Below are positions 1-64,000 of a stretch of 64,000 nt of DNA, piece after piece. The stretch is from Thermosynechococcus sichuanensis E542 (GTDB lineage Bacteria > Cyanobacteriota > Cyanobacteriia > Thermosynechococcales > Thermosynechococcaceae): NCBI RefSeq assembly GCF_003555505.1, contig NZ_CP032152.1, positions 1,659,001 to 1,723,000 of the forward strand, in the 5' to 3' direction. The first letter of the stretch is position 1; every line of letters begins with the position of its first letter. The translations under genes and the position numbers were made by a program. Under the pieces are notes generated by a model, which worked only from the letters and a program-made list of their open reading frames with translations, did no database searches and was not told the DNA's origin.

Positions 1-115
1 GAAAGCTGGTCAGGAGAGGAAAGAGAACCCCCAGCAGCAAGAGACCATAGAAGCGAACCGTGGGCACCCAACGGGGGCGATGGCGACCAAACTGGTAACT
101 GGCAGGTGCTTTCAT
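1..115 (-). CDS. N-terminal part of a membrane protein, probably DUF58 (runs off the window)
   Basis: Thirty-eight residues are visible, starting at ATG 113-115 and continuing past base 1. A basic stretch is followed by a hydrophobic segment (YGLLLLGVLFPLL), so the N-terminus is membrane-anchored. The start overlaps the TGA of the MoxR ATPase gene (ATGA), which implies translational coupling. DUF58 proteins, which have a VWA-like domain, usually follow moxR and begin with such a hydrophobic hairpin. The family call therefore rests on context and on this short N-terminus. Only the start is present, so the domain itself cannot be checked. Confidence 0.55.
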   Translation of the reverse strand, partial: MKAPASYQFGRHRPRWVPTVRFYGLLLLGVLFPLLTSF

Positions 116-1053
116 CGAGGGACAGCAACTTTAGCAAGAATACCTTGGATCACTTGGGGCAGCGTGGTGCCGTCTAACTGGGCTTCGGGCTTGAGGATCA
201 AACGGTGTTGCAGTAGCGGGGTGGCGATCGCCTTCACATCCTCAGGGGTCACATAGGCACGATCCTCTAACCATGCCTGTGCTTGGCTGGCGCGTAACCA
301 ACCCACTGCCGCTCGTGGGGAAGCCCCCAACAACAGTTCGGGATGTTGGCGACTGGCCTGCACCAAGGCCAAAAGATAATCCAGCACCGCAGGCTCCACA
401 TGGACTTGCCGCACTTGCTGCCGTGCCTCTAGGACTTGCTCAACGGTAATCAATGGCTGCAAATTCAGTTGATCAAGATCCCGCGCCTCAAAGCCCCCAA
501 GGGCATTCTCCAGCATTTGCCGTTCCGAGGTTGGCTCTGGGTAGGGCACGACTAGCTTAAATAGGAAGCGATCCAGTTGAGCTTCTGGCAGCGGATAGGT
601 TCCTTCAAATTCCAAGGGGTTTTGGGTGGCCACTGTCCAAAATAAACCCGAGAGGGGGAGAGTGGTGCCGTCAAGGGTCACCTGCCGTTCTTCCATGGCT
701 TCGAGGAGGGCTGCTTGGGTTTTAGGCGGTGTGCGGTTAATTTCATCCGCCAGCAGCACTTGCGTAAAAATCGGTCCCTTGCGCAGGCGAAAGGTGCGAC
801 TGTTGAAGTCAAAGATGCTCGTACCGAGAATATCAGCGGGGAGGACATCGGGGGTGAGTTGAATACGGCGAAACTCCGCTGCAATCAGGCGAGCGAGGAG
901 CTTGACAAGGAGGGTTTTAGCAGTTCCCGGCACCCCCTCAAGGATGACATGGCCTTCGGCGAGGAGCGCCACAATTAATCCTTGGGCGATCGCCCCTTGA
1001 CCGACAACAATCTGATTAAGACGCTGCTGAAGGCTCCGAAAAAGCTCTTTCAC
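112..1053 (-). CDS. MoxR-type AAA+ ATPase
   Basis: AAA+ chaperone-like ATPase of the MoxR family, thought to help mature or insert metal or cofactor proteins together with a VWA-domain partner. A Walker A motif lies in EGVPGTAKT near residue 40, Walker B in LLADEINR near residue 105, then sensor 1 (ATQNP) and an arginine-finger region (PLPEAQLDRF), with a C-terminal lid (SPRAAVGWLRA). The start is uncertain. A TTG at 1083 extends the frame by ten residues, but the GTG at 1053 gives the usual family N-terminus (KELFRSLQQRL). The stop overlaps the start of the downstream DUF58-like gene. Divergent from the gene at 1184. Confidence 0.88.
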   Translation of the reverse strand: MKELFRSLQQRLNQIVVGQGAIAQGLIVALLAEGHVILEGVPGTAKTLLVKLLARLIAAEFRRIQLTPDVLPADILGTSIFDFNSRTFRLRKGPIFTQVLLADEINRTPPKTQAALLEAMEERQVTLDGTTLPLSGLFWTVATQNPLEFEGTYPLPEAQLDRFLFKLVVPYPEPTSERQMLENALGGFEARDLDQLNLQPLITVEQVLEARQQVRQVHVEPAVLDYLLALVQASRQHPELLLGASPRAAVGWLRASQAQAWLEDRAYVTPEDVKAIATPLLQHRLILKPEAQLDGTTLPQVIQGILAKVAVPR

Positions 1054-1183
1054 ACCCGTTCTGTCGCTCCTAGACTTTCCCAATGCTAGCAGAGGCGTTC
1101 ACAGTCTCCCTTGGATGACAGGCAATAAATTGCTGCCTAGGAAAATTGGCTAAAATACAAATCGAGGGACTTTTGGCCAACCT

Positions 1184-1924
1184 GTGACCACAACGACTTC
1201 TCCGATTGCCACCGCTGCCCAACAAATCGTCCAGCACCCGCAGCACAGCCGTCTTTTTAAGCTACTGTATGCCCTGCAGCGGAATCAGTGGCCGACCCAA
1301 GCACCGTCGTGGAGCGTGAACGAGGTGCAACAGGCTGTACTCCAAATCCTTGAGCGGCTGAAAACCCCTACCCTCTTGGGAGAACGCCTAACTGCCATTG
1401 TCAATAGTCTCAACAAAGCACCGGCCTATCAGATTCTCTCAGCGACACTACTGCAAATTTTGGTGCCCCTCTACACCCAATCCCCGACGGCCACACTGAC
1501 CATCGAGGCACCCACCCTCAGCACCGCCGATCTCTACGATTTGCGCTTGGAAGTCACCCGCTACTGCACCCCCCTGCATATGAAGCTGCTTGTGGCTGCC
1601 CTGTTGACCAACAAACCGGTGCATGCCCAAGGCTTAGAGCGATTTACGCTCCTAGATTTACTGCAACGGCTGACCCGCCGCTATGGGGATTTAGAGATCT
1701 TGCAGACGCAGATGGCCGCTGCTTTGGCGCGTTTGCCCGATGACCCCCTCTATGCCAGTAGCGGCGATCGCCTGATCAAACTGCTGAGTACGCTTTATCA
1801 ACGCTATCAACAAAGCCAGACGCCAGAGGCTACCCTTGGCGGTACGCCACCCACTGTTGCCCCACCTGACCCCCCAGAGGCCGAGGAAGAACTCACCTGC
1901 CAACTGTTTCCCCACAGTCCATGA
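1184..1924 (+). CDS. Conserved cyanobacterial-type protein of unknown function
   Basis: I do not recognise a family. The 246-residue protein starts at GTG 1184 and appears mostly alpha-helical and soluble, with no signal peptide or membrane segment. Leucine-rich helical stretches fill roughly residues 15-210 (for example RLFKLLYALQRNQ and MKLLVAALLTN). The last 35 residues are acidic and proline-rich (PPTVAPPDPPEAEEE), probably a flexible tail. Base composition and HIP1 content match the flanking core genes, so it looks resident. It stands alone between the divergent moxR operon and glgP. Confidence 0.7.
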   Translation: MTTTTSPIATAAQQIVQHPQHSRLFKLLYALQRNQWPTQAPSWSVNEVQQAVLQILERLKTPTLLGERLTAIVNSLNKAPAYQILSATLLQILVPLYTQSPTATLTIEAPTLSTADLYDLRLEVTRYCTPLHMKLLVAALLTNKPVHAQGLERFTLLDLLQRLTRRYGDLEILQTQMAAALARLPDDPLYASSGDRLIKLLSTLYQRYQQSQTPEATLGGTPPTVAPPDPPEAEEELTCQLFPHSP

Positions 1925-2060
1925 ACGCTAGGGAAGCGCTTCCCCCTCTTTGCTAGTAAAGAGATTCTGTACTTCGCGGGGAATCCTTGGCGATCGCGGT
2001 AGAACAGTAAGGTGAAGGGCTGACTATTGATCGCGTTAATTCTTTGCGAGGATTCCCACA

Positions 2061-4589
2061 ATGACCAGTCTCATTCCGCCCGGTTGTCCCACGGTGCTGA
2101 CGGAAGACGATCGCACCGGTACGAGTATTGAAACCCTGCGTCGCGCCTTTATGGATAATCTCTTCTTTATCCAAGGGCGCTTCCCCGAAGTGGCAACAAA
2201 AAATGATTACTACTTGGCCTTGGCCTACACGGTGCGCGATCGCCTGCTGTTGCGCTGGCTGAATTCCGCCAAAACCTATCGAGATCAAGAAAGCCGCACT
2301 GTTTGCTATCTTTCTGCTGAATTTTTACTTGGCCCCCACCTTGGCAATAACCTGATTAACCTCGGACTCTATGAGGCCGTTGAAGAAGCCATGCGGCAAA
2401 CCGGTTTGAACCTCAAGGAACTGCTTGATCAGGAAGAAGAGCCGGGCTTGGGCAATGGTGGCTTGGGTCGCTTGGCGGCCTGCTACATGGATTCCCTCGC
2501 CACATTGGAAATCCCCGCCATTGGCTATGGCATTCGCTATGAGTACGGCATCTTTGACCAAGAGATTCGCGATGGCTGGCAAGTTGAGATTACGGATAAG
2601 TGGTTACGCTACGGTAACCCTTGGGAAATTCCCCGACCAGAGTTGATTTTGCAGGTGAAGTTTGGCGGGCACACCTACAGCTACACCGATGATCAGGGTC
2701 GCTATCGGGTCGTTTGGGAACCCCACCAAGTGATTCAGGGGGTGGCCTATGACACCCCAATCTTGGGCTACAAGGTGAATACCGCCAATCTTTTGCGTCT
2801 GTGGCGGGCAGAGGCGGTGGAGTCCTTTGACTTTCAGGCTTTTAACACGGGCGATTACTACGGTGCCGTCAACCAAAAAATTGCCTCCGAAAACATCACT
2901 AAGGTTCTCTACCCTAACGATGAGCAATTGCAGGGCAAAGAACTGCGGCTGATGCAGCAATATTTCTTCTGCTCCTGTGCCCTGCAGGACATGATCCGCC
3001 TCTACAAGCAATCGGGGAATAAAGATCTGAGCCGCTTCCATGAGAAGTTTACGGTGCAGTTGAATGATACCCACCCGGCAATTTCAGTGGCAGAATTGAT
3101 GCGCCTGTTGGTGGATGAGCATCTCATGCCTTGGGAGCAGGCGTGGGACATTACGCGCCAAACCTTTGCCTACACCAACCACACCCTCCTGCCCGAGGCA
3201 TTGGAAAAATGGCCGCTGGATCTCTTTGGCTCCCTGCTGCCCCGCCACTTGCAAATTATCTACGAAATTAACCAACGCTTCCTCGATCAGGTGCGCCTGC
3301 AATATCCGGGGGATAACGATCGCCTGCGGCGGTTGTCAATTATTGATGAAAGTGGCTGTCGCTATGTGCGCATGGCCCACTTGGCAGCCGTGGGGAGTCA
3401 TGCCATCAACGGCGTGGCGGCGCTGCACTCAGAACTCTTGAAACAAACCGTGCTTAAGGATTTCTATGAACTGACGCCGCAGAAGTTCTCCAATAAAACC
3501 AATGGCGTCACCCCTCGGCGCTGGATGGTGCTGAGCAATCCCGGATTAACCCGCCTGATTACCGAACGCATTGGTGAAGATTGGGTGAAGCACTTGGATC
3601 AACTGCGGCGATTGGAACCCTTGGCAGAGGATCGCGACTTTGCTGCCCAGTGGCGATCGGTAAAACACGAAAACAAGGAACGTCTTGCGGCGTACATTCG
3701 CGATCGCGTGGGAGTAACGGTGGATCCCCATTCCCTCTTTTCGATTTTGGTGAAGCGCATCCACGAGTACAAGCGGCAGCACCTGTGTGTCCTCAATATC
3801 ATCACGCTTTACCAGATGTTGAAGGACAATCCGCAACTGGACATGGTGCCGCAAACGTTTATTTTTGGTGGTAAGGCGGCGCCGGGCTACTACATGGCCA
3901 AGTTGATCATTAAGCTGATCAACTCAGTGGCGGATGTGATCAACCATGATCCAGCGGTGCGCGATCGCCTGAAGGTGGTCTTTTTGCCCGACTACAACGT
4001 GACGCTGGGGCAGCGGGTCTATCCAGCAGCGGATCTCTCCCAGCAAATCTCAACGGCGGGCTACGAAGCCTCAGGCACAGGCAATATGAAATTTGCCCTC
4101 AATGGCGCATTGACAATTGGAACCCTCGATGGTGCCAACGTGGAGATTCGCGAAGAGGTGGGGGCAGAAAACTTCTTCCTCTTTGGCAATACAGTGGAGC
4201 AATTGCAGGAATTGTGGCGCAACGGCTACCGTCCGTGGGAGTTTGCCAATAGTAACCCAATGCTGAAGCGAGTCCTTGACCTGATTGGCTCTGGTTACTT
4301 TTCCCATGGGGATACGGCACTCTTTCGCCCCATTGTGGAACACCTCTGGCAAAACGATCGCTATTGCCTCTTGGCAGACTACCAAAGCTACGTGGACTGC
4401 CATCAACAGGTGCTTCAGGTGTATCAAGATCAAGCCCAATGGACCAAAATGTCGATCCTCAATGTGGCACGCATGGGCAAATTTTCTAGCGATCGCGCCA
4501 TTCGCGAGTACTGCCAAGACATCTGGCATGTTGAACCAGTGAAAATTGTTCTACCGGCAACGTCCTATATGACACCCGCTGTACAGTAG
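2061..4589 (+). CDS. glgP: Glycogen phosphorylase
   Basis: Releases glucose-1-phosphate from glycogen by phosphorolysis, the main route of reserve use in darkness. The 842-residue length is normal for the family. Visible family segments include the N-terminal YLSAEFLLG and GNGGLGRLAACYMDS, the KRIHEYKRQ signature, and the PLP-binding region GTGNMKFALNGALTIGTLDG in the last third, whose lysine forms the Schiff base. Start ATG 2061 follows a 136-bp leader. A strong intrinsic terminator follows at 4617, so this is likely a single-gene unit. None of the catalytic segments I can recognise is disrupted. Confidence 0.97.
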   Translation: MTSLIPPGCPTVLTEDDRTGTSIETLRRAFMDNLFFIQGRFPEVATKNDYYLALAYTVRDRLLLRWLNSAKTYRDQESRTVCYLSAEFLLGPHLGNNLINLGLYEAVEEAMRQTGLNLKELLDQEEEPGLGNGGLGRLAACYMDSLATLEIPAIGYGIRYEYGIFDQEIRDGWQVEITDKWLRYGNPWEIPRPELILQVKFGGHTYSYTDDQGRYRVVWEPHQVIQGVAYDTPILGYKVNTANLLRLWRAEAVESFDFQAFNTGDYYGAVNQKIASENITKVLYPNDEQLQGKELRLMQQYFFCSCALQDMIRLYKQSGNKDLSRFHEKFTVQLNDTHPAISVAELMRLLVDEHLMPWEQAWDITRQTFAYTNHTLLPEALEKWPLDLFGSLLPRHLQIIYEINQRFLDQVRLQYPGDNDRLRRLSIIDESGCRYVRMAHLAAVGSHAINGVAALHSELLKQTVLKDFYELTPQKFSNKTNGVTPRRWMVLSNPGLTRLITERIGEDWVKHLDQLRRLEPLAEDRDFAAQWRSVKHENKERLAAYIRDRVGVTVDPHSLFSILVKRIHEYKRQHLCVLNIITLYQMLKDNPQLDMVPQTFIFGGKAAPGYYMAKLIIKLINSVADVINHDPAVRDRLKVVFLPDYNVTLGQRVYPAADLSQQISTAGYEASGTGNMKFALNGALTIGTLDGANVEIREEVGAENFFLFGNTVEQLQELWRNGYRPWEFANSNPMLKRVLDLIGSGYFSHGDTALFRPIVEHLWQNDRYCLLADYQSYVDCHQQVLQVYQDQAQWTKMSILNVARMGKFSSDRAIREYCQDIWHVEPVKIVLPATSYMTPAVQ

Positions 4590-4616
4590 GCTGGCCGTTT
4601 CTATCACCCTGATGCT

Positions 4617-4639
4617 CCCCCTCCTCGCGAGGGGGTTTT
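4617..4639 (+). terminator. Intrinsic terminator after glgP
   Basis: Perfect 7-bp stem CCCCCTC / GAGGGGG with a 5-base loop (CTCGC), followed directly by TTTT. It lies 27 bases after the glgP stop. It ends five bases before the stop of the convergent DUF6464 gene and could serve that gene in the other direction, although the T-run is only on the glgP side. Confidence 0.85.
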
Positions 4640-4643
4640 GCTG

Positions 4644-5006
4644 TTAAGGTTCTCGAGGTTGGTAATCTCGACAGTTTTGGCAGGAGCCTTGAGGGTTGAC
4701 TGCACAGCGCAACAAGGGGGAAAGCGCATTCCAGCGACAGGAAGGATCCCCAATCACCCACTGTCCATTGACGAGATGGCGATCGCTCGTGGTGTCACTG
4801 TGCTGCACATAGAGGGCAATTTTTTCCAGTTGATAGCGGCCACCGCGAAATCGGTAGCGATGACGGCGTTCTAACACGGTATAGGTTTCCCCTTCATGAT
4901 CCACATGGCAACCGGGTTGGGGGATCCAGTCGAGATAAACATGCCCCAGCGATCGCCGGGGGTTGATCAGGTGCAACTCTGTCGGTAAGTCGGATGGGGT
5001 TGCCAT
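4644..5006 (-). CDS. DUF6464-like small cyanobacterial protein
   Basis: Protein of 120 residues whose core (LGHVYLDWIPQPGCHVDHEGETYTVLERRH followed by an arginine-rich RFRGGRYQL, described here in pieces) resembles the cyanobacterial DUF6464 family. Its function is unknown. The C-terminus has a cysteine pair (CRWNALSPLLRCAVN and GSCQNC) that might bind metal. It is convergent with glgP and the two genes share the terminator region. No membrane segment or signal peptide is visible. The family call comes from memory of the motif order. Confidence 0.6.
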   Translation of the reverse strand: MATPSDLPTELHLINPRRSLGHVYLDWIPQPGCHVDHEGETYTVLERRHRYRFRGGRYQLEKIALYVQHSDTTSDRHLVNGQWVIGDPSCRWNALSPLLRCAVNPQGSCQNCRDYQPREP

Positions 5007-5118
5007 GCGTTCAGCTTAATCACGCCCTTGTTACTACCCATCAATTGTATTGGGCATAACTAACGATCAATCTATCGTATCCTAGCAGTGGCCTCATTTC
5101 CACCTCCCTTCATGTTTT

Positions 5119-5769
5119 ATGGCAAAACTGTCCACTGACCTCGAACGTGCCTTTTTGACTCCTGTGCCCAACCCCACCGATGGCGAAGTTTTAACGCAGC
5201 AACTGGTGTCCTTGGAGGATATTCTGCAGTTGGCGGGAGAGCGAACCTTTGGCTTTTTGCTGGCGGTGCTTGCATTGCCATCGGCACTACCCCTTCCAGC
5301 ACCCGGTTACGCCACCCCCTTTGGCATTGTGCTGTTACTGTTGGGCTGGCAGTTGCTCATCGGTGCCGCAACCCCTTGGTTGCCCCCTCGGTTGCTCAAG
5401 CGCACCATGCCGCGATCGCAGATTCAAAAAATTGTGCGCACAGCTTTGCCTTGGCTGCGGCGGATTGAATTGATCTCCCGTCCCCGCTTGCGCCCCATTT
5501 GCACTACTCGAGGCGGACGTTGGGGTTTGGGAGTGGCTGTGTCACTGATGGCCATCTCGATGATTTTGCCCATTCCCGGCACCAACACCATTCCAGCCAT
5601 GGGCATTTTTACGATTGGCTTTGGTCTTTTGGATGATGATGGTTTGATTAGTCTGGCGGGGGTAGTCATCTCTCTCATTGGTTTAGCAGTGACCACCTCG
5701 ATTCTTGTTGCCCTTGCCTGGGGGGGGAACAGTCTCCTCGATGTATTGAGGGCTTGGCTGCATCCGTAA
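5119..5769 (+). CDS. ExoD-like exopolysaccharide synthesis membrane protein
   Basis: The 216-residue protein has the ExoD layout: a soluble N-terminus with LVSLEDILQLAGERTFGFLLAVLALPSALPL split over two hydrophobic helices, then PLPAPGYATPFGIVLLLLGWQ, a basic cytoplasmic loop, and a further pair of hydrophobic helices (VSLMAISMILPIPGTNTIPA and a long C-terminal hydrophobic run). ExoD proteins affect exopolysaccharide production, but their biochemical role is unknown. ATG 5119 was chosen because the residues after it fit the family. A short gap separates it from the next gene on the same strand (5806). Confidence 0.8.
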   Translation: MAKLSTDLERAFLTPVPNPTDGEVLTQQLVSLEDILQLAGERTFGFLLAVLALPSALPLPAPGYATPFGIVLLLLGWQLLIGAATPWLPPRLLKRTMPRSQIQKIVRTALPWLRRIELISRPRLRPICTTRGGRWGLGVAVSLMAISMILPIPGTNTIPAMGIFTIGFGLLDDDGLISLAGVVISLIGLAVTTSILVALAWGGNSLLDVLRAWLHP

Positions 5770-5805
5770 GATAGGAAGTAATCTCTCCTTCATCACTCAA
5801 GGGCA

Positions 5806-6429
5806 ATGAGAACCTTACCCCTTCCCAACTCCTGTGGCCAATGGTTGAGTGCCGTGGGGGCGATCGCCTTATTGATGGGGCATCCTGTCAGAACAACTGC
5901 CAATACCAACGGCGACTTACCGCCAGCGGTTGCCGCAGCGATCGCGATGCCTGTCAATGAACAGCAAGTTGTAGTCAGCGAGCAACCCTCAGCAGTGGGC
6001 TTAACGGTACCTAGTCTATGGTGGGTCGTGCAGCAATTTGGTGATAACGTGATTCAACGCTGGCAGGCCTTTCCAGCTATCGCAGCACCGGGGGGCAGAG
6101 TTGAAGCCTTTGTCTCCCCTGCCGCTTGGGGACGCTTGCCCTATTTACGGCGTTTTGCCCTGATCAATCAGTTGGGCAATGCCAGTCGCAGCTTTGGCTA
6201 TCAGTTGATCCTACGCGATCGCGCAGCGCGCCCTTTGGGGGATCGCCGGCAGGTCATTTATGGTGCCTACACCTGTCAATTTGATGCCCTACCCCTTGAA
6301 TACCTACCAGAAGTCACCGATGCAGCAGGCAACCCCGTTCCTTTTTTTCCACCCAGTAGCGAACTCAACTGTCAAGTATGGGTCAATCCCAATATTCCCG
6401 TCATGTTTCCAACTCAAGGGCTTCGCTAA
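5806..6429 (+). CDS. Secreted protein of unknown function
   Basis: I do not recognise a family. The 207-residue protein starts with a Sec-type signal peptide: a hydrophobic core near residues 15-27 (LSAVGAIALLMG) and a probable cleavage site near HPVRTTANT. The mature part contains AAPGGRVEAFVSPAAWGRLPYLRRF and a C-terminal segment with two cysteines (TCQF and LNCQVWV) that could form a disulfide. It lies 36 bp after the ExoD-like gene on the same strand. This suggests a shared transcript and possibly an envelope role, which is inference. Confidence 0.65.
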   Translation: MRTLPLPNSCGQWLSAVGAIALLMGHPVRTTANTNGDLPPAVAAAIAMPVNEQQVVVSEQPSAVGLTVPSLWWVVQQFGDNVIQRWQAFPAIAAPGGRVEAFVSPAAWGRLPYLRRFALINQLGNASRSFGYQLILRDRAARPLGDRRQVIYGAYTCQFDALPLEYLPEVTDAAGNPVPFFPPSSELNCQVWVNPNIPVMFPTQGLR

Positions 6430-6440
6430 AAGGACTGTAT

Positions 6441-7298
6441 CTAGGCTAGAGCCGCCTTTTCCATCACTGCTAATAACTCCTGCCATAGCTTTTGGGTCAC
6501 AGGTCCCGGACAGACGGGAAAGATCACCTCATCCACCTGGCGAATCGGCATCAGCAGGCGCACCGATGAACTAAGAAAGCCCTCCTTGGCTCTCGCTAGA
6601 TCTTGGGGGGTGAGAATCACTTCCCGATGGGGAATGCCCAAGTCTGCAACGAGCTGCAATAGGGTAGCTCGCGTAATTCCGTGGAGCATACCAACAGTGG
6701 TGGGGGGTGTCTCGACCACACCATCACGGACAATCCAGAGGTTACTGGTCGTGGCCTCGGTAATCTGCCCTTGGGCATTGAGAAGCAGGGCGTCGTCAAA
6801 ACCAGCTTGCTGCGCTTCCAATAGCGCCAAGATATTGTTGAGGTAATTGCCCGTTTTAGCCGCCGGATCAAGGGCAGCGGTGCTCGTGCGTTGCCGCTTA
6901 GCAATGGTAAGGCGAATGCCCTGTTCACTCAAGGTTGGTTCGGGGGCGATCGCCATCAACACAATCAATAACCTAGGTTGCGTAGTCGGTTCTGGCAATA
7001 GCCCAATGCGGCAATCGCGACCACGGGTCACCACAATCCGAATGTAATATTCTCCCCTTGGAGCAGCCGCTAAGGTACGTTGCACTTCTTGGGTAATGTA
7101 CTCATCAGACCACGGCACGGTCATGTACAGATAGTCCGCTGAGGCGCGCAACCGTGCGAGGTGCTCTGGTAGGGCAAAGGGAATCCCCCGATAGGTACGA
7201 ATCACTTCATAAACGCTATCGCCGTAGAGAAACCCGCGATCCAGAACAGAAATCGAGGCCTCTGGCGTAATTACCCCATCCAAATTGCAGAGCAACAC
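6441..7298 (-). CDS. Class IV (fold-type IV) PLP aminotransferase
   Basis: PLP enzyme of the branched-chain aminotransferase, D-amino-acid aminotransferase and aminodeoxychorismate lyase group. The 285 residues include DRGFLYGDSVYEVIRTYRG near residue 20, the PLP lysine region PAAKTGNYLNNILAL near residue 145, and the cofactor-holding ITEATTSNLWIV near residue 180. These groups are hard to tell apart by eye, so substrate (branched-chain amino acid, D-alanine or aminodeoxychorismate) stays open. Starts at GTG 7298 with GGGGAG upstream, 12 bp after the DUF1825 gene and probably co-transcribed with it. Confidence 0.85.
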   Translation of the reverse strand: MLLCNLDGVITPEASISVLDRGFLYGDSVYEVIRTYRGIPFALPEHLARLRASADYLYMTVPWSDEYITQEVQRTLAAAPRGEYYIRIVVTRGRDCRIGLLPEPTTQPRLLIVLMAIAPEPTLSEQGIRLTIAKRQRTSTAALDPAAKTGNYLNNILALLEAQQAGFDDALLLNAQGQITEATTSNLWIVRDGVVETPPTTVGMLHGITRATLLQLVADLGIPHREVILTPQDLARAKEGFLSSSVRLLMPIRQVDEVIFPVCPGPVTQKLWQELLAVMEKAALA

Positions 7299-7310
7299 CC
7301 GCCGTCTCCC

Positions 7311-7634
7311 CTAGGGTTGGCGTTCCACTTCGGCTTTCATGCGCTCAAGGGTTTGATGCATTTGATCAAACATGGTTTGGGGAGACATACCAAACTGACT
7401 GAGTTGTGTTTCCAATTGTTTGATCGTCATCTGCGCCATAAAGTCATCGGACAACTCAAACCGCTTCATAAAAATACGGTAGCGGTCCATGAGTTCTTCC
7501 ATTTTTTCGATATAAATTTTCTTCCCTTCGCGGTCAAACTTGCCGTACTCGGAGCCAAGCTGCATCAACTGCTGGTAGTCCTGAAACAGGCGTTGTGCTT
7601 CCTGTTGAACAATTTCTGAATCAAAGAATCCCAT
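7311..7634 (-). CDS. DUF1825 family protein
   Basis: Small helical cyanobacterial protein of 107 residues (MGFFDSEIVQQEAQRLFQDY onward) with the conserved middle YGKFDREGKKIYIEKMEELM. The function is unknown. The start was placed at ATG 7634 because the family begins MGFFDS. An in-frame upstream ATG at 7664 would add ten cysteine-rich residues not expected in this family. It is the first gene of a short unit with the class IV aminotransferase. Confidence 0.85.
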   Translation of the reverse strand: MGFFDSEIVQQEAQRLFQDYQQLMQLGSEYGKFDREGKKIYIEKMEELMDRYRIFMKRFELSDDFMAQMTIKQLETQLSQFGMSPQTMFDQMHQTLERMKAEVERQP

Positions 7635-7719
7635 ATGCCTCTGCCCGATACAGCAACAACCCAAATGCCAACGATTGACCGTTTGGTTTGTTATCTACTT
7701 GCATTCTATCAAAGGCACT

Positions 7720-8745
7720 TTAGGCGGGGGTGAGAGGGAAAACCGATCCTTTGCTCAGAGTCTGTGCCCAAGCGATCGCCGCCAGAAAACTCTGTGGGTC
7801 TGCCATCCCTGTACCCGCAATATCAAAGGCCGTACCGTGATCTGGGGAGGTGCGAATAAAGGGCAGGCCAATCGTCGTATTCACCGCCTCCCGAAAGGCC
7901 AGCATCTTCACGGGAATCAATCCCTGATCGTGATAGAGCGCGAGGTAAGCATCGTAGGCAGTTGCGGGAGCAGGGCGTCCCCACCACGCATCGGCAGCCC
8001 CAATCCAGAGGGTATCAGGAGGTACAGGGCCAATCAGTTCAACTTGGGGATACTGCTGCTGGGCGTCTGCCAGCCATGGAATCAGCCAAGTCACTTCCTC
8101 TTGCCCTAGGTGTCCCTGCTCACCACTGTGGGGATTCAAGCCAGCAATGGCAATGCGAGGCCGCTCCAGATGCCGCCGTTCCCTCAGAAACTGTACAAGG
8201 AGCGCCAGTTTTTCATTGAGACGTTCAGGGGTCAGGGCTTTGGGCACCTCTTGCAGGGGGATATGGGTCGTCGCGAGTAAAGTGGTCAGCACCCAGTTAG
8301 TTACGGGCGATCGCCCCAAGAACAACATGCCCACGTTGGCGGTTCCAGTAAAGTGAGCCAGCACTTCTGTTTGACCGGCAAAAGCATAGCCTGCCGCCTG
8401 CCAACTGGCCTTAGAAATCGGTGCCGTTACAATCCCTGCCACATCGCCGGCGATCGCCCGCTGAATGGCTGTTTCTAAGTAGGCAAAGCTCGCAGCTCCA
8501 CTGGCAACACTGGGTTGTCCCGGCACAATCACCTCATCGAGGGGATGCTCCCAGATCTGAAGCTGAGCAGGATCAATGGCCACCTGTCCCTGCTGACACA
8601 GGCGAGTGTAGGTTTCCTGCAATACCTGCTGCGTACCCGCAATAAAAAACTGCCCTAACAGGTCTGAGGGCAGATGAACTAAGGCTTTCAGGAGAATTTC
8701 TGGGCCAATGCCCGCTGGATCCCCAAGGGTGAGGGCAAGGGACAT
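7720..8745 (-). CDS. pdxA: 4-hydroxythreonine-4-phosphate dehydrogenase
   Basis: Oxidises 4-hydroxythreonine-4-phosphate in the DXP-dependent route to pyridoxal phosphate. The protein of about 341 residues starts MSLALTLGDPAGIGPEI, the family N-terminus. The substrate and metal-binding segments are visible (TAPISKASWQAAGY; AGLNPHSGEQGHLGQEE; ALYHDQGLIPVK; IRTSPDHGTAFDIAGTG). The start is ATG 8745, one base after the stop of the S1 gene. A longer in-frame reading overlapping that gene was rejected. It is co-directional and likely co-transcribed with rps1. Confidence 0.95.
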   Translation of the reverse strand: MSLALTLGDPAGIGPEILLKALVHLPSDLLGQFFIAGTQQVLQETYTRLCQQGQVAIDPAQLQIWEHPLDEVIVPGQPSVASGAASFAYLETAIQRAIAGDVAGIVTAPISKASWQAAGYAFAGQTEVLAHFTGTANVGMLFLGRSPVTNWVLTTLLATTHIPLQEVPKALTPERLNEKLALLVQFLRERRHLERPRIAIAGLNPHSGEQGHLGQEEVTWLIPWLADAQQQYPQVELIGPVPPDTLWIGAADAWWGRPAPATAYDAYLALYHDQGLIPVKMLAFREAVNTTIGLPFIRTSPDHGTAFDIAGTGMADPQSFLAAIAWAQTLSKGSVFPLTPA

Positions 8746-8746
8746 C

Positions 8747-9739
8747 CTAGGCTTCTTGAAGAATCGGCTCAGCCGTATCGTCTTCAGTGGCTTCGGGAAT
8801 GTCTTCAATGACTTCCTCAGTGGTCTCTGCTGTGGCCTGCTGCTGCTGTTGCAGGAGTTGCTGACGATAGCGCTCAGCCATCTCTTCAGCCTTTTCATAG
8901 ACCAGCTGCGGATTTTTCACCATGTCACCGGGTTCTGGCTCCAGTTGCTTGGTGGACAGGGAGATCCGACCTCGCTCAGCATCAAGGTCAATAATCATCA
9001 CCTTGACTTGGTCATTGACATTGAAAACACTGTGGGGCGTGTCAATGTGATCGTGGGAAATCTCAGAAATGTGCAGCAGGCCGCTAACCCCACCAATGTC
9101 AATGAAGGCACCGTAGGGCTTGATCCCACGCACGGTTCCAACCACCACTTCACCCACTTCCAGTTTGTTCATCTTGCGCTCAACAAGGGCACGGCGGTGG
9201 CTGAGGACGAGGCGGTTGCGCTCTTCATCCACTTCTAAAAACTTCAGGGGCAGCTCTTCACCCACCAACTCCTCTTTATTCACACGGGTGCTGATGTGGG
9301 AACCGGGGATAAAGCCGCGCAGCCCTTCAATCCGCACAAGGGCACCCCCACGGTTGGTGGCAAAGACCTGAGAACGTACCGTGGCGTCTTCAGCTTGCAG
9401 TTGGCGAACGCGCTCCCAAGCCCGCATGTACTCGATACGACGAATCGAGAGGGTCAGCTGCCCTTCTTCGTTTTCATCCGCCAAGATAAAGAATTCGCGG
9501 GTTTCGTTGGGTTGCAGTACCTCTTCCGGACTGTCAATCCGGTTGATAGACATTTCTTGAATAGGGATGTAGGCAGCGGTTTTCGCACCGATGTCAATCA
9601 GGGCACCCTTCGGTTCGATGCTAAAGACGGTGCCAGCAACAATGTCGCCGGGGTTGAAGTGGTAATCGTACCGGTCCAGTAAGGCTGCAAAATCAGCATG
9701 CGTAAAGCCCACGTCTAATGTTTTTTCCTGATTGACCAT
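8747..9739 (-). CDS. rps1: Ribosomal protein S1 (cyanobacterial three-domain type)
   Basis: The 330-residue RNA-binding protein has three S1 motifs, roughly at residues 30-100 (GDIVAGTVFSIEPKGALIDIG), 115-185 (VFATNRGGALVRIEG) and 195-265 (GEVVVGTVRGIKPYGAFIDIG), followed by a glutamine-rich and acidic tail. Enterobacterial S1 has six motifs. Cyanobacteria and chloroplasts use this shorter form. The tail (QQQQQATAETTEEVIED) is low complexity. The ATG at 9739 is preceded on the coding strand by AGGAGC about eight bases upstream. Confidence 0.93.
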   Translation of the reverse strand: MVNQEKTLDVGFTHADFAALLDRYDYHFNPGDIVAGTVFSIEPKGALIDIGAKTAAYIPIQEMSINRIDSPEEVLQPNETREFFILADENEEGQLTLSIRRIEYMRAWERVRQLQAEDATVRSQVFATNRGGALVRIEGLRGFIPGSHISTRVNKEELVGEELPLKFLEVDEERNRLVLSHRRALVERKMNKLEVGEVVVGTVRGIKPYGAFIDIGGVSGLLHISEISHDHIDTPHSVFNVNDQVKVMIIDLDAERGRISLSTKQLEPEPGDMVKNPQLVYEKAEEMAERYRQQLLQQQQQATAETTEEVIEDIPEATEDDTAEPILQEA

Positions 9740-9960
9740 GCGAGTGTTTTCCTAGCTCCTTTAACGAAAATGGGGGTGTATAGTGAGTTGTCAAGCGGGC
9801 AGAAGTGGGTGCCATACGCAATCATACCAGCGATCGCTCGAACACTTTCTGACTGGATCTACAATGTTAGCCTAGAGTTTGCCCGTTGGCTAGCGGTATG
9901 GATAAAATTTTGGTCATTGATGAAGACAAATGTTAATTTTTGTGTCATTAAGGAGTGGGC

Positions 9961-10377
9961 ATGGCGCGACTGAACCGCCGACAGGTCAAGCAATTTTGGC
10001 AGGAGTTTCGCGAATTTGCCCTGAAGGGGAATGTTATCGATCTGGCGATCGCGGTCGTCGTGGGGGGTGCCTTTGGCCGCATTGTTACTTCCGTTGTTGA
10101 GGATCTGATCATGCCCTTGGTCAATCCGCTGATTCCTGGGGGCGACTGGCGGGAACTCACTGTTGGGTCAGGGATTAGAATTGGCAAGTTTTTGGGCAGC
10201 TTACTTGACTTTGGGGTGATTGCCCTCAGCTTGTTTCTTCTCCTGAAACTCATTTTGCCCTTGCTACCCAAGAAGCCCCCTGGGCCCGAACAACGGGAGT
10301 GCCCCTACTGCTTGGAGTCTGTGCCCCTCAAGGCGAGCCGCTGCCGTGCCTGTACCTCTGAACTCCCGCCTCTTTAG
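9961..10377 (+). CDS. mscL: Large-conductance mechanosensitive channel with C-terminal zinc ribbon
   Basis: Homopentameric inner-membrane safety valve that opens on hypo-osmotic shock. The 138 residues contain the N-terminal amphipathic helix (FWQEFREFALKGNVIDLA), TM1 (AIAVVVGGAFGRIVTSVVEDL), a periplasmic loop, and TM2 (FGVIALSLFLLLKLILPLLP). In place of the usual charged cytoplasmic helix, the tail carries a four-cysteine CPYC...CRAC ribbon (last 25 residues). Start ATG 9961 is supported by AGGAG six bases upstream. A GTG two codons earlier is also in frame. The ABC binding-protein gene follows after 12 bp. Confidence 0.92.
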   Translation: MARLNRRQVKQFWQEFREFALKGNVIDLAIAVVVGGAFGRIVTSVVEDLIMPLVNPLIPGGDWRELTVGSGIRIGKFLGSLLDFGVIALSLFLLLKLILPLLPKKPPGPEQRECPYCLESVPLKASRCRACTSELPPL

Positions 10378-10389
10378 GAGTCCTCAGCA

Positions 10390-11661
10390 ATGCGATCGTG
10401 GCACCGCTGGATCTGTGGGCTGTTGGTGGGGCTATGGCTGGCCATTTTAACCAGTTGCGGCACAGCGCCGCCTACCCAAGGCACCCAGATTGAATTCTGG
10501 ACAATGCAACTGCAACCCAAATTTACCGATTACTTCAACCGCCTGATTGCCGAATTTGAAGCCCAACATCCTAATGTCCACGTGCGCTGGGTGGATATTC
10601 CTTGGACGGCAATGCAGAGCAAGATTCTCATGGCGGTGTTAGCGGGCACTGCTCCCGATGTGGTGAACCTTAACCCCGACTTTGCGGCGTTGTTGGCGGG
10701 ACGCAATGCGTGGCTCAATCTCAATGACTATGTCCCCCCAGCCGTGCGTGAGCGTTATCTACCCAATATCTGGCAGGCCACCACACTGGAGGGCAAAAGC
10801 TTTGCTGTGCCCTGGTACCTCACCTCGCGGGTCACAATTTATAACAAGGCAATTCTTGCTGCCGCTGGGGTCGATCGCCCCCCCGAAACCTTTGCCGAAC
10901 TTGCCAGTGTTGCTAAAGCGGTGAAGGAGAAAACGGGCAAATACGCCTTCTTTATTACGATGGTGCCTGAGGACTCTGCCGAACTGATGCAGGCCATGGT
11001 GCAGATGGGGGTGAAGCTTGTAGATGATCAAGGCCGTGCTGCCTTTAATTCCCCAGTCGGCAAAGCCGTTTTCCAGTATTGGCTGGATCTCTATCGTCAG
11101 GGACTCTTGCCACCGCAGGTGCTCACTGAAGGCCACCGTCAAGGCATCGAACTCTATCAATCGGGACAAACGGCTCTAGTGATGACCAGTCCCGAATTTT
11201 TGAACGCGATCGCCACCAATGCCCCCAGTATTGCCGCTGTTTCCGCCCCCGCCCCCCAGTTGACCGGCGACACTGGCAAGAAAAATGTTGCCGTGATGAA
11301 TTTACTCGTCCCCCGCCAGAGTCGCCATCCTGAACTGGCCGTCGAATTTGCCCTCTTTGTCACCAATAATGAAAATCAACTCGCCTTTGCCAAGGAAGCG
11401 AATGTCTTGCCTTCTACCCAAGCAGCCTTAGGGGATCCTTACTTTCGCGCTGTCGAAGAAAATGCTACCCCTGTGGACATCGCCCGAGCCGTCAGTGCTG
11501 CTCAAATGACCCAAGCAGAGGTTCTCATTCCCCCCCTGCGGGATATTAAGGAGCTGCAACGACTCCTTTACGAAAATTTGCAGGCCGTGCTCTTGGGGCA
11601 AAAGACAATTGATCAAGCGCTCAAAGATGCAGAAACCACATGGAATAGCCGTTTGGGATAA
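10390..11661 (+). CDS. ABC transporter solute-binding lipoprotein, sugar type (family 1)
   Basis: Periplasmic binding lipoprotein of 423 residues. A signal peptide with lipobox LTSC near residue 22 precedes the mature IEFWTMQLQPKFTDYFN, followed by the family hallmarks HPNVHVRWVDIPW, AGTAPDVVNLN, and later GQTALVMTSPEFL and PRQSRHPELAVEFALF. It resembles binding proteins for glycerol-phosphate or oligosaccharides (UgpB/MalE group). No permease or ATPase gene is beside it, so the partners must be elsewhere. Start ATG follows AGGAG with 9-base spacing, 12 bp after mscL, so the two may share a transcript. Confidence 0.88.
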   Translation: MRSWHRWICGLLVGLWLAILTSCGTAPPTQGTQIEFWTMQLQPKFTDYFNRLIAEFEAQHPNVHVRWVDIPWTAMQSKILMAVLAGTAPDVVNLNPDFAALLAGRNAWLNLNDYVPPAVRERYLPNIWQATTLEGKSFAVPWYLTSRVTIYNKAILAAAGVDRPPETFAELASVAKAVKEKTGKYAFFITMVPEDSAELMQAMVQMGVKLVDDQGRAAFNSPVGKAVFQYWLDLYRQGLLPPQVLTEGHRQGIELYQSGQTALVMTSPEFLNAIATNAPSIAAVSAPAPQLTGDTGKKNVAVMNLLVPRQSRHPELAVEFALFVTNNENQLAFAKEANVLPSTQAALGDPYFRAVEENATPVDIARAVSAAQMTQAEVLIPPLRDIKELQRLLYENLQAVLLGQKTIDQALKDAETTWNSRLG

Positions 11662-11778
11662 ATGTTCCCACTTGCTATAAGATTTTAAGGATGCAATAGA
11701 CCTAGAGGCTTTAGTGTTTAAGACTTCTAAATTCCGAAATTACCTTTCATTGCTTCTATTATCTCAATTCAAAGTGTT

Positions 11779-12255
11779 TCATTTATTTAATTTATTCACA
11801 ATTACTTCATAGGGACGTAAGACTAGGTCTTTAACTAAATAACCTTTCTTTAGCACTTTGACTACTTTGTTATCAGGATATGACTTATCATGAATAACAT
11901 CTATAGCTCTGCAAAAATTCGGGTTAAACTGATACTCCTCTAACTTACACTCAGAAACACCTTGGGATTCTAAAACTGCGAGAAAACGATTCTTGATAGA
12001 AGTAAGATTACGTGGTAAACGCTGCAAAAATCCAGCAGGTGGATCAGGATTAGCAGATAAATACTCAGACAGACTTTCTAGAGAGTCATAGATCTCTAAA
12101 AGCTCAAGCAGAAACTCTCCTAACTTAGAATTATAAGAAGAATTAATTTGTCTAATATTTTGAGATAGCTGGGTATTTTCTCGCATTAACTGAGATATAG
12201 ATGCGAGCAGCTTCTTCTTTTGCTCCTCTGAAATCAAGAACTTTTTTGATTCCAT
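11779..12255 (-). CDS. GrpE-like nucleotide exchange factor
   Basis: Protein of 158 residues with GrpE organisation. An N-terminal coiled-coil helix (EEQKKKLLASISQLMRENTQ) comes first, then a helical bundle, then a C-terminal beta-like segment with VVKVLKKGYLVKDLVLRPY, which matches the GrpE signature (consensus around QKGY..KDRVLRPA.V.V). GrpE releases ADP from Hsp70. It is the last gene of the island operon, 17 bp after the J-like gene. It is diverged from housekeeping GrpE and presumably serves the Hsp70 encoded here. That pairing is inference from the operon. Confidence 0.8.
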   Translation of the reverse strand: MESKKFLISEEQKKKLLASISQLMRENTQLSQNIRQINSSYNSKLGEFLLELLEIYDSLESLSEYLSANPDPPAGFLQRLPRNLTSIKNRFLAVLESQGVSECKLEEYQFNPNFCRAIDVIHDKSYPDNKVVKVLKKGYLVKDLVLRPYEVIVNKLNK

Positions 12256-12272
12256 AAAAATTTACAGGCTAT

Positions 12273-12602
12273 CTATTCTAATATATCACTAATTTTACCC
12301 AATATAAATTCTAGATTTTTCAACTCATTAGGAGAACTGATATCTAATGACTTATACTGTGTCGAATTAGAATTAATAGAATCGCAATTGAAAGAGGTAA
12401 ACCTAACGGCATCTGGCAAAATCGGTAAAAGTAAGTCAGCAATTAATCGATTTTCTCTATTCATTAAAAATCTTTGAGCATTAGCAATCTGACTAGCTGA
12501 ATACTTTCGCTTTTTCATTGCAATGGCAACCGCTTGCATAATCTCTTGCCGAGATGCGGCTGGACTCAATTCCAGTATCTTATATGGATTGACTTCAATC
12601 AT
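12273..12602 (-). CDS. J-like small protein lacking the HPD motif
   Basis: Protein of 109 residues. Its N-terminus (NPYKILELSPAASRQEIMQA) reads like helix I and the turn of a DnaJ J-domain. The segment that follows (MKKRKYSASQIANAQRFLMN) has no His-Pro-Asp, the tripeptide that stimulates Hsp70 ATPase activity. The remaining 50 residues are serine- and asparagine-rich and unrecognised. Placed between the TPR-like gene (16-bp gap) and the GrpE-like gene (17-bp gap), it is probably a degenerate or specialised J protein. The family call is tentative. Confidence 0.6.
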   Translation of the reverse strand: MIEVNPYKILELSPAASRQEIMQAVAIAMKKRKYSASQIANAQRFLMNRENRLIADLLLPILPDAVRFTSFNCDSINSNSTQYKSLDISSPNELKNLEFILGKISDILE

Positions 12603-12618
12603 CTATACTTACTCCTTA

Positions 12619-14973
12619 TCACTCAAATAACTGGGGATAAATTTGACGAGCGTCAGATATCAGCCGATAAGCTAGCTGGCGTTCACTAAAAGTAGCATAT
12701 TTATTTTCTACAATTTCAAGTGCAATATCCGCCAATACTTTAGCAACTCTATACCTAACCTCAGGATACTGAGAGCTTCTAGCTCTGATGACGACCATCT
12801 CAATGTTATTACTTTGAAATAATGAATGAATTAAATCTAGCTCTTTCCAAATAGAGAACTCCTTAATTGCATCTAATAAATAGGAACTTTTGGTATCTAT
12901 TTTTAGAAGATTGTTAAGTTGACGGAGAGCTTTATCAATACTTATCAAAGATTTTGCATAGTTCTTATAAATTAGTCGTACATGAGACTCTATATAATAC
13001 TTTTTAGATTCATCAGAAACGAAGAGATTAAACCAGTCTTCTGTAAATTTAGCAGTTTTTTCTAAATCAGAACTATCCTCAGCAACCACTGAATAGCACT
13101 TGAACAGTTCATCATTGACTTTCTTTTTAAGTTCAGTGGAATTAGTTATAAATTTCTTTACCTTATTCAGCATTAAAAATGCTTCTTGAGTTTTCAGTTC
13201 ATTTAGGTAAGCTAATCCATTATAGTAATAGAAAAGTTTATGTGAGTAAGATAAATCATCTTCTCTCATTTTAGAATTATTTTCTAAGCCTCTGTCAGCA
13301 AGTTTTCTTGCAGTTGCAATATCACCATATTCAAACGCAGTAATTGCTATGCCTAAATCAGAGTAGTAGTATTGGTCAGTACTCAAGTTTGAAGAAACTT
13401 TTGAGCAGCCAGAAGACCTCAAAAATCGGTACATACTAGGAGACAGCCATATGTTGTTAATATAAATACCTCTTTTAAGATTAACTTTTAATTGATCATA
13501 AGCTGCAAGATCGCATCTGAACACATTAATAATTCGCATATATTTATCATTTTCTAGCTCATTCCGCAAATCTAGCACTCTAGATTCTATTAACTTTAAA
13601 AGTCTATCTTTGAGAGCATCTATATCTACCTCAAAATCAATCCAAAGAGATTTTTTTAGAGAAGTTTCGCGAGAAAGATTAGCAATATTAGTAATCCAAG
13701 CGGAAATGAATCGCTCAGTTTTAGAGAAATCACCATTGGTTACTGAATAATAAGAACTTATTGCTAAATTATGAAGTGATTCTATACATGGATTTTTTAA
13801 GAATTCTTCCTCACAGTGTTGAAAAATCTCATTTGTGGTTCCATTAGTGAATAAAAGTCGCTTCCGCACAGGAAGGATATGGTGATCTAAGTTTCTCTTG
13901 CATAAATCAATCTGTGGAAGATTTCTTTTACCCCCATCTGATAGTTGAAGATAGTTAAGACTAAGCTGGTATGCTTTATCATAATTAGATTTCTTAACTT
14001 CATTCTCAATTTCGGCTAATTTATTCAGATAAAATTCTTGCTGTAATTGATGAATTACTTGTATTTTCTCCTGAATCTGATATTCAGATTGTTTTTGAAT
14101 TTTATTCCAACTAATAAGTGACTGGTCTAGGTCATTTTTCAGATAACTAATCTGTCCCTCTAAATAGAGGACTTCATCCTCATCTAGAAATCTTCTATTA
14201 GATTGAATATACTCTAATGCTTTAGAAAATTCTCGTGCTTTAATGTAGGCATAAGCCAAGCGATAACGATGCTTATAGTCAGTCAAACGATCCATGAATC
14301 CAGTAAACTCACTAGATTCGTAAGCTTTCTTATAAAAATTAATGGCATCACTAAATCTATATTTTTGCTCTGCCTTAAGACCAGATTGATAAGTTGATAA
14401 TAATTTTTTGATACTTGTTAATTTTTCAAGTAGTGAAATACCATCATTCCGTTCTATAATCGCTATGGCTTCTGTCGTCTTTTGAATAGCTAGTCTTAAA
14501 TCACAACGATCAAAAAGTAACTTTGCTTCAGAGATTAATTCAAGGTAGTGCTCTTCTGCCAAAAGGTACTTATTGCACTCATCCAGTAAACTATCAAGCA
14601 CTTCTATGGCGTACAACTGTCTTGCAGATTCTATTTTAGCAACAGCTTTCTTGTAAAATTTTTGATTTATTAATCCTGTGATTTCAGAATAGAGAGCCTG
14701 AAAATCCTTTTTTCTTTGTAGCTCTTGTATAAGCTCAGACTTGAAATCTCTATAAGATTGACTTTCTTGAAAAATGAAATGATTTACTTTGTTTTTTAAG
14801 TCCGATAATAGTTCATCTAGGTACGTTGTTTCAAAAGGATTGGCACGTACTTTTGGATCAACATCATGAAATTTTTTTAGTAAACCAATAAATAAAGAAC
14901 GAGATTTTTGATAAGAGGAAACTTGAAAACTAAGATACAGTATGAATAAAAAAAGAATAATTAAAGTATACAT
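12619..14973 (-). CDS. Large membrane-anchored TPR-like helical repeat protein
   Basis: A 784-residue protein with an N-terminal hydrophobic segment at residues 1-17 (MYTLIILFLFILYLSF), then an almost wholly helical body. TPR-like units are visible around FSDAINFYKKAYESS, RLAYAYIKAREFSKALEYI, YGDIATARKLADRGL and YNGLAYLNELKTQEAFLML. No catalytic motif is seen. Such solenoids bind proteins, and TPRs are common Hsp70 partners, so a scaffold or client-receptor role at the membrane is plausible but inferred. It sits 20 bp after the LysM gene in the island operon. Strong A/T codon bias. Confidence 0.75.
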   Translation of the reverse strand: MYTLIILFLFILYLSFQVSSYQKSRSLFIGLLKKFHDVDPKVRANPFETTYLDELLSDLKNKVNHFIFQESQSYRDFKSELIQELQRKKDFQALYSEITGLINQKFYKKAVAKIESARQLYAIEVLDSLLDECNKYLLAEEHYLELISEAKLLFDRCDLRLAIQKTTEAIAIIERNDGISLLEKLTSIKKLLSTYQSGLKAEQKYRFSDAINFYKKAYESSEFTGFMDRLTDYKHRYRLAYAYIKAREFSKALEYIQSNRRFLDEDEVLYLEGQISYLKNDLDQSLISWNKIQKQSEYQIQEKIQVIHQLQQEFYLNKLAEIENEVKKSNYDKAYQLSLNYLQLSDGGKRNLPQIDLCKRNLDHHILPVRKRLLFTNGTTNEIFQHCEEEFLKNPCIESLHNLAISSYYSVTNGDFSKTERFISAWITNIANLSRETSLKKSLWIDFEVDIDALKDRLLKLIESRVLDLRNELENDKYMRIINVFRCDLAAYDQLKVNLKRGIYINNIWLSPSMYRFLRSSGCSKVSSNLSTDQYYYSDLGIAITAFEYGDIATARKLADRGLENNSKMREDDLSYSHKLFYYYNGLAYLNELKTQEAFLMLNKVKKFITNSTELKKKVNDELFKCYSVVAEDSSDLEKTAKFTEDWFNLFVSDESKKYYIESHVRLIYKNYAKSLISIDKALRQLNNLLKIDTKSSYLLDAIKEFSIWKELDLIHSLFQSNNIEMVVIRARSSQYPEVRYRVAKVLADIALEIVENKYATFSERQLAYRLISDARQIYPQLFE

Positions 14974-14993
14974 ACTATATATCCTTTAAGTGC

Positions 14994-15491
14994 CTAGTCT
15001 ATACGTATTTTTTCTCCAATATCAATCTGATTCACTCTTGAGCTTAAGTGGGGATTTTTTATGACGAGTTCTGGCCATCTATTAGCATTGCCAAGGTAGT
15101 TCTGGGCAATTGAAGATAATGAATCTCCTTGTTGAACAATATGGTATCTCCTTGGTTGAAGATCTTTTGTACCTTGGGCAATAGGTAGCTTAGTAAAGCT
15201 GATGGAATTTTGCTCTATACCATTAGTTACTTGGGTTAGCAGGCTTGCATAGTAGCTATTTAGAAAATAGAATAAAGCGGATAATACAGATGTAATGATA
15301 AGTAGAAAAATTAGTGTTTGTCTAGTTGAATATTGTTGCGCTTTAGTCTCTACTACCTCTTCTAGAGAATTTAGTAAAATAAGGTTCTCCAGTCTAGCAT
15401 CACAATTTGGACAAACCTCTTCTCCAGAGATTTGATGTTCGCATACTGGACACATAAACTTTACTTTATTTTGTTTAGATTCTGTGTTCAT
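14994..15491 (-). CDS. Zinc-ribbon, single-TM, LysM protein
   Basis: The 165-residue protein has three parts in order: an N-terminal zinc ribbon with CPVC at residues 14-17 and CPNC near residue 28; one transmembrane helix near residues 60-82 (TLIFLLIITSVLSALFYF); and a C-terminal LysM domain (YHIVQQGDSLSSIAQNYLGN) at about residues 115-165. LysM usually binds N-acetylglucosamine polymers such as peptidoglycan. With the ribbon inside the cell the LysM would face the periplasm, linking a cytoplasmic chaperone to the wall. The start follows the Hsp70 stop by 5 bp. Confidence 0.8.
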   Translation of the reverse strand: MNTESKQNKVKFMCPVCEHQISGEEVCPNCDARLENLILLNSLEEVVETKAQQYSTRQTLIFLLIITSVLSALFYFLNSYYASLLTQVTNGIEQNSISFTKLPIAQGTKDLQPRRYHIVQQGDSLSSIAQNYLGNANRWPELVIKNPHLSSRVNQIDIGEKIRID

Positions 15492-15496
15492 TTGGA

Positions 15497-17695
15497 CTAA
15501 ACTAGACCCGGCAGTGTAGGGATTGTTCCCCCTTGTGTTTCTTTAAGAATTTCAATAGATTCATTAATTAATTGTCTATATATAACGTCTGCTTCTTCAA
15601 GATTTCCTTGTCGCATTAATTCTAATAACTTAATAAACCTAGTAGATAATTCAGTTGAACTGCTGTTAATAGCACCTTCTCTGATAATTTCTAAGGCTTG
15701 TACTATTTCTGGTAATAATTTCAACTCTTTGTCATAATCGTCCTCTATTTTTTCAGTCGATAAATTTTTAGTTTGGATTGATTTTTGAACTGATACTTTT
15801 ATATTTTGTATGCGAGACTTTTGAGCATCATCTAGTAAAAAATCATACAACTCAAGTAAGCTATCGCACCTGTTCTCTATTGCGTCCATTTTTATCTTTG
15901 CAGGTGAATTATTAAACTTGAAATCTTCTAGTTTTTTTGTAGCTCTTACAATAATATCTTGATTTTCAATATTATTAATTTCAATTTGATTAGCTAAAAA
16001 TATTACCTCACATGCCTCTTTTTGAATTTCAGATACACCATATTTCGTTAAACTTATTTCAGCGTTAATTTCGTCGATAGACTGGCTTAGCTCACGATAG
16101 ATTCTTTCATTGGCTCGGCCTTGGGTAAACGATGAGCTGACCCTGATTGATGGATCGTTCTTTAACCATGCCGTAGCAGAAAGATTTTCGTTTTTATCAT
16201 TCAGCTCAAATGTAACAACAATTTCAGTACCCTTTGGATATGGCTTATCTAAGCCTAACCACATTTCACCAATAGGCTCATCATGGTGTTTAGCTTCACC
16301 AGAGTCTAATTGATCTCGAACCAAATCGGGACTGAAAAACTTAAGGTGTATCAGCCGCTGATCATTTGCAACTGTCTTAAAGGTCTCAATTTTTTGACAA
16401 GGAAGTTGTTCTCCTTTACTGATGACTTTATAACGCGGATTGGATTCAAGTTCGATACAGTAATCACGAGAAACAGTGGTTGTTTTATCCACTAAGCCAG
16501 CAGCGACAATAGCTGCTCCTTCAGCTACGGCATACATTGGCCTTGGGTGAATGACAACCTTATTCCCAAATGCCTCTCGTACAGACTGTTGGACGTAGGG
16601 AATTTGTGACGAGCCACCTACCATTAAAACGACATCAATATCGCTAGGGAAAAACTCAGATAAACTTAAAGCTTGATGGCAGATTTGAATAGTGCGATCT
16701 ACATAAGGCTTGATCATTGCCTCTAGTTCAGAGCGTCTAATTTTGACTTCAATGGGAATGTCAAATCCATTATCATCTAACAATGGTGTTGCAGGAGAGA
16801 TAACAAATTCTTCTTTGCTACTTAGAGCAATTTTTGCCCTTTCAATAGCACTTTTTAGGTCAGAAATAAACTTGAGCTTTTGATAGTGGGGCATTTTATT
16901 CATTTGCTGATCAAAGTCATCTAGACCCTCTTGTTCAGTGACTTTACTTTTGACAAATTGGGTAATCTTATGATCAATATCATCACCACCGAGCCACAGG
17001 TCACCTGCTTTACCAAGTTCTATAAACATTGAACCAGTTGCTTGAATGACCGATGCATCAAAGGTGCCACCGCCAAAGTCATAGACTAGGATTGTCTTAA
17101 ACTCAGATGAGTTTGGCTTAAAACCATAGGAAATTGCCGCTGCTGTAGGTTCAGGTAAGAGTTCTAGCAGAGTTAAACCAGCCTTTTGACAAGCACGGCG
17201 GGTTGCACTGCGTTGACTGTCATTGAAGTATGCGGGTACAGTGACCACTGCTTGATTGATAGTATTGTTGCCAATATGATTCTTTCTGAGATATTCTTGG
17301 CTATTCCTGACGACTTTTTTTAGAATTTCAGCCGAGATGTCTTCAGGTAAAAATTCTTGCTCGTTGATCCACACAGAAAGTGCATTCTCTGTCCCTTGGG
17401 TAAACTGTGTCACCTTGTATGGAACGTTCTGAATATGCTGCTGTACTGCCGGATCATTGATGCCACGTCCCATTAGCCGTTTAATCGAGAAGATAACATT
17501 GGCTGGATTAGAACGAAATTGATTGTAAGCTGTTTCACCCACAACAAGCTCATTGTTATAAATTGAGACAATTGATCTCGTTAGTTTTCTTTCTGGTGGT
17601 GTATTGTCATCTGCTGTAATAACCTCAGTCTCAGCAAGTTTAATCGCTGCTACAGAGTTCGTCGTTCCTAGGTCAATTCCAATGGCAGCAGGCAT
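15497..17695 (-). CDS. Accessory Hsp70 (DnaK-like) chaperone
   Basis: First gene of the island operon, 732 residues. The nucleotide-binding domain is canonical: IGIDLGTTNSVAA (phosphate 1) near residue 5, YDFGGGTFDASV (phosphate 2) near 195, and MVGGSSQIPYVQQ (adenosine) near 340. The substrate-binding half after residue 385 is diverged: family-like beta-sandwich segments (ELESNPRYKVISKGEQLP; GEMWLGLDKPYPKGTEI) are followed by a long helical region ending TLPGLV rather than EEVD or EVD-like tails. Start ATG 17695 begins the conserved domain; an upstream TTG at 17716 is less likely. No Shine-Dalgarno is obvious. Confidence 0.92.
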   Translation of the reverse strand: MPAAIGIDLGTTNSVAAIKLAETEVITADDNTPPERKLTRSIVSIYNNELVVGETAYNQFRSNPANVIFSIKRLMGRGINDPAVQQHIQNVPYKVTQFTQGTENALSVWINEQEFLPEDISAEILKKVVRNSQEYLRKNHIGNNTINQAVVTVPAYFNDSQRSATRRACQKAGLTLLELLPEPTAAAISYGFKPNSSEFKTILVYDFGGGTFDASVIQATGSMFIELGKAGDLWLGGDDIDHKITQFVKSKVTEQEGLDDFDQQMNKMPHYQKLKFISDLKSAIERAKIALSSKEEFVISPATPLLDDNGFDIPIEVKIRRSELEAMIKPYVDRTIQICHQALSLSEFFPSDIDVVLMVGGSSQIPYVQQSVREAFGNKVVIHPRPMYAVAEGAAIVAAGLVDKTTTVSRDYCIELESNPRYKVISKGEQLPCQKIETFKTVANDQRLIHLKFFSPDLVRDQLDSGEAKHHDEPIGEMWLGLDKPYPKGTEIVVTFELNDKNENLSATAWLKNDPSIRVSSSFTQGRANERIYRELSQSIDEINAEISLTKYGVSEIQKEACEVIFLANQIEINNIENQDIIVRATKKLEDFKFNNSPAKIKMDAIENRCDSLLELYDFLLDDAQKSRIQNIKVSVQKSIQTKNLSTEKIEDDYDKELKLLPEIVQALEIIREGAINSSSTELSTRFIKLLELMRQGNLEEADVIYRQLINESIEILKETQGGTIPTLPGLV

Positions 17696-17728
17696 GATTA
17701 ATACAGTAAGCTTCAATAACTTGTTGTC

Positions 17729-17758
17729 ATTCTAAAGATCTGATCTCTAAGTGTGCAA
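17729..17758 (-). promoter_or_regulatory. Candidate sigma-70 promoter of the Hsp70 operon
   Basis: On the minus strand TTGCAC is followed after 18 bases by TAGAAT, about 34 bases upstream of the Hsp70 ATG. It is the best -35/-10 pair in the roughly 100-base gap to kup. No CIRCE-type heat-shock inverted repeat (TTAGCACTC-N9-GAGTGCTAA) was seen, so control by HrcA is not supported. Predicted from pattern only. Confidence 0.4.
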
Positions 17759-17794
17759 GTACTTTCTGTAAATTTTTGTGACTAGCTATTAGCT

Positions 17795-19669
17795 TTATAT
17801 CTCTACCTGTATGCCAAGCTCCACCACTTGTTCGGGTGGCAGGCGAAAGTAGGTCATGGCATCTTCAGCATTGCGATATAGCCAAGCAAAGACAACCTTT
17901 TGCCAGTAGCTCATGCCGGGGGCGTGGGTGGGGATGATTGTCCGACGGCCTAGGAAGAAACTCATGGGTTCGTTGAGGGGGAGATTGAGGGCACTTTGGC
18001 AGGTTTCAAGGGCGAGAAGGACATCGGGGCGATCGCGAAACCCCGAGGTCAGGATGATCTCATAAATACCGACATCCGTGACTGTGTAACCTAGTTGTTC
18101 TGACAAGGGTACATGGGGTAGATTCGCAGTTGCTAAATGGATAAAGATAATCTGCTGATGCAACACATGATTGTGCTGGAGGTTTTGAATAAAGGTGAGT
18201 GGAATCATATGGGGAAGCGGTGAGAAGAAAACAGCGATCCCCGGCACACGGGCGATCCCTTGATTGAGCAGTTCTTTGAGGGAGAAGTGGGCATTCGCTT
18301 GCAGGAGTTGCCGACGCAGCAGAACCTGTCCTTGGCGCCACGTCACTAAGAGCATATAGATGATTCCACCGAAAACGAGGGGATACCAGCCACCGTGGGG
18401 AATCTTGAGGGCGTTGCCCATGAGGAAAGCAATTTCAATCACTAAAATACTGACCCAAACAAGGCTAATTTGCCAAATAGACCACCGCCACAGGTACCGT
18501 CCCACCAGCATCAAGCAGAGGGTCGTAACCACCATGGTTAAGTTAACCGCCAAACCATAGGCACCCGCGAGTTCTGATGAGCTTCTAAAGGTGATGACCA
18601 AGAGCAGAACCGTAACTAGGAGCAACCAGTTGATCACAGGAATATAGATTTGACCACGGTGATGATCATCGGTAACATCAATGCGCAGCCGGGGCAGATA
18701 GCCCAACTTAATAGCGGCAGCAGTCATTGAAAAGGCTCCCGAAATCACCGCTTGAGACGCAATGACGGTGGCCAATGTACTGAGAAGGACTAAGGGCAAT
18801 ACGCTCCACGCAGGTACAAGTTGGAAAAAGAGATTATGGGTAGCTGTTGGATGTTTGAGAATGAAAGCACCCTGCCCCAAATAATTCAAGGCAAGGGCGG
18901 GAAAGACCAGACGATACCACGCTAAGCGAATCGGCTCGACCCCAAAGTGTCCCATGTCGGCATACATGGCCTCAGCACCCGTCAGTGCCAGAATCACCAC
19001 TCCCAATAGGAGAAGGACTTGGGGAGGATGGGTGCGAAACAGTTCTACTCCCCACCAAGGATTGAAGGCCTTCAGAATCGTGGGCTGCTCAAAGATGTGG
19101 ATTGCCCCAAGAATGCCCAAGGTCATAAACCAGACGAACATGATCGGGCCAAAGACCTGCCCCACTTGGGTGGTGCCGCGATGTTGAAACCCAAACAACG
19201 CCACAAGAATGACCACTGTTAGGGGAACTGTCCAATTCCCAAACTGGGGACTGAGTACTTCTAGCCCCTCAACGGCAGAGAGAACACTAATCGCAGGGGT
19301 AATGGTGCTATCTCCATAGAACATGGCCGCCCCTACTAGGCCGAAAATGATCACCCAGCGCCGCCAGTGGGAACTGAGGCGAATTCGCGAGAGGACAAGC
19401 GCCATCAAGGGAAAAATACCGCCTTCACCCCCGTTGTCAGCACGCAGGGCAAAGGTTGCATACTTCAACGTTGGAATGAGGACAAGCGCCCAGAGGATCA
19501 AGGACAGAATGCCGTAGATATTGGCAGGGGTAACCGTTAGAAGATGAGGGGGATTGAAGGCTTCCTCAAAGGCATAGAGGGGGCTTGTTCCTAAGTCACC
19601 ATAGACGACACCGAGGGCACCCAGAATGAGGAGCCTTGAGGGCTGGCGAGTCGCATTTGTTTTTGTCAT
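17795..19669 (-). CDS. kup: KUP-family potassium uptake transporter
   Basis: Inner-membrane K+/H+ symporter of 624 residues. The N-terminal [22 protein letters not shown] region is the family signature, followed by about twelve hydrophobic segments to residue 440 or so (among them [12 protein letters not shown] and [15 protein letters not shown]). A soluble C-terminal domain of some 180 residues follows, typical of Kup. GC content and HIP1 return to normal here, marking the end of the island. It lies 18 bp after the aminotransferase gene and appears to be the last gene of a gldA-like, aminotransferase, kup unit. Confidence 0.95.
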
Positions 19670-19687
19670 GGTCAGGTCGGGGTGAGT

Positions 19688-20884
19688 TTAGCGACTTAAG
19701 CTATCAAAGCGAATATTGGCTTGAGCCATGCGTTTAAGAGCTTCACCGAGGCGATCGCAATCAGCAATGAGGCTAATGCGCACGTATCCCTCACCCCCTT
19801 CCCCAAAAGCATTGCCGGGGGTGACAACAACGCCCGTTTCCTGAAGCAGTTTGAGGGCAAAATCTGTCGAACTCATGCCTACGGGTACGGGCACCCAGAG
19901 GTACATGGTTGCTTGGGTTGGGGTCAGTTGCCAGCCGAGTTCATTCAAGCCTTGAATCAGAAAATCCCGCCGTTGGCGATAGCGATCGCACACAGTGGCA
20001 ATGTAGCTATCGGGCAGGCTCAAGGCCACCTCTGCGGCTTTCTGCAAAACCGAAAACACCCCATAGTCTAAGTTCGTTTTCAGCGTCCGCAAACCCTGAA
20101 TAATGTGGCGATTGCCCACCACAAACCCAACCCGCCAACCGGCCATGTTGTAGGTTTTCGAGAGGGTATGGAACTCAACGCCGATTTCCTTGGCACCGGG
20201 AATTTCCAGTAGGCTTGTGGGTTGATAGCCATCAAAGGCCAGTTCAGCGTAGCAAAGGTCATGCACCAGTAAAATTTGATATTCGCGGGCAAAGGCAACG
20301 ACTTCTTCAAAGAAAGAGCGGGGAGCGATCGCCGCCGTGGGATTGCTGGGATAGTTGAAGTACAAAACCTTGGCTTGACGGGCAATGTCCCTAGGAATCT
20401 CACTGAGATCAATGAGCCAGCCCTTTTCCCGTTTCAAAATAAGGGGATAGATGTTGGCACCGGCAATGGCAGGTCCGCGAAAATGGGCAGGATAGGCGGG
20501 GCTAGGCACGAGGACAATATCCCCCGGATTCACATAGGCAAGGGCAAGGTGCGTCAGTCCCTCTTTTGATCCCAACAGGGGTAGGGCTTCACCATCGGGA
20601 TCAAGGGAGACGTTGTAGCGGCGCTGATACCAACGGGTAATGGCTTGACGGAAAACGGCTGTGCCTTCAAAGGGGGGATACCCATGGTAGCTCGGTTCCT
20701 CAAAGGCAGCGATCGCTGCTTCAATAACTGGACGCGGAGCGGCGCCATCAGGGTTGCCCATCCCCAAGTCAATTAAATCCAGTCCCTGCTGCCGTGCCTT
20801 CAGCTTCAGTTCATCGAGGCGAGCAAAAACGTAGGGCGGCAATGCCCCAAGGCGATCGGCCGGCTGAATCCACTCTAACCCCAT
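19688..20884 (-). CDS. Class I aminotransferase, LL-diaminopimelate/aspartate type
   Basis: PLP enzyme of 398 residues. Family segments are LIDLGMGNPDGAAP near residue 38, LLGSKEGLTHLALAYVNPGD near 105, YFNYPSNPTAA near 170, and the PLP lysine in TLSKTYNMAGWRVGF near 235. Related cyanobacterial proteins are annotated as LL-diaminopimelate aminotransferase (lysine and cell-wall pathway) or aspartate aminotransferase, and sequence reading alone does not decide. The ATG directly follows the TAG of the upstream GldA-like gene with no gap, which suggests coupled translation. Confidence 0.85.
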   Translation of the reverse strand: MGLEWIQPADRLGALPPYVFARLDELKLKARQQGLDLIDLGMGNPDGAAPRPVIEAAIAAFEEPSYHGYPPFEGTAVFRQAITRWYQRRYNVSLDPDGEALPLLGSKEGLTHLALAYVNPGDIVLVPSPAYPAHFRGPAIAGANIYPLILKREKGWLIDLSEIPRDIARQAKVLYFNYPSNPTAAIAPRSFFEEVVAFAREYQILLVHDLCYAELAFDGYQPTSLLEIPGAKEIGVEFHTLSKTYNMAGWRVGFVVGNRHIIQGLRTLKTNLDYGVFSVLQKAAEVALSLPDSYIATVCDRYRQRRDFLIQGLNELGWQLTPTQATMYLWVPVPVGMSSTDFALKLLQETGVVVTPGNAFGEGGEGYVRISLIADCDRLGEALKRMAQANIRFDSLSR

Positions 20885-22006
20885 CTAGCGGGCACTCCCA
20901 TCCAAGACTTTGGCACTGTAGCCGACCACGGTGGACACCATTGCTTCTAACACCAGATCAGGCGTCACGGGAAACGGCAGATAGTGAATATCAGAGTGGG
21001 GCGCACAGGCAACCGTAGCAGCGTGCTGGAGTTGTGCCAAGCTGGCCTCTTGGAAGCCCAAGTCTTCGAGAGTTAGGGGCAATCCCACCTGCTCATAAAA
21101 CTGGCAAAGTTGATGGCGGGCGCTGGTGGCCAGTTGACTGCCCTGCACAATTTCTTCCAAGCGTAGCTGCACAAGAATGCCGTAGGCTACTTTTTCGCCA
21201 TGGAGTGTCCTTTTGCTTTGAGGCAGTTGGGTTAGACCATTGTGAACCGCATGGGCTGCTACTGTGCGGCATTGGGCACCTCCTAGGCCACCAATCATCC
21301 CTGCCATGAGAACACTGGCATCAACCACATTTTCCCAAGCGGAACTGCCTACATTGGCTAAGGCTTCGGCAGACTGCTGCCAGAGAATATCCCGCAGTAT
21401 CCGCGCTTGCTGCACAGCACCAACAATCAGGGTTTCTTGGCGGTGACCACTACTCACTGAAGCTTCGTACCACTTGGCAAGAGCATCCCCAATGCCGGCT
21501 AGCAGGGTTCGCTTCGGCGCCGTTTGAATCAGGGCGTAGTCCAACAGCAGCAGATCGGGGCAACGCTGGAGTGCCACATCATAGGCAAAGGCACCGGCCT
21601 CTGTATAGATGTTGGAGAGGGCTGTCCAAGCGGCACAGGTGGCTGCTGATGTCGGGATGGTCACCACCGGCAAGTGGAGTTGATACCCCAAAAGCTTAGC
21701 GGTATCTAGGGCTTTGCCACCGCCAATGCCAATGATTAAATCACTGCCTTGTGCCTCTTGGCGGAGCTGGGCAAGGGTGGATTCACTGCACTCACCATGG
21801 AATGTTCCCACACTGAAGGTGAGATCATGGGAGCGGGCGATCGCCTGCCACTCCTGCTCAAGCTGCTGATACCGCTGCGGTGAGACTACCAAAAGGGGAT
21901 GACGCCCTAATTGCGCAATGGCTTCTCCTGCTTGGGAGAGAATTGACCAACCGCGATAGATGTGGATAGGGGCAATACAAAGGGGTGAAAACGAAGCAGC
22001 AGTCAC
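20885..22006 (-). CDS. Iron-containing alcohol dehydrogenase family, GldA-like
   Basis: NAD(P)-dependent, metal-dependent polyol dehydrogenase of 373 residues. The nucleotide-binding GIGGGKALDTAKLLG is near residue 95 and PVVTIPTSAATCAAWTALS near 120. The metal-site histidines are probably in AAHAVHNGLTQLP and TLHGEKVAYGIL. It is closest in pattern to glycerol dehydrogenase, but the substrate is not certain. Starts with GTG at 22006 and leads a three-gene unit with the aminotransferase and kup. Divergence from GldA in cyanobacteria makes a role in glycerol catabolism unproven. Confidence 0.8.
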   Translation of the reverse strand: MTAASFSPLCIAPIHIYRGWSILSQAGEAIAQLGRHPLLVVSPQRYQQLEQEWQAIARSHDLTFSVGTFHGECSESTLAQLRQEAQGSDLIIGIGGGKALDTAKLLGYQLHLPVVTIPTSAATCAAWTALSNIYTEAGAFAYDVALQRCPDLLLLDYALIQTAPKRTLLAGIGDALAKWYEASVSSGHRQETLIVGAVQQARILRDILWQQSAEALANVGSSAWENVVDASVLMAGMIGGLGGAQCRTVAAHAVHNGLTQLPQSKRTLHGEKVAYGILVQLRLEEIVQGSQLATSARHQLCQFYEQVGLPLTLEDLGFQEASLAQLQHAATVACAPHSDIHYLPFPVTPDLVLEAMVSTVVGYSAKVLDGSAR

Positions 22007-22082
22007 AGGCTTACAAACAACGATTATTTAGAGACTCTCTGGCACCATAGAGCTGTTTTCGCTCTGGCCATAGAGATCTATC

Positions 22083-22193
22083 TTAATTACTTTTCTGCTG
22101 ACTTTCCGTTTGCACGTACAAAATAATCAAAAACACCGTTGGCACAATCACAAACATGGCCGTTGCCACTAAGCCGAAAGGATTCACTTCCAT
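22083..22193 (-). CDS. psbM: Photosystem II reaction centre protein M
   Basis: A 36-residue single-helix protein, starting [18 protein letters not shown] and ending with the family hallmark [11 protein letters not shown]. PsbM sits at the dimer interface of photosystem II in the thylakoid membrane. The hydrophobic span (residues 7-28) and hydrophilic C-terminus match the family over its whole length. Its own small gene lies between the GldA-like gene and thiO. The reading frame is complete, with ATG at 22193 and TAA at 22083-22085. Confidence 0.95.
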
Positions 22194-22218
22194 GGTATCT
22201 ATCCCACAACGCTGAAGT

Positions 22219-23337
22219 TTATTTTATCAATGCTGTGTCCCCCTTGCGGCGATCGCGCTCAGCCAAGGTCGTGATCACAGATTGGGCAATCTTTTGGGCA
22301 GTTACGGGAGCGAGCAAAATACCATTGCGGTAATGGCCCGTAGCCAGCCAAGTGTGGTCGTCTATTTTTTCGATGATGGGTGCCGGGCGATCGCTCGGGC
22401 GGGGTCGCACTCCCTGCCACTGTTGGGTTAAGGGAGCGGTTTTCAGAACTGGCCAAAGCTCAGTGGCGCGTTTGTACAGTTGGTCAAGGGTTTGCGGATT
22501 CCCCGTCAGGGTGTTGAATTCCACCGTTGCGCCCACCCACACCCGTCCCCAAGGCAAGGGGACAAAATGAATCCCTTCAGCCGTCATCACTGGTGTATTC
22601 GCCCCACAGGCAAACTCTAGGGCTTGTCCTAAGACTGGTTCCACAGTGACAGGGCGATCGAGGACTTGGGTGAGGGGCGTTGTCCCTAGACCTGCCGCTA
22701 AAATCAGGTATTCAGTCTCAAGCAAGGTCTGATCCAAGTGCAGAATCCACTTTCCTTGGGGCGATCGCTGGAGCTGTCGGACAGGGCTTTGATAAAAGAA
22801 CTCTACCCCCCGTTGACGAGCGGCTTGGCGCAGGGTTTGAGTCAAGGGTTTTGGCGTCACTTGGCGATCGCCCGTTGCCCAAAGTGCCCCGTGAATGTGG
22901 TGCATATCCACAAGTGGACATTGATCCTGAACTTCTTTTGGCGAGAGCCACTGCACCCCTTGGGGGGTCTGTTCCTGCAACCATGCTTGGGTGGCGATCG
23001 CTTCCGCCTCAGTGGTACAGATTTCGATAATGCCGCCGCGCTGGTAGGGAATCTTAACCCCTGTTTCTGCCTCCAACTCCGGAATCAGGGTTTCATAGCG
23101 TGCCAAACTGGCCTGCCGGAGTTGAAAGTTGCGTCCACGCCGCCGCCGACTGAGATGTACAATGAGAACACCAAGAGCTGCCCCCGTCGCTTGCCAATCC
23201 TCCTCTGCCTGCGCCTCAAGGACAAGAATCGGCGTTTCCGCTGGATCAAGAACACGACTCAGTTCATAGGCGATCGCCGAACCAACCACCCCGGCGCCCA
23301 CAATGGTTACTGTTGCATTGGTTGGCAGCACCGTCAC
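22219..23337 (-). CDS. thiO: FAD-dependent glycine oxidase-type protein
   Basis: D-amino-acid oxidase family flavoprotein of 372 residues. The FAD-binding [17 protein letters not shown] is near residue 10, [13 protein letters not shown] near 205, and the C-terminal [15 protein letters not shown] near 335. ThiO makes the imine precursor of the thiazole ring of thiamine from glycine. In some cyanobacteria it is fused to ThiG, but here it is a separate oxidase of normal length. Starts with GTG at 23337, overlapping the TGA of the upstream small gene (GTGA), so translation is coupled. Confidence 0.85.
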
Positions 23338-23687
23338 AATGTGGCAACCGTATTGACCAATTCCCAGTTTTCATTTTCGGCGATGGCACGGCTCACGCGG
23401 TCAAACCATTCAAGGCAATGGTTGTGTTTTTTAAGGGCTAATTCTTTGTTCTTGAGCACCAGATCAAACTTAGTCACATTGTTTTGGGGGGTGGTTTTGT
23501 CAATCAGGACTTCAACCGTGACCAATTGGGACATTGAAATTGCATCCAACGCGCTCTCGCGCGCCACGACGTAATCCTCCCCCACATGGGTTACGGTCAA
23601 ATCGCAGGCTTCTAGGGTTTGCACTAGCTCTTCCTTTAGCTGTGCCCGAGGGAGTGCAATGGTAACAACACGAGCATATCGAGCCAT
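23334..23687 (-). CDS. Small conserved cyanobacterial-type protein, unknown function
   Basis: I do not recognise a named family. The protein has 117 residues (MARYARVVTIALPRAQLKEE onward), apparently an alpha/beta fold: a first beta-alpha unit, then DLTVTHVGEDYVVARE, then helices ending in a WFDRVSRAIAENENW region. No signal or membrane segment. ATG 23687 was preferred over an upstream in-frame ATG at 23780, which would add 31 residues with no family-like character. The stop overlaps the GTG of thiO, so a functional link with thiazole synthesis is possible but unproven. Confidence 0.7.
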   Translation of the reverse strand: MARYARVVTIALPRAQLKEELVQTLEACDLTVTHVGEDYVVARESALDAISMSQLVTVEVLIDKTTPQNNVTKFDLVLKNKELALKKHNHCLEWFDRVSRAIAENENWELVNTVATL

Positions 23688-24531
23688 AACCGACAAGTGG
23701 TAAACTAATGATTTGCGAACAATGGTTCTAGGATAATCACGGAACAGATGGGGTGTTGTTGCTGCTGTTTTGCCTAGCAAATCACAGGGAATGAAGCATT
23801 GCCCCTATTGTAAGGTGCCCTGCCCTGTGCTGGCAGGATGCCGCGATTATATCAAACCTTTCTTCTAAATTGCTGGATTCATGCATTCTTCTTCCCATCC
23901 CTACACTGGTTTTTTTATTGTCCTCGAGGGGGGAGAAGGTGCTGGCAAAACCACCCAAATCGGGGCGATCGCCACATGGCTAGAGGAAAGTGGCTGGCTA
24001 GCAAAGTTGCGATCCTTTGATATTAATCCACCCTTGCTCCTGACCCGTGAACCGGGGGGAACGCCCCTTGGCCAAGGCCTGCGGCAACTGCTGCTCCATA
24101 GCGATTTAGAGATTGATCCCATGGCAGAACTGCTTCTCTATGCCGCCGATCGCGCCCAACACGTGGCTACTAGTATCCGTCCCCAACTGCAACGGGGGGG
24201 CATTGTCCTGTGCGATCGCTATACCGCTTCTACCGTTGCCTACCAAGGCTATGGGCGGGGGCTGGACTTGCAGATCATTCAGCAAATCAACCGGATTGCC
24301 ACCGGCGGCCTAGCAGCCGACTTAGTTCTCTGGTTGGATCTCCCCGTTAGGGTTGGCCTTGCCCGTACGCAGCAGCGAGGAACTGCGGATCGCCTAGAGC
24401 AGAATGCAGTAGCGTTTCATGAGCGGGTTCGTCAGGGATTCATGGCACTGGCTCAGGTGGGGGGCGATCGCTGGCAGCGGATTGAAGCCGATCAATCCCT
24501 GAATCAGGTGAGTAAAGCTATTCAAGATTGC

Positions 24532-27138
<2,607 letters not shown>

Positions 27139-27174
27139 GGGCAACGGCCATCAACCTAGGAGAAACGCAGGGGA

Positions 27175-27633
27175 CTAGGACAACTCAGGCAAGCTATTGA
27201 GATAGGCCTTGAAGTCCGCTTCAGCATCGCGGAAGCCCTCTTGAGCGACGGTGACACTATTGAGATCCGCCCCCTGATCAATTTTTAGGAAGTCATCCGT
27301 CAGGGCACGGGTCAAGGCGGTGGGGGTGGGTTGATCCTTCGCCAAGAGATTGCGGTTGAGGGCACGCATATCCATCAACATTTCACCGAGAGGGCCGCGC
27401 ATAATGTTGCGGGCTTCCTGCCAATCGCCTTTAGCTACGCTTACCTCTAGGTCGGCAAAGCGTTCGGCATTTTTCTCAATGTCACTTAGGTAGTCTTGAA
27501 TGCGCGTAATTTGCAACTCACTATAGGTGGGTGGCGGTGTGGTTGTGGCACTAGGGCCGCCACAGCCAACTAAAATAATGGCAACAAAACTTAATAGGAT
27601 TGAAATTAGGGATTTTTGATTTAGGCGCAGCAT
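27175..27633 (-). CDS. psbQ: Photosystem II extrinsic lipoprotein PsbQ (CyanoQ)
   Basis: Lumenal lipoprotein of 152 residues attached to photosystem II near the oxygen-evolving centre. The signal peptide has lipobox LVGC at about residue 23, followed by a proline/threonine linker and a four-helix-bundle domain ([36 protein letters not shown]). These match the cyanobacterial PsbQ pattern. It ends 36 bp before dnaE-N on the same strand. Photosystem II genes psbM and psbP also lie in this window. Confidence 0.92.
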
Positions 27634-27672
27634 AGAACCTCAGCAGTCAATGGTGTCGTAAAAAACACGGTT

Positions 27673-29433
27673 CTATTCTGCCATGATCCCGTGGCGATCG
27701 CCGCCAGCACCCCCTTGGGACACGTCTGAAAGGCAATCACTAATGCTCAGAGGGCATCCCCACACCACTGTTGCCTGATCGTAGATCACCATCCCCGGAT
27801 TGGCACCCTTCGGTTTTTGCACATACTTGCGGCGAGTATAAACCACGGGTACTTGGGCACTGGCACGGGCTTGACTATGGTAAGCCGCCAAATCCGCCAC
27901 GTATTGAATATCTTTGTCACTGGGCACATCCCCCGCTTCAAGGCGAAGAATCACATGGCTGCCGGGAATCTCTTGGCTGTGAAACCACCAGTCGTAGGGA
28001 CTGGCCACCCGAAACGTGAGGTCATCATTTTGGCGGTTGTTACGCCCCACGAGAACCGTAAAGCCACTCGGTGTTGTATAGCGTAGGTAGGGACTAGGGG
28101 TGGTGGGGGGACGGTAATAATCGGGTGCCGTCAGGTATCCCTGTTCAATCAGTTCAGCGCGAATCTCCTCAAGAACATCTAAGGATGTGGCCGTAGCGAG
28201 GGTGGCCGCCACCTGATCCAGATAGGCGAGTTCACTTTCCGCAGCCGTGAGGAGTGGGGTAATGTGCTGCTGGGCGCGTTTAAGTTTTTGCTGTTGCTTG
28301 TACAACTCCTGGGCCGTTTGAATGGCGCTTTTCTCTGGGGAGAGGGGAATCGTCAGGGGTTCTTGAGTAATAAAGTCCGTCACGATCAGTTCAGTCATGC
28401 CGGGTTGCCACAGGTGGGCATGGGCCATCAGTAGGTCGGCAAGGTAGCGTTGGCGATCGCCCCCAGCAGCAGCGGTCAATCGTTCTCGAAAGCCCTCAAT
28501 TTTGGCAATGAGTTTTTGCCGTTGTGCCTGTAGGCTCTGGTGCAACTGTTGCTGAAGTTGCTGCGTTTGCTGTTGCTGTAGTTGGTTTTGGTAATAGGCG
28601 GCGAGAATCTCATGGATGCTGACGGTTGAGGGAGTCTGCGTCCCAAGGGGGGGAATGACGCGATAGCCCGTTGGTGTGAATTGGGGGACAAAATGCCCGC
28701 TCTCTAAACATGCCAACCAGTGCTGCCAATGGTCAAACAGCCGTCGCCATTCTTCAGCAATTAGTTCTGTGGTGCGACTTTCTAGGGACAATGCAGCATC
28801 CACCAGTAATTGCTGTACGAGGGCTGGACTCAGTCCCCGATAGGCCTTCAGGAGTTGCTGCCGCAGCAGGCCGGGGATCACGCTTACCTGTTGTTGCCAC
28901 TGCTCAAAGGGAATCTCACGACTGGGCAGCGCTGCTGTCAGGGGGGGTGGGGGCACATAGGGTTGACCAGTCAGAATTGGGCGCAAGCGGGACTGTTGGG
29001 CATTGACTTGATGGGCGGCGGTAACAATTTCTCCCGCAGCGTTAACCAGAATCACGTTGCTGTACTTGCCCATGATCTCGGCATAGAGACGCCACTGCGT
29101 TGCTTCCTGGGGACGGGGGGCAAATTCCAAGACCACAACGCGCTCCCAAGGGCTGATTAAGCTCACGCCCACTAGGGCAAGGCGATTGAGTTGGGCATGG
29201 AGCTGCTGACTAAAGGTAAATGTGTCGGGTTGGCGCGGGGGCGGTGGTTCAAAGGCAATGCGTGCTGCTTGGGGATGCCAACTCAGGGTCAGCCAGCCCT
29301 GTTTTTTCAGCGTGCGTAGAGCAAGGGCAATCGTGTGGCGATCGCGCTGGTAAACGGTTTCCAGCCGTGCCGGTAGCCAATGTTGCAGATCAGCACAAAC
29401 AGCACGCAGGGTAGTCAAATCAACGGGTTGCAC
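27673..29433 (-). CDS. rqcH: NFACT protein, RqcH/Rqc2-like (fibronectin-binding annotation)
   Basis: A 586-residue protein of the NFACT family, which in bacteria binds stalled 50S-peptidyl-tRNA and directs C-terminal alanine tailing. An NFACT-N domain (about residues 1-175, with MGKYSNVILVNAAGEIV) comes first, then HhH and coiled-coil regions (QQQQTQQLQQQLHQSLQ), then NFACT-R near 455-560 (FTVLVGRNNRQNDDLTFRV; DWWFHSQEIPGSHVIL). GTG 29433 has GGAG eight bases upstream. The older name, fibronectin-binding protein, describes the same family. I am sure of the family, less so of the role here. Confidence 0.88.
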   Translation of the reverse strand: MQPVDLTTLRAVCADLQHWLPARLETVYQRDRHTIALALRTLKKQGWLTLSWHPQAARIAFEPPPPRQPDTFTFSQQLHAQLNRLALVGVSLISPWERVVVLEFAPRPQEATQWRLYAEIMGKYSNVILVNAAGEIVTAAHQVNAQQSRLRPILTGQPYVPPPPLTAALPSREIPFEQWQQQVSVIPGLLRQQLLKAYRGLSPALVQQLLVDAALSLESRTTELIAEEWRRLFDHWQHWLACLESGHFVPQFTPTGYRVIPPLGTQTPSTVSIHEILAAYYQNQLQQQQTQQLQQQLHQSLQAQRQKLIAKIEGFRERLTAAAGGDRQRYLADLLMAHAHLWQPGMTELIVTDFITQEPLTIPLSPEKSAIQTAQELYKQQQKLKRAQQHITPLLTAAESELAYLDQVAATLATATSLDVLEEIRAELIEQGYLTAPDYYRPPTTPSPYLRYTTPSGFTVLVGRNNRQNDDLTFRVASPYDWWFHSQEIPGSHVILRLEAGDVPSDKDIQYVADLAAYHSQARASAQVPVVYTRRKYVQKPKGANPGMVIYDQATVVWGCPLSISDCLSDVSQGGAGGDRHGIMAE

Positions 29434-29514
29434 CGTTCAAACTCCGCAGAATTTTTTGAGGGAATCGGCATCAAGCTATACTAGTCTAGCCACTCTCTGG
29501 CCTTTTGCCACCGC

Positions 29515-30060
29515 GTGTTTGCTATGGCACTTTCCCGTCAATACCCACCCCCCTTACCACTGGCTCAGCCTTGGCGACGGGCGATCGCCACCAGCATTGA
29601 CTTTATCCTAATCTGGCTGACGAGTGTTGTCGGTATCACGCCGGGGGCAGCCATTCAGTGGGGGCAACTGTTTGTTTTTGCCCTTGTTTGGTGGTTGCTG
29701 CGAGTGGCGATGGTGAACCGCAATAAGGGGCAAAGCCCTGGCCATTGGCTGATGAATGTGCGCCTGTTGGATCAACGGCAGCGGACACCGGATCTGCTGT
29801 CCCTCAGCAAGCGAGAACTGGTGATTGGCGTCGGGGCACTGTTGACATTGGCCGGCTTGGAATCCTATGGCCCTAGTATGGCGCTGATCATTTTGGCACT
29901 CCCCCTCGCTGTTGACTGTAGCTTGGCGTGGATTGACGAAGAACACCGTACACTTCACGATCGCCTTGGCGGCACAAAGGTGTATCGCTGTCAGCGGGGC
30001 TTTGCCCTTGATCGCAAGCTGATTGAATTGGTAAGCAAAATCCGCAAAGATCTGCCATAA
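29515..30060 (+). CDS. RDD-family membrane protein
   Basis: A 181-residue membrane protein with the RDD pattern: an N-terminal [16 protein letters not shown] helix containing the Arg and Asp, two further hydrophobic segments, [18 protein letters not shown] between them, and the late [20 protein letters not shown] proteins are poorly characterised; some are Na+/H+ antiporters. Starts at GTG 29515 or, nine bases later, ATG 29524; neither has a clear ribosome site. It lies immediately upstream of rpmG-rpsR and could share their transcript. Confidence 0.8.
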
Positions 30061-30095
30061 TAGGAGATCGGCTCACTGGATCAATAGGCAACACC

Positions 30096-30290
30096 ATGGC
30101 TAAAGCAAAAGGCGCCAGAATCATTATCACCCTAGAGTGCACAGAGTGTCGCACCAATCCGGCACAGCGATCGCCCGGCGTGTCTCGCTACACCACTACG
30201 AAAAATCGCCGCACCACCACAGGACGGTTGGAACTTAAAAAGTACTGCCGCTACTGCAACAAGCACACCATTCACAAAGAGATCAAGTAA
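30096..30290 (+). CDS. rpmG: 50S ribosomal protein L33
   Basis: A 64-residue basic ribosomal protein. The core is [17 protein letters not shown], then [14 protein letters not shown] and [18 protein letters not shown], with the two CxxC pairs (CTEC, CRYC) that bind zinc in the cysteine-containing form of L33. Start ATG 30096. It is followed after 13 bp by rpsR, the usual cyanobacterial and chloroplast pairing. Confidence 0.97.
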
Positions 30291-30303
30291 CTAGAGGATA
30301 GCT

Positions 30304-30519
30304 ATGGCATTTTATCGGCGACGGGTTTCCCCGATTCCCCCTAACCAGCCCATTGATTACAAAGATGTGGATTTACTCCGCCGCTTCATCACAGAGCGGG
30401 GTAAAATTCTGCCGCGGCGGGTGACGGGTCTCACAGCAAAGCAACAGCGGCAGCTTGCAGTTGCCATTAAGCGAGCACGGATCATGGCACTCTTGCCCTT
30501 CTTAAATCTTGAAGGCTAG
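30304..30519 (+). CDS. rpsR: 30S ribosomal protein S18
   Basis: A 71-residue small-subunit protein with the family pattern [20 protein letters not shown] and [20 protein letters not shown]. Start ATG 30304 has AGAGGA upstream. Last gene of the L33-S18 unit, closed by the hairpin at 30548. Confidence 0.97.
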
Positions 30520-30547
30520 GAATTCGCGATTGCTACTGAGTTTTTGC

Positions 30548-30580
30548 AAGGGGGTAGGTTGAGGCTTACCCCTTTATCTT
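30548..30580 (+). terminator. Probable terminator after rpsR
   Basis: The arms AAGGGGGTA and TACCCCTT are nearly perfectly complementary with a bulged G, and a loop of about nine bases lies between them. A T-rich run follows (TTTATCTTTT). It is located 29 bases after the rpsR stop and ahead of the Zur-type operator of znuA. Confidence 0.7.
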
Positions 30581-30611
30581 TTGCTTGCCCTTCCTTGCTC
30601 AGTATGCCAAT

Positions 30612-30628
30612 ATGAGAATGGTTATCAT
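30612..30628 (+). promoter_or_regulatory. Zur-type operator upstream of znuA
   Basis: ATGAGAATGGTTATCAT is a 7-3-7 inverted repeat with a single mismatch (arms ATGAGAA and TTATCAT). This is the form of Fur-family boxes and matches the cyanobacterial Zur pattern TGA.AA...TT.TCA. It ends 14 bases before the znuA ATG, so it would overlap the promoter or initiation region. Assignment to Zur rather than Fur follows from the zinc-transport genes downstream. Confidence 0.75.
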
Positions 30629-30642
30629 TCATCTATTTGCCT

Positions 30643-31692
30643 ATGACCATTCGCGCTACTCTGAAGCCTTGGGGAGTTTTGGTGATTCTTGGTGTATTTC
30701 TAGGCAGTTGTGCCCCCCAAGCTCAACAGACGGCACAGGAGGCAACACCCGCAGAACCCGAGCTGACGATTGTGACGACGTTCTTGCCTATCACCGCTTT
30801 TACAAAAGCAGTTGCGGGCGATCGCGCCAGCGTTGAGCAACTTTTACCCCACAACATTGATCCCCATGATTTTCAAGCCCGACCTGAGGATGTGCAGCTT
30901 TTGGGGAGAGCGAGGGTCTTGGTCAAAAATGGCCTTGAGATGGAAACCTTCTTAGATAAACTCATTGAAAATGCTGCCAACGCTGACCTCAAGATCATTG
31001 ATACCAGTGCAGGGGTGGCCACCATTGCGAGTGAAAAGCACGATCATGATCACGACCACGACCATGATCACCACGGTCACAGCCACGGTGAGTTCAACCC
31101 CCACATCTGGCTGGATCCCAAGCGTGCCATGCAGCAGGTGAAAAATATTCGCGATGGTCTGATTGCCATTGATCCAGAGGGGGCAGCGATTTATGAGAAA
31201 AATACTGCGGCCTTTATTCAAGAGTTAGAAGCACTAGATGCCCTAGCACGGGAAAAACTCACCCCCTTTGCCGGCAAAACATTTGTTGTTTACCACGATG
31301 TGGCGCCCTATTTTGCTGAAAGCTACAACTTGAAGACTACTTACCTTGTGGGTATCCCCTCGGTTAACCCTTCCCCCGCCGATGTGCAGCGAGTGATGCA
31401 AGCAGTGCAACAAAGTGACCTGAAAACCCTCCTGACGGAACCGGGGCAAGAACAGGTCTTTGAAAGCCTCGCGAAGGATTTGGGGGTGAAGGTGAGTGTG
31501 TTTGATCCCCTAGAGCGCGCTCCTTCGGCAGCGGATCTGACGCCTGACTACTTCCTGCAAAGGATGGAGCAAAATATTCGCAATTTAGCTGAGGCTTTTG
31601 GGGTGCAACAGCGCGCCTATCGGCGTCCTGACTCCATTGCCGTAGTGGGGCCATGGATGCGGCTGAGCGCACCTTTAGGGGCGGCACTGTGA
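30643..31692 (+). CDS. znuA: Zinc-binding lipoprotein of a ZnuABC-type ABC transporter
   Basis: Periplasmic cluster-9 binding protein of about 349 residues. The signal peptide ends in lipobox LGSC near residue 22. The zinc-site histidines are in LLPHNIDPHDFQARPEDV, FNPHIWLDPKRA and YHDVAPYFAESYNL, and the late Asp/Glu site follows in the family order. A long histidine- and aspartate-rich loop (about residues 132-150) is the hallmark of zinc rather than manganese members. ATG 30643 was preferred over a TTG two codons upstream. The stop overlaps the GTG of znuC. Confidence 0.93.
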   Translation: MTIRATLKPWGVLVILGVFLGSCAPQAQQTAQEATPAEPELTIVTTFLPITAFTKAVAGDRASVEQLLPHNIDPHDFQARPEDVQLLGRARVLVKNGLEMETFLDKLIENAANADLKIIDTSAGVATIASEKHDHDHDHDHDHHGHSHGEFNPHIWLDPKRAMQQVKNIRDGLIAIDPEGAAIYEKNTAAFIQELEALDALAREKLTPFAGKTFVVYHDVAPYFAESYNLKTTYLVGIPSVNPSPADVQRVMQAVQQSDLKTLLTEPGQEQVFESLAKDLGVKVSVFDPLERAPSAADLTPDYFLQRMEQNIRNLAEAFGVQQRAYRRPDSIAVVGPWMRLSAPLGAAL

Positions 31693-32405
31693 GCGAATAC
31701 CTGCTAGAAGTGGAAAATCTCTCGGTGCGGCGGGGCGATCGCTGGGTAGTAGAAGGCGTGTCCTTTACCCTATTGCCTCGTATGAACATGGCCATCATTG
31801 GTCCCAATGGTGCCGGCAAAAGTAGCCTGATTCAAGCCATTTTGGGCATTATTCCCTACCAGCAGGGACGAGTTACCCTCTTGGGCTATGGCATGGGCTA
31901 TCGCCGCACGCTCCCTTATGTCCGCCAACAGGTGGCTTACTTGCCGCAAAACTTCCAGTGCGATCCACGGATTCCAATTACCGTGGCGGAATTTGTGGGC
32001 TTGGGCTGGGGGCAACCCACGTGGCAGTGGCCGTGGCGGCACCGCCGGCAGCGCGATCGCGCCATCCGACACAGTCTGCAACGCCTGCACCTAGAGCATC
32101 TGGCCGCACAACCGATGAGTTCTCTCTCTGGGGGGGAAACCAAACGCGCCCTCTTGGCCTACTGCTTGGTGCAACCCCGTCGTCTCTTGATCTTAGATGA
32201 AGCTCCCGCTGGCTTAGATCTCCGAGGTGAGCAACAGTTTTACGACCTACTGGAGACGCTCAAGGCGAGTGAGGGTTGGGCAATTTTGCAGATTTCCCAT
32301 CACTTGGAGCGGGTAAGGGCAACCTGTGATCAGGTGCTGTATCTGGATCGCTCTGTCCAAGGGCTGGGTCCACCAGAATGGGTGCTGCAACAGTTTGCCG
32401 CTTAA
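31689..32405 (+). CDS. znuC: Zinc ABC transporter ATPase
   Basis: ATPase subunit of 238 residues: Walker A IIGPNGAGKSSLIQ near residue 40, Q-loop YLPQNFQCDP, signature LSGGETKRALLAYCL near 145, Walker B RRLLILDEAPAGLDL, and the H-loop QISHHLE. The start is GTG 31689, overlapping the znuA TGA (GTGA). A longer in-frame reading from 31653 lies inside znuA and was rejected. The permease gene znuB is not downstream; a tandem duplication and a convergent NUDIX gene are there instead. The stop lies within the first repeat unit. Confidence 0.92.
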   Translation: MSEYLLEVENLSVRRGDRWVVEGVSFTLLPRMNMAIIGPNGAGKSSLIQAILGIIPYQQGRVTLLGYGMGYRRTLPYVRQQVAYLPQNFQCDPRIPITVAEFVGLGWGQPTWQWPWRHRRQRDRAIRHSLQRLHLEHLAAQPMSSLSGGETKRALLAYCLVQPRRLLILDEAPAGLDLRGEQQFYDLLETLKASEGWAILQISHHLERVRATCDQVLYLDRSVQGLGPPEWVLQQFAA

Positions 32406-32618
32406 ACGGGTAATTCTCTCCTGAATTGCGCAAAGAAATCGAGCAGAATGCGCTGGTGGATGTCTCCCAAGGGGCGATTTTCTCCTAGGATCTGGGCAAT
32501 GGGTGCTGCAACAGTTTGCCGCTTAAACGGGTAATTCTCTCCTGAATTGCGCAAAGAAATCGAGCAGAATGCGCTGGTGGATGTCTCCCAAGGGGCGATT
32601 TTCTCCTAGGATCTGGGC
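32377..32618. repeat. Perfect 121-bp tandem duplication at the znuC/NUDIX convergent ends
   Basis: Bases 32377-32497 and 32498-32618 are identical over all 121 positions. Each unit holds the last nine codons of znuC and the last 31 codons of the NUDIX gene. znuC uses the stop in unit 1, and the NUDIX gene uses the stop in unit 2. Neither product is changed, and each unit carries a ghost of the other gene's 3' end. Exact identity implies a very recent event or an assembly artefact. Confidence 0.95.
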
Positions 32619-32972
32619 ATAGTGAACCCCGGCCACCACAGAATCATAGGGTACCAAGTCCATCCCCTGTCCTTCGCTGAGGACTAGGGTTCCCAGTTCA
32701 CAGGTCAAAGGGCCGCTGAAAATATAGCGATGCACTTGGCGATCGCCGTACTCTCCAAAAAAGGTGAGGTGGGGTGGGCAGTAGCCAATCTCCTCATAAA
32801 CTTCTCGCTGAAGGCCCGCGAGCGGTGCTTCTTCGGGTTCAAGGTGGCCGCCAAACAGTCCCCAGTGGCCGGCATACAAGATATGGGGATAATCATCTCG
32901 CAGTTGCATAAGAACGCGATCGCCCTGGTAGAGAATGGCAAGGGCAACGGGAACAATCGTGGTTGCTGGCAT
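32523..32972 (-). CDS. NUDIX hydrolase
   Basis: A 149-residue hydrolase with a complete Nudix box near residue 40: GHLEPEEAPLAGLQREVYEE followed by IGY, matching GX5EX7REUXEEXGU, whose glutamates bind Mg2+. It cleaves nucleoside diphosphate derivatives; the substrate cannot be read from sequence. Start ATG 32972. Convergent with znuC. Before the 121-bp duplication the two stop codons would have overlapped in the four bases TTAA. Confidence 0.9.
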   Translation of the reverse strand: MPATTIVPVALAILYQGDRVLMQLRDDYPHILYAGHWGLFGGHLEPEEAPLAGLQREVYEEIGYCPPHLTFFGEYGDRQVHRYIFSGPLTCELGTLVLSEGQGMDLVPYDSVVAGVHYAQILGENRPLGDIHQRILLDFFAQFRRELPV

Positions 32973-33314
32973 TGTCTTGCAAAATGTGTCCTTAAGGCTA
33001 CAGTACCCTAGAAACAGAAACCTTAAAGTAAAATGAAAAACATAGCCCTTAAGGAATATGGCAGGCCGCCACTGCGACGACAGTCAACACGGCAATCAAC
33101 GGTGAATGAGAGGCAAAGGTAGGCTTTTAGAGCGTGTTGCCGTTCCAGCCGAGTAAAACCAAAGCTGTTCACTCCTATAGCAAATTTTAGATTCTTACAT
33201 CTCTTTCATAAGATTTTACAAATTGGTACATGGCGGCACATTCTTAAGATTGTCTTAATATTTTTCTTGGGGGCTGCGCTATTCATTTACTCATTTCTTG
33301 GAGTTAACTGTCCT
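32973..33314. other. Intergenic stretch, AT-rich 3' half, no gene called
   Basis: About 340 bases lie between the NUDIX start and the DUF1815 gene. They contain the direct pair CCTTAAGG-like motifs (32990 and 33049 areas) and an AT-rich part from 33180 (ATTCTTACATCTC, ATTCTTAAGATTGTCTTAA). Short frames of 29-45 codons occur on both strands, but none resembles a known small photosystem or Hli protein. It probably holds divergent promoters. Confidence 0.4.
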
Positions 33315-33635
33315 ATGTTTTACCGCTTAGCCGAACAACACCGCCAGTTTATTCGCGACTTGGTGCTCAATCTCCAGGCCCTCGCGATCGCCCTAGAAAA
33401 TCGAGGCTATATGGCCTCCTGTTACACCTGTGGCGGTGAACTCAACAGTGCTTCTTTCATGGTCAGCTTGGCCGACAACCACCTGATTCGCTTCTTGGTC
33501 TCTGACTATGGGATCACTTGGACTGAAATGCGCGATGACCGCGAACTGATGAAACTAGAAGGAGCAGAGGCTATCAACCAACTGCAAGAACTGGCCAATC
33601 TTCTTAAGGAAGTCCGTATTCCCACTGCGGTTTAA
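33315..33635 (+). CDS. DUF1815 family protein
   Basis: A 106-residue cyanobacterial protein beginning MFYRLAEQHRQFIRDLVLNL, with the conserved SCYTCGGELNSASFMVSL and DYGITWTEMRDDRELMKLEG. The function is unknown. ATG 33315 was chosen because the family starts MFYRL. An in-frame ATG at 33267 adds a hydrophobic 16-residue leader that is not part of the family. Monocistronic by layout. Confidence 0.82.
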   Translation: MFYRLAEQHRQFIRDLVLNLQALAIALENRGYMASCYTCGGELNSASFMVSLADNHLIRFLVSDYGITWTEMRDDRELMKLEGAEAINQLQELANLLKEVRIPTAV

Positions 33636-33720
33636 CCCTATGGGGCTACCCTCGCCTCTTTCGTCGGTGCTAGCTTAAAAGTAGAGCTGGACTTTCCTTC
33701 TACTTTGATCCCCACTTTCA

Positions 33721-34596
33721 ATGACTGAAGCCTCCCTTAGTTGGCAACACCAGTACCTCACCGTTAACCAAGTGCGCCTGCACTATGTCACCCAAGGCGG
33801 CGGTGATCTTGTGATTTTATTGCATGGCTTTCCAGAGTTTTGGTACTCTTGGCGATTTCAAATTCCCGTACTGGCTCGTCATTTCAAGGTTGTAGTGCCA
33901 GATTTGCGGGGCTACAATGACTCTGAGAAGCCTGCCCACGGCTATGATCTCGATACCCTCAGCCAAGATGTAACGGCGCTGATCCAAGAATTGGGCTATG
34001 AGCGAGCCCACATTGTCGGCCATGACTGCGGTGGCCTGATTGCTTGGCATGTGGCAGCGCGCTTTCCACACATGGTGCAGCATCTAGCGGTCTTAAATAC
34101 CCCCCACCCCTACCGTGTGGGACTGGAACTCTGGCAGCAACTGGAACACTTTTGGCGCAACTGGCCACTGTTGGCCTGCCACATCCCCGGCTTGGCGGAA
34201 TACTGGTTAGGGCATCATCTGCGGAGTTTTTTGCAAGATCTCTTTCAACGCTACTCCATCCGCAAGGCTGCGTTTTCAGCGGAAACTGTGCAACTTTATC
34301 AAGCGGCTCTCGAAAAAGCGGGGGCGATCGCTGCAGTGCTGAAAAGTTATCGCCATCTTTTTTCACCCCAACAGTGGTGGCACCTACTGCAACAGCACAC
34401 GGAAGCCATTACCAGCCCTACCCTGATCCTCTGGGGCGCCGATGATCCCCTTGCCCAACCCAGCCTTGCCAACGGTATCGAAGCGTGGATCCATGCACCA
34501 TGGCGGCTGAAATACCTGCCCGACTGCGGTCACTGGGCACAACAGGAGGTGCCGGGTCTCGTCAATCGCGAACTCCTTGCCTTTTTGCGTGGCTAA
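33721..34596 (+). CDS. Alpha/beta hydrolase, epoxide-hydrolase-like
   Basis: A 291-residue hydrolase. The oxyanion segment LHGFPEFWYSWRFQIP is near residue 37. The nucleophile elbow is GHDCGGLIAWH near residue 100 with Asp as nucleophile, as in epoxide hydrolases and haloalkane dehalogenases. Then come a helical cap, the acid region LILWGADDPLAQP near 245, and a late DCGHWAQQE with the catalytic His. An Asp nucleophile favours epoxide hydrolase; the substrate is unknown. ATG at 33721, in a region with normal composition. Confidence 0.85.
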   Translation: MTEASLSWQHQYLTVNQVRLHYVTQGGGDLVILLHGFPEFWYSWRFQIPVLARHFKVVVPDLRGYNDSEKPAHGYDLDTLSQDVTALIQELGYERAHIVGHDCGGLIAWHVAARFPHMVQHLAVLNTPHPYRVGLELWQQLEHFWRNWPLLACHIPGLAEYWLGHHLRSFLQDLFQRYSIRKAAFSAETVQLYQAALEKAGAIAAVLKSYRHLFSPQQWWHLLQQHTEAITSPTLILWGADDPLAQPSLANGIEAWIHAPWRLKYLPDCGHWAQQEVPGLVNRELLAFLRG

Positions 34597-34653
34597 AAAA
34601 ATCCCCCCACCACTCGGCAGAGGGAAACAAGTTGATCGAGCCAACCAACTAGC

Positions 34654-35889
34654 TTAGGCCAGCCACTCCAGCACCGCTTCTTCCTTAGTATTGGTGCGGC
34701 GCTCGGGGGTTTCGCGGGTGAACTTCATGTGAATGGCGCGGTTTTGTTCTCCATCTGCCGCCACTGCCAAGATTGGGAAGTCAATGAGGCCATCTTGGAA
34801 GGACATCTGGAAGCGGAATGTGCCATCGGGATTGAGTTTGATGGGGCGCCCACCAATCGTGACGGTGGCATCTGGCTCCGTAGCCCCATAGACAATGAGT
34901 TCAGCATCCGCCACCAACCAGAATTTGCGGGGACGAATGGGAGCCGCCGACGCTGAGAAGCCAACCCCCGACATCGTCAGACCCGACACCGTCGGCACAG
35001 CCCACAGCCCAACGCCAGAGGGGAAGACGTAGGAACTGATGGCCATTTCGGGCAACTGGGAGATGGAGCCGGGGACTTGGTGCATCGAGCCAAAGAGAGA
35101 ACCCGCCACCCGCTGGGCTTCCGCCCCTTCGGCCATAGCAAAGATGCCTTCGTAAATGGGATTGGGTTCGGCAGTGCCCGCCAAGGGTGCCCCGAGATCA
35201 AAGAGGGTTTTGCCGCGCAGATCCATGTCCCAATCCACCGTAATGAATTGATCCCAGACCCAATCGGAGGGGTAGGTGGGGGGAATATGCACAGGGGCAG
35301 AACGGGCGAGAACCAACCAGCGGCCATCGGCGCAGCGGTAACCAATTTCCACGACATAGTCGCGATCGCTCACGGGGATGGGCAGATACCACTCCCGCGC
35401 CAACTCATCGCAGGGGTACTCCTGAACACTGTGGGGAATTTGGCTATCGAGGTTGATATTCGTGGCATCGTAGAGGCGCAGAGCCAGTTGCTGACCCCCT
35501 TGTCGCCGCAATTCCTCGCGGTGCTCGTTGGGCACATCCCAATAGGCGTAGGCCCACTGCGGATCCCGGGGCATGAGGACAATGCGGCTTTCACCGTAAC
35601 CCCCCGGCAAATCCCCAAGGCCTTCATCCACTGAGGCCAAGAGCACATCCTCTTGAGCAGGACCGAGGTCAAATTTTGCTGCTTCCACTTTTTCTTGCGA
35701 CTCCAGACTAGGGGGGACAGGTTGAACAGAAATGGTGGTGGATCCGTTGGCTTGCGCCTGCTTTTCACGGATGGCAGCGAGGAGTTGATCTTTGCGCATA
35801 CGGCTATAGCGGGACACTTGCAGTTCACTGGCGACGCGCCGCAACTGCCGCAAGGTCATTTCTTCTAGGGGGGGGCGATCTTTCGGCAT
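34654..35889 (-). CDS. DUF4912 protein with N-terminal Rho-N/SAP-like domain
   Basis: A 411-residue protein. The N-terminus (MTLRQLRRVASELQVSRYSR then MRKDQLLAAIREKQ) is a Rho-N or SAP-like helix-extended-loop-helix, a nucleic-acid-binding fold. After a linker, DUF4912 follows near residues 105-225 (IVLMPRDPQWAYAYWDVPNE). The C-terminal half has a second sandwich-like module (LVADAELIVYGATEPDATVT) resembling an Ig-like repeat. The molecular role is unknown. ATG at 35889 is preceded on the coding strand by AGGAGGC. Confidence 0.82.
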   Translation of the reverse strand: MPKDRPPLEEMTLRQLRRVASELQVSRYSRMRKDQLLAAIREKQAQANGSTTISVQPVPPSLESQEKVEAAKFDLGPAQEDVLLASVDEGLGDLPGGYGESRIVLMPRDPQWAYAYWDVPNEHREELRRQGGQQLALRLYDATNINLDSQIPHSVQEYPCDELAREWYLPIPVSDRDYVVEIGYRCADGRWLVLARSAPVHIPPTYPSDWVWDQFITVDWDMDLRGKTLFDLGAPLAGTAEPNPIYEGIFAMAEGAEAQRVAGSLFGSMHQVPGSISQLPEMAISSYVFPSGVGLWAVPTVSGLTMSGVGFSASAAPIRPRKFWLVADAELIVYGATEPDATVTIGGRPIKLNPDGTFRFQMSFQDGLIDFPILAVAADGEQNRAIHMKFTRETPERRTNTKEEAVLEWLA

Positions 35890-36184
35890 GGGTGCCTCCT
35901 TATCGTGGGTTGATAGATGGAGCTATCTTTTGCCCTTGATCTTTGGCAAAAAAATCTTGGGGCGTCAAGGGAATTGCGGCACACCCCTAGGAATTTATAC
36001 GCAGTTTATCCCTTTGCGGGGATCAAATGTTAGGGTTTCATAACATTTATTCGGCATGGGGATCACGATAGTAGTTTGCAATCCCTGTTGGCGCTGCCTT
36101 TCCTGGGGAGCAAGGGAGTATAGTTAAAGATGTATTCTTGGACTCTCTCTAAGAATCGCGTGACGTAACCGATACCCTGCTCTT

Positions 36185-37435
36185 ATGACGATCGCTCCGA
36201 GCCGCTCCCTCGCTGATCTTTGCCGTGCTGACTTTCCGATTTTGGCGCGACAGGTCCACGATCGCCCCTTGATTTACTTTGACAATGCGGCGACTTCTCA
36301 GAAGCCCTTGGCAGTTCTCAATACCCTTGAGGACTACTATCGTCGCTACAACTCCAATGTCCATCGGGGCGTACACACCCTCAGTGCTGAGGCCACCACT
36401 GCCTACGAAGGGGCACGGGAAAAAGTGGCGCGTTTTGTCAATGCCGCCCGTCCCGAGGAGATTATCTATACCCGCAATGCCAGTGAGGCGATCAACCTTG
36501 TGGCCTATAGCTGGGGTATGAATACGCTGCGGGAAGGGGATGACATCATCCTGACGGTGATGGAGCACCACAGCAATTTGATTCCGTGGCAGTTTGTGGC
36601 TCAGAAAACCGGTGCTCGCCTCAAGTTTGTCGAACTCACCCCAGAGCAAACGTTTGATCTTAACCACTACGAAAGTCTTTTGAGCGATCGCACGCGCTTG
36701 GTGGCCGTGGCTCACGTCTCCAACACCCTGGGGTGCCTCAACCCAATTCCTGAGATTGTGCGTCTTGCCCATGCCAAGGGGGCGCGGGTATTGGTGGATG
36801 CCTGCCAAAGTGTGCCTCACCTCCCCATTGATGTGCAGCAGTTGGGCTGCGATTGGCTGGTGGCCTCCGGTCATAAAATGTGTGCACCTACGGGCATTGG
36901 CTTTCTCTGGGGACGCGCGGAACTCCTACGGCAAATGCCCCCCTTCCTCGGCGGTGGCGAAATGATTGCCGATGTCTTTCTCGACCATGCCACCTATGCC
37001 GATATTCCCCATAAGTTTGAGGCGGGAACGCCTGCCATTGCTGAGGCGATCGCCCTTGGTGCCGCAGTCGATTATCTGAGTCAATGGGGAATGGAGCGCA
37101 TCCATGCCTACGAACAGGAACTGACGGCCTATCTCTTTGAACGCCTCCAAGAACTCCCCGCTGTCACGGTGTATGGCCCGAAAGCGGGCGATCGCGCTGC
37201 CTTGGCCAGCTTCACCATTGGTGAGGTGCACCCTCACGATCTCTCGACCATCCTTGATCAGTCGGGGATTGCGATTCGCGCGGGACACCACTGCACACAA
37301 CCTTTGCACCGCTATCTAGACGTTCAGTCCACCGCCCGAGCCAGCCTCTATTTCTACAACACCCGCGCGGAAATTGATCAGTTTATTGCTGCCCTTGGGG
37401 AAGCGATTGCTTTCTTTAGTGATGTCTTTGCCTAG
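36185..37435 (+). CDS. sufS: Cysteine desulfurase, SufS type
   Basis: PLP enzyme of 416 residues that takes sulfur from cysteine for Fe-S cluster assembly. Signatures: [12 protein letters not shown] near residue 30, [12 protein letters not shown] near 60, the PLP lysine in [18 protein letters not shown] near 225, and the active-site cysteine in [15 protein letters not shown] near 365 (class II, SufS-like). It stands about 25 kb from sufB and sufR in this window. The TAG overlaps the dnaE-C stop on the other strand in the four bases CTAG. Confidence 0.95.
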
Positions 37436-38784
37436 AACTTGAGGCTCAGGAGTTCACTGGCTTGGGCGTGAAAGCCGGCACTGGTGAGGGCCTGCCGCGC
37501 GCGATCGGCATCCTCAACGCGAAACTGTGGTCCTAGGCGCACATACTGGGCATGGTAGCCATCGGTTACTTTGACCACCACTGGCACCTTAGGCATCTCT
37601 CCCACCTGTTGTTTGAGCACTTCCGAGAGGCGGCTTTGGGCTTGAATGTCCCCCGCTTGCTCGACAGGCAAATCCACAAGCACCAGTTTCACTTCTTCAA
37701 GGGGTTCGGCATCTTCAATCAGCAGTTGGGGGCGATCGTCGCGCATCTCGAGGGTGCCCCACAGCAGCAGCCGATGATCAAGCTGCAATTGACCATGAAT
37801 CCGCTCGTAGGCTTTAGGAAAAACGACAGCCTCCGCCTGACCCGTGAGGTCTTCCAACTGGACAATCGCCATCCGCTCGCCGCGTTTGGTGGTAATGGGC
37901 TTGAGTCCCGTCAGCAGGGCAATCACGCTCACCATCCCTTGACCCGTGTGCTGCTCAAGATCTGCCAAGCTAATGGGGGCAATCATAGCCGCTGGGCGGT
38001 GAATATCCTTGAGGGGATGGTTCGACACATAAAATCCCAGCAGGTCTTTTTCTTGGCGGAGTTTTTCGGCATCCGGTAAATCGTCAACGGGGGGTGCACT
38101 AGGGGCAGGATCGTAACTGGGTTCATTGCTGGAGCCACCCGCCAACATATCAAAGAGGTTGACTTGCCCCACTGCCCGATCTTTGGCGCGCGCCTGTGCC
38201 CACTCCAGCACGAGGGGGAGATCCTGCATCAGTTGGTTGCGGTTGCGCTGGGGATGGAGACTATCCATGGCACCACAGGCAATGAGGGATTCAAGGGCAC
38301 GACGGTTGAGAATGCGGCTATCGCCCCCCGCACGCGGAACCCGTTCGCAAAAATCCGCCAGACTTTGAAAGGCGCCCCCTTCTGCCCGTGCCTGCAAAAT
38401 GGCCTCAATCACCCCCTGACCGACATTGCGTACTGCCGACAAACCAAAAAGAATTTTGTCCCCAACGGGGGTAAAGTCAATATCCGAGCGATTCACATCG
38501 GGGGGAAGGACCTCAATCCCCATGCTCAGGCAGGTGGCAATATAGCGCTGTACCTTGTCTTGGTCACCACTGTTGGCCGTGAGCAAGGCGGCCATATACT
38601 CCACGGGAAAGTTGGCTTTGAGAAAGGCAGTTTGATAGGTCACGTAGCCGTAGGCCGTAGAGTGGGACTTGTTGAAGCAATTGGCGGCGATCGCCCCATT
38701 GGCCAAAAGAAAATTGTGATCCCCGGCTAAACCAATGTCATAGACCGCTTGCCAACCCACCAGCCGCCGGCCAACAATCTTCAC
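37432..38784 (-). CDS. dnaE-C: C part of the split DnaE intein fused to the C-terminal half of DNA polymerase III alpha
   Basis: Begins with a 35-residue intein C part ([18 protein letters not shown] then [13 protein letters not shown], ending with the terminal Asn), followed by the +1 cysteine and extein [20 protein letters not shown], which continues the polymerase. The C-terminal region includes an OB-fold segment ([14 protein letters not shown] and [19 protein letters not shown]). GTG 38784 has AAGGTG upstream. Product is useful only after trans-splicing with the protein from 24532-27138. It is on the same strand as dnaE-N, but 5' of it. Confidence 0.97.
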
Positions 38785-38811
38785 GCTTCACCTTTCCAAA
38801 CGCTGCGCTCT

Positions 38812-39450
38812 CTATTCTAATCGTGGTACTGTGTCGCGAGCGGGAATCCGCACATCCCGCAGTGGTATCCCCCTCAGACACTGGTAGTGCGCTGTCAACC
38901 AGTCAGGGGTTTGCACACCAATACTCGCTAGAGCTGCCACCGTTGGAAAAGGCCACAGCCGCTCAAAGATCACTTCCCCCTGCCAGCCAAATTGCAGAAA
39001 ATAGCAGCCCACGGGTGCCTGCACGTGATCTAGGAGTCGTCGTCCGAGGGCATAGAGGGTTTGTCGCTGGCGATCGCTGGCATGGATCGGCAACTGCCAT
39101 GTTCCTTCAAGGCAGCCCATAATTTCGCCAAAGAGCGTCCCTTTTGCCGTTTGCGCCAGTGGCAACTGGTAGAGACCCCCTGTGCCAGTTCGTATCCCCC
39201 ACTGGGAGACCAAGGCAGTTAAGGATTGACACTGCTGCCAAAGGTCAGGCGCCAAGGGTGCCCAATGGGTGAGGCTATAGTCCAGGATCTGCGGTTGGGG
39301 GGCGATCGCGATCGGAGCCTCGAGGGGACAGACGGCAATCTCGGCACTGTCCTGACACTGTTGCAGCAGGGGTACCACTTGGGTCACCACTTGATCCGCA
39401 GATAGTTCGGCTTCCCTTGGCTGTGCCGCACACCAAATCCGTATTTTCAA
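38812..39450 (-). CDS. Protein of unknown function between hepT and dnaE-C
   Basis: I do not recognise a family. The 212-residue protein is probably soluble and alpha/beta, with APLAPDLWQQCQSLTALVSQ and GCYFLQFGWQGEVIFERLWP as hydrophobic or aromatic segments, and a tail with RIPARDTV. Starts with TTG 39450, overlapping the TGA of hepT (TTGA), and ends 27 bp before dnaE-C, so all are likely in one transcript. Composition matches core genes. Presence beside dnaE-C may be accidental. Confidence 0.6.
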   Translation of the reverse strand: MKIRIWCAAQPREAELSADQVVTQVVPLLQQCQDSAEIAVCPLEAPIAIAPQPQILDYSLTHWAPLAPDLWQQCQSLTALVSQWGIRTGTGGLYQLPLAQTAKGTLFGEIMGCLEGTWQLPIHASDRQRQTLYALGRRLLDHVQAPVGCYFLQFGWQGEVIFERLWPFPTVAALASIGVQTPDWLTAHYQCLRGIPLRDVRIPARDTVPRLE

Positions 39451-39848
39451 TCCTCTAATCCTCCTGCTGCGAGGGCAACCAACCAGCGATCCATCAGCAT
39501 GGCGTGCTGGGCTAACCGCGAGAAAATCGCATCTGCCAAGGTCTCATTGTAGGTGTGGAGGGTCAAGTTGCGATCGTCTACCATTTTTAGCGCTAAACGA
39601 CCTTCCTCTGGAGTAAGTAAGCCAACGGCCAAGCAAGCACGGATTACTCCCTTCGGTGAGGCGATGTCTAATCCTTCGCGTTCCCGTAGATATAGCTGTG
39701 CTACTTTCCAGACTGCTTCTAGGGTGTATTCAAAGCGCTGAATTGCAGCATCACGAATAATCCTATCTGTGCGCTCACCCAAGGGCAGTTCTTGCAAAGT
39801 AGCTAGCGCTTTTTGGGCAACTACTAATCGTTCCCTGAGCCGATCCAC
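39447..39848 (-). CDS. hepT: HEPN-domain toxin of a HepT/MntA module
   Basis: A 133-residue helical HEPN protein. RNLTLHTY near residue 93 fits the RX4HXY active-site motif of HepT ribonuclease toxins, in which MntA blocks activity by adding AMP to the tyrosine. Other family parts are IIRDAAIQRFEYTLEAVWKV and a helical C-terminus. Starts at GTG 39848, overlapping the reconstructed mntA reading by 25 bases. The toxin frame is intact, whereas its antitoxin gene is frameshifted. Without activity data the toxin call is from motif and gene pair. Confidence 0.85.
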   Translation of the reverse strand: MDRLRERLVVAQKALATLQELPLGERTDRIIRDAAIQRFEYTLEAVWKVAQLYLREREGLDIASPKGVIRACLAVGLLTPEEGRLALKMVDDRNLTLHTYNETLADAIFSRLAQHAMLMDRWLVALAAGGLED

Positions 39849-40136
39849 TCAATTCCCTCTGCAATCACTCGCGATCGCAAGTCGGCGGACACTTCTGATA
39901 AATCCACAACATCGACTGGATAGATCAAATTTAGACATCTCTAGGTGCTCCCGCAACTCACTCAACAGCCCCACAGGCAGTGGTGCAAGGGGCAAAATCC
40001 CCACATCTAAGTCAGAGCTTTGGCGGAGCGTACCACGGGCAGCCGAGCCGAATAAATAGACCTTGACGGGAAGCCCTGTAAAAAAGTCTTCTAGTATTTT
40101 TTTGAGTTCCCGCAGATCTTCGTTGGCAGCGGTCAC
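39824..40136 (-). pseudogene. mntA: MntA-type nucleotidyltransferase antitoxin, frameshifted
   Basis: From ATG 40136 the frame encodes a minimal nucleotidyltransferase with GSAARGTLRQSSDLD, a perfect GSX10DXD motif. After TTT at about 39926 the open frame diverges and stops at 39849. Skipping one base there restores the family C-terminus (IYPVDVVDLSEVSADLRSRV then IAEGIEWI) and a stop at 39824-39826 inside hepT. So there is either a one-base insertion, a programmed +1 slip, or a sequence error. The active-site half is unaffected. A truncated 95-residue product with a foreign tail is otherwise expected. Confidence 0.82.
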
Positions 40137-40154
40137 GCTTTGATTCCTGTTTAC

Positions 40155-40700
40155 CTAGAGATTAAAGCTGGGAATCAAGCCAACGCGGGCAGGTTGTAAT
40201 GGAGGTAATCCCTGCTGTTGTTGCTGGCGGGCTTGGGCGGCCAAGAGGGTTTGCAGATTCCGCAGTTCGGCACGCAGTTGGGCGTTTTCTTTTTCGAGGC
40301 TTTCAATCTTTAGTTTGACTTGACTGAGCCGCTCACTAAATTTTTGCCGATAGACTTCGGGCATTTCTTGAATGACACGCTCCAACATCTCATTGCGATC
40401 GCTCAATTCAATCACTTGGGCCTTTAAGCTATTCATTTCTGCTTCGCGGTTTTGCATCTGTTGCTGGTAGGCCAGAATCTGCTCCTGATAGGCAGTGATT
40501 TGCGCTTCCACCTGTTGCACCTGTGCTTGCAACAACTTCAGGGCTTCGGCATTGGCGGCCTCGGCTTTGCGGGCTTGGTAAAAGCGCACAAATAACTCCG
40601 GATGCTGCACCATGAGTTGATAGAGTTCCTCTGAGAGTTGCTGCACGAGTTGATCCCGTACCAGCAGTTCATCGGCTAAGTTGAGGGAAGTATCGTTCAC
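40155..40700 (-). CDS. Coiled-coil protein of unknown function
   Basis: A 181-residue protein, almost entirely a long coiled coil from about residue 45 to 160 ([39 protein letters not shown]), with a glutamine run near residue 160 and a short C-terminal [12 protein letters not shown]. No enzyme motif is seen. Its N-terminus ([20 protein letters not shown]) is probably a helical capping segment. It is divergent from rsmH and starts a minus-strand series that continues with mntA 18 bp later. Similar coiled-coil genes are common next to cyanobacterial division genes, but no role can be assigned. Confidence 0.65.
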
Positions 40701-40759
40701 GGCGGCTGCTCTCCAAGGGACTGTGCTGTGGCAAATTTTACGCTGCTTCTGATCCGCTC

Positions 40760-41632
40760 ATGCAAGATTTGGAATTTTCCACCTACCATCAACCGGTGCT
40801 GGCAACTGCGGTGCTGGCGGCACTCCAGCCTAAGGCTGGGGGACTCTATTTAGATGCAACGGTGGGCGGTGGCGGACACACGGCGCTGCTCTTACGGCGT
40901 GAACCCACTTGTCGGGTGCTGGCGATCGATCAAGACCCAATGGCGTTGGCGGCGGCTCAGGCATTCCTCGCTCCTTTTGGCGATCGCGTCCAGTTTTGGC
41001 ACGGTAACTTTGCGGATCTGCCTGTGGCTGAGCCGATGTTTGATGGTATCCTCGCAGATTTAGGGGTGAGTTCTGCCCAGTTGGATCGCCCGGAGCGGGG
41101 CTTTAGTTTTCGCTTTGATGCCCCCCTCGATATGCGCATGAATCCCGATAATCCTTTAACAGCCGCAACGGTGATCAATCACTACAGCGAGCGAGAACTG
41201 GCAGATATTTTCTATGAGTATGGGGAAGAACGTTTTGCCCGCCGCATTGCCCGCCAAATTGTTGCCCGTCGCCCCCTCAAAACCACCCAAGAACTGGCGC
41301 AATTGGTTGCCCACTGCCTCAAGGCTTCTCCTCGCCAGCGAATTCATCCCGCAACCCGTGTGTTTCAGGCCTTGCGCATTTATGTGAACCAAGAGCTAGC
41401 GGTGCTCGACCAGTTTTTGGCGCGATCGCCCCAGTGGTTAAAGCCCGCAGGGCGCATTGCCGTCATTAGCTTCCATAGCTTGGAAGATCGGCGGGTGAAG
41501 CAGGCGTGGCGTGCCAACCCTCTTTTGGAGGTTGTGACTCGCAAACCCATTGTGGCGGACGCAGCAGAAGTGAGCCTTAACCCGCGATCGCGATCGGCAA
41601 AGCTACGAATTGCGGCGCGTACTTTTGCATGA
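40760..41632 (+). CDS. rsmH: 16S rRNA (cytosine1402-N4)-methyltransferase
   Basis: SAM-dependent methyltransferase (also called MraW) of 290 residues that modifies C1402 in the ribosomal P site. [13 protein letters not shown] at the start, the SAM-binding [15 protein letters not shown] near residue 30, [18 protein letters not shown] near 95, and the C-terminal [17 protein letters not shown] near 235 all match. First gene of the division cluster with ftsL-like and ftsI genes. Confidence 0.96.
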
Positions 41633-41719
41633 ATTGCCCGAATGATGGTTTATTTATGGGTATCTTTACAGTGCGTCATAATCTTTTAGGGTAATAAATT
41701 GCTGAGGAGTGCTGGAGTC

Positions 41720-42160
41720 ATGGTTGCTGCCCCTAAATTCAAATCCCGATTTATTCCCCAATCGTCGCCAAATCTGACGGAAATTCGGCCACTTCCCAAG
41801 CCGCAGATGCCCCTGTGGCAAAAAACTTTGCTGGGAATTCAATGGCTTTCTGGGGTGGCGGCCACCAGTGCCCTCGTGGCTGTACTGCCGCTCTATGGTT
41901 GGTCAGCCCTCTCTGAGCAGCAGTGGAGTCAGGCCTATAACCGCTTAGAAAGCCTCAAACGGCAAGAGCGGGAGCTACTGGTCAGCAATGAAACCCTACG
42001 CTATCGGGTGACGCAGCAAGTACAGCAGGCGCCCCAAGGTCTTGTGCCCCAAACGCCGCAACACGTTCTTTTTGTCCCCAATGAGGGCAAGATAGCTGCT
42101 AAAACTCATGTTGAGCGGCCACCCGTGACGCCACCGCCTCAGCGCACTGTCAATTACTGA
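41720..42160 (+). CDS. FtsL-like bitopic division protein
   Basis: A 146-residue protein with a basic N-terminal tail, one transmembrane helix near residues 45-70 (GIQWLSGVAATSALVAVLPL), a short coiled coil (YNRLESLKRQERELLVSNE) and a proline-rich C-terminus. Size, topology and position between rsmH and ftsI match FtsL, which links FtsQ/FtsB and activates septal synthesis. Sequence similarity of FtsL proteins is too low to be decisive. ATG 41720 follows AGGAG by ten bases. Confidence 0.7.
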   Translation: MVAAPKFKSRFIPQSSPNLTEIRPLPKPQMPLWQKTLLGIQWLSGVAATSALVAVLPLYGWSALSEQQWSQAYNRLESLKRQERELLVSNETLRYRVTQQVQQAPQGLVPQTPQHVLFVPNEGKIAAKTHVERPPVTPPPQRTVNY

Positions 42161-42169
42161 TCGCTATCC

Positions 42170-43936
42170 ATGACAACGGCTCGCCCCCAAAACCAATCCC
42201 TACCCCCCTTGCGGGTTGGCCTGATCTTTGGCTTTTTGCTGATGGTGATGGGGGGTGTAGTTGCTCGCCTAGTTTATTTGCAAGTGGTTCAGGGGGAAAC
42301 CTTAGCGGCACGGGCACAGCAGCAACAACGGCGCTACACGCCACCAACCTTGGCACGCTACCCAATTACCGATCGCCGAGAGACGGTTGTTGCCCTAGAT
42401 CGGCCTGTATTTACCCTCTTTGCCCACCCGATTCAATTCAAAGTGGAGCGGTCGGCGATCGCCCGCGATCTGGCTCCCTTACTCAAACAATCTCCAGAGC
42501 AACTGTTGGCCAAGTTCAGCACCTACCCCACAGGCGTCCCCATTGCCTACGACATTGATGAGGAAACCGCCGCTAAAATTCGCGCCCTTAACTACGACGG
42601 CCTTGAACTCAACCAAGCGTGGCAGCGCATTTATCCGCAACAGGAACTCATGGCGGGTATTGTCGGCTATGTGGATCGAGAGCACCAAGGGCAAGCGGGG
42701 ATTGAATTCAGCCAGAATCAATTTTTACAGGTTCGCGGTAACCGCCAACTCCTCTCGATGAATGCCTTGGGGCAGTGGTTGCCGGCGCTTGCCCCTGCGG
42801 ATCCGCGTACTTTGAGTCAGGGGTACCATGTCCGCCTCACGATTGATAGTCGTCTGCAACAAACGGCACGTCAAGCCCTGCAACAGCAGTTACGCAAATT
42901 CAATGCCAAACGGGGCACGGTCATTGTTCTGGAAGTAAAAACCGGTGCACTGCGAGCATTGGTCTCAGAGCCTGCCTATGATCCCAATCATTACTACCGT
43001 GCTGATCCGGCGCTGTTTCGCAACTGGGCGGTATCGGATCTCTATGAGCCGGGATCAACCTTTAAGCCGATCAACACAGCGATCGCCCTTGAACTCAATG
43101 CCATTACCCCCGATACGGTGCTGCCCGATGAGGGTCGGATTACGGTGGGGGGCTGGCCCATTCAAAACAGCGATTTTAGCCAACGCGGCGGCCGGGGTGC
43201 CCTGAATATCGCCCAAATTCTTGCCTACTCCAGCAATGTGGCCATGGTACACATGATGAACCGCATTCCAGCCCGCCACTACTATCGCTATCTGCATCGC
43301 TTGGGACTGACGGAGAAGGTGGGCAGTGATCTCCCCTTTGAAACAGCCGCCCAGTTAAAGCCACCGGAGCAATTTATTAACTATCCGATTGAACCGGCAA
43401 CAACGGCCTTTGGTCAAGGCTTTTCGCTGACCCCGCTCCATTTGGCGCAACTGCTGGGGGCGATCGCCAACGGCGGGGAGCTGATCACGCCCCATGTCAT
43501 TGATGGCCTCTACGATGAAAATGGCCAACTGCAAAAACGCCTTGAGCAACGACCTCCGCGACGGGTCTTTTCGCAGCGCACCAGTCAAGCGGTGGTCAAA
43601 ATGCTGGGAGAAGTGGTGCGCTTTGGTACGGGGAAACCCGCCCAGATTCCCGGCTATCGCTTGGGGGGCAAGACCGGCACAGCCCAAAAGGCCATTGGCG
43701 GTACCTATAGCAATCTGCGTATTACCAGCTTTGTTGCTGTCTTTCCCCTAGAACAGCCGCAATATGTGATTTTGGCGGTGGTGGATGAACCCAAGGGGGA
43801 TGATGCCTATGGCTCCACGGTGGCGATTCCCATTGTGCGAGCGGTAACGGAGTCCCTGATTACGATTGAGGGCATTCCCCCCTCACATCCCGAGGAATTG
43901 CGGCGCGTCGCGGCACCCGCTTCAGTGTCACAATAG
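42170..43936 (+). CDS. ftsI: Septal peptidoglycan transpeptidase (class B PBP)
   Basis: Division-specific penicillin-binding protein of 588 residues. An N-terminal membrane anchor (residues 18-40, LIFGFLLMVMGGVVARLVYL) precedes the dimerisation domain. In the transpeptidase domain the active-site motifs are intact: STFK within YEPGSTFKPIN near residue 297, SSN in YSSNVAMV near 352, and KTGT in GGKTGTAQKA near 501. Starts nine bases after the FtsL-like stop. psbP follows 24 bp after its stop on the same strand. Confidence 0.95.
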   Translation: MTTARPQNQSLPPLRVGLIFGFLLMVMGGVVARLVYLQVVQGETLAARAQQQQRRYTPPTLARYPITDRRETVVALDRPVFTLFAHPIQFKVERSAIARDLAPLLKQSPEQLLAKFSTYPTGVPIAYDIDEETAAKIRALNYDGLELNQAWQRIYPQQELMAGIVGYVDREHQGQAGIEFSQNQFLQVRGNRQLLSMNALGQWLPALAPADPRTLSQGYHVRLTIDSRLQQTARQALQQQLRKFNAKRGTVIVLEVKTGALRALVSEPAYDPNHYYRADPALFRNWAVSDLYEPGSTFKPINTAIALELNAITPDTVLPDEGRITVGGWPIQNSDFSQRGGRGALNIAQILAYSSNVAMVHMMNRIPARHYYRYLHRLGLTEKVGSDLPFETAAQLKPPEQFINYPIEPATTAFGQGFSLTPLHLAQLLGAIANGGELITPHVIDGLYDENGQLQKRLEQRPPRRVFSQRTSQAVVKMLGEVVRFGTGKPAQIPGYRLGGKTGTAQKAIGGTYSNLRITSFVAVFPLEQPQYVILAVVDEPKGDDAYGSTVAIPIVRAVTESLITIEGIPPSHPEELRRVAAPASVSQ

Positions 43937-43960
43937 GGAAAAACAGCGCAAAAGGACGGT

Positions 43961-44512
43961 ATGATTCAACGGTTTTTTGCCACAGCGTTGGCGATTCTTG
44001 TGGTCTTGCTGGGGGGGTGTTCGGCCACCAGTGGGCTACAGGCCTATGTGGATAGCTACGATGGCTATGAATTTCTCTACCCGCGCGGTTGGGTACAGGT
44101 ACAAGTTGAAGACCCAGTGGATGTGGTCTTTCACGACATTATCGAGACGACAGAAAACGTCAGTGTGGTCGTGAATACGGTTTCCAGCACGAAGTCCCTT
44201 GAGGAATTGGGATCTCCAGAAGAGGTGGGCGATCGCCTGCTGCGGAATATCATTGCCCCCAGTGAAAGTGGGCGCAGTTCTGCCCTGATTTCTGCTAGTT
44301 CCCAAAAGGCGGATGATAAGACCTACTACATTCTGGAGTATGCCGTCACTCTGCCGGGGAATGGGGACAATGCTCAGCAGCGGCATAACTTATCGAGTAT
44401 TGCTATCAGCCGGGGCAAGGTCTATACCCTGAGTGTGTCAGCTCCCGAAGAGCGCTGGCCAAAAGTAGAAGACCAATTTAAGACCATCGTGTCCTCGTTT
44501 ACCGTATATTAA
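43961..44512 (+). CDS. psbP: Photosystem II lipoprotein PsbP (CyanoP)
   Basis: A 183-residue lumenal lipoprotein that assists photosystem II assembly. Lipobox LGGC near residue 20 is followed by the PsbP core: YVDSYDGYEFLYPRGWVQV, VVFHDIIETTENVSVVVN, YYILEYAVTLPG and the late VYTLSVSAPEERWPKVEDQF. The protein is full length. Starts at ATG 43961 downstream of ftsI and upstream of tRNA-Ala, which is the integration target of the element to the right. Confidence 0.92.
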   Translation: MIQRFFATALAILVVLLGGCSATSGLQAYVDSYDGYEFLYPRGWVQVQVEDPVDVVFHDIIETTENVSVVVNTVSSTKSLEELGSPEEVGDRLLRNIIAPSESGRSSALISASSQKADDKTYYILEYAVTLPGNGDNAQQRHNLSSIAISRGKVYTLSVSAPEERWPKVEDQFKTIVSSFTVY

Positions 44513-44533
44513 AATAAAACACTAGGAAGAAGC

Positions 44534-44606
44534 GGGGAGTTAGCTCAGTTGGTAGAGCGTCGCGATCGCACCGCGAAGGTCAGGGATTCGAGTTCCCTAC
44601 TCTCCA
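44534..44606 (+). tRNA. tRNA-Ala (anticodon CGC)
   Basis: A complete 73-base cloverleaf without encoded CCA. The acceptor stem GGGGAGT / ACTCTCC has the G3-U70 wobble pair that identifies alanine tRNAs. The D stem is GCTC / GAGC, the anticodon stem TCGCG / CGCGA, and the T stem AGGGA / TCCCT with loop TTCGAGT. The anticodon loop ATCGCAC gives CGC at 44567-44569, reading GCG. A is at position 32, where a pyrimidine is usual. The anticodon arm contains a HIP1 palindrome. Confidence 0.95.
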
Positions 44607-44762
44607 TTGATTTTCAAGATCGCTGAAACTGGCTTCAGAAGCGAAAAATCCTTATCAGAGGTAGGTTTGGGGGGTGTTGTTAAGAAAAGCAAAATGTATA
44701 TAAATGGTACTGAATATCGCTGAATGGCAAGGGAAAATTAGTCAAAGTTTAGGCAAGTTCCT

Positions 44763-45866
44763 TTGAGTGCGGCGCGTATCAATCAGGCTAATGGGCGGCT
44801 AAAAGCTGCTAGAGTCGGTCTCAAGATCGAGCAGATTGGAGACCGCCTTTACCTGCGAGGTACTTTGCCTCCCAAGCCGAATAGCGGTAAAACAAAACCC
44901 TACCAGCAGCGGATCGCCCTAGGAGTGCTCGCTAATCCTGCGGGAATCAGTTTCGCTGAGAAAGAAGCTCGTCGGATCGGCGTGCTGCTCGCTACTAAGC
45001 AGTTCAATTGGGCGGAGTTTGAGCGTGGTAAACCAGAAACAATAGCGGACTGGATAGGGCGTTTTCAGGAAGACTACTTTGCTACACGGGAACGCAACGA
45101 TAAAACTGAAACTACTTGGGAGGGAGACTACCTCAAAGTTTTGCGCAAACTGCCTCCAGAGGCTCCGCTATCTTCGGAGTTGTTGCGGGAGGCAATCCTT
45201 GCCACTCCCCCTGATAGCAGAACTCGTAAGCGCACTTGCATGGTACTGGGGGCTTTGGCCAAGTTTGCCAACCTAGATTTGGACGTAAGCCGATACAGCG
45301 GTTCCTACTCTCCCAAGTCAACCGCTCCACGGAGCATTCCAGATGACTGTTTGATTGCGCAGTGTTATTACCAACTCGATAATCCTGCTTGGCGGTGGGT
45401 GTACGGCATGCTGGCCACTTACGGGCTGAGACCGCATGAGGTGTTTCGTCTGAATTTTGAGCGATTGAAGCGGGGGGAGCTGGTGCTGGAAGTTCTTGAG
45501 AATACCAAGACGGGATTCCGTCGCGTGTGGCCGTGTTATCCAGAGTGGTTTGAAGAATTCCGCCTAGCTCAAGTCCAGTTGCCCCGGATAAACACAAAAA
45601 GGCCCAACCTAGCAGTAGGTCGAGCCTGTAGTCAATATCTCTCAGCCAAACTTCCTTTTCGTCCTTACGATCTTAGGCGCGCTTGGGCGGTGCGGACACT
45701 TGCCTTTGGACTAGACCTGAGTTTGGCGGCTCAGCAGATGGGGCACTCGGTGCAAGTGCATTGTACGACTTATCACCGGTGGATCTCCGAACAGCATCAT
45801 CAGGCTGCGTTTGAGGCGTTGATGTTGCGGGCTGATCGCCCAAAAGCACCAATCCTAAATCACTAG
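44763..45866 (+). CDS. Tyrosine recombinase (integrase)
   Basis: A 367-residue site-specific recombinase. An N-terminal core-binding region around ETIADWIGRFQEDYFATRER is followed by the catalytic domain with Arg I in TYGLRPHEVFRLNF near residue 221, the beta-hairpin Lys in ENTKTGFRRVW, the box II segment PYDLRRAWAVRT (Tyr where His is usual before LRR), QQMGHSVQVH, and the nucleophile Tyr in TTYHRW near 340. Starts at TTG 44763, 156 bases past the tRNA-Ala end. The layout indicates integration into that tRNA. Confidence 0.88.
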   Translation: MSAARINQANGRLKAARVGLKIEQIGDRLYLRGTLPPKPNSGKTKPYQQRIALGVLANPAGISFAEKEARRIGVLLATKQFNWAEFERGKPETIADWIGRFQEDYFATRERNDKTETTWEGDYLKVLRKLPPEAPLSSELLREAILATPPDSRTRKRTCMVLGALAKFANLDLDVSRYSGSYSPKSTAPRSIPDDCLIAQCYYQLDNPAWRWVYGMLATYGLRPHEVFRLNFERLKRGELVLEVLENTKTGFRRVWPCYPEWFEEFRLAQVQLPRINTKRPNLAVGRACSQYLSAKLPFRPYDLRRAWAVRTLAFGLDLSLAAQQMGHSVQVHCTTYHRWISEQHHQAAFEALMLRADRPKAPILNH

Positions 45867-45927
45867 GCCAAAGGGTTGGCTCCTCCAGAAGACGCACTTG
45901 GAGCAAAAGTTAAAAAAGTGGGCTGAT

Positions 45928-45987
45928 AGGTTGGTCAGGTTGGTCAGCCCTCTGCTGGAGCGCTTTTCAGGTTGGTCTAGGTTGGTC
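45928..45987. repeat. Four copies of AGGTTGGTC, two as a 9-bp tandem
   Basis: AGGTTGGTC occurs at 45928, 45937, 45969 and 45979. The first two are adjacent with 9-base period, the last two have 10-base period. The second pair lies in the 3' end of the primase-like gene, where it encodes the terminal DQPRPT. Spacing near one helical turn fits a protein-binding iteron, but slippage of a coding repeat is equally possible. Confidence 0.6.
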
Positions 45988-46872
45988 AAGGTCAAACGGT
46001 TGCCCGTTCAGTTCCAGTTCTGAGGTGAGTTCGTTCAGACGGAGGCGATCGCCCAGTATCTGTTTGGTCAGCAGAAAACGTTCTGCCAACTTGCAGCGCA
46101 CGCTCTCAATCTGTAGGCGTTTCTCTTGCAGCGGCTTGCGCCAACTCTCAAAGGAGATCGCTCGGTCCAGCAGGTCCTGCAACAGAGCACGGCGATCGCC
46201 TTCTGGATGGGCGGCTAGGTAGTCATCAATCCCTTTTAGGGGGCCGTCAGGGAGCTGCACAATACGAACCACCGCCCCTTCAGCGGAAATGAGTCGCCCC
46301 AACCGCTCCAAGGCAAGTTTGACACCGTCCTTAAGCACCACGTCGTTGTCAAAGCATAGATACACCGTTCGACCTACTTGACAGAAGGCTTTCAGGCGAT
46401 CTTGTAGTTTCCCCTCCTTCTGTCCGTTCCAAACGCCGGGGATGGACACACAGGCAATCCCTAAGCTCAAGACCGCTCCTGCTTTTTTCGCTCCCTCTGT
46501 AATTACCAAGGGTCGGGAAGGGTCTTGTAAAACCTCCTTCCAAAAGTTCCCACCGCAATCCAAGAATAGAGGCTGAGCTTCCTCATCGGAAGGACAAAGA
46601 TACTTCTGAGGTTTGCCATTGCCGTTTAGAGGCGGGTTATCCGGTTTCACCTGTATTCCATACCAAGTGTCCCAGCTATCCCCCAAGGGGTCTATCCCTT
46701 TGACTGCCCAGCAAGGCACCAGATGATCAGAATGTTTGCGACGGTTCTTGGTATTGCGGTTTAGGAGCCGATCCACATCCCAAGAATCCTCAATCGTCCA
46801 GACGTTGCGCTCTATTATCTCGTCTGCCACTCCCGACGCCTTCCACTCAGCGTAATGCTTAGGATTCAGCAT
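45967..46872 (-). CDS. Primase-like protein with TOPRIM-type DUF3854 domain, C-terminally short
   Basis: A 301-residue protein with the pattern of plasmid and phage primases. An N-terminal recruitment region (MLNPKHYAEWKASGVADEII) precedes the TOPRIM-like core with LVITEGAKKAGAVLSLG near residue 120 (catalytic Glu) and VYLCFDNDVV near 165 (DxD-like pair). The end, LRLNELTSELELNGQPFDLD, is the place where related proteins continue into a VirE or D5-like helicase, but here it stops after QPRPT. It overlaps the ribbon-helix-helix gene by 14 bases and is probably in an operon with it. Confidence 0.75.
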   Translation of the reverse strand: MLNPKHYAEWKASGVADEIIERNVWTIEDSWDVDRLLNRNTKNRRKHSDHLVPCWAVKGIDPLGDSWDTWYGIQVKPDNPPLNGNGKPQKYLCPSDEEAQPLFLDCGGNFWKEVLQDPSRPLVITEGAKKAGAVLSLGIACVSIPGVWNGQKEGKLQDRLKAFCQVGRTVYLCFDNDVVLKDGVKLALERLGRLISAEGAVVRIVQLPDGPLKGIDDYLAAHPEGDRRALLQDLLDRAISFESWRKPLQEKRLQIESVRCKLAERFLLTKQILGDRLRLNELTSELELNGQPFDLDQPRPT

Positions 46873-47038
46873 CTCGCTCCTCCTGCCGCTCCACCTTACG
46901 AGTTGCTTTATCCAGATACCTTTCGGTAATCTCGCTGAGCAACTGGCTAACTGCTGTGTTTTCTTTAATCGCTTGAATCTTGAGACGGGCGATCAAGTCC
47001 GGATCCATGAAAACAGTGAGTCGATGTTTTTGCTGCAT
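46859..47038 (-). CDS. Ribbon-helix-helix (CopG/Arc-like) small protein
   Basis: A 59-residue protein, MQQKHRLTVFMDPDLIARL onward. The short beta strand (HRLTVFM), then helix (PDLIARLKIQAIKEN), turn, and second helix (TAVSQLLSEITERYLD) follow the RHH fold; such dimers bind palindromic operators. Start ATG 47036-47038 faces the XRE gene across a 104-base region with nested inverted repeats, suggesting autoregulation. Its 3' end overlaps the primase-like start by 14 bases. Likely a copy-number or expression regulator of the element. Confidence 0.72.
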   Translation of the reverse strand: MQQKHRLTVFMDPDLIARLKIQAIKENTAVSQLLSEITERYLDKATRKVERQEERDAES

Positions 47039-47098
47039 AAACTTGACAATTTAGTGTACATACAGCAGCTTAGACCTGGTTGAAGTGGTTGTCAACGT

Positions 47099-47136
47099 CA
47101 AGTACTTGTAATATGTAAGTAGTTAAACGTGTTTAA
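47099..47136. promoter_or_regulatory. Two palindromes in the divergent regulator promoter region
   Basis: CAAGTACTTG at 47099-47108 is a perfect 10-base palindrome. TTAAACGTGTTTAA at 47123-47136 is a perfect 6-2-6 inverted repeat ending six bases before the XRE start codon. They are candidate operators for the XRE and RHH proteins encoded on either side. A -35-like TTGACA also occurs at 47043 on the + strand. Binding is inferred. Confidence 0.5.
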
Positions 47137-47142
47137 GTAGGC

Positions 47143-47475
47143 ATGGACAAAGAAGCACGGGAACGCTTAGCGAAAATTGTGAGGCAAGCCAGAGGGCAAA
47201 TGAGCTATCGTGCCTACGGACGACTATTAGGGGTGTCGGGCACCACTGTTCAAGGCTGGGAGACTCTACAGTACGTGCCAGAAAGAGATAATTTGGCCAA
47301 GATTGCCGCTCACGCCGGCTATACGCTGGAGGAACTGTTACGGTATCTTGAAGGCGATTTGCCAGACCCTAGTCTTGGAGCTAAGGAAGTGCTACTCAAA
47401 GCCATGCGCCAACTGCCTAAAGAGGATTTAGTAGAGATCCTCAACGAGGGAACCAAAATACTGGCTGGAGTCTAA
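47143..47475 (+). CDS. XRE-family helix-turn-helix regulator
   Basis: A 110-residue regulator with a lambda-repressor-like HTH near residues 15-70: AKIVRQARGQMSYRAYGRLL then GVSGTTVQGWETLQYVPERD, and the fold-closing LAKIAAHAGYTLEELLRYLE. The C-terminal 35 residues (KAMRQLPKEDLVEILNEGTK) probably mediate dimerisation. It is divergent from the RHH gene and likely controls the element's lysis or excision genes. Starts ATG 47143. Confidence 0.82.
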   Translation: MDKEARERLAKIVRQARGQMSYRAYGRLLGVSGTTVQGWETLQYVPERDNLAKIAAHAGYTLEELLRYLEGDLPDPSLGAKEVLLKAMRQLPKEDLVEILNEGTKILAGV

Positions 47476-47476
47476 G

Positions 47477-47626
47477 ATGCGATTTACCATCACCACTGTG
47501 GCACTGACGATTGCCCTAATTGCTTTATACGCTTGGGGCGGTTATTGGCTAGAGAACCTAGGCACAGTGGCGATTCTAGTTCTTTATTGGTACGCTACAT
47601 TTCAACCTCCAAGATCAGGAATATAA
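47477..47626 (+). CDS. Small membrane protein, unknown
   Basis: A 49-residue frame from ATG 47477, one base after the XRE stop, to TAA 47624-47626. It encodes two hydrophobic segments (TTVALTIALIALYAWGGYW and LGTVAILVLYWYATF) with a short GENL-like turn and a PPRSGI tail, so a hairpin in the membrane is expected. No family is recognised. Tight spacing to the XRE gene supports co-expression. Its 3' end overlaps the convergent 76-residue gene by 12 bases. Confidence 0.55.
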   Translation: MRFTITTVALTIALIALYAWGGYWLENLGTVAILVLYWYATFQPPRSGI

Positions 47627-47845
47627 TCCGTCTTTCTCAACGACTCCTTGTTGTTGTTGTAAAACCTCCTTAATCACATCGTCCCACAGCAAATCCAAGC
47701 ACCCCGCAAAGCGTCGCTGCATAATCGCCGCCATCACGCGGTCTATCTCAGATTCAGTCAGTTCTAACTGCTCGGCGATCGCCTTCGCATACACCAAGTT
47801 GCGACCTTTTGTAATCATTTGCTCTAACTTGACATCTACTCGCAT
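47615..47845 (-). CDS. Small helical protein of the element, unknown
   Basis: A 76-residue protein from ATG 47845 (MRVDVKLEQMITKGRNLVYA onward), helical, with IAEQLELTESEIDRVMAAIM and DDVIKEVLQQQQG; no motif is recognised. The start was chosen because GAGG precedes ATG 47845 by seven bases on the coding strand. A longer in-frame reading from 47965 lies in the peptidase gene and was rejected. Downstream of the truncated M15 gene, 43 bp apart, probably same transcript. Confidence 0.55.
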   Translation of the reverse strand: MRVDVKLEQMITKGRNLVYAKAIAEQLELTESEIDRVMAAIMQRRFAGCLDLLWDDVIKEVLQQQQGVVEKDGLYS

Positions 47846-47888
47846 AAACACCTCATCAACTTCATAGTTGCACTCCCAAGAAGCTGAG

Positions 47889-48252
47889 CTACTTTTCCCA
47901 TCGACTGTACTCCCCCAAGTCAAGATGGACATGCCCCCCGCTGTTCGGGTAAATGCCAAAACCACCCCGCCAATCCTTAAACAGATCGCGGATTTCTGCC
48001 CAAGGGAGATCGACGACGAAATCTACCGCCAGACCCACTTTGTGCAAACTGTTGGGACTACCTCCCGCACGGGAATTCCAAGGTTCGGGACGGTACCAAC
48101 TGGTGACCCGCCAAGGTTTGCCAGAGCGAGTGCGGTAGGGCTGGATCGCCGTAGCCAGCGCCACGATGTTGTCAAAGTGCGCTAATTGATCTGGCAATCG
48201 TTGCCCGTTGTGAAGGGCTTCTCCCCAAGTGAAATTCCCGTTGGGGATGATT
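47889..48252 (-). pseudogene. M15-type D-Ala-D-Ala peptidase, N-terminus removed by an insertion sequence
   Basis: The frame continues from the insertion-sequence edge at 48252 to the TAG at 47889. It keeps the catalytic core of a Peptidase_M15_3-type zinc hydrolase: TSWYRPEPWNSRAGG, SLHKVGLAVDFVV (HxxxxxxxD zinc site), and HVHLDLGEY. Phage use such enzymes as endolysins. The reading can be prolonged into the insertion sequence by ten codons from an ATG at 48281, but those are not native. The original N-terminal part is gone or lies elsewhere. Confidence 0.75.
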
Positions 48253-49125
48253 GAAAGCAGAAGTGTTGAATCCTGCAACAAAACTTAACACTCTAAGCCA
48301 CACGTAGCTCTGGCTGCCAATCAAAGCTCCAATGCACTATGGAACACCGCCGACTTAGTTCTAGTTGCACATATCGTAACTTATCTAACAGCTTCCTCCC
48401 AAAGTATTCCGGTACATCCACTAGCTCTAAAATTAAATACGCAATCAGTACCATGTATATCTGGTTCACAACTCCATTCACACTCTTTGTAATCAATCGG
48501 TCTAACGATAAGTGCATTTTTAAGAATTTCCATAAGTTCTCAATCGCCCACCGCTGCCGATACAGTTCAGCCACTTCTTCATCTGTTAAATCCCATAGAT
48601 TCGTTGCTATCCGAAACTCCGTCTTGCTGTCAATATCCCAAAAATGAACCACTCGATATCGGTCGTGATTGACTTCCGTTCTCATATTGTTCTTGATACG
48701 CACGATAAACTTTCTCTTCGCTTCACATAACTCATCAAGAAACTTCCAGCTCGCAAATCCTCTATCCATTATCGCTACGGCATTATCGGGAATCATTTTT
48801 ATCACTTCTTCTCGAAAACTGATGTCATGCCTGACCGCCTCACTCGTTAAATTCTCCGTCACACTAAACCCATTCAACAGCTGGATTTGATGGTACCCGA
48901 GCTTACTTGTCAATGTAATGACTGTTGAATCGACAGGAATTTGAAGAGCAGTTGCGAGTTCAGGACGGGATAGTCGCAAGGGCTGAGGAGCTTGAGGACA
49001 GACTTGACAATTGTTCCAAAAGATGCCATGATAAATTGACTGTTTTTTCATCTTTTAAGGGAAGAATACGACATTTCTTCCCTTTTTTCTACCCCTTCAA
49101 ACTGTCGTTCAACACTTCTGCTTTC
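48253..49125. mobile_element. Insertion sequence, IS4-type, 873 bp, with perfect 18-bp terminal inverted repeats
   Basis: GAAAGCAGAAGTGTTGAA at 48253-48270 is repeated exactly in inverse orientation at 49108-49125. No convincing target-site duplication flanks it (GGGGATGATT left, TTTGATAAGA right). Its only gene is a damaged DDE transposase. Such a copy could be moved in trans by a full-length relative. Confidence 0.9.
48293..49051 (-). pseudogene. IS4-type transposase, frameshifted and internally deleted
   Basis: The 252-codon frame has the DDE residues (VDSTVITLTSKL; AIMDRGFASWKFLDEL; YRQRWAIENLWKFLK), but the first Asp lies only about 40 residues from the start instead of past residue 100, and TLTSK is followed directly by LGYHQ where several residues are usually found. 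In the +1 frame the first part reads FGTIVKSVLKLLSPCDYPVL, a plausible N-terminus, so the present start is probably a frameshifted remnant. A functional enzyme is unlikely. Low GC in the core fits transposon origin. Confidence 0.7.
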
Positions 49126-49136
49126 TTTGATAAGAG

Positions 49137-49988
49137 CTAGGGCACAAACACGCCGGGCAAAAAGGTTTCGAGGTAAAGATGAATCAATTGGCGGCCAAAG
49201 AGACCACTGATAATAGCCGCCACTGCCAAAAACGGGCCAAAGGGAATCGGTTGCCGCCGCTGAATCCAACCCAGAGCAATCCCCAGTCCCCCCATCAGGC
49301 CACCGAGGGCGCAGGCCAAGAAAAAGGTAACAAGCAACCCCTGCCAACCTAACCAAGCCCCAATCATCGCTGCTAATTTGCTATCCCCTCCCCCCATGAC
49401 CTCCTGACCAAGGGCGATCGCCCCCCCCCAGCGGATTAGATCAAAGAGCCAAATGCCCATCACTGCGGCAATGGCGCCTTCGGTGAGTCCACCGAGACCT
49501 GTTGTTAACCCTCTCACGAGCAAGCCGACAATCAACCCCCACTTTGTCAGGGGATGGGGCAGCGTCATCGTGTCTAGATCAATCAAGGCCAAGGCCAAGA
49601 GCCACGCACTCAGCAGCCACAGCACAAGGGTTTGCCCCTGCCAACCACTCACAGCCACAATCAGGACATATAGCAGTGCCGTCAACAGCTCAATCGCAGG
49701 ATACCGCCAAGAAATGGGTGCATGGCAGTAGCGACATTGTCCCCGCAGGAGTAGCCAGCCCAAAATCGGGATATTGTCCCAGGGCTTGAGGGTGGTTAAA
49801 CACATCGGGCAGCGAGACGGTGGATAGAGGAGCGATCGCCCGCTTGGTACACGGTAGATCACCACATTGAGAAAACTCCCCACCGCTGCCCCAAGGCCAA
49901 AGACAAGGCAGTAGCTGGCAAAGGTCAAAAAAGTTAGTGCAGTTATAGGCGTGTTACTTCCGGCAGATGATCGTAGGGAATAAAGCAT
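49137..49988 (-). CDS. pilD: Prepilin peptidase/N-methyltransferase
   Basis: Inner-membrane aspartic protease of 283 residues that cleaves and methylates type IV prepilins. Visible are FGLGAAVGSFLNVVIYRVP near residue 33, the cysteine pairs CPMC and CRYC near 63-88, the first catalytic Asp in LIDLDTMTLPHPLT, the second in the GGGDSKLA loop, and about seven hydrophobic segments. The start is uncertain: ATG 49988 overlaps the upstream gene by 46 bases. The insertion sequence is 11 bases past its stop. Confidence 0.92.
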   Translation of the reverse strand: MLYSLRSSAGSNTPITALTFLTFASYCLVFGLGAAVGSFLNVVIYRVPSGRSLLYPPSRCPMCLTTLKPWDNIPILGWLLLRGQCRYCHAPISWRYPAIELLTALLYVLIVAVSGWQGQTLVLWLLSAWLLALALIDLDTMTLPHPLTKWGLIVGLLVRGLTTGLGGLTEGAIAAVMGIWLFDLIRWGGAIALGQEVMGGGDSKLAAMIGAWLGWQGLLVTFFLACALGGLMGGLGIALGWIQRRQPIPFGPFLAVAAIISGLFGRQLIHLYLETFLPGVFVP

Positions 49989-50170
49989 TCTTGGGGCAGC
50001 AGCACGGGTTGGCTGGTAAACAGCACATAGCCCCGCAGGGTTTGTCGATTAACAGCGACACCCGCAGGTACCGTTTTTGCCCCATGAACCTGCTGGTAGA
50101 GATTATAGATGGATTGAGCAGCGGCTAATAGGGGGGTATCAACGGTTTCCATGGTTGGCAAAACTGGCAT
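49943..50170 (-). CDS. Small protein of unknown function upstream of pilD
   Basis: A 75-residue protein from ATG 50170 (MPVLPTMETVDTPLLAAAQS onward), with AAQSIYNLYQQVHGAKTVPA and GYVLFTSQPVLLPQECFIPY. No family or motif is recognised. AGGAG lies eight bases before ATG 50170 on the coding strand, which supports that start over a longer reading from 50197. Its 3' end overlaps the pilD start by 46 bases. Confidence 0.6.
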   Translation of the reverse strand: MPVLPTMETVDTPLLAAAQSIYNLYQQVHGAKTVPAGVAVNRQTLRGYVLFTSQPVLLPQECFIPYDHLPEVTRL

Positions 50171-50637
50171 GTGCCCCACTCCTCGGCAATCGAACAATTA
50201 GAAACGATGATGTTTAGTTTTGAGCCAATCATCAGTTCTCACCAAGCGCCCCGCCTATGCAAAAGCAGTGCTCCTTTGCCAGTTAGCAGTTGTATCTAGC
50301 CAAGCGGGGCAAGCGCGATCGCTATTGCTATGCTTGAATTCTGGTTTAGCAAGGATTCGTTCGTAGGTTTTCAGCAGAAGCCAAGCTCCTTAGGCACGGC
50401 AAAAAATGTCAGCCTAGGCATCGGCTAGGTGCGCAAGATACGCTTCGGGGGCATCCCCTGTTTCCAAGAGCAGGACTTCATTGGCCGCAGTGGGGTACAA
50501 ATCCAGTGTTATTCTCCCAAAAGCTATAAATGAGCCGCCAAAACCGTAAAAAATTGCAACATGCGCCCTCGTAGGGTTAAGGGGCAGAAGAATTGCCTAT
50601 AATACTGTGAGCACGCCAATGCTTGAGGGAGTTGACG
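50171..50637. other. 467-base intergenic region before hemL, no gene called
   Basis: This stretch has no convincing frame. Its 5' half contains a HIP1-like GCGCGATCGC and the 3' half the palindromic CAGCCTAGGCATCGGCTAGGTG. AGCTATAAATGAG near 50522 and TATAATACTGTG near 50597-50608 are -10-like elements on the + strand, a likely hemL promoter region. A small RNA is possible but not shown. Confidence 0.5.
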
Positions 50638-51936
50638 TTGACCACGACTGTTTTTCAAACCACAAAATCCCAAGAAATTTTTGCCGCTGCCCAAAAACTC
50701 ATGCCCGGTGGCGTCAGTTCACCCGTGCGTGCTTTCAAGTCCGTCGGCGGCCAACCCATTGTTTTTGATCATGTCAAGGGTGCCCACATTTGGGATGTGG
50801 ACGGCAACCAATACATTGACTATGTAGGGTCGTGGGGACCCGCGATTGTCGGCCATGCCCATCCCGAAGTCATTGAAGCCCTCCATGCCGCCCTCGAAAA
50901 GGGAACCAGCTTTGGCGCCCCCTGTGTGCTGGAGAATATCTTGGCGGAAATGGTGATTGCCGCTGTCCCCAGTGTGGAGATGGTGCGCTTTGTGAATTCT
51001 GGCACCGAAGCCTGTATGGCAGTGCTGCGGCTGATGCGTGCCTATACCCAGCGGGAAAAAGTAATCAAGTTTGAAGGCTGCTACCATGGCCATGCCGATA
51101 TGTTCTTGGTCAAAGCAGGGTCAGGGGTGGCCACCCTAGGCTTACCTGATTCTCCCGGCGTGCCGAAAGCAACCACCGCCGCCACATTAACCGCACCCTA
51201 CAACGATCTTGAAGCGGTCAGTCGCCTCTTTGAGCAGTATCCCGATGACATTGCAGGGGTGATTCTCGAGCCCGTGGTCGGCAATGCTGGCTTTATTCCC
51301 CCGGATGCCGGCTTTCTCGAAGGGCTGCGAGAGCTGACCAAGCAGTACGGTGCCCTCTTGGTCTTTGACGAAGTGATGACCGGCTTTCGCATTGCCTATG
51401 GCGGTGCTCAGGAAAAATTTGGTGTCACACCGGATCTCACCACCCTCGGCAAAGTAATTGGCGGTGGCCTACCAGTGGGTGCCTATGGCGGTCGCGCTGA
51501 CATTATGAAGATGGTGGCGCCGGCAGGACCGGTGTATCAAGCGGGTACTCTCTCTGGCAATCCCTTGGCAATGACAGCGGGCATCAAAACCTTGGAAATT
51601 CTCAGTCGCCCCGGTAGCTACGAAAAACTGGATCGAATCACAGGCAAGCTGATCCAAGGACTGTTAGAGGTGGCACAGGAATTTGGCCATGAGGTGTGTG
51701 GTGGGCACATCAGTGGCATGTTTGGTCTCTTTTTCACCGCTGGTCCGGTGACGAACTATGAGCAAGCTAAGCAGTCGGATTTGAAAAAGTTTGCCGCCTT
51801 CCACCGGGGCATGCTGGAGCAGGGGATTTACCTTGCGCCATCCCAGTTTGAAGCGGGGTTTACTTCCCTTGCTCATACGGAGGCGGATATTGAGCGCACG
51901 ATTGCGGCGGCGCGGACAGTGCTGAGTCAGCTTTGA
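50638..51936 (+). CDS. hemL: Glutamate-1-semialdehyde 2,1-aminomutase
   Basis: Converts glutamate-1-semialdehyde to 5-aminolevulinate, the first committed tetrapyrrole precursor for chlorophyll, haem and bilins. Class III PLP enzyme of about 432 residues: [17 protein letters not shown] near residue 25, [20 protein letters not shown] near 115, [13 protein letters not shown] near 145, [12 protein letters not shown] near 240, and the PLP lysine in [19 protein letters not shown] near 270. The start is TTG 50638 (family N-terminus [13 protein letters not shown]) with GGGAG upstream. Two earlier in-frame TTGs exist. Confidence 0.93.
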
Positions 51937-54053
51937 GCTTTTACCGTTGCGGCAAGGAGCACCACATCCATTAAGTCCGCAAGGTTGAGGCAGGGAAAAA
52001 CCACCACATCCCCCAATTGATGAATGGCGCGGCTGCTGTCTTCGGCCAAGGTAATTATGGGGAGCTTTCGTAGTTTGGGATGATTCTCCAGATGGGCGAC
52101 TTCGTCAGCGGGCAAATCCCAAATCAGAACATCGGGCTGCCAAATCTCCACCAGTAGATCGGCCTGTTCGAGGTCTTCTGCTTCGAGAAGCCGCAGATGG
52201 GGCAGGTTAATTTCATGGAGTAGGCCGAGGCGGAGTACCGTTTGATTGAGGAGGGGACGCTCGCAGGTTGATTTTTCCGTTAGAGTAGCCAGTCGCGGAA
52301 AACACCAGCGATCAAGAACATCAATGAGCAGACTGGGATGACTACTCAAGGGCAGCCGCTGCACGAAACCCGTCAAGCCCAAGGGAGTGGCTTCATCGGA
52401 GATGATGATTAAAGGCACAGTGGCAGTAAAAGAACTGGTGGTTAGACTTTCAACCACATCAGCCAAAATCAAACTACTGGCGGGGCGGACGACAATGGCG
52501 CTGGGTTGCAGTTGCTCCAGCTTATCAAGGGCTTCAAGGGGATGGCGAGCGACCATGTAGCCGTAGTGACTGCGTCGCAAGGCGGAAGTCGTATCCATGA
52601 TCCACGTGGCATCGTTACTGACCAAAAGGATCAATTGAGCCGTAGTGGGTAATTCAGGGGGAAGTTCTTCAGCAAAGGGCAGCAGGACTGTCCACTCACT
52701 AGAGCTGTCAGCTTGGGCGATAAAGGAAAGCTCACCATTGTGCAGACGACAGAGTTGGCGGGCGAGCATCAGCCCCATGGTGACTTCGGCGTAGTCCTCG
52801 AGGCATTCCTGTAGCAGGCGATCGTGATCCTTAAGGGGAATGCCATGTCCCTCTTCCCACAGTTGCAGCGCCAGCCAATTTTGCCAGCGACTCAAGCGCA
52901 GTCCATAGCGATCGCTGGGGAATAGCATCAGCCACCCCAAGAGATGGGCAAAAATCTGCCGTAGCCGTAGCGGATCCCCATAGAGGTACACGCTGCTGAG
53001 GGGAACCTCAATTTGCCATTGCCAACGGGAAATGTTCTGGCCATACAGATGCTCCGCCAATTCCTGCGATCGCAACCACAAACTCGCCAATTCTACGGTT
53101 TCCCATTGCAATTCCAACTCTCGCCAGAGGGCACGGGTGTAGTCCTGCCACGTCTGAATGAGGCGATTCATTTGCCAACCGCTACGTTGGATGAGAGCAA
53201 GGTAGTCCTGTTGTTCTGGCAGAGGGTGCTGCCACAGAAGTTGCGTGAGGCTGAGAATCGCCGTGAGGGGATTTTTGAGTTCATGTCCCAAGCTCAGCAG
53301 GAGACGCTTTTGCTGATGGAGGCGCAGTTGGTGCAAGCGGGTGGGGGTCATCGGATCAGCCTCTTGCCGCCGTTGGGCAAAAAATAACCAATAGCGATCG
53401 CTAGCCACCGCGACACCGCCTTCTGCCTTCTCCCAGTCCAACGACGTTAAATTCAAGGGAAATGAACACACCTGCCACAGCGATCCCGCCTCTAGCGCCT
53501 GACAATTCATGCCCTCAAATTTCGGCTGTATTAACGGCAAAAAGTCAGTTAAGTGTTTTGACCAAGCCCAATTTTGCCAAACGACTTTGCCTTGGGCATT
53601 TTGAATTTGAATCGGCACGGGCAATTGTTCAATCACCTCCAGCCAAGGCAAGGGGGGCTGGCACGCCCAGCGATAGAGTAAATGTTGCTGATCCAGTAGT
53701 CCCAAAAAGCAACCCTGTGCATCCACGACCGCAATATAGGCTGGCATCTGAGGTTGGCTGCGCAACCATCCCTGAAACTGTAATCGTGTCCACGTTGCGG
53801 GTACCGCCACCACAGGCGATCGCCAGGAGGCCGTCACACTACCCACTGCCAAATCAGCGAACTGCGCTTCCCGCTCCAAACTCAACGCCAACCGCCAACC
53901 CTGCACCACTCCCAAGGGTTTTTGCTGCTCATCCACAATGACGATCGTCTCTGGAAGGGTTTCTTGCCAACGCTGGCACACCTCCCTGAGAGACAGATTT
54001 GCCCCTACCGTCATCGCAGGTTTAGTAAAGCTGGCTAGGGAGAGGGAATTCAT
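51927..54053 (-). CDS. Degenerate hybrid histidine kinase (CBS, PAS-like, HisKA, altered ATPase, two receiver-like domains)
   Basis: A 708-residue protein divergent from kaiA. CBS pair (about 10-125), PAS-like segment ([20 protein letters not shown]), HisKA H-box [16 protein letters not shown] intact. In the ATPase N-box, [16 protein letters not shown] has His and Trp where the two Asn are usual. The G1 box reads WEEGHGIPL. The first receiver-like domain has VVRP where the phospho-Asp is expected; the second has PDVLIWDLP with an Asp. ATG 54053 was preferred over TTG 54074. hemL and this gene overlap by ten bases at their 3' ends. Confidence 0.82.
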
Positions 54054-54081
54054 GGTGAAATAGGGAGTTGGCAAATAAAGA

Positions 54082-54231
54082 GATAGGATGCTGCTTTACA
54101 CTGGCTTTTCTATTTTTGAACGTCTTCCATCCTTACTGGGCAGGGCTGTTGGTTCTAAGCTTGTAATGAAATGGCAACACTCCTCCAGAAAACACTGCCA
54201 CCACCAGCGAGAAAGTGATAGGATGCTATCA
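54082..54231. promoter_or_regulatory. Direct repeat and hairpin motif in the kaiA/kinase divergent region
   Basis: GATAGGATGCT occurs at 54082-54092 and again at 54217-54227, 135 bases apart, in the gap between the kinase and kaiA. The second copy lies in the perfect inverted repeat TGATAGGATGCTATCA (arms TGATAG and CTATCA, 54216-54231), 26 bases before the kaiA start. Possible regulator binding sites; no factor can be named. Confidence 0.5.
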
Positions 54232-54257
54232 GATGCAAACCCAAGTCCTGAAAGCTC

Positions 54258-55109
54258 GTGGCGCAGTCAACCGCACTAACAATCTGTGGCTTAGTTTACT
54301 CGCCCGCTATTGGCCAAGAACTGGTACGTTTGCATAACTCTGACATCGATGAACTGGTTTACTTTTCAAATGAAAGAGAATTTTGCACCTATTTAGAGCA
54401 ACGACGAAATAGTATTGCTTGCTTAATTTTAGAATGGGGAGAGGGGACGCCGCAAATCATTACCTACCTGCACCACAGCGCCACACTATTGCCCGCCATT
54501 CTCATTTTTCCTGCGGCTCTGTCTCCCCCACCCCCTGGGCCTCACTACCACGTAGCTGAAGTCATTCTCACCACCGATCACCTGCATCAGCTTAACCAGC
54601 AAATCGAAGAAGCCATTACTGGATTTGTGAAACTTTGTCCGGGATGTGCGGTGCCTCCCCATGTCATGTTTCGCATGCCCGCTCTTAAAGACAGTAGCAA
54701 CGTTGACCCCCAGCACCGCCTGTCCCAGAAGTTAAAGGAGCGACTTGGCTACCTTGGTGTCTATTACAAGCGGGATACCGCCTTTTTCTTCCGCCGTATG
54801 TCTGCTGCCGATAAGCGCAAACTCCTCGACGAATTGCGTTCAATTTATCGTACCATTGTCCTTGAGTACTTTAACACTGATGCCAAAGTCAATGAGCATA
54901 TTGACGAATTTGTTAGTAAAGCATTCTTTGCGGATATTTCTGTTGCCCAAGTCCTAGAGATTCACGTTGAACTCATGGATAATTTTTCTAAGCAACTCAA
55001 ACTCGAAGGTCGCAGTGAGGACATTTTGCTTGATTATCGCCTGACACTCATTGATGTCATCGCCCATCTATGCGAAATGTACCGTCGCTCTATTCCGCGT
55101 GAGGTGTAA
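54258..55109 (+). CDS. kaiA: Circadian clock protein KaiA
   Basis: Stimulates KaiC autophosphorylation by binding its C-terminal tail. The full-length 283-residue form has the N-terminal pseudo-receiver ([38 protein letters not shown]), linker, and C-terminal four-helix KaiA domain ([59 protein letters not shown]). GTG start at 54258. The sequence is close to the Thermosynechococcus protein used in structures, with several substitutions. kaiB follows after five bases. Confidence 0.97.
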
Positions 55110-55114
55110 CTCCT

Positions 55115-55441
55115 ATGGCTCCTCTGCGGAAGACTTACGTTCTTAAGCTGTACGTGGCTGGCAATACGGCCAACTCCGTGCGTGCCCTTAAAACCCTCAA
55201 CAACATTCTTGAAAAAGAATTTAAGGGCGTCTATGCCCTCAAAGTGATTGATGTCCTCAAAAACCCCCAATTGGCTGAGGAGGATAAAATTCTAGCCACA
55301 CCCACCTTGGCCAAAGTCTTACCGCCCCCCGTACGCCGTATTATTGGGGACTTATCCAACCGTGAGAAAGTTCTCATTGGCCTCGACTTGCTGTACGAAG
55401 AGATTGGCGAGCAGTCCGACGACGAACTTGGGTTGGAATAA
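55115..55441 (+). CDS. kaiB: Circadian clock protein KaiB
   Basis: Fold-switching clock protein of 108 residues that binds phosphorylated KaiC and sequesters KaiA. Family pattern [59 protein letters not shown], with an acidic tail ([10 protein letters not shown]). Start ATG 55115 sits five bases after the kaiA stop, so no room exists for a separate kaiBC promoter in the gap. It ends 76 bases before kaiC. Confidence 0.98.
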
Positions 55442-55517
55442 GCACAGTGGTTAGAATGTCTCAGTTTAGAATAACCTTTTGGAATTTTTTGCAGAATACT
55501 CAATCTAAAAACCTTCT

Positions 55518-57074
55518 ATGACGAACCTACCAGAAAGTCAGTTAAGTCCAACTGGGCAGTCCCCTGCGGAAGTCAAGAAAATCCCAACAATGATCGAGGG
55601 CTTTGACGACATTAGTCATGGCGGCCTCCCCCAAGGACGTACCACATTGGTCAGTGGGACATCGGGGACAGGGAAGACTCTTTTTGCGGTGCAATTTCTT
55701 TATAATGGCATCACAATTTTTAATGAGCCGGGTATATTTGTCACCTTTGAGGAGTCCCCCCAAGACATTATTAAAAACGCGCTGAGCTTTGGCTGGAATC
55801 TCCAGAGTCTCATTGATCAAGGGAAGCTGTTTATTCTTGATGCCTCTCCCGATCCGGACGGCCAAGAGGTGGCGGGGGATTTTGATCTGTCGGCGCTCAT
55901 TGAGCGTATTCAATATGCCATTCGCAAATACAAAGCCACCCGTGTCTCGATTGATTCGGTGACCGCCGTTTTTCAGCAGTATGACGCGGCCTCAGTGGTG
56001 CGGCGGGAGATTTTTCGCTTGGCGTTTCGCCTCAAACAGTTGGGGGTGACGACGATCATGACCACGGAGCGGGTGGATGAGTATGGCCCTGTGGCGCGTT
56101 TTGGCGTAGAAGAGTTTGTCTCTGACAATGTGGTGATTTTGCGTAATGTCCTCGAGGGGGAACGGCGGCGGCGTACCGTTGAAATTCTCAAGCTGCGGGG
56201 CACGACCCACATGAAGGGGGAATATCCCTTTACAATCAACAACGGCATCAACATCTTCCCCTTGGGAGCGATGCGCCTCACCCAACGCTCCTCGAATGTG
56301 CGGGTCTCTTCCGGGGTCAAAACCCTTGACGAGATGTGTGGCGGCGGCTTTTTCAAGGATTCGATTATTTTGGCCACCGGCGCAACGGGAACGGGCAAAA
56401 CGTTGTTGGTCAGCAAGTTCCTTGAGACAGGATGCCAACAGGGGGAACGGGCATTGTTGTTTGCCTATGAAGAATCGCGGGCGCAATTGTCCCGAAATGC
56501 TTCCTCTTGGGGCATTGATTTTGAGGAGTTAGAACGGCGAGGGCTATTGCGGATTATTTGCGCCTATCCCGAGTCGGCAGGGCTAGAGGATCACTTGCAG
56601 ATTATTAAATCGGAAATTGCCGACTTTAAGCCGTCACGGGTAGCCATTGACTCTCTATCGGCCTTGGCACGGGGGGTAAGCAATAATGCCTTCCGTCAGT
56701 TTGTGATTGGGGTCACGGGTTTTGCCAAGCAGGAGGAGATCACGGGCTTTTTCACTAACACCACGGATCAGTTTATGGGATCCAACTCAATTACGGAGTC
56801 CCATATCTCAACGATTACCGACACGATTTTGCTGTTGCAGTATGTAGAAATTCGTGGTGAAATGTCACGGGCCATTAACGTCTTTAAGATGCGCGGCTCT
56901 TGGCATGATAAGGGAATTCGAGAGTATGTGATTACTGAGAAGGGGGCGGAGATCCGCGATTCTTTCCGCAATTTCGAGGGCATTATCAGCGGTACCCCCA
57001 CGCGCATTTCAGTGGACGAAAAAACGGAGCTGTCGCGGATTGCCAAGGGGATGCAAGACCTAGAAAACGAGTAA
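55518..57074 (+). CDS. kaiC: Circadian clock protein KaiC
   Basis: Hexameric ATPase/autokinase of 518 residues, the oscillator core. Two RecA-like halves: Walker A GTSGTGKT in CI and GATGTGKT in CII. The catalytic glutamate pair lies in VTFEESP and FAYEESR. The phosphorylation site is the Ser-Thr pair in TESHISTITDT (S431/T432 in Synechococcus numbering), and the C-terminal A-loop/tail ISGTPTRISVDEKTELSRIA binds KaiA. The protein is complete. nadK follows after four bases and is likely co-transcribed. Confidence 0.98.
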   Translation: MTNLPESQLSPTGQSPAEVKKIPTMIEGFDDISHGGLPQGRTTLVSGTSGTGKTLFAVQFLYNGITIFNEPGIFVTFEESPQDIIKNALSFGWNLQSLIDQGKLFILDASPDPDGQEVAGDFDLSALIERIQYAIRKYKATRVSIDSVTAVFQQYDAASVVRREIFRLAFRLKQLGVTTIMTTERVDEYGPVARFGVEEFVSDNVVILRNVLEGERRRRTVEILKLRGTTHMKGEYPFTINNGINIFPLGAMRLTQRSSNVRVSSGVKTLDEMCGGGFFKDSIILATGATGTGKTLLVSKFLETGCQQGERALLFAYEESRAQLSRNASSWGIDFEELERRGLLRIICAYPESAGLEDHLQIIKSEIADFKPSRVAIDSLSALARGVSNNAFRQFVIGVTGFAKQEEITGFFTNTTDQFMGSNSITESHISTITDTILLLQYVEIRGEMSRAINVFKMRGSWHDKGIREYVITEKGAEIRDSFRNFEGIISGTPTRISVDEKTELSRIAKGMQDLENE

Positions 57075-57078
57075 CTCC

Positions 57079-57999
57079 ATGCAGTTGAACCAAGTCATTG
57101 TGGTGCACAAAGCGGGCGATCGCCAGAGCAAGGAATGGGCGGATCGCGCTTCCCGTCAACTGCAACAGCGGGGTGCCAATGTGCTGGTCGGCCCCAGTGG
57201 TCCCAAGGACAACCCCTACCCCGTTTTTATGGCCTCAGTCACAGAGCCGATTGATCTGGCGGTGGTTCTGGGGGGAGATGGCACCTCCTTGGCGGCGGCA
57301 CGGCATTTGGCTGCGGCTGGCGTTCCGATTCTAGCAGTGAATGTGGGGGGACATTTGGGGTTTTTGACGGAGCCGCTGGAACTGTTTCGCGATATGGAGG
57401 CGGTTTGGGATCGCCTTGAGCGAGATGAGTATGCCATGCAACAGCGGATGATGCTGCAAGCCCAAGTCCTTGAGGGGTCAAAATGGCATCCTGAGGTGGT
57501 GGGCGATCGCTACTATGCCCTCAATGAAATGTGCATTAAGCCAGCGTCTGCCGATCGCATGATCACCGCTATCCTCGAAATGGAAATTGATGGCGATGTG
57601 GTGGATCAATACCAAGGGGATGGGTTACTGGTGGCCACCCCCACCGGCTCCACCTGCTATACGGTTGCAGCCAATGGCCCCATTTTGCATCCGGGGATGG
57701 AAGCCCTTGTGGTCACGCCTATTTGTCCCCTGAGCCTTTCTAGCCGCCCCATTGTGTTGCCCGCCCGCTCCGCAGTGAGCATTTGGCCACTGGACGATCA
57801 CAGCCTGAATACCAAACTGTGGATGGATGGCGTACTGGCCACTTCCATTTGGCCGGGACAGCGGGTGCAGGTGACGATGGCCGATTGTCAAGCCCGTTTT
57901 ATTATCCTGCGGGATCACTACTCCTTTTATCAAACGCTGCGGGAAAAGTTAGCTTGGGCAGGGGCACGCATTCCCTATCACAACAACCACCGCAATTAG
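57079..57999 (+). CDS. nadK: NAD kinase
   Basis: Makes NADP+ from NAD+. The 306-residue protein has the GGDGT motif (VVLGGDGTSLAAARHLA) near residue 65, GGHLGFLTEPLELF near 92, the NE/D pair region YYALNEMCIKP near 147, and DGLLVATPTGSTCYTVAANG near 185. Four bases after kaiC and on the same strand, so co-transcribed with the clock genes. Also called ppnK. Confidence 0.95.
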   Translation: MQLNQVIVVHKAGDRQSKEWADRASRQLQQRGANVLVGPSGPKDNPYPVFMASVTEPIDLAVVLGGDGTSLAAARHLAAAGVPILAVNVGGHLGFLTEPLELFRDMEAVWDRLERDEYAMQQRMMLQAQVLEGSKWHPEVVGDRYYALNEMCIKPASADRMITAILEMEIDGDVVDQYQGDGLLVATPTGSTCYTVAANGPILHPGMEALVVTPICPLSLSSRPIVLPARSAVSIWPLDDHSLNTKLWMDGVLATSIWPGQRVQVTMADCQARFIILRDHYSFYQTLREKLAWAGARIPYHNNHRN

Positions 58000-58059
58000 A
58001 TCACAACCGCATGCTGGCAACGCGTCTATAATGGGCGCATTCCTCGCGGGTCTTTTGCG

Positions 58060-59679
58060 ATGATTGTCAGCCCCTTTGAACAAGCGGTGCTTGGCTCAGA
58101 TGCGGAAACGCTTGTTGATCAGCTTCTGGAAATTGGCATTGCCCTTTCCGCTAGCCAATCCCTAGAGGAACTACTGCATCTCATTCTCACGAAAAGTCGC
58201 CAAATTACCGCTAGCGATGCCGGCACGATCTTTCTGGTGCAGCGGCAAACAGACGCGGCGGTGCTTGAATTCAAGGCAGCCCAAAACGATAGCGTGGCCC
58301 TACCTGAGCAGGTGCAGGAGACTACAATTCCCCTAACGCCAACGAGCTTAGTGGGCTATGCCGCCCTGACGGGGAAATCCCTGAATATTGCCGATGTCTA
58401 TGCTCTCGAGGGCAGGGAGGTGTACCAGTTCAATCGCTCCTTTGATGAAGCCCTGCGCTATCGAACCTGCTCCGTGCTGGTGGTGCCGATGCAAAATGTC
58501 AGTGGTGAGGTGATTGGCGTTCTGCAACTGATTAACCGCAAGCGATCGCCCCACACACTGCTGACGCCAGAAACCACCGTGAGTCTGACGCAGCCCTATA
58601 GCCCTTGGGAAGAACACATTGTGCGATCGCTGGCCAGTCAGGCTGCCGTGATTATTGAGCGCAACCATCTGCTTGAAAGTATTGAACAGCTCTTTGAAGG
58701 CTTTGTCACTGCCTCAGTGCAGGCAATTGAGGTGCGAGATCCCACCACGGCAGGCCATTCGGAACGGGTGGCAGCACTCACCGTGCGTTTGGCGGAGATC
58801 ACTAGTGCAACATCGAGGGGGGTTTTTCGCGAAGTCTCCTTTAGCGATCGCCAACTACAAGAGATTCGCTATGCGGCGCTCCTCCATGATTTTGGTAAGG
58901 TGGCCGTGCCCGAAGCTATTCTCAACAAGCAAAAGAAAATGTTTCCTGAGCAACTAGAGATCATTCGCCAACGGTTTGCCCTTGTGCGCCGCACCCTAGA
59001 AATGGAAACGGCTCAAGCCAAGGTGAACTATCTCCTGTGCCATCCCCATACCGTTCACAGCCCAGAACAGGCCTGTCACCACTGCGCCTTTTTGCGTCAC
59101 CTTGATGAAGAACTCCGCCAACAACTCCAGATTCTAGAAGAATATTGGCAGTTGCTCGAGCTGGCCAATGAGCCGCAAATTCTCGATCAAGAACCCCTTG
59201 CCCGCCTTCAGGAATTAACCCAGTTTTATTATCGCGGGACTGATGGCGAACTCCATCCCCTAATTACGGCTAGGGAACTGGAACAACTCTTGGTGCGGCG
59301 GGGCAATCTCACCCAAAGGGAGCGGCGGATCATTGAAGCCCACGTAACCTATACCTACCAGTTTCTCTCCCGCATTCCCTGGACCCCCCACCTGAAGGAT
59401 GTGCCGCTCATTGCCTATGGCCACCATGAGCGTTTGAATGGCAGTGGCTACCCGCGCGGTATTGGGGCGGCGGAGATTCCCTTGCAAACACAGATGCTGG
59501 CGATCGCCGACATTTACGATGCCCTAACGGCCAAAGATCGCCCCTACAAAAAGAGCCTGCCCGTGGCTGCGGCCTTAAAGATTCTGTGGCAGGAGGCCAA
59601 GGAATTTAAGATTAATCCCGATCTCGTTGAACTTTTTGAGCAACAGGAGGTCTTTCGGGTACTGGGGCACCAGCGCTAG
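58060..59679 (+). CDS. GAF and HD-GYP domain phosphodiesterase-type protein
   Basis: A 539-residue signalling protein. A GAF domain occupies about residues 20-205 (DQLLEIGIALSASQSLEELL; RTCSVLVVPMQNVSGEVIGV). The C-terminal HD-GYP domain has LLHDFGKVAVPEAIL (HD plus GKV) near 282 and HHERLNGSGYPRG near 455, in which the GYP and the HHE are present, so c-di-GMP or cyclic-dinucleotide hydrolysis is likely. A long insertion (about 320-420) with CHPHTVHSPEQACHHC separates the two parts of the HD domain. The stop overlaps the CPBP gene stop in CTAG. Confidence 0.88.
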   Translation: MIVSPFEQAVLGSDAETLVDQLLEIGIALSASQSLEELLHLILTKSRQITASDAGTIFLVQRQTDAAVLEFKAAQNDSVALPEQVQETTIPLTPTSLVGYAALTGKSLNIADVYALEGREVYQFNRSFDEALRYRTCSVLVVPMQNVSGEVIGVLQLINRKRSPHTLLTPETTVSLTQPYSPWEEHIVRSLASQAAVIIERNHLLESIEQLFEGFVTASVQAIEVRDPTTAGHSERVAALTVRLAEITSATSRGVFREVSFSDRQLQEIRYAALLHDFGKVAVPEAILNKQKKMFPEQLEIIRQRFALVRRTLEMETAQAKVNYLLCHPHTVHSPEQACHHCAFLRHLDEELRQQLQILEEYWQLLELANEPQILDQEPLARLQELTQFYYRGTDGELHPLITARELEQLLVRRGNLTQRERRIIEAHVTYTYQFLSRIPWTPHLKDVPLIAYGHHERLNGSGYPRGIGAAEIPLQTQMLAIADIYDALTAKDRPYKKSLPVAAALKILWQEAKEFKINPDLVELFEQQEVFRVLGHQR

Positions 59680-60272
59680 GGCTGATGGGGGGACGATCGC
59701 AAAAACGAAACTTTCCAAAGCGTTGCCGCCAGCCAATTGGTACAGGTATGGGCGACAATCGCGAGGAGTAAATTATTTGTTGCTACAGCACTATAGGCAA
59801 ACAGCCCGCCAACAATGGTTGCCCACAGGGCATAGGGCCACTGCTGTCGCGATCCAGCGTGCAAAATGCCAAAGCACACCGAACTGCCCATAATCCCTGC
59901 CCAGTTGAGGCCTAAACTTGGTAGAAGCACCCCGCGAAAGAGCAGTTCTTCACTGAGGCCGGGCAGAATGCCAATCCAAAACAAATCAGGCCACAATAGC
60001 GGTGACAGGACCAGTTTCAGATAGGTATCCGAGGCATGGCGATAGGCCGGCCAGAGGCGATACAAAATAGCCCCCATCCCAGTGATTCCTAAGCAGAGGG
60101 CAATTCCTAAAACCACTGCCCAACCATCCCAGCGCAGCGGCAGAAGTCCCCCAGAAAAGGGGGTAAATAACCACACCCGCGCCAAAATCAGCCACAGGAT
60201 GGCCGTCAACGCCATGGCCACCAAGACCTGCGTGCGACTGAGAGGCTCATCGGGCAGGGGGGACTCCTCCAT
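59676..60272 (-). CDS. CPBP-family intramembrane protease
   Basis: A 198-residue membrane protein (Abi/CAAX protease-like). Several hydrophobic spans are followed by the active-site motifs LSEELLFRGVLLPSLG (EExxxR), FGILHAG (His) and IVAHTCTNWLA (HxxxN-like). Some members cleave prenylated or regulatory peptides, but substrates in cyanobacteria are unknown. ATG 60272 was chosen over a longer reading that enters the ferredoxin gene. Only four bases follow the ferredoxin stop. Confidence 0.82.
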   Translation of the reverse strand: MEESPLPDEPLSRTQVLVAMALTAILWLILARVWLFTPFSGGLLPLRWDGWAVVLGIALCLGITGMGAILYRLWPAYRHASDTYLKLVLSPLLWPDLFWIGILPGLSEELLFRGVLLPSLGLNWAGIMGSSVCFGILHAGSRQQWPYALWATIVGGLFAYSAVATNNLLLAIVAHTCTNWLAATLWKVSFLRSSPHQP

Positions 60273-60276
60273 AGGC

Positions 60277-60603
60277 CTACGCTTTCTGGAATTGACCAAA
60301 TTGGAAGTTATAGACCTCTTCCTCTTTTTCAGAGACCAGTTTGAGATCCGAACAGGGGCGAGCCACACAGAGGAGCACATAACCTTTTTCCCGCAGTTCG
60401 GGACTCAACCCCATCGCATCCCCGTGATCAACGGTACCCTCCTGAATTTGGGCGGCACAGGTGGTACACACTCCCGCATTACAGGAACTGGGCAGATCAA
60501 TTCCCGCCGCTGTCGCCGATCGCAGGATGGGTTTATCGGCACTGGCTTCAAACGTGTAGGTTTGTCCTTGGTGCAGGATCTCAACACGAAAGGTTTGGGT
60601 CAT
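60277..60603 (-). CDS. [2Fe-2S] ferredoxin, plant type
   Basis: A 108-residue electron carrier with FEASADKPILRSATAAGIDL and the cluster ligands in SSCNAGVCTTCAAQ (C-x4-C-x2-C) plus a fourth Cys in VLLCVARP. This is the beta-grasp fold of plant-type ferredoxins. It is not the main photosynthetic PetF by its sequence; it resembles the accessory ferredoxins with a longer C-terminus. It lies between the thioesterase and protease genes on the minus strand. Confidence 0.9.
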   Translation of the reverse strand: MTQTFRVEILHQGQTYTFEASADKPILRSATAAGIDLPSSCNAGVCTTCAAQIQEGTVDHGDAMGLSPELREKGYVLLCVARPCSDLKLVSEKEEEVYNFQFGQFQKA

Positions 60604-60645
60604 TCTGGCAGTGAGCTATGACGCAACATCTTCCCTATTATCCCC

Positions 60646-61086
60646 CTAATCCTCGCGATCGCTGGCATCCTCTGGGGCAGACTTCACCCAGCGGCTTAAA
60701 GGTTCAGGAATTGGCACCCGTTGCTGTTCTTGCAAACAAATGTGCTGGGTATGGGCAATGGCCACGCGATCGCCCCGCGCATTGTAGAGCGTATAGGTCA
60801 GTTGAAAACGGCTGCTATCGAGTCGTTGGGGGTCAATGGTCACTCGCAGGCGATCGCCACAATAAAGGGGTTGCAAAAACCGCACCTGCGCCTCCGTAAT
60901 CGGCACCATCAGGCCAGCGTTGCTGAAAAATTGCCGCAGATCCACCCCCAACTGGGCAAGGGCCTCCTCATAGGCCTCGTGACAAAACCGCAGCAGATGG
61001 GCAAAGTAAACTACCCCGGCGGCATCCGTGTCAGCAAAATGAACTGTGCGCTCATAGTCGCGAAGGGGTGGGGTATTCATATTCAT
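60646..61086 (-). CDS. 1,4-dihydroxy-2-naphthoyl-CoA thioesterase
   Basis: A 146-residue hot-dog thioesterase, likely the phylloquinone-pathway enzyme. The segment RTVHFADTDAAGVVYFAHL is the active-site stretch of the family (Asp near DTDAAG), followed by FCHEAYEEALAQLGVDL and VRFLQPLYCGDRLRV. A close relative in Synechocystis is the DHNA-CoA hydrolase. Two in-frame ATGs lie at 61086 and 61080. It lies 42 bp before the ferredoxin gene on the minus strand, so these may share a transcript. Confidence 0.85.
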   Translation of the reverse strand: MNMNTPPLRDYERTVHFADTDAAGVVYFAHLLRFCHEAYEEALAQLGVDLRQFFSNAGLMVPITEAQVRFLQPLYCGDRLRVTIDPQRLDSSRFQLTYTLYNARGDRVAIAHTQHICLQEQQRVPIPEPLSRWVKSAPEDASDRED

Positions 61087-61198
61087 TTATTGCCATTCCA
61101 TAGGGGTACCCAATACAAGTCGTACCCAAAAACGCGCCACAGCCTTTATTGTTAGTGTAGAATGCAACCCTTTTGCAAGCTAGGGGGGTACAGGATCG

Positions 61199-62251
61199 AT
61201 GAGTAACAAAGGCAGTTCTGATCTTCGACTTCTTTTGAGCACGCTTGTGATCAGCGGCTTGGTCGCAGGACTGGCCTATTGGCAACTCAGTCAACGTTGG
61301 ACGTCCTCTTCCCCCGATCACAACGGTGCTTCCCCCCCAGAGGCCACCACCTCAAAGTGGCAAAAAATTGCCCTCGCCACAACACTACGCGGCCATCAAG
61401 ATGAAGTGAACGCGATCGCCTTGAGTCCCGACGGCAATTTACTCGTGAGTGGTGGCGACGATCGCACGCTGTATTTTTGGAACTTGGCTACGGGAACTGT
61501 CCTAGGACAAGCTAAAGGCCACACCGATTGGATCTATGCCCTTGTGATGACCCCCGATGGTCAAACGGTGATTAGCGGCAGCAAAGACAAGACGATTAAG
61601 CTTTGGAATGTCGGCGATCGCCAGCTTCAAGCCACCCTCAGTGGCCACCAAGATTTTGTGAATGGCTTAGCCCTCAGTCCCGATGGCCGCACCCTTGCCA
61701 GTGCCAGCTATGATCACACCGTCAAACTCTGGGATATCCCTAGCCGTCAGGAAATCACTACCCTAACAGGCAATGAGGGCATCATGCTCAGCGTTGCCAT
61801 TAGTCGCGATGGACGTTTTTTAGCCACTGGCGGAGTAGATAAGCTGATCCGCATTTGGGATGTACCCTCCCGCCGACTCCTGCGCACCCTTGAAGGTCAC
61901 ACCAGCGATGTCAATAGCCTTGCCTTCACCCCCGACAGCAGCCAACTCGTGAGCGGTAGTGACCAAGACGGTATCAAAGTCTGGAACCTGACCACAGGAG
62001 AACTCCAGCATCAGTTTGGCACCGAAGGCGGCCAAGTCTTTAGCGTGGCGGTGAGTCCCGATGGTAGCACCATTGCCAGTGGCCATGGCGATCAAACCGT
62101 CAAACTCTGGTCCCTCTCTGGTCAGCCATTACGCAACCTCAAGGGACATTCTGGCGCCGTGTACAGCGTCGTCTTTGGTCAGGATCAACTCATCTCCGCC
62201 AGTGAAGACAGCACCATCAAAGTGTGGCGTCTCTTTCCGGGAACCTCCTAA
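61199..62251 (+). CDS. WD40 repeat protein with membrane anchor
   Basis: A 350-residue protein. One hydrophobic anchor at residues 10-30 (LLLSTLVISGLVAGLAYWQL) is followed by a 30-residue linker and seven WD40 repeats from residue 62 on, each with a GH...SPDG...D.T.K.W pattern (for example HQDFVNGLALSPDGRTLASA and ASASYDHTVKLWDI). A seven-bladed propeller outside the cytoplasm is likely. WD40 propellers bind protein partners; no enzymatic motif is present. Convergent with sufB, five bases between stops. Confidence 0.9.
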   Translation: MSNKGSSDLRLLLSTLVISGLVAGLAYWQLSQRWTSSSPDHNGASPPEATTSKWQKIALATTLRGHQDEVNAIALSPDGNLLVSGGDDRTLYFWNLATGTVLGQAKGHTDWIYALVMTPDGQTVISGSKDKTIKLWNVGDRQLQATLSGHQDFVNGLALSPDGRTLASASYDHTVKLWDIPSRQEITTLTGNEGIMLSVAISRDGRFLATGGVDKLIRIWDVPSRRLLRTLEGHTSDVNSLAFTPDSSQLVSGSDQDGIKVWNLTTGELQHQFGTEGGQVFSVAVSPDGSTIASGHGDQTVKLWSLSGQPLRNLKGHSGAVYSVVFGQDQLISASEDSTIKVWRLFPGTS

Positions 62252-62256
62252 AACCT

Positions 62257-63693
62257 CTAGCCAACACTGCCTTCTAGTTTCAGACTCAGCAGGCGATCGG
62301 CTTCGACCGCAAATTCCATCGGCAATTGGTTAAAGACATCGCGACAGAAGCCACTAATCATCATTGAGACCGCATCCTCAGCCGAAATTCCCCGCTGGGC
62401 AAAGTAAAAGAGTTGATCCTCACCAATTTTCGACGTTGAGGCCTCATGCTCCACCTGGGCAGTGGGGTTTTGCACCTGAATATAGGGGAAGGTATTAGCG
62501 GCTGCCGTATCACCAATGAGCATCGAATCGCATTGGGAATAGTTGCGTGCCCCCGTGGCCTTTGGCCCAATTTTCACCAAGCCGCGATAGCTATTTTGGG
62601 AGTGCCCTGCTGAAATCCCCTTGGAGACAATGGTGCTACGGGTATTCTTGCCAATGTGGATCATCTTGGTACCCGTGTCTGCCTGCTGGTAATGATTGGT
62701 GAGGGCAACGGAGTAAAATTCACCCACGGAATTATCCCCCACCAAGACACAACTGGGGTACTTCCAAGTAATGGCTGAACCTGTTTCTACCTGTGTCCAA
62801 GAAATCTTAGAGTTGCGGCCAAGGCACAGTCCCCGCTTGGTCACAAAGTTGTAGATGCCCCCCTTGCCGTTTTCATCGCCAGCGTACCAGTTTTGCACCG
62901 TGGAGTATTTGATTTCGGCATTATCAAGGGCAACCAATTCTACCACTGCTGCGTGGAGTTGATTGGTGTCAAACATGGGAGCCGTACAGCCTTCAAGGTA
63001 GCTAACATAGCTGCCCTCATCCGCAATAATCAGCGTGCGCTCAAACTGCCCCGACTCGCCATTGTTAATGCGGAAATAAGTGGATAGCTCCATCGGACAG
63101 CGGGTGTTCTTGGGAATATAGACAAAGGAGCCATCGGAAAAGACGGCGGAGTTCAAAGCCGCATAGAAGTTATCACCGATGGGGACAACACTGCCCAAGT
63201 ATTTCTGCACCAACTCGGGATATTCGTGGAGCGCTTCAGAAATAGAGCAGAAAATGATCCCCTGCTTGGCCAACTCCTCGCGGAATGTGGTGGCCACGGA
63301 CACGCTATCGAAAATCGCATCTACCGCCACATTGGTCAGCCGCTTTTGCTCTGAGAGGGGAATCCCCAGTTTCTCAAAGGTTTCCAGTAGAACAGGATCT
63401 ACTTCATCCAAGCTTTTTAGTTTTTCCTTCTGCTTGGGAGCCGAGTAATAGACAATATCTTGATAGTTGATGGGGGGATAGCTCACCCGTGGCCACGTGG
63501 GTTCACTCATCTTCAACCATTGGCGATAGGCCCGCAGGCGAAACTCGAGCATGAACTCTGGCTCGTTCTTCTTGGCAGAGATGAGGCGAATAATGTCTTC
63601 GTTGAGACCTCGGGGAATGGTTTCCGTCTCAATTTGGGTGACAAAGCCGTATTTATAGGGCTGATTGACGAGGGATTGTACCGTTGCCGACAT
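62257..63693 (-). CDS. sufB: Fe-S cluster assembly scaffold SufB
   Basis: A 478-residue scaffold component of the SufBCD complex. Characteristic segments include [60 protein letters not shown] and [20 protein letters not shown]. It is transcribed away from sufR with two SufR boxes between. The next genes of the operon (sufC, sufD) would lie to the left but are not found: the WD40 gene is there. So this sufB stands alone, or the operon is split. Confidence 0.95.
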
Positions 63694-63740
63694 CGAGTGT
63701 TCTCTTGGGTGAAGGAATGGGCAGAATAGAGTATATTAAG

Positions 63741-63754
63741 CAACAAGATGGTTG
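63741..63754. promoter_or_regulatory. SufR box 1 (CAAC-N6-GTTG)
   Basis: CAACAAGATGGTTG is an exact CAAC-N6-GTTG inverted repeat, the operator recognised by the cyanobacterial Fe-S repressor SufR. It lies 47 bases upstream of the sufB ATG on the minus strand. Confidence 0.88.
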
Positions 63755-63777
63755 CTTTATCTCTAGGACTAATTTAG

Positions 63778-63791
63778 CAACAAAACGGTTG
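63778..63791. promoter_or_regulatory. SufR box 2 (CAAC-N6-GTTG)
   Basis: CAACAAAACGGTTG is a second exact CAAC-N6-GTTG site, 23 bases after box 1 and 21 bases before the sufR start codon. It probably serves autoregulation of sufR. Confidence 0.88.
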
Positions 63792-63812
63792 TTTTAGTCA
63801 AGGGGGCGTTGC

Positions 63813-64000
63813 GTGACGCTCACATCGGATACTAAACAGGACATCTTACACTGCCTTCTCCGCGACGGTCACCTCAGTGCCCAAGAGTTGGCGGCACAAC
63901 TGGCGATTAGTCCGCAGGCGGTGCGGCGGCATCTCAAGGATTTAGAGGCGGAGCAACTAGTGACCTATGAAGTCCTGTCAGGTACGGTGGGGCGTCCCCA
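63813..64000 (+). CDS. sufR: Fe-S regulator SufR, N-terminal part (runs off the window)
   Basis: Sixty-two residues are visible from GTG 63813, with AGGGGG six bases upstream. The start TLTSDTKQDILHCLLRDGHL leads into a DeoR-like winged helix (AQELAAQLAISPQAVRRHLK), then EAEQLVTYEVLSGTVGRP. SufR is a [4Fe-4S] protein that represses the suf genes when iron and sulfur suffice. The C-terminal cluster-binding cysteines lie outside the window. Confidence 0.9.
   Translation, partial: MTLTSDTKQDILHCLLRDGHLSAQELAAQLAISPQAVRRHLKDLEAEQLVTYEVLSGTVGRP

Follow-up and report, generated by a model that had tools for sequence, protein, structure and literature searches.

A recurrent five-gene Hsp70 operon of cyanobacteria with a divergent J-like partner and a predicted membrane anchor

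Gene content and insertion of the locus

The window is a 64,000-nucleotide stretch of the Thermosynechococcus sichuanensis E542 genome (NZ_CP032152.1, positions 1,659,001 to 1,723,000). Five genes lie on its minus strand between positions 11779 and 17695, separated, from the Hsp70 gene onward, by gaps of 5, 20, 16 and 17 bp; all five open reading frames exist as a first-pass annotation of this DNA had claimed. The features of the locus are as follows.

10390-11661, plus strand: left flanking gene, which adjoins the right flank in five congeners
11673-17798, no strand: inserted block, edges good to a few bases, missing from five congeners
11779-12255, minus strand: GrpE, 158 aa (Pfam GrpE, E 3.7e-23)
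12273-12602, minus strand: J-like protein, 109 aa; HPD is absent and the loop between helices II and III is shortened
12619-14973, minus strand: TPR-type all-helical solenoid protein, 784 aa, with an N-terminal hydrophobic stretch at residues 1-19
14994-15491, minus strand: zinc-ribbon/TM/LysM protein, 165 aa, with a CxxC..CxxC zinc ribbon, one TM helix at residues 59-77 and a LysM domain (Pfam, E 5e-6)
15497-17695, minus strand: Hsp70, first gene of the operon, 732 aa (Pfam HSP70, E 7e-99)
17795-19669, minus strand: right flanking gene, whose protein is 88-93% identical in the same five congeners

Position 17794, where the first-pass annotation had put the edge of the locus, is the final base ahead of the right flanking gene, and the Hsp70 start codon lies at 17695. 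Judging the sequences by eye, we take the left flanking gene to be solute-binding-protein-like and the right one to be KUP-type potassium-transporter-like. As single proteins, the window copies match zinc ribbon, TPR and J families below the Pfam curated cut-offs; these assignments are based on family profiles and alignments.

The two flanking genes lie only 7-60 bp apart in the five congeners, which indicates that a 6.1-kb block with exactly five genes was inserted here. This clean insertion marks the block as foreign, as the first-pass annotation had suspected, and its GC content of 0.31-0.36 departs from the roughly 0.53 of the surroundings. From this comparison of sequences, the five-gene set entered the genome whole, in one clean insertion.

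Recurrence, distribution and regulation of the operon

The complete five-family set is present in 56 of 71 loci recovered by genome scanning, with the same gene order in all 56 and median gaps of -4 to 13 bp. Fifteen loci lack one or more families by automatic calling, and ten of these end less than 1 kb from a contig end (L113, L119, L130, L136, L143, L145, L149, L150, L152 and L154). At L153, also called incomplete, the J-like gene was identified by hand and the TPR gene only at a weaker threshold, while L139 is a remnant; genes are missing from L102, L122 and L141, none of which is among the ten contig-end loci. This upholds the proposal that the five families recur as a unit. Sequence sets A2-A5 omit copies that are cut, split, fused or long, as well as second matches: L067, L072 and L074 from A2; L059 (twice), L078 and L079 from A3; L056, L059, L065 and L080 from A4; and one second GrpE match of L069 from A5.

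Among 386 cyanobacterial genomes, the TPR protein is matched in 26 (E<=1e-3) and the Hsp70 substrate-binding domain in 24 (E<=1e-25), with 23 genomes in common (hypergeometric P 1e-32, a value that takes no account of genome relatedness). Co-occurrence in other genomes, which the earlier annotation had named as a check on its reading, is therefore found. The 24th Hsp70-positive genome, G026, has no TPR match in this search; profiles detect all five families there, with the zinc-ribbon gene first in the set. The spread of the operon is patchy (26/386 genomes, 22/142 genera).

All but one of the 71 loci are cyanobacterial, the exception belonging to a gammaproteobacterial MAG, and the cyanobacterial carriers of the same five-gene set come from two classes. 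The gammaproteobacterial case is one contig of one MAG, and this starting genome alone was positive in samples of its class (1/369) and order (1/17). Its Hsp70 is 35% identical, and on the contig we read one neighbour as RNase E/G-type and another as Mpl-like; both observations speak against cyanobacterial contamination.

No CIRCE or near-CIRCE element occurs in the 71 loci, nor in the window at up to three mismatches, which argues against an ordinary HrcA-type heat-shock role. Promoter-like sites show no clear excess (32, against 24.0 in shuffled sequences, sd 5.3), terminator-like sites number 2 against 3.5 in shuffles, and Rfam gives no match in positions 9000-21000.

Sequence and fold of the Hsp70, J-like and GrpE proteins

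The Hsp70 alignment contains 88 rows (25 from set A1, 62 ORFs longer than 700 aa from the 71 loci, and L183), corresponding to 76 unique sequences and 12 duplicates. At the ATP site, 16 of 18 positions, D8, T11, K70, E171, T199 and D201 among them, are identical in all 88 rows. R345, which we count as part of this site, reads Q in 84 of the 88 system Hsp70s and R in 20 of 20 DnaK-type controls, suggesting that nucleotide handling may differ too; M346 is I in 84/88, as it likewise is in 18/20 controls. The linker residues L391 and D393 of DnaK are missing from all 88 rows, R167, which contacts the HPD motif, is gone in 87, and neither N170 nor Q378 is kept in any. The gammaproteobacterial Hsp70 is the one that retains R167. 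DnaK-type controls keep R167, N170, L391 and D393 in 20/20 and Q378 in 19/20, and HscA and HscC of E. coli retain all five. In the window copy, R167 is replaced by E, N170 by P and Q378 by V, with the phosphate-binding and catalytic residues intact. The GrpE loop keeps its length in the alignment of system Hsp70s, unlike in HscA and HscC. The substrate cleft is still hydrophobic at positions 401 (I/L/V), 426 (F) and 436 (mostly I), while positions 404 and 429 differ among family members and the window copy has E at 404; position 481 was set aside because it is N in cyanobacterial DnaKs as well.

AlphaFold2 modeling of single chains, with input alignments of 35/38 and 34/34 non-redundant relatives, predicts a DnaK-like fold for the Hsp70, including the substrate domain, and an extended helical C-terminus of nine helices (residues 528-719). 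In a fold search, the model matches BiP at 2.0 A across 485 residues; known Hsp70s cover residues 1-663, and the remainder is barely probed by this search. The TPR model matches generic TPR solenoids.

The HPD motif is found in none of 59 J-like ORFs, and L153 and L183 lack it as well; because of this loss, we call the protein J-like and not a strict J-domain protein. Its family profile matches solved J-domains (best 1.8e-4), and an hhalign comparison with E. coli DnaJ plus nine J-domains of the genome itself aligns 53 columns at a probability of 95.95, with the HPD loop gapped (E 5e-9, valid for a single comparison). The family profile of the operon GrpE matches the solved GrpE structures 4ani (6e-10) and 1dkg (1.5e-8); the genome has one further GrpE match. 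The cell has nine other J-domain proteins, eight of them carrying HPD. Three long J proteins show weak SPOR matches, at or under the Pfam cut-off.

The J-like domain is fused to the C-terminus of a system-type Hsp70 at four loci (L056, L065, L149 and L154), although the Hsp70 parts of the L149 and L154 fusions are incomplete. In the Hsp70 tree, the L056 and L065 fusion proteins branch beside the group of their own operon. These natural fusions indicate that the J-like protein works with the operon Hsp70, even though the loss of HPD means that it could be a mere structural relic. Read from the alignments, the canonical parts of the J-domain trigger, namely HPD on one partner and R167, Q378 and the linker residues L391/D393 on the other, are missing together on both. 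The first-pass annotation had seen all parts of an Hsp70 cycle here; an Hsp70, a J-like protein and a GrpE are indeed present, but the canonical contact between J-domain and Hsp70 is gone on both sides.

Membrane linkage, related systems and possible role

A TM helix is predicted in 66/66 zinc-ribbon proteins, and a C4 ribbon is present in 65/66. Predicted topology of the 58 long members places the N-terminus inside in 44, is tied in 13 and places it outside in one. LysM occurs in 54 of the 66 and is missing in 12. Exactly two cysteines lie past the TM helix in 51 of the 54 LysM-bearing proteins, as expected of an oxidising periplasm; the LysM region of the window copy has no cysteine. An N-terminal anchor is found in only 14/60 TPR proteins, the window copy among them. 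The earlier description of two membrane-anchored partners therefore fits the window copy and does not carry over to the relatives as a whole. By these sequence features, what stays constant is the anchor on the zinc-ribbon/TM protein, whereas the TPR anchor and the LysM domain, which the earlier annotation took to bind the wall, are optional.

Several known systems share parts with the operon. Section 29 of Kaur et al. 2020 (PMC7159879) describes GAP1-N2 systems, mainly actinobacterial or firmicute, with zinc ribbons, TM segments and peptidoglycan-binding domains; a second theme in that section combines HSP70, GrpE and an FNIII protein that carries a DnaJ or TPR fusion, and action near the membrane is proposed. 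The operon has HSP70, GrpE, DnaJ-type and TPR parts in common with these systems, along with a zinc ribbon, a TM segment and a putative peptidoglycan-binding domain, and its own proposed action likewise lies near the membrane. It differs in being cyanobacterial, in having neither a DO-GTPase nor an FNIII protein in the five-gene set, in uniting the zinc ribbon and the putative wall domain in a small protein of their own, and in a J-like protein without HPD. It resembles DnaK-DnaJ-GrpE in Hsp70 fold, catalytic residues, GrpE member, GrpE loop and, by profile, J-like fold, whereas the linker, R167, Q378 and HPD are gone and a membrane-anchored zinc-ribbon protein and a TPR solenoid are constant partners. 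In the Fe-S chaperones HscA/HscB, too, an operon encodes a specialised Hsp70 together with its own J partner; however, HscA keeps R167 and the linker, HscB has HPD, the GrpE loop is lost, and the five-gene set has no Fe-S gene. HscC, also a specialised Hsp70 with its own J-proteins, is a mirror image of the operon Hsp70: R167, N170, Q378 and the linker are kept and the GrpE loop is gone, and DjlC has HPD. Pam16/Tim16-type proteins have a J-like fold without HPD and serve a membrane-associated Hsp70 motor. In contrast to that motor, the operon has no HPD-bearing Pam18-type partner, and its Hsp70 has also lost the HPD-contacting residues. The literature searched yielded no description of such a five-gene Hsp70 system and the five proteins match no system in PADLOC, in keeping with the earlier statement that no named system has this set.

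The resemblance to the GAP1-N2 parts in that section of PMC7159879 raises the possibility, which we judge unlikely, of a conflict (anti-phage) system in which a membrane- or wall-linked Hsp70 assembly would sense infection. Patchy spread combined with mobility would suit this analogy, as would fast divergence of the TPR proteins, which are 22-25% identical to the window copy; in G026, the operon also adjoins PP2C, vWA and TCAD9-like genes, the TCAD9 match being under its cut-off. Against it, in none of the five proteins does Pfam recognise an effector domain such as a nuclease, TIR or pore domain, and against PADLOC 2023 they give nothing below E 0.02 (best PbeC, E 0.027, to GrpE). GAP1-N2 (PF20013) is found in 0/25 system genomes; DO-GTPase2 (PF19993) occurs in 10/25, not including G000, and never at the operon among the 14 places listed, so membership of a GTPase-centric system was rejected. 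The immediate neighbours are diverse: a PADLOC scan of 74 of 88 neighbour groups matched 138 families, none in more than two of the 74 among the matches listed. The scan includes generic families and has no background set, which makes it a weak test; within it, the defence islands that the first-pass annotation had envisaged leave no sign around the loci. Phage origin was not borne out, as 28 matches on viral contigs to the Hsp70 substrate-domain pattern gave no confirmed case; the PHROGs families matched are an Hsp70-like one with no assigned function, a GrpE-like and a TPR one, both matched weakly, and LysM-bearing ones. Plasmids give no match to the TPR protein, and their Hsp70 matches are all below 60% identity, the gene, where named among the matches listed, being dnaK or hscA.

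An HscA/HscB-like assembly chaperone, dedicated to one membrane or wall complex encoded elsewhere, is improbable in our assessment. The dedicated operon and the divergence of the TPR protein would suit client specificity, and a membrane precedent exists in E. coli HscC with tail-anchored DjlB/DjlC, for which passages of PMC8215388 propose a membrane role and report a sporadic distribution. Yet no fixed sixth gene accompanies the operon (122 immediate neighbours fall into 88 groups), and the GrpE loop dropped by HscA and HscC is kept. Loss of the linker and R167 could also point to an ATP-driven switch or scaffold, with the Hsp70 fold as a nucleotide-dependent sensor coupling wall to membrane; part of PMC11090510 proposes reuse of Hsp70-like domains in CoCoNuT systems. 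The predicted substrate-domain fold with its BiP match, the cleft positions that are still hydrophobic despite variation at 404 and 429, and the retained GrpE speak against such a switch, which we judge unlikely. That the locus is no more than a standard DnaK paralogue whose housekeeping partners happen to share an AT-rich island with it, a reading akin to one that the earlier annotation had named as refuting its own, is hardly credible, Pfam HSP70 and GrpE matches notwithstanding: the set recurs as a unit in two classes and the MAG and faces an empty site in congeners, the window Hsp70 is only 36, 36 and 34% identical to the three other DnaKs of the genome, the linker, R167 and Q378 are lost, and all 90 system Hsp70 rows form a separate clade (support 0.992).

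With moderate confidence, we lean towards a mobile, self-contained Hsp70 machine with rewired allostery that would be anchored at the inner membrane on its cytoplasmic side and would extend to peptidoglycan in most lineages; its role is probably envelope proteostasis. The zinc-ribbon protein and the TPR solenoid would keep the Hsp70 at the membrane and deliver clients. The J-like protein, comparable to Pam16-type proteins, may dock or recruit and not fire the ATPase in the usual way, GrpE would reset the Hsp70, and the machine would be shielded from the cell's other J-domain proteins. It would likely hold, remodel or assemble inner-membrane or envelope proteins, with wall contact as a possible gate. 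More tentatively, and with more doubt than conviction, the operon Hsp70 may represent a fourth bacterial kind beside DnaK, HscA and HscC, one lacking the HPD-R167-linker switch, wired to peptidoglycan through the zinc-ribbon/TM/LysM protein, gated by wall contact or strain, and carried among cyanobacteria as a mobile five-gene cassette.

Passages of PMC7289447 and PMC8215388 call the pair of the HPD aspartate and the NBD arginine invariant and the linker essential to Hsp70 allostery. Here, a natural Hsp70 family has lost linker and HPD contacts together, yet retains catalytic residues and GrpE, which opens to direct test what an Hsp70 requires of the J-protein that drives it. Should LysM work as predicted, a cytoplasmic Hsp70 would be linked to the cell wall; LysM is also present on 2 of 66 TPR ORFs.

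Recurrence and insertion of the five-gene unit

The window contains a compact operon with intergenic gaps of 5, 20, 16, and 17 bp:

11779-17695, minus strand, five-gene operon encoding, in order of transcription, an Hsp70 (732 aa), a zinc-ribbon/TM/LysM protein (ZnR, 165 aa), a TPR-type protein (784 aa), a J-like protein (109 aa), and GrpE (158 aa)

Pfam matches identify the Hsp70 (6.7e-99), GrpE (3.7e-23), and LysM (5e-6) domains, and the zinc-ribbon, TPR, and DnaJ matches of the window proteins are sub-threshold. Elsewhere, the host genome (2.65 Mb, single contig) encodes three full-length DnaK-type proteins with smaller Hsp70-like matches, and a second, stronger GrpE match. Nine J-domain matches in this genome exceed the Pfam cut-off, eight of them with HPD, the J-domain motif that triggers Hsp70.

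The Hsp70, ZnR, TPR, J-like, and GrpE genes form a recurrent unit. Of 386 cyanobacterial genomes, 26 (in 22 of 142 genera) have a relative of the TPR protein by sequence search, 24 match a profile of the Hsp70 substrate domain, and 23 appear in both sets (P 1e-32 assuming independent genomes, which they are not). The three TPR-only genomes comprise two with loci cut by contig ends (G070 and G111) and one with a decayed locus (G368), where L079:8546-10409 is an operon remnant with GrpE, J, and a short TPR piece but without Hsp70. The single Hsp70-only genome, G026, belongs to a different class of Cyanobacteriota and has all five genes by profile, the zinc-ribbon gene first. Scanning a genome collection yielded 71 loci, 70 cyanobacterial and one in a gammaproteobacterial MAG; a few share one genome (L136 and L149, for example). 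All five families are present in 56 of these loci, every one of which has the order Hsp70-ZnR-TPR-J-GrpE on a single strand (median gaps -4, -4, 13, and 1.5 bp), and 10 of the 15 incomplete loci end less than 1 kb from a contig edge. In the gammaproteobacterial locus, L153, the Hsp70, ZnR-TM, TPR, and J-like genes are followed by the beginning of a GrpE gene, as in the cyanobacterial order, and LysM is absent. Its Hsp70 (L153:8702-11011) has a zinc ribbon inserted immediately N-terminal to the substrate domain, which looks as though the partner protein's ribbon had also entered the Hsp70. Another genome with the five-gene operon, G401, also has five Hsp70-like ORFs on one strand (L083).

In T. 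sichuanensis E542, the five-gene block is foreign. The operon Hsp70 is absent from all ten congeners, where the best matches are only DnaK-level. In five congeners, the operon-flanking stretches are 86-93% identical (DNA) and lie 7-60 bp apart, versus ~6.1 kb in the window. A sixth (G388) has a divergent copy of the right-hand gene and an unmatched left flank; in the remaining four, the right-hand gene is unmatched at the cut-off used. Within the inserted block lie the five genes; it has no integrase ORF, and no duplication is visible. The window Hsp70 forms a long isolated branch in the tree, indicating that no close donor has been sampled.

The Hsp70/J switch

A single-chain AlphaFold2 model of the Hsp70 (pLDDT 88.7, pTM 0.82), which has nine C-terminal helices, matches DnaK/BiP structures (6eof, Z 52.3, 2.0 A over 485 residues). 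Across 88 aligned system Hsp70s (76 unique), 16 of the 18 ATP-site positions examined are invariant; the exceptions are M346 and R345, the latter being Q in 84/88 versus R in 20/20 DnaK-type controls. Passages of PMC8215388 describe HPD contacts of H33 with L391 and of D35 with R167 and Q378, and the D(HPD)-R pair is termed invariant in a passage of PMC7289447. These switch residues are lost in the system Hsp70s. The alignment shows a gap at the DnaK linker residues 390-395, L391 and D393 among them, in 88/88; R167 is retained in one (E in 81), N170 in none (P 75, S 9, A 4), and Q378 in none (V 87, I 1). Controls have R167, N170, L391, and D393 in 20/20 and Q378 in 19/20. P419, the third HPD contact, is retained in 88/88, so some docking surface may remain.

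The J-like family aligns with J-domains (hhalign probability 95.95), and the HPD motif is absent from 59/59 J-like ORFs. The Hsp70/J switch is altered on both partners. E. coli HscA and HscC retain R167, N170, Q378, L391, and D393; according to passages of PMC8215388, both have deleted an Hsp70 loop tied to GrpE binding. The five-gene-system Hsp70s show the reverse, the loop length being retained in the alignment and the J switch lost. Four loci encode a system-type Hsp70 with an HPD-less J-like domain fused at its C-terminal end:

L056:11093-13516, Hsp70-J fusion, a second, complete Hsp70 inside the operon
L065:11486-13636, Hsp70-J fusion, likewise second and complete
L149 and L154, Hsp70-J fusions with an incomplete Hsp70 part

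The DnaK linker is also missing in the fused Hsp70s of L056 and L065, each of which branches with its own operon's group, and such fusions therefore arose at least twice. The J-like protein and Hsp70 belong together.

Predicted membrane and wall links

Membrane localization of the machine is predicted from the ZnR family. A simple hydropathy rule places one TM segment in 66/66 ZnR ORFs from the 71 loci, and a C4 ribbon is present in 65/66. Among 58 long ORFs, charge predicts an inside ribbon for 44 and the reverse for one, and 13 are tied. LysM occurs in 54/66, and 51 of these 54 have exactly two Cys past the TM segment (the window copy has none), a pair that fits an oxidizing periplasm. The N-terminal anchor of the window TPR protein is present in only 14/60 relatives. 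In L114 and L126, the TPR protein itself bears LysM flanked by two predicted TM helices, and three long J-like proteins have weak SPOR matches (L080:14336-15754, L088:14374-15840, and L093:9131-10351). A TM-like stretch is visible in the L080 protein. The LysM and SPOR occurrences suggest that predicted peptidoglycan contact is a recurring yet optional theme.

Proposed function and the conflict-system alternative

The five-gene set is of the Hsp70-machine kind but a member of none of the named systems tested, and no account of it was found in the full text of open PMC papers. It is most likely a dedicated, insulated Hsp70 machine at the inner membrane, for which a role in envelope proteostasis or assembly is our first choice. 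The zinc-ribbon protein would hold the machine at the membrane, where its localization is predicted, and the TPR solenoid may serve as a scaffold for clients or partners. The single-chain AlphaFold2 model of the TPR protein (pLDDT 88.0, pTM 0.53) is an essentially all-helical solenoid that matches TPR scaffolds, among them the Hsp70 co-chaperone P58(IPK). The J-like protein could be a docking factor in which HPD is no longer used, with GrpE as the putative exchange factor for the system Hsp70. The sequences themselves show that the parts are present and the switch residues lost; insulation from the cell's other J-domain proteins, client handling, and any wall gating are inferred.

The main rival, by analogy, is a conflict system, because GAP1-N2 neighborhoods (Kaur et al. 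2020) combine zinc ribbons, TM segments, peptidoglycan-binding domains, HSP70, GrpE, DnaJ, and TPR according to section 29 of PMC7159879, and because TCAD9-like (below cut-off), PP2C, and vWA genes adjoin the G026 operon on the opposite strand (L183:8008-11830). This trio resembles a TerY-P or GAP1-N2 third-theme triad. However, GAP1-N2 occurs in 0/25 system genomes, and, among the matches listed, none of 14 DO-GTPase2 places lies at the operon. The 122 immediate neighbors of the operon fall into 88 groups, and among the matches listed for 74 scanned neighbors no Pfam or PADLOC (anti-phage catalog) family occurs in more than two. By these raw counts, the operon lacks a constant sixth gene, and a defense island is not apparent around it. 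Stable core neighbors in several Nostocales indicate that the locus is not mobile everywhere.

Elsewhere in the window, sequence reading labels recombinase-like (44763-45866), DUF3854-like (45967-46872), and IS4-type transposase-like (48293-49051) ORFs within an AT dip (44763-49051), and KaiA-like and KaiC-like circadian clock ORFs at 54258-57074.
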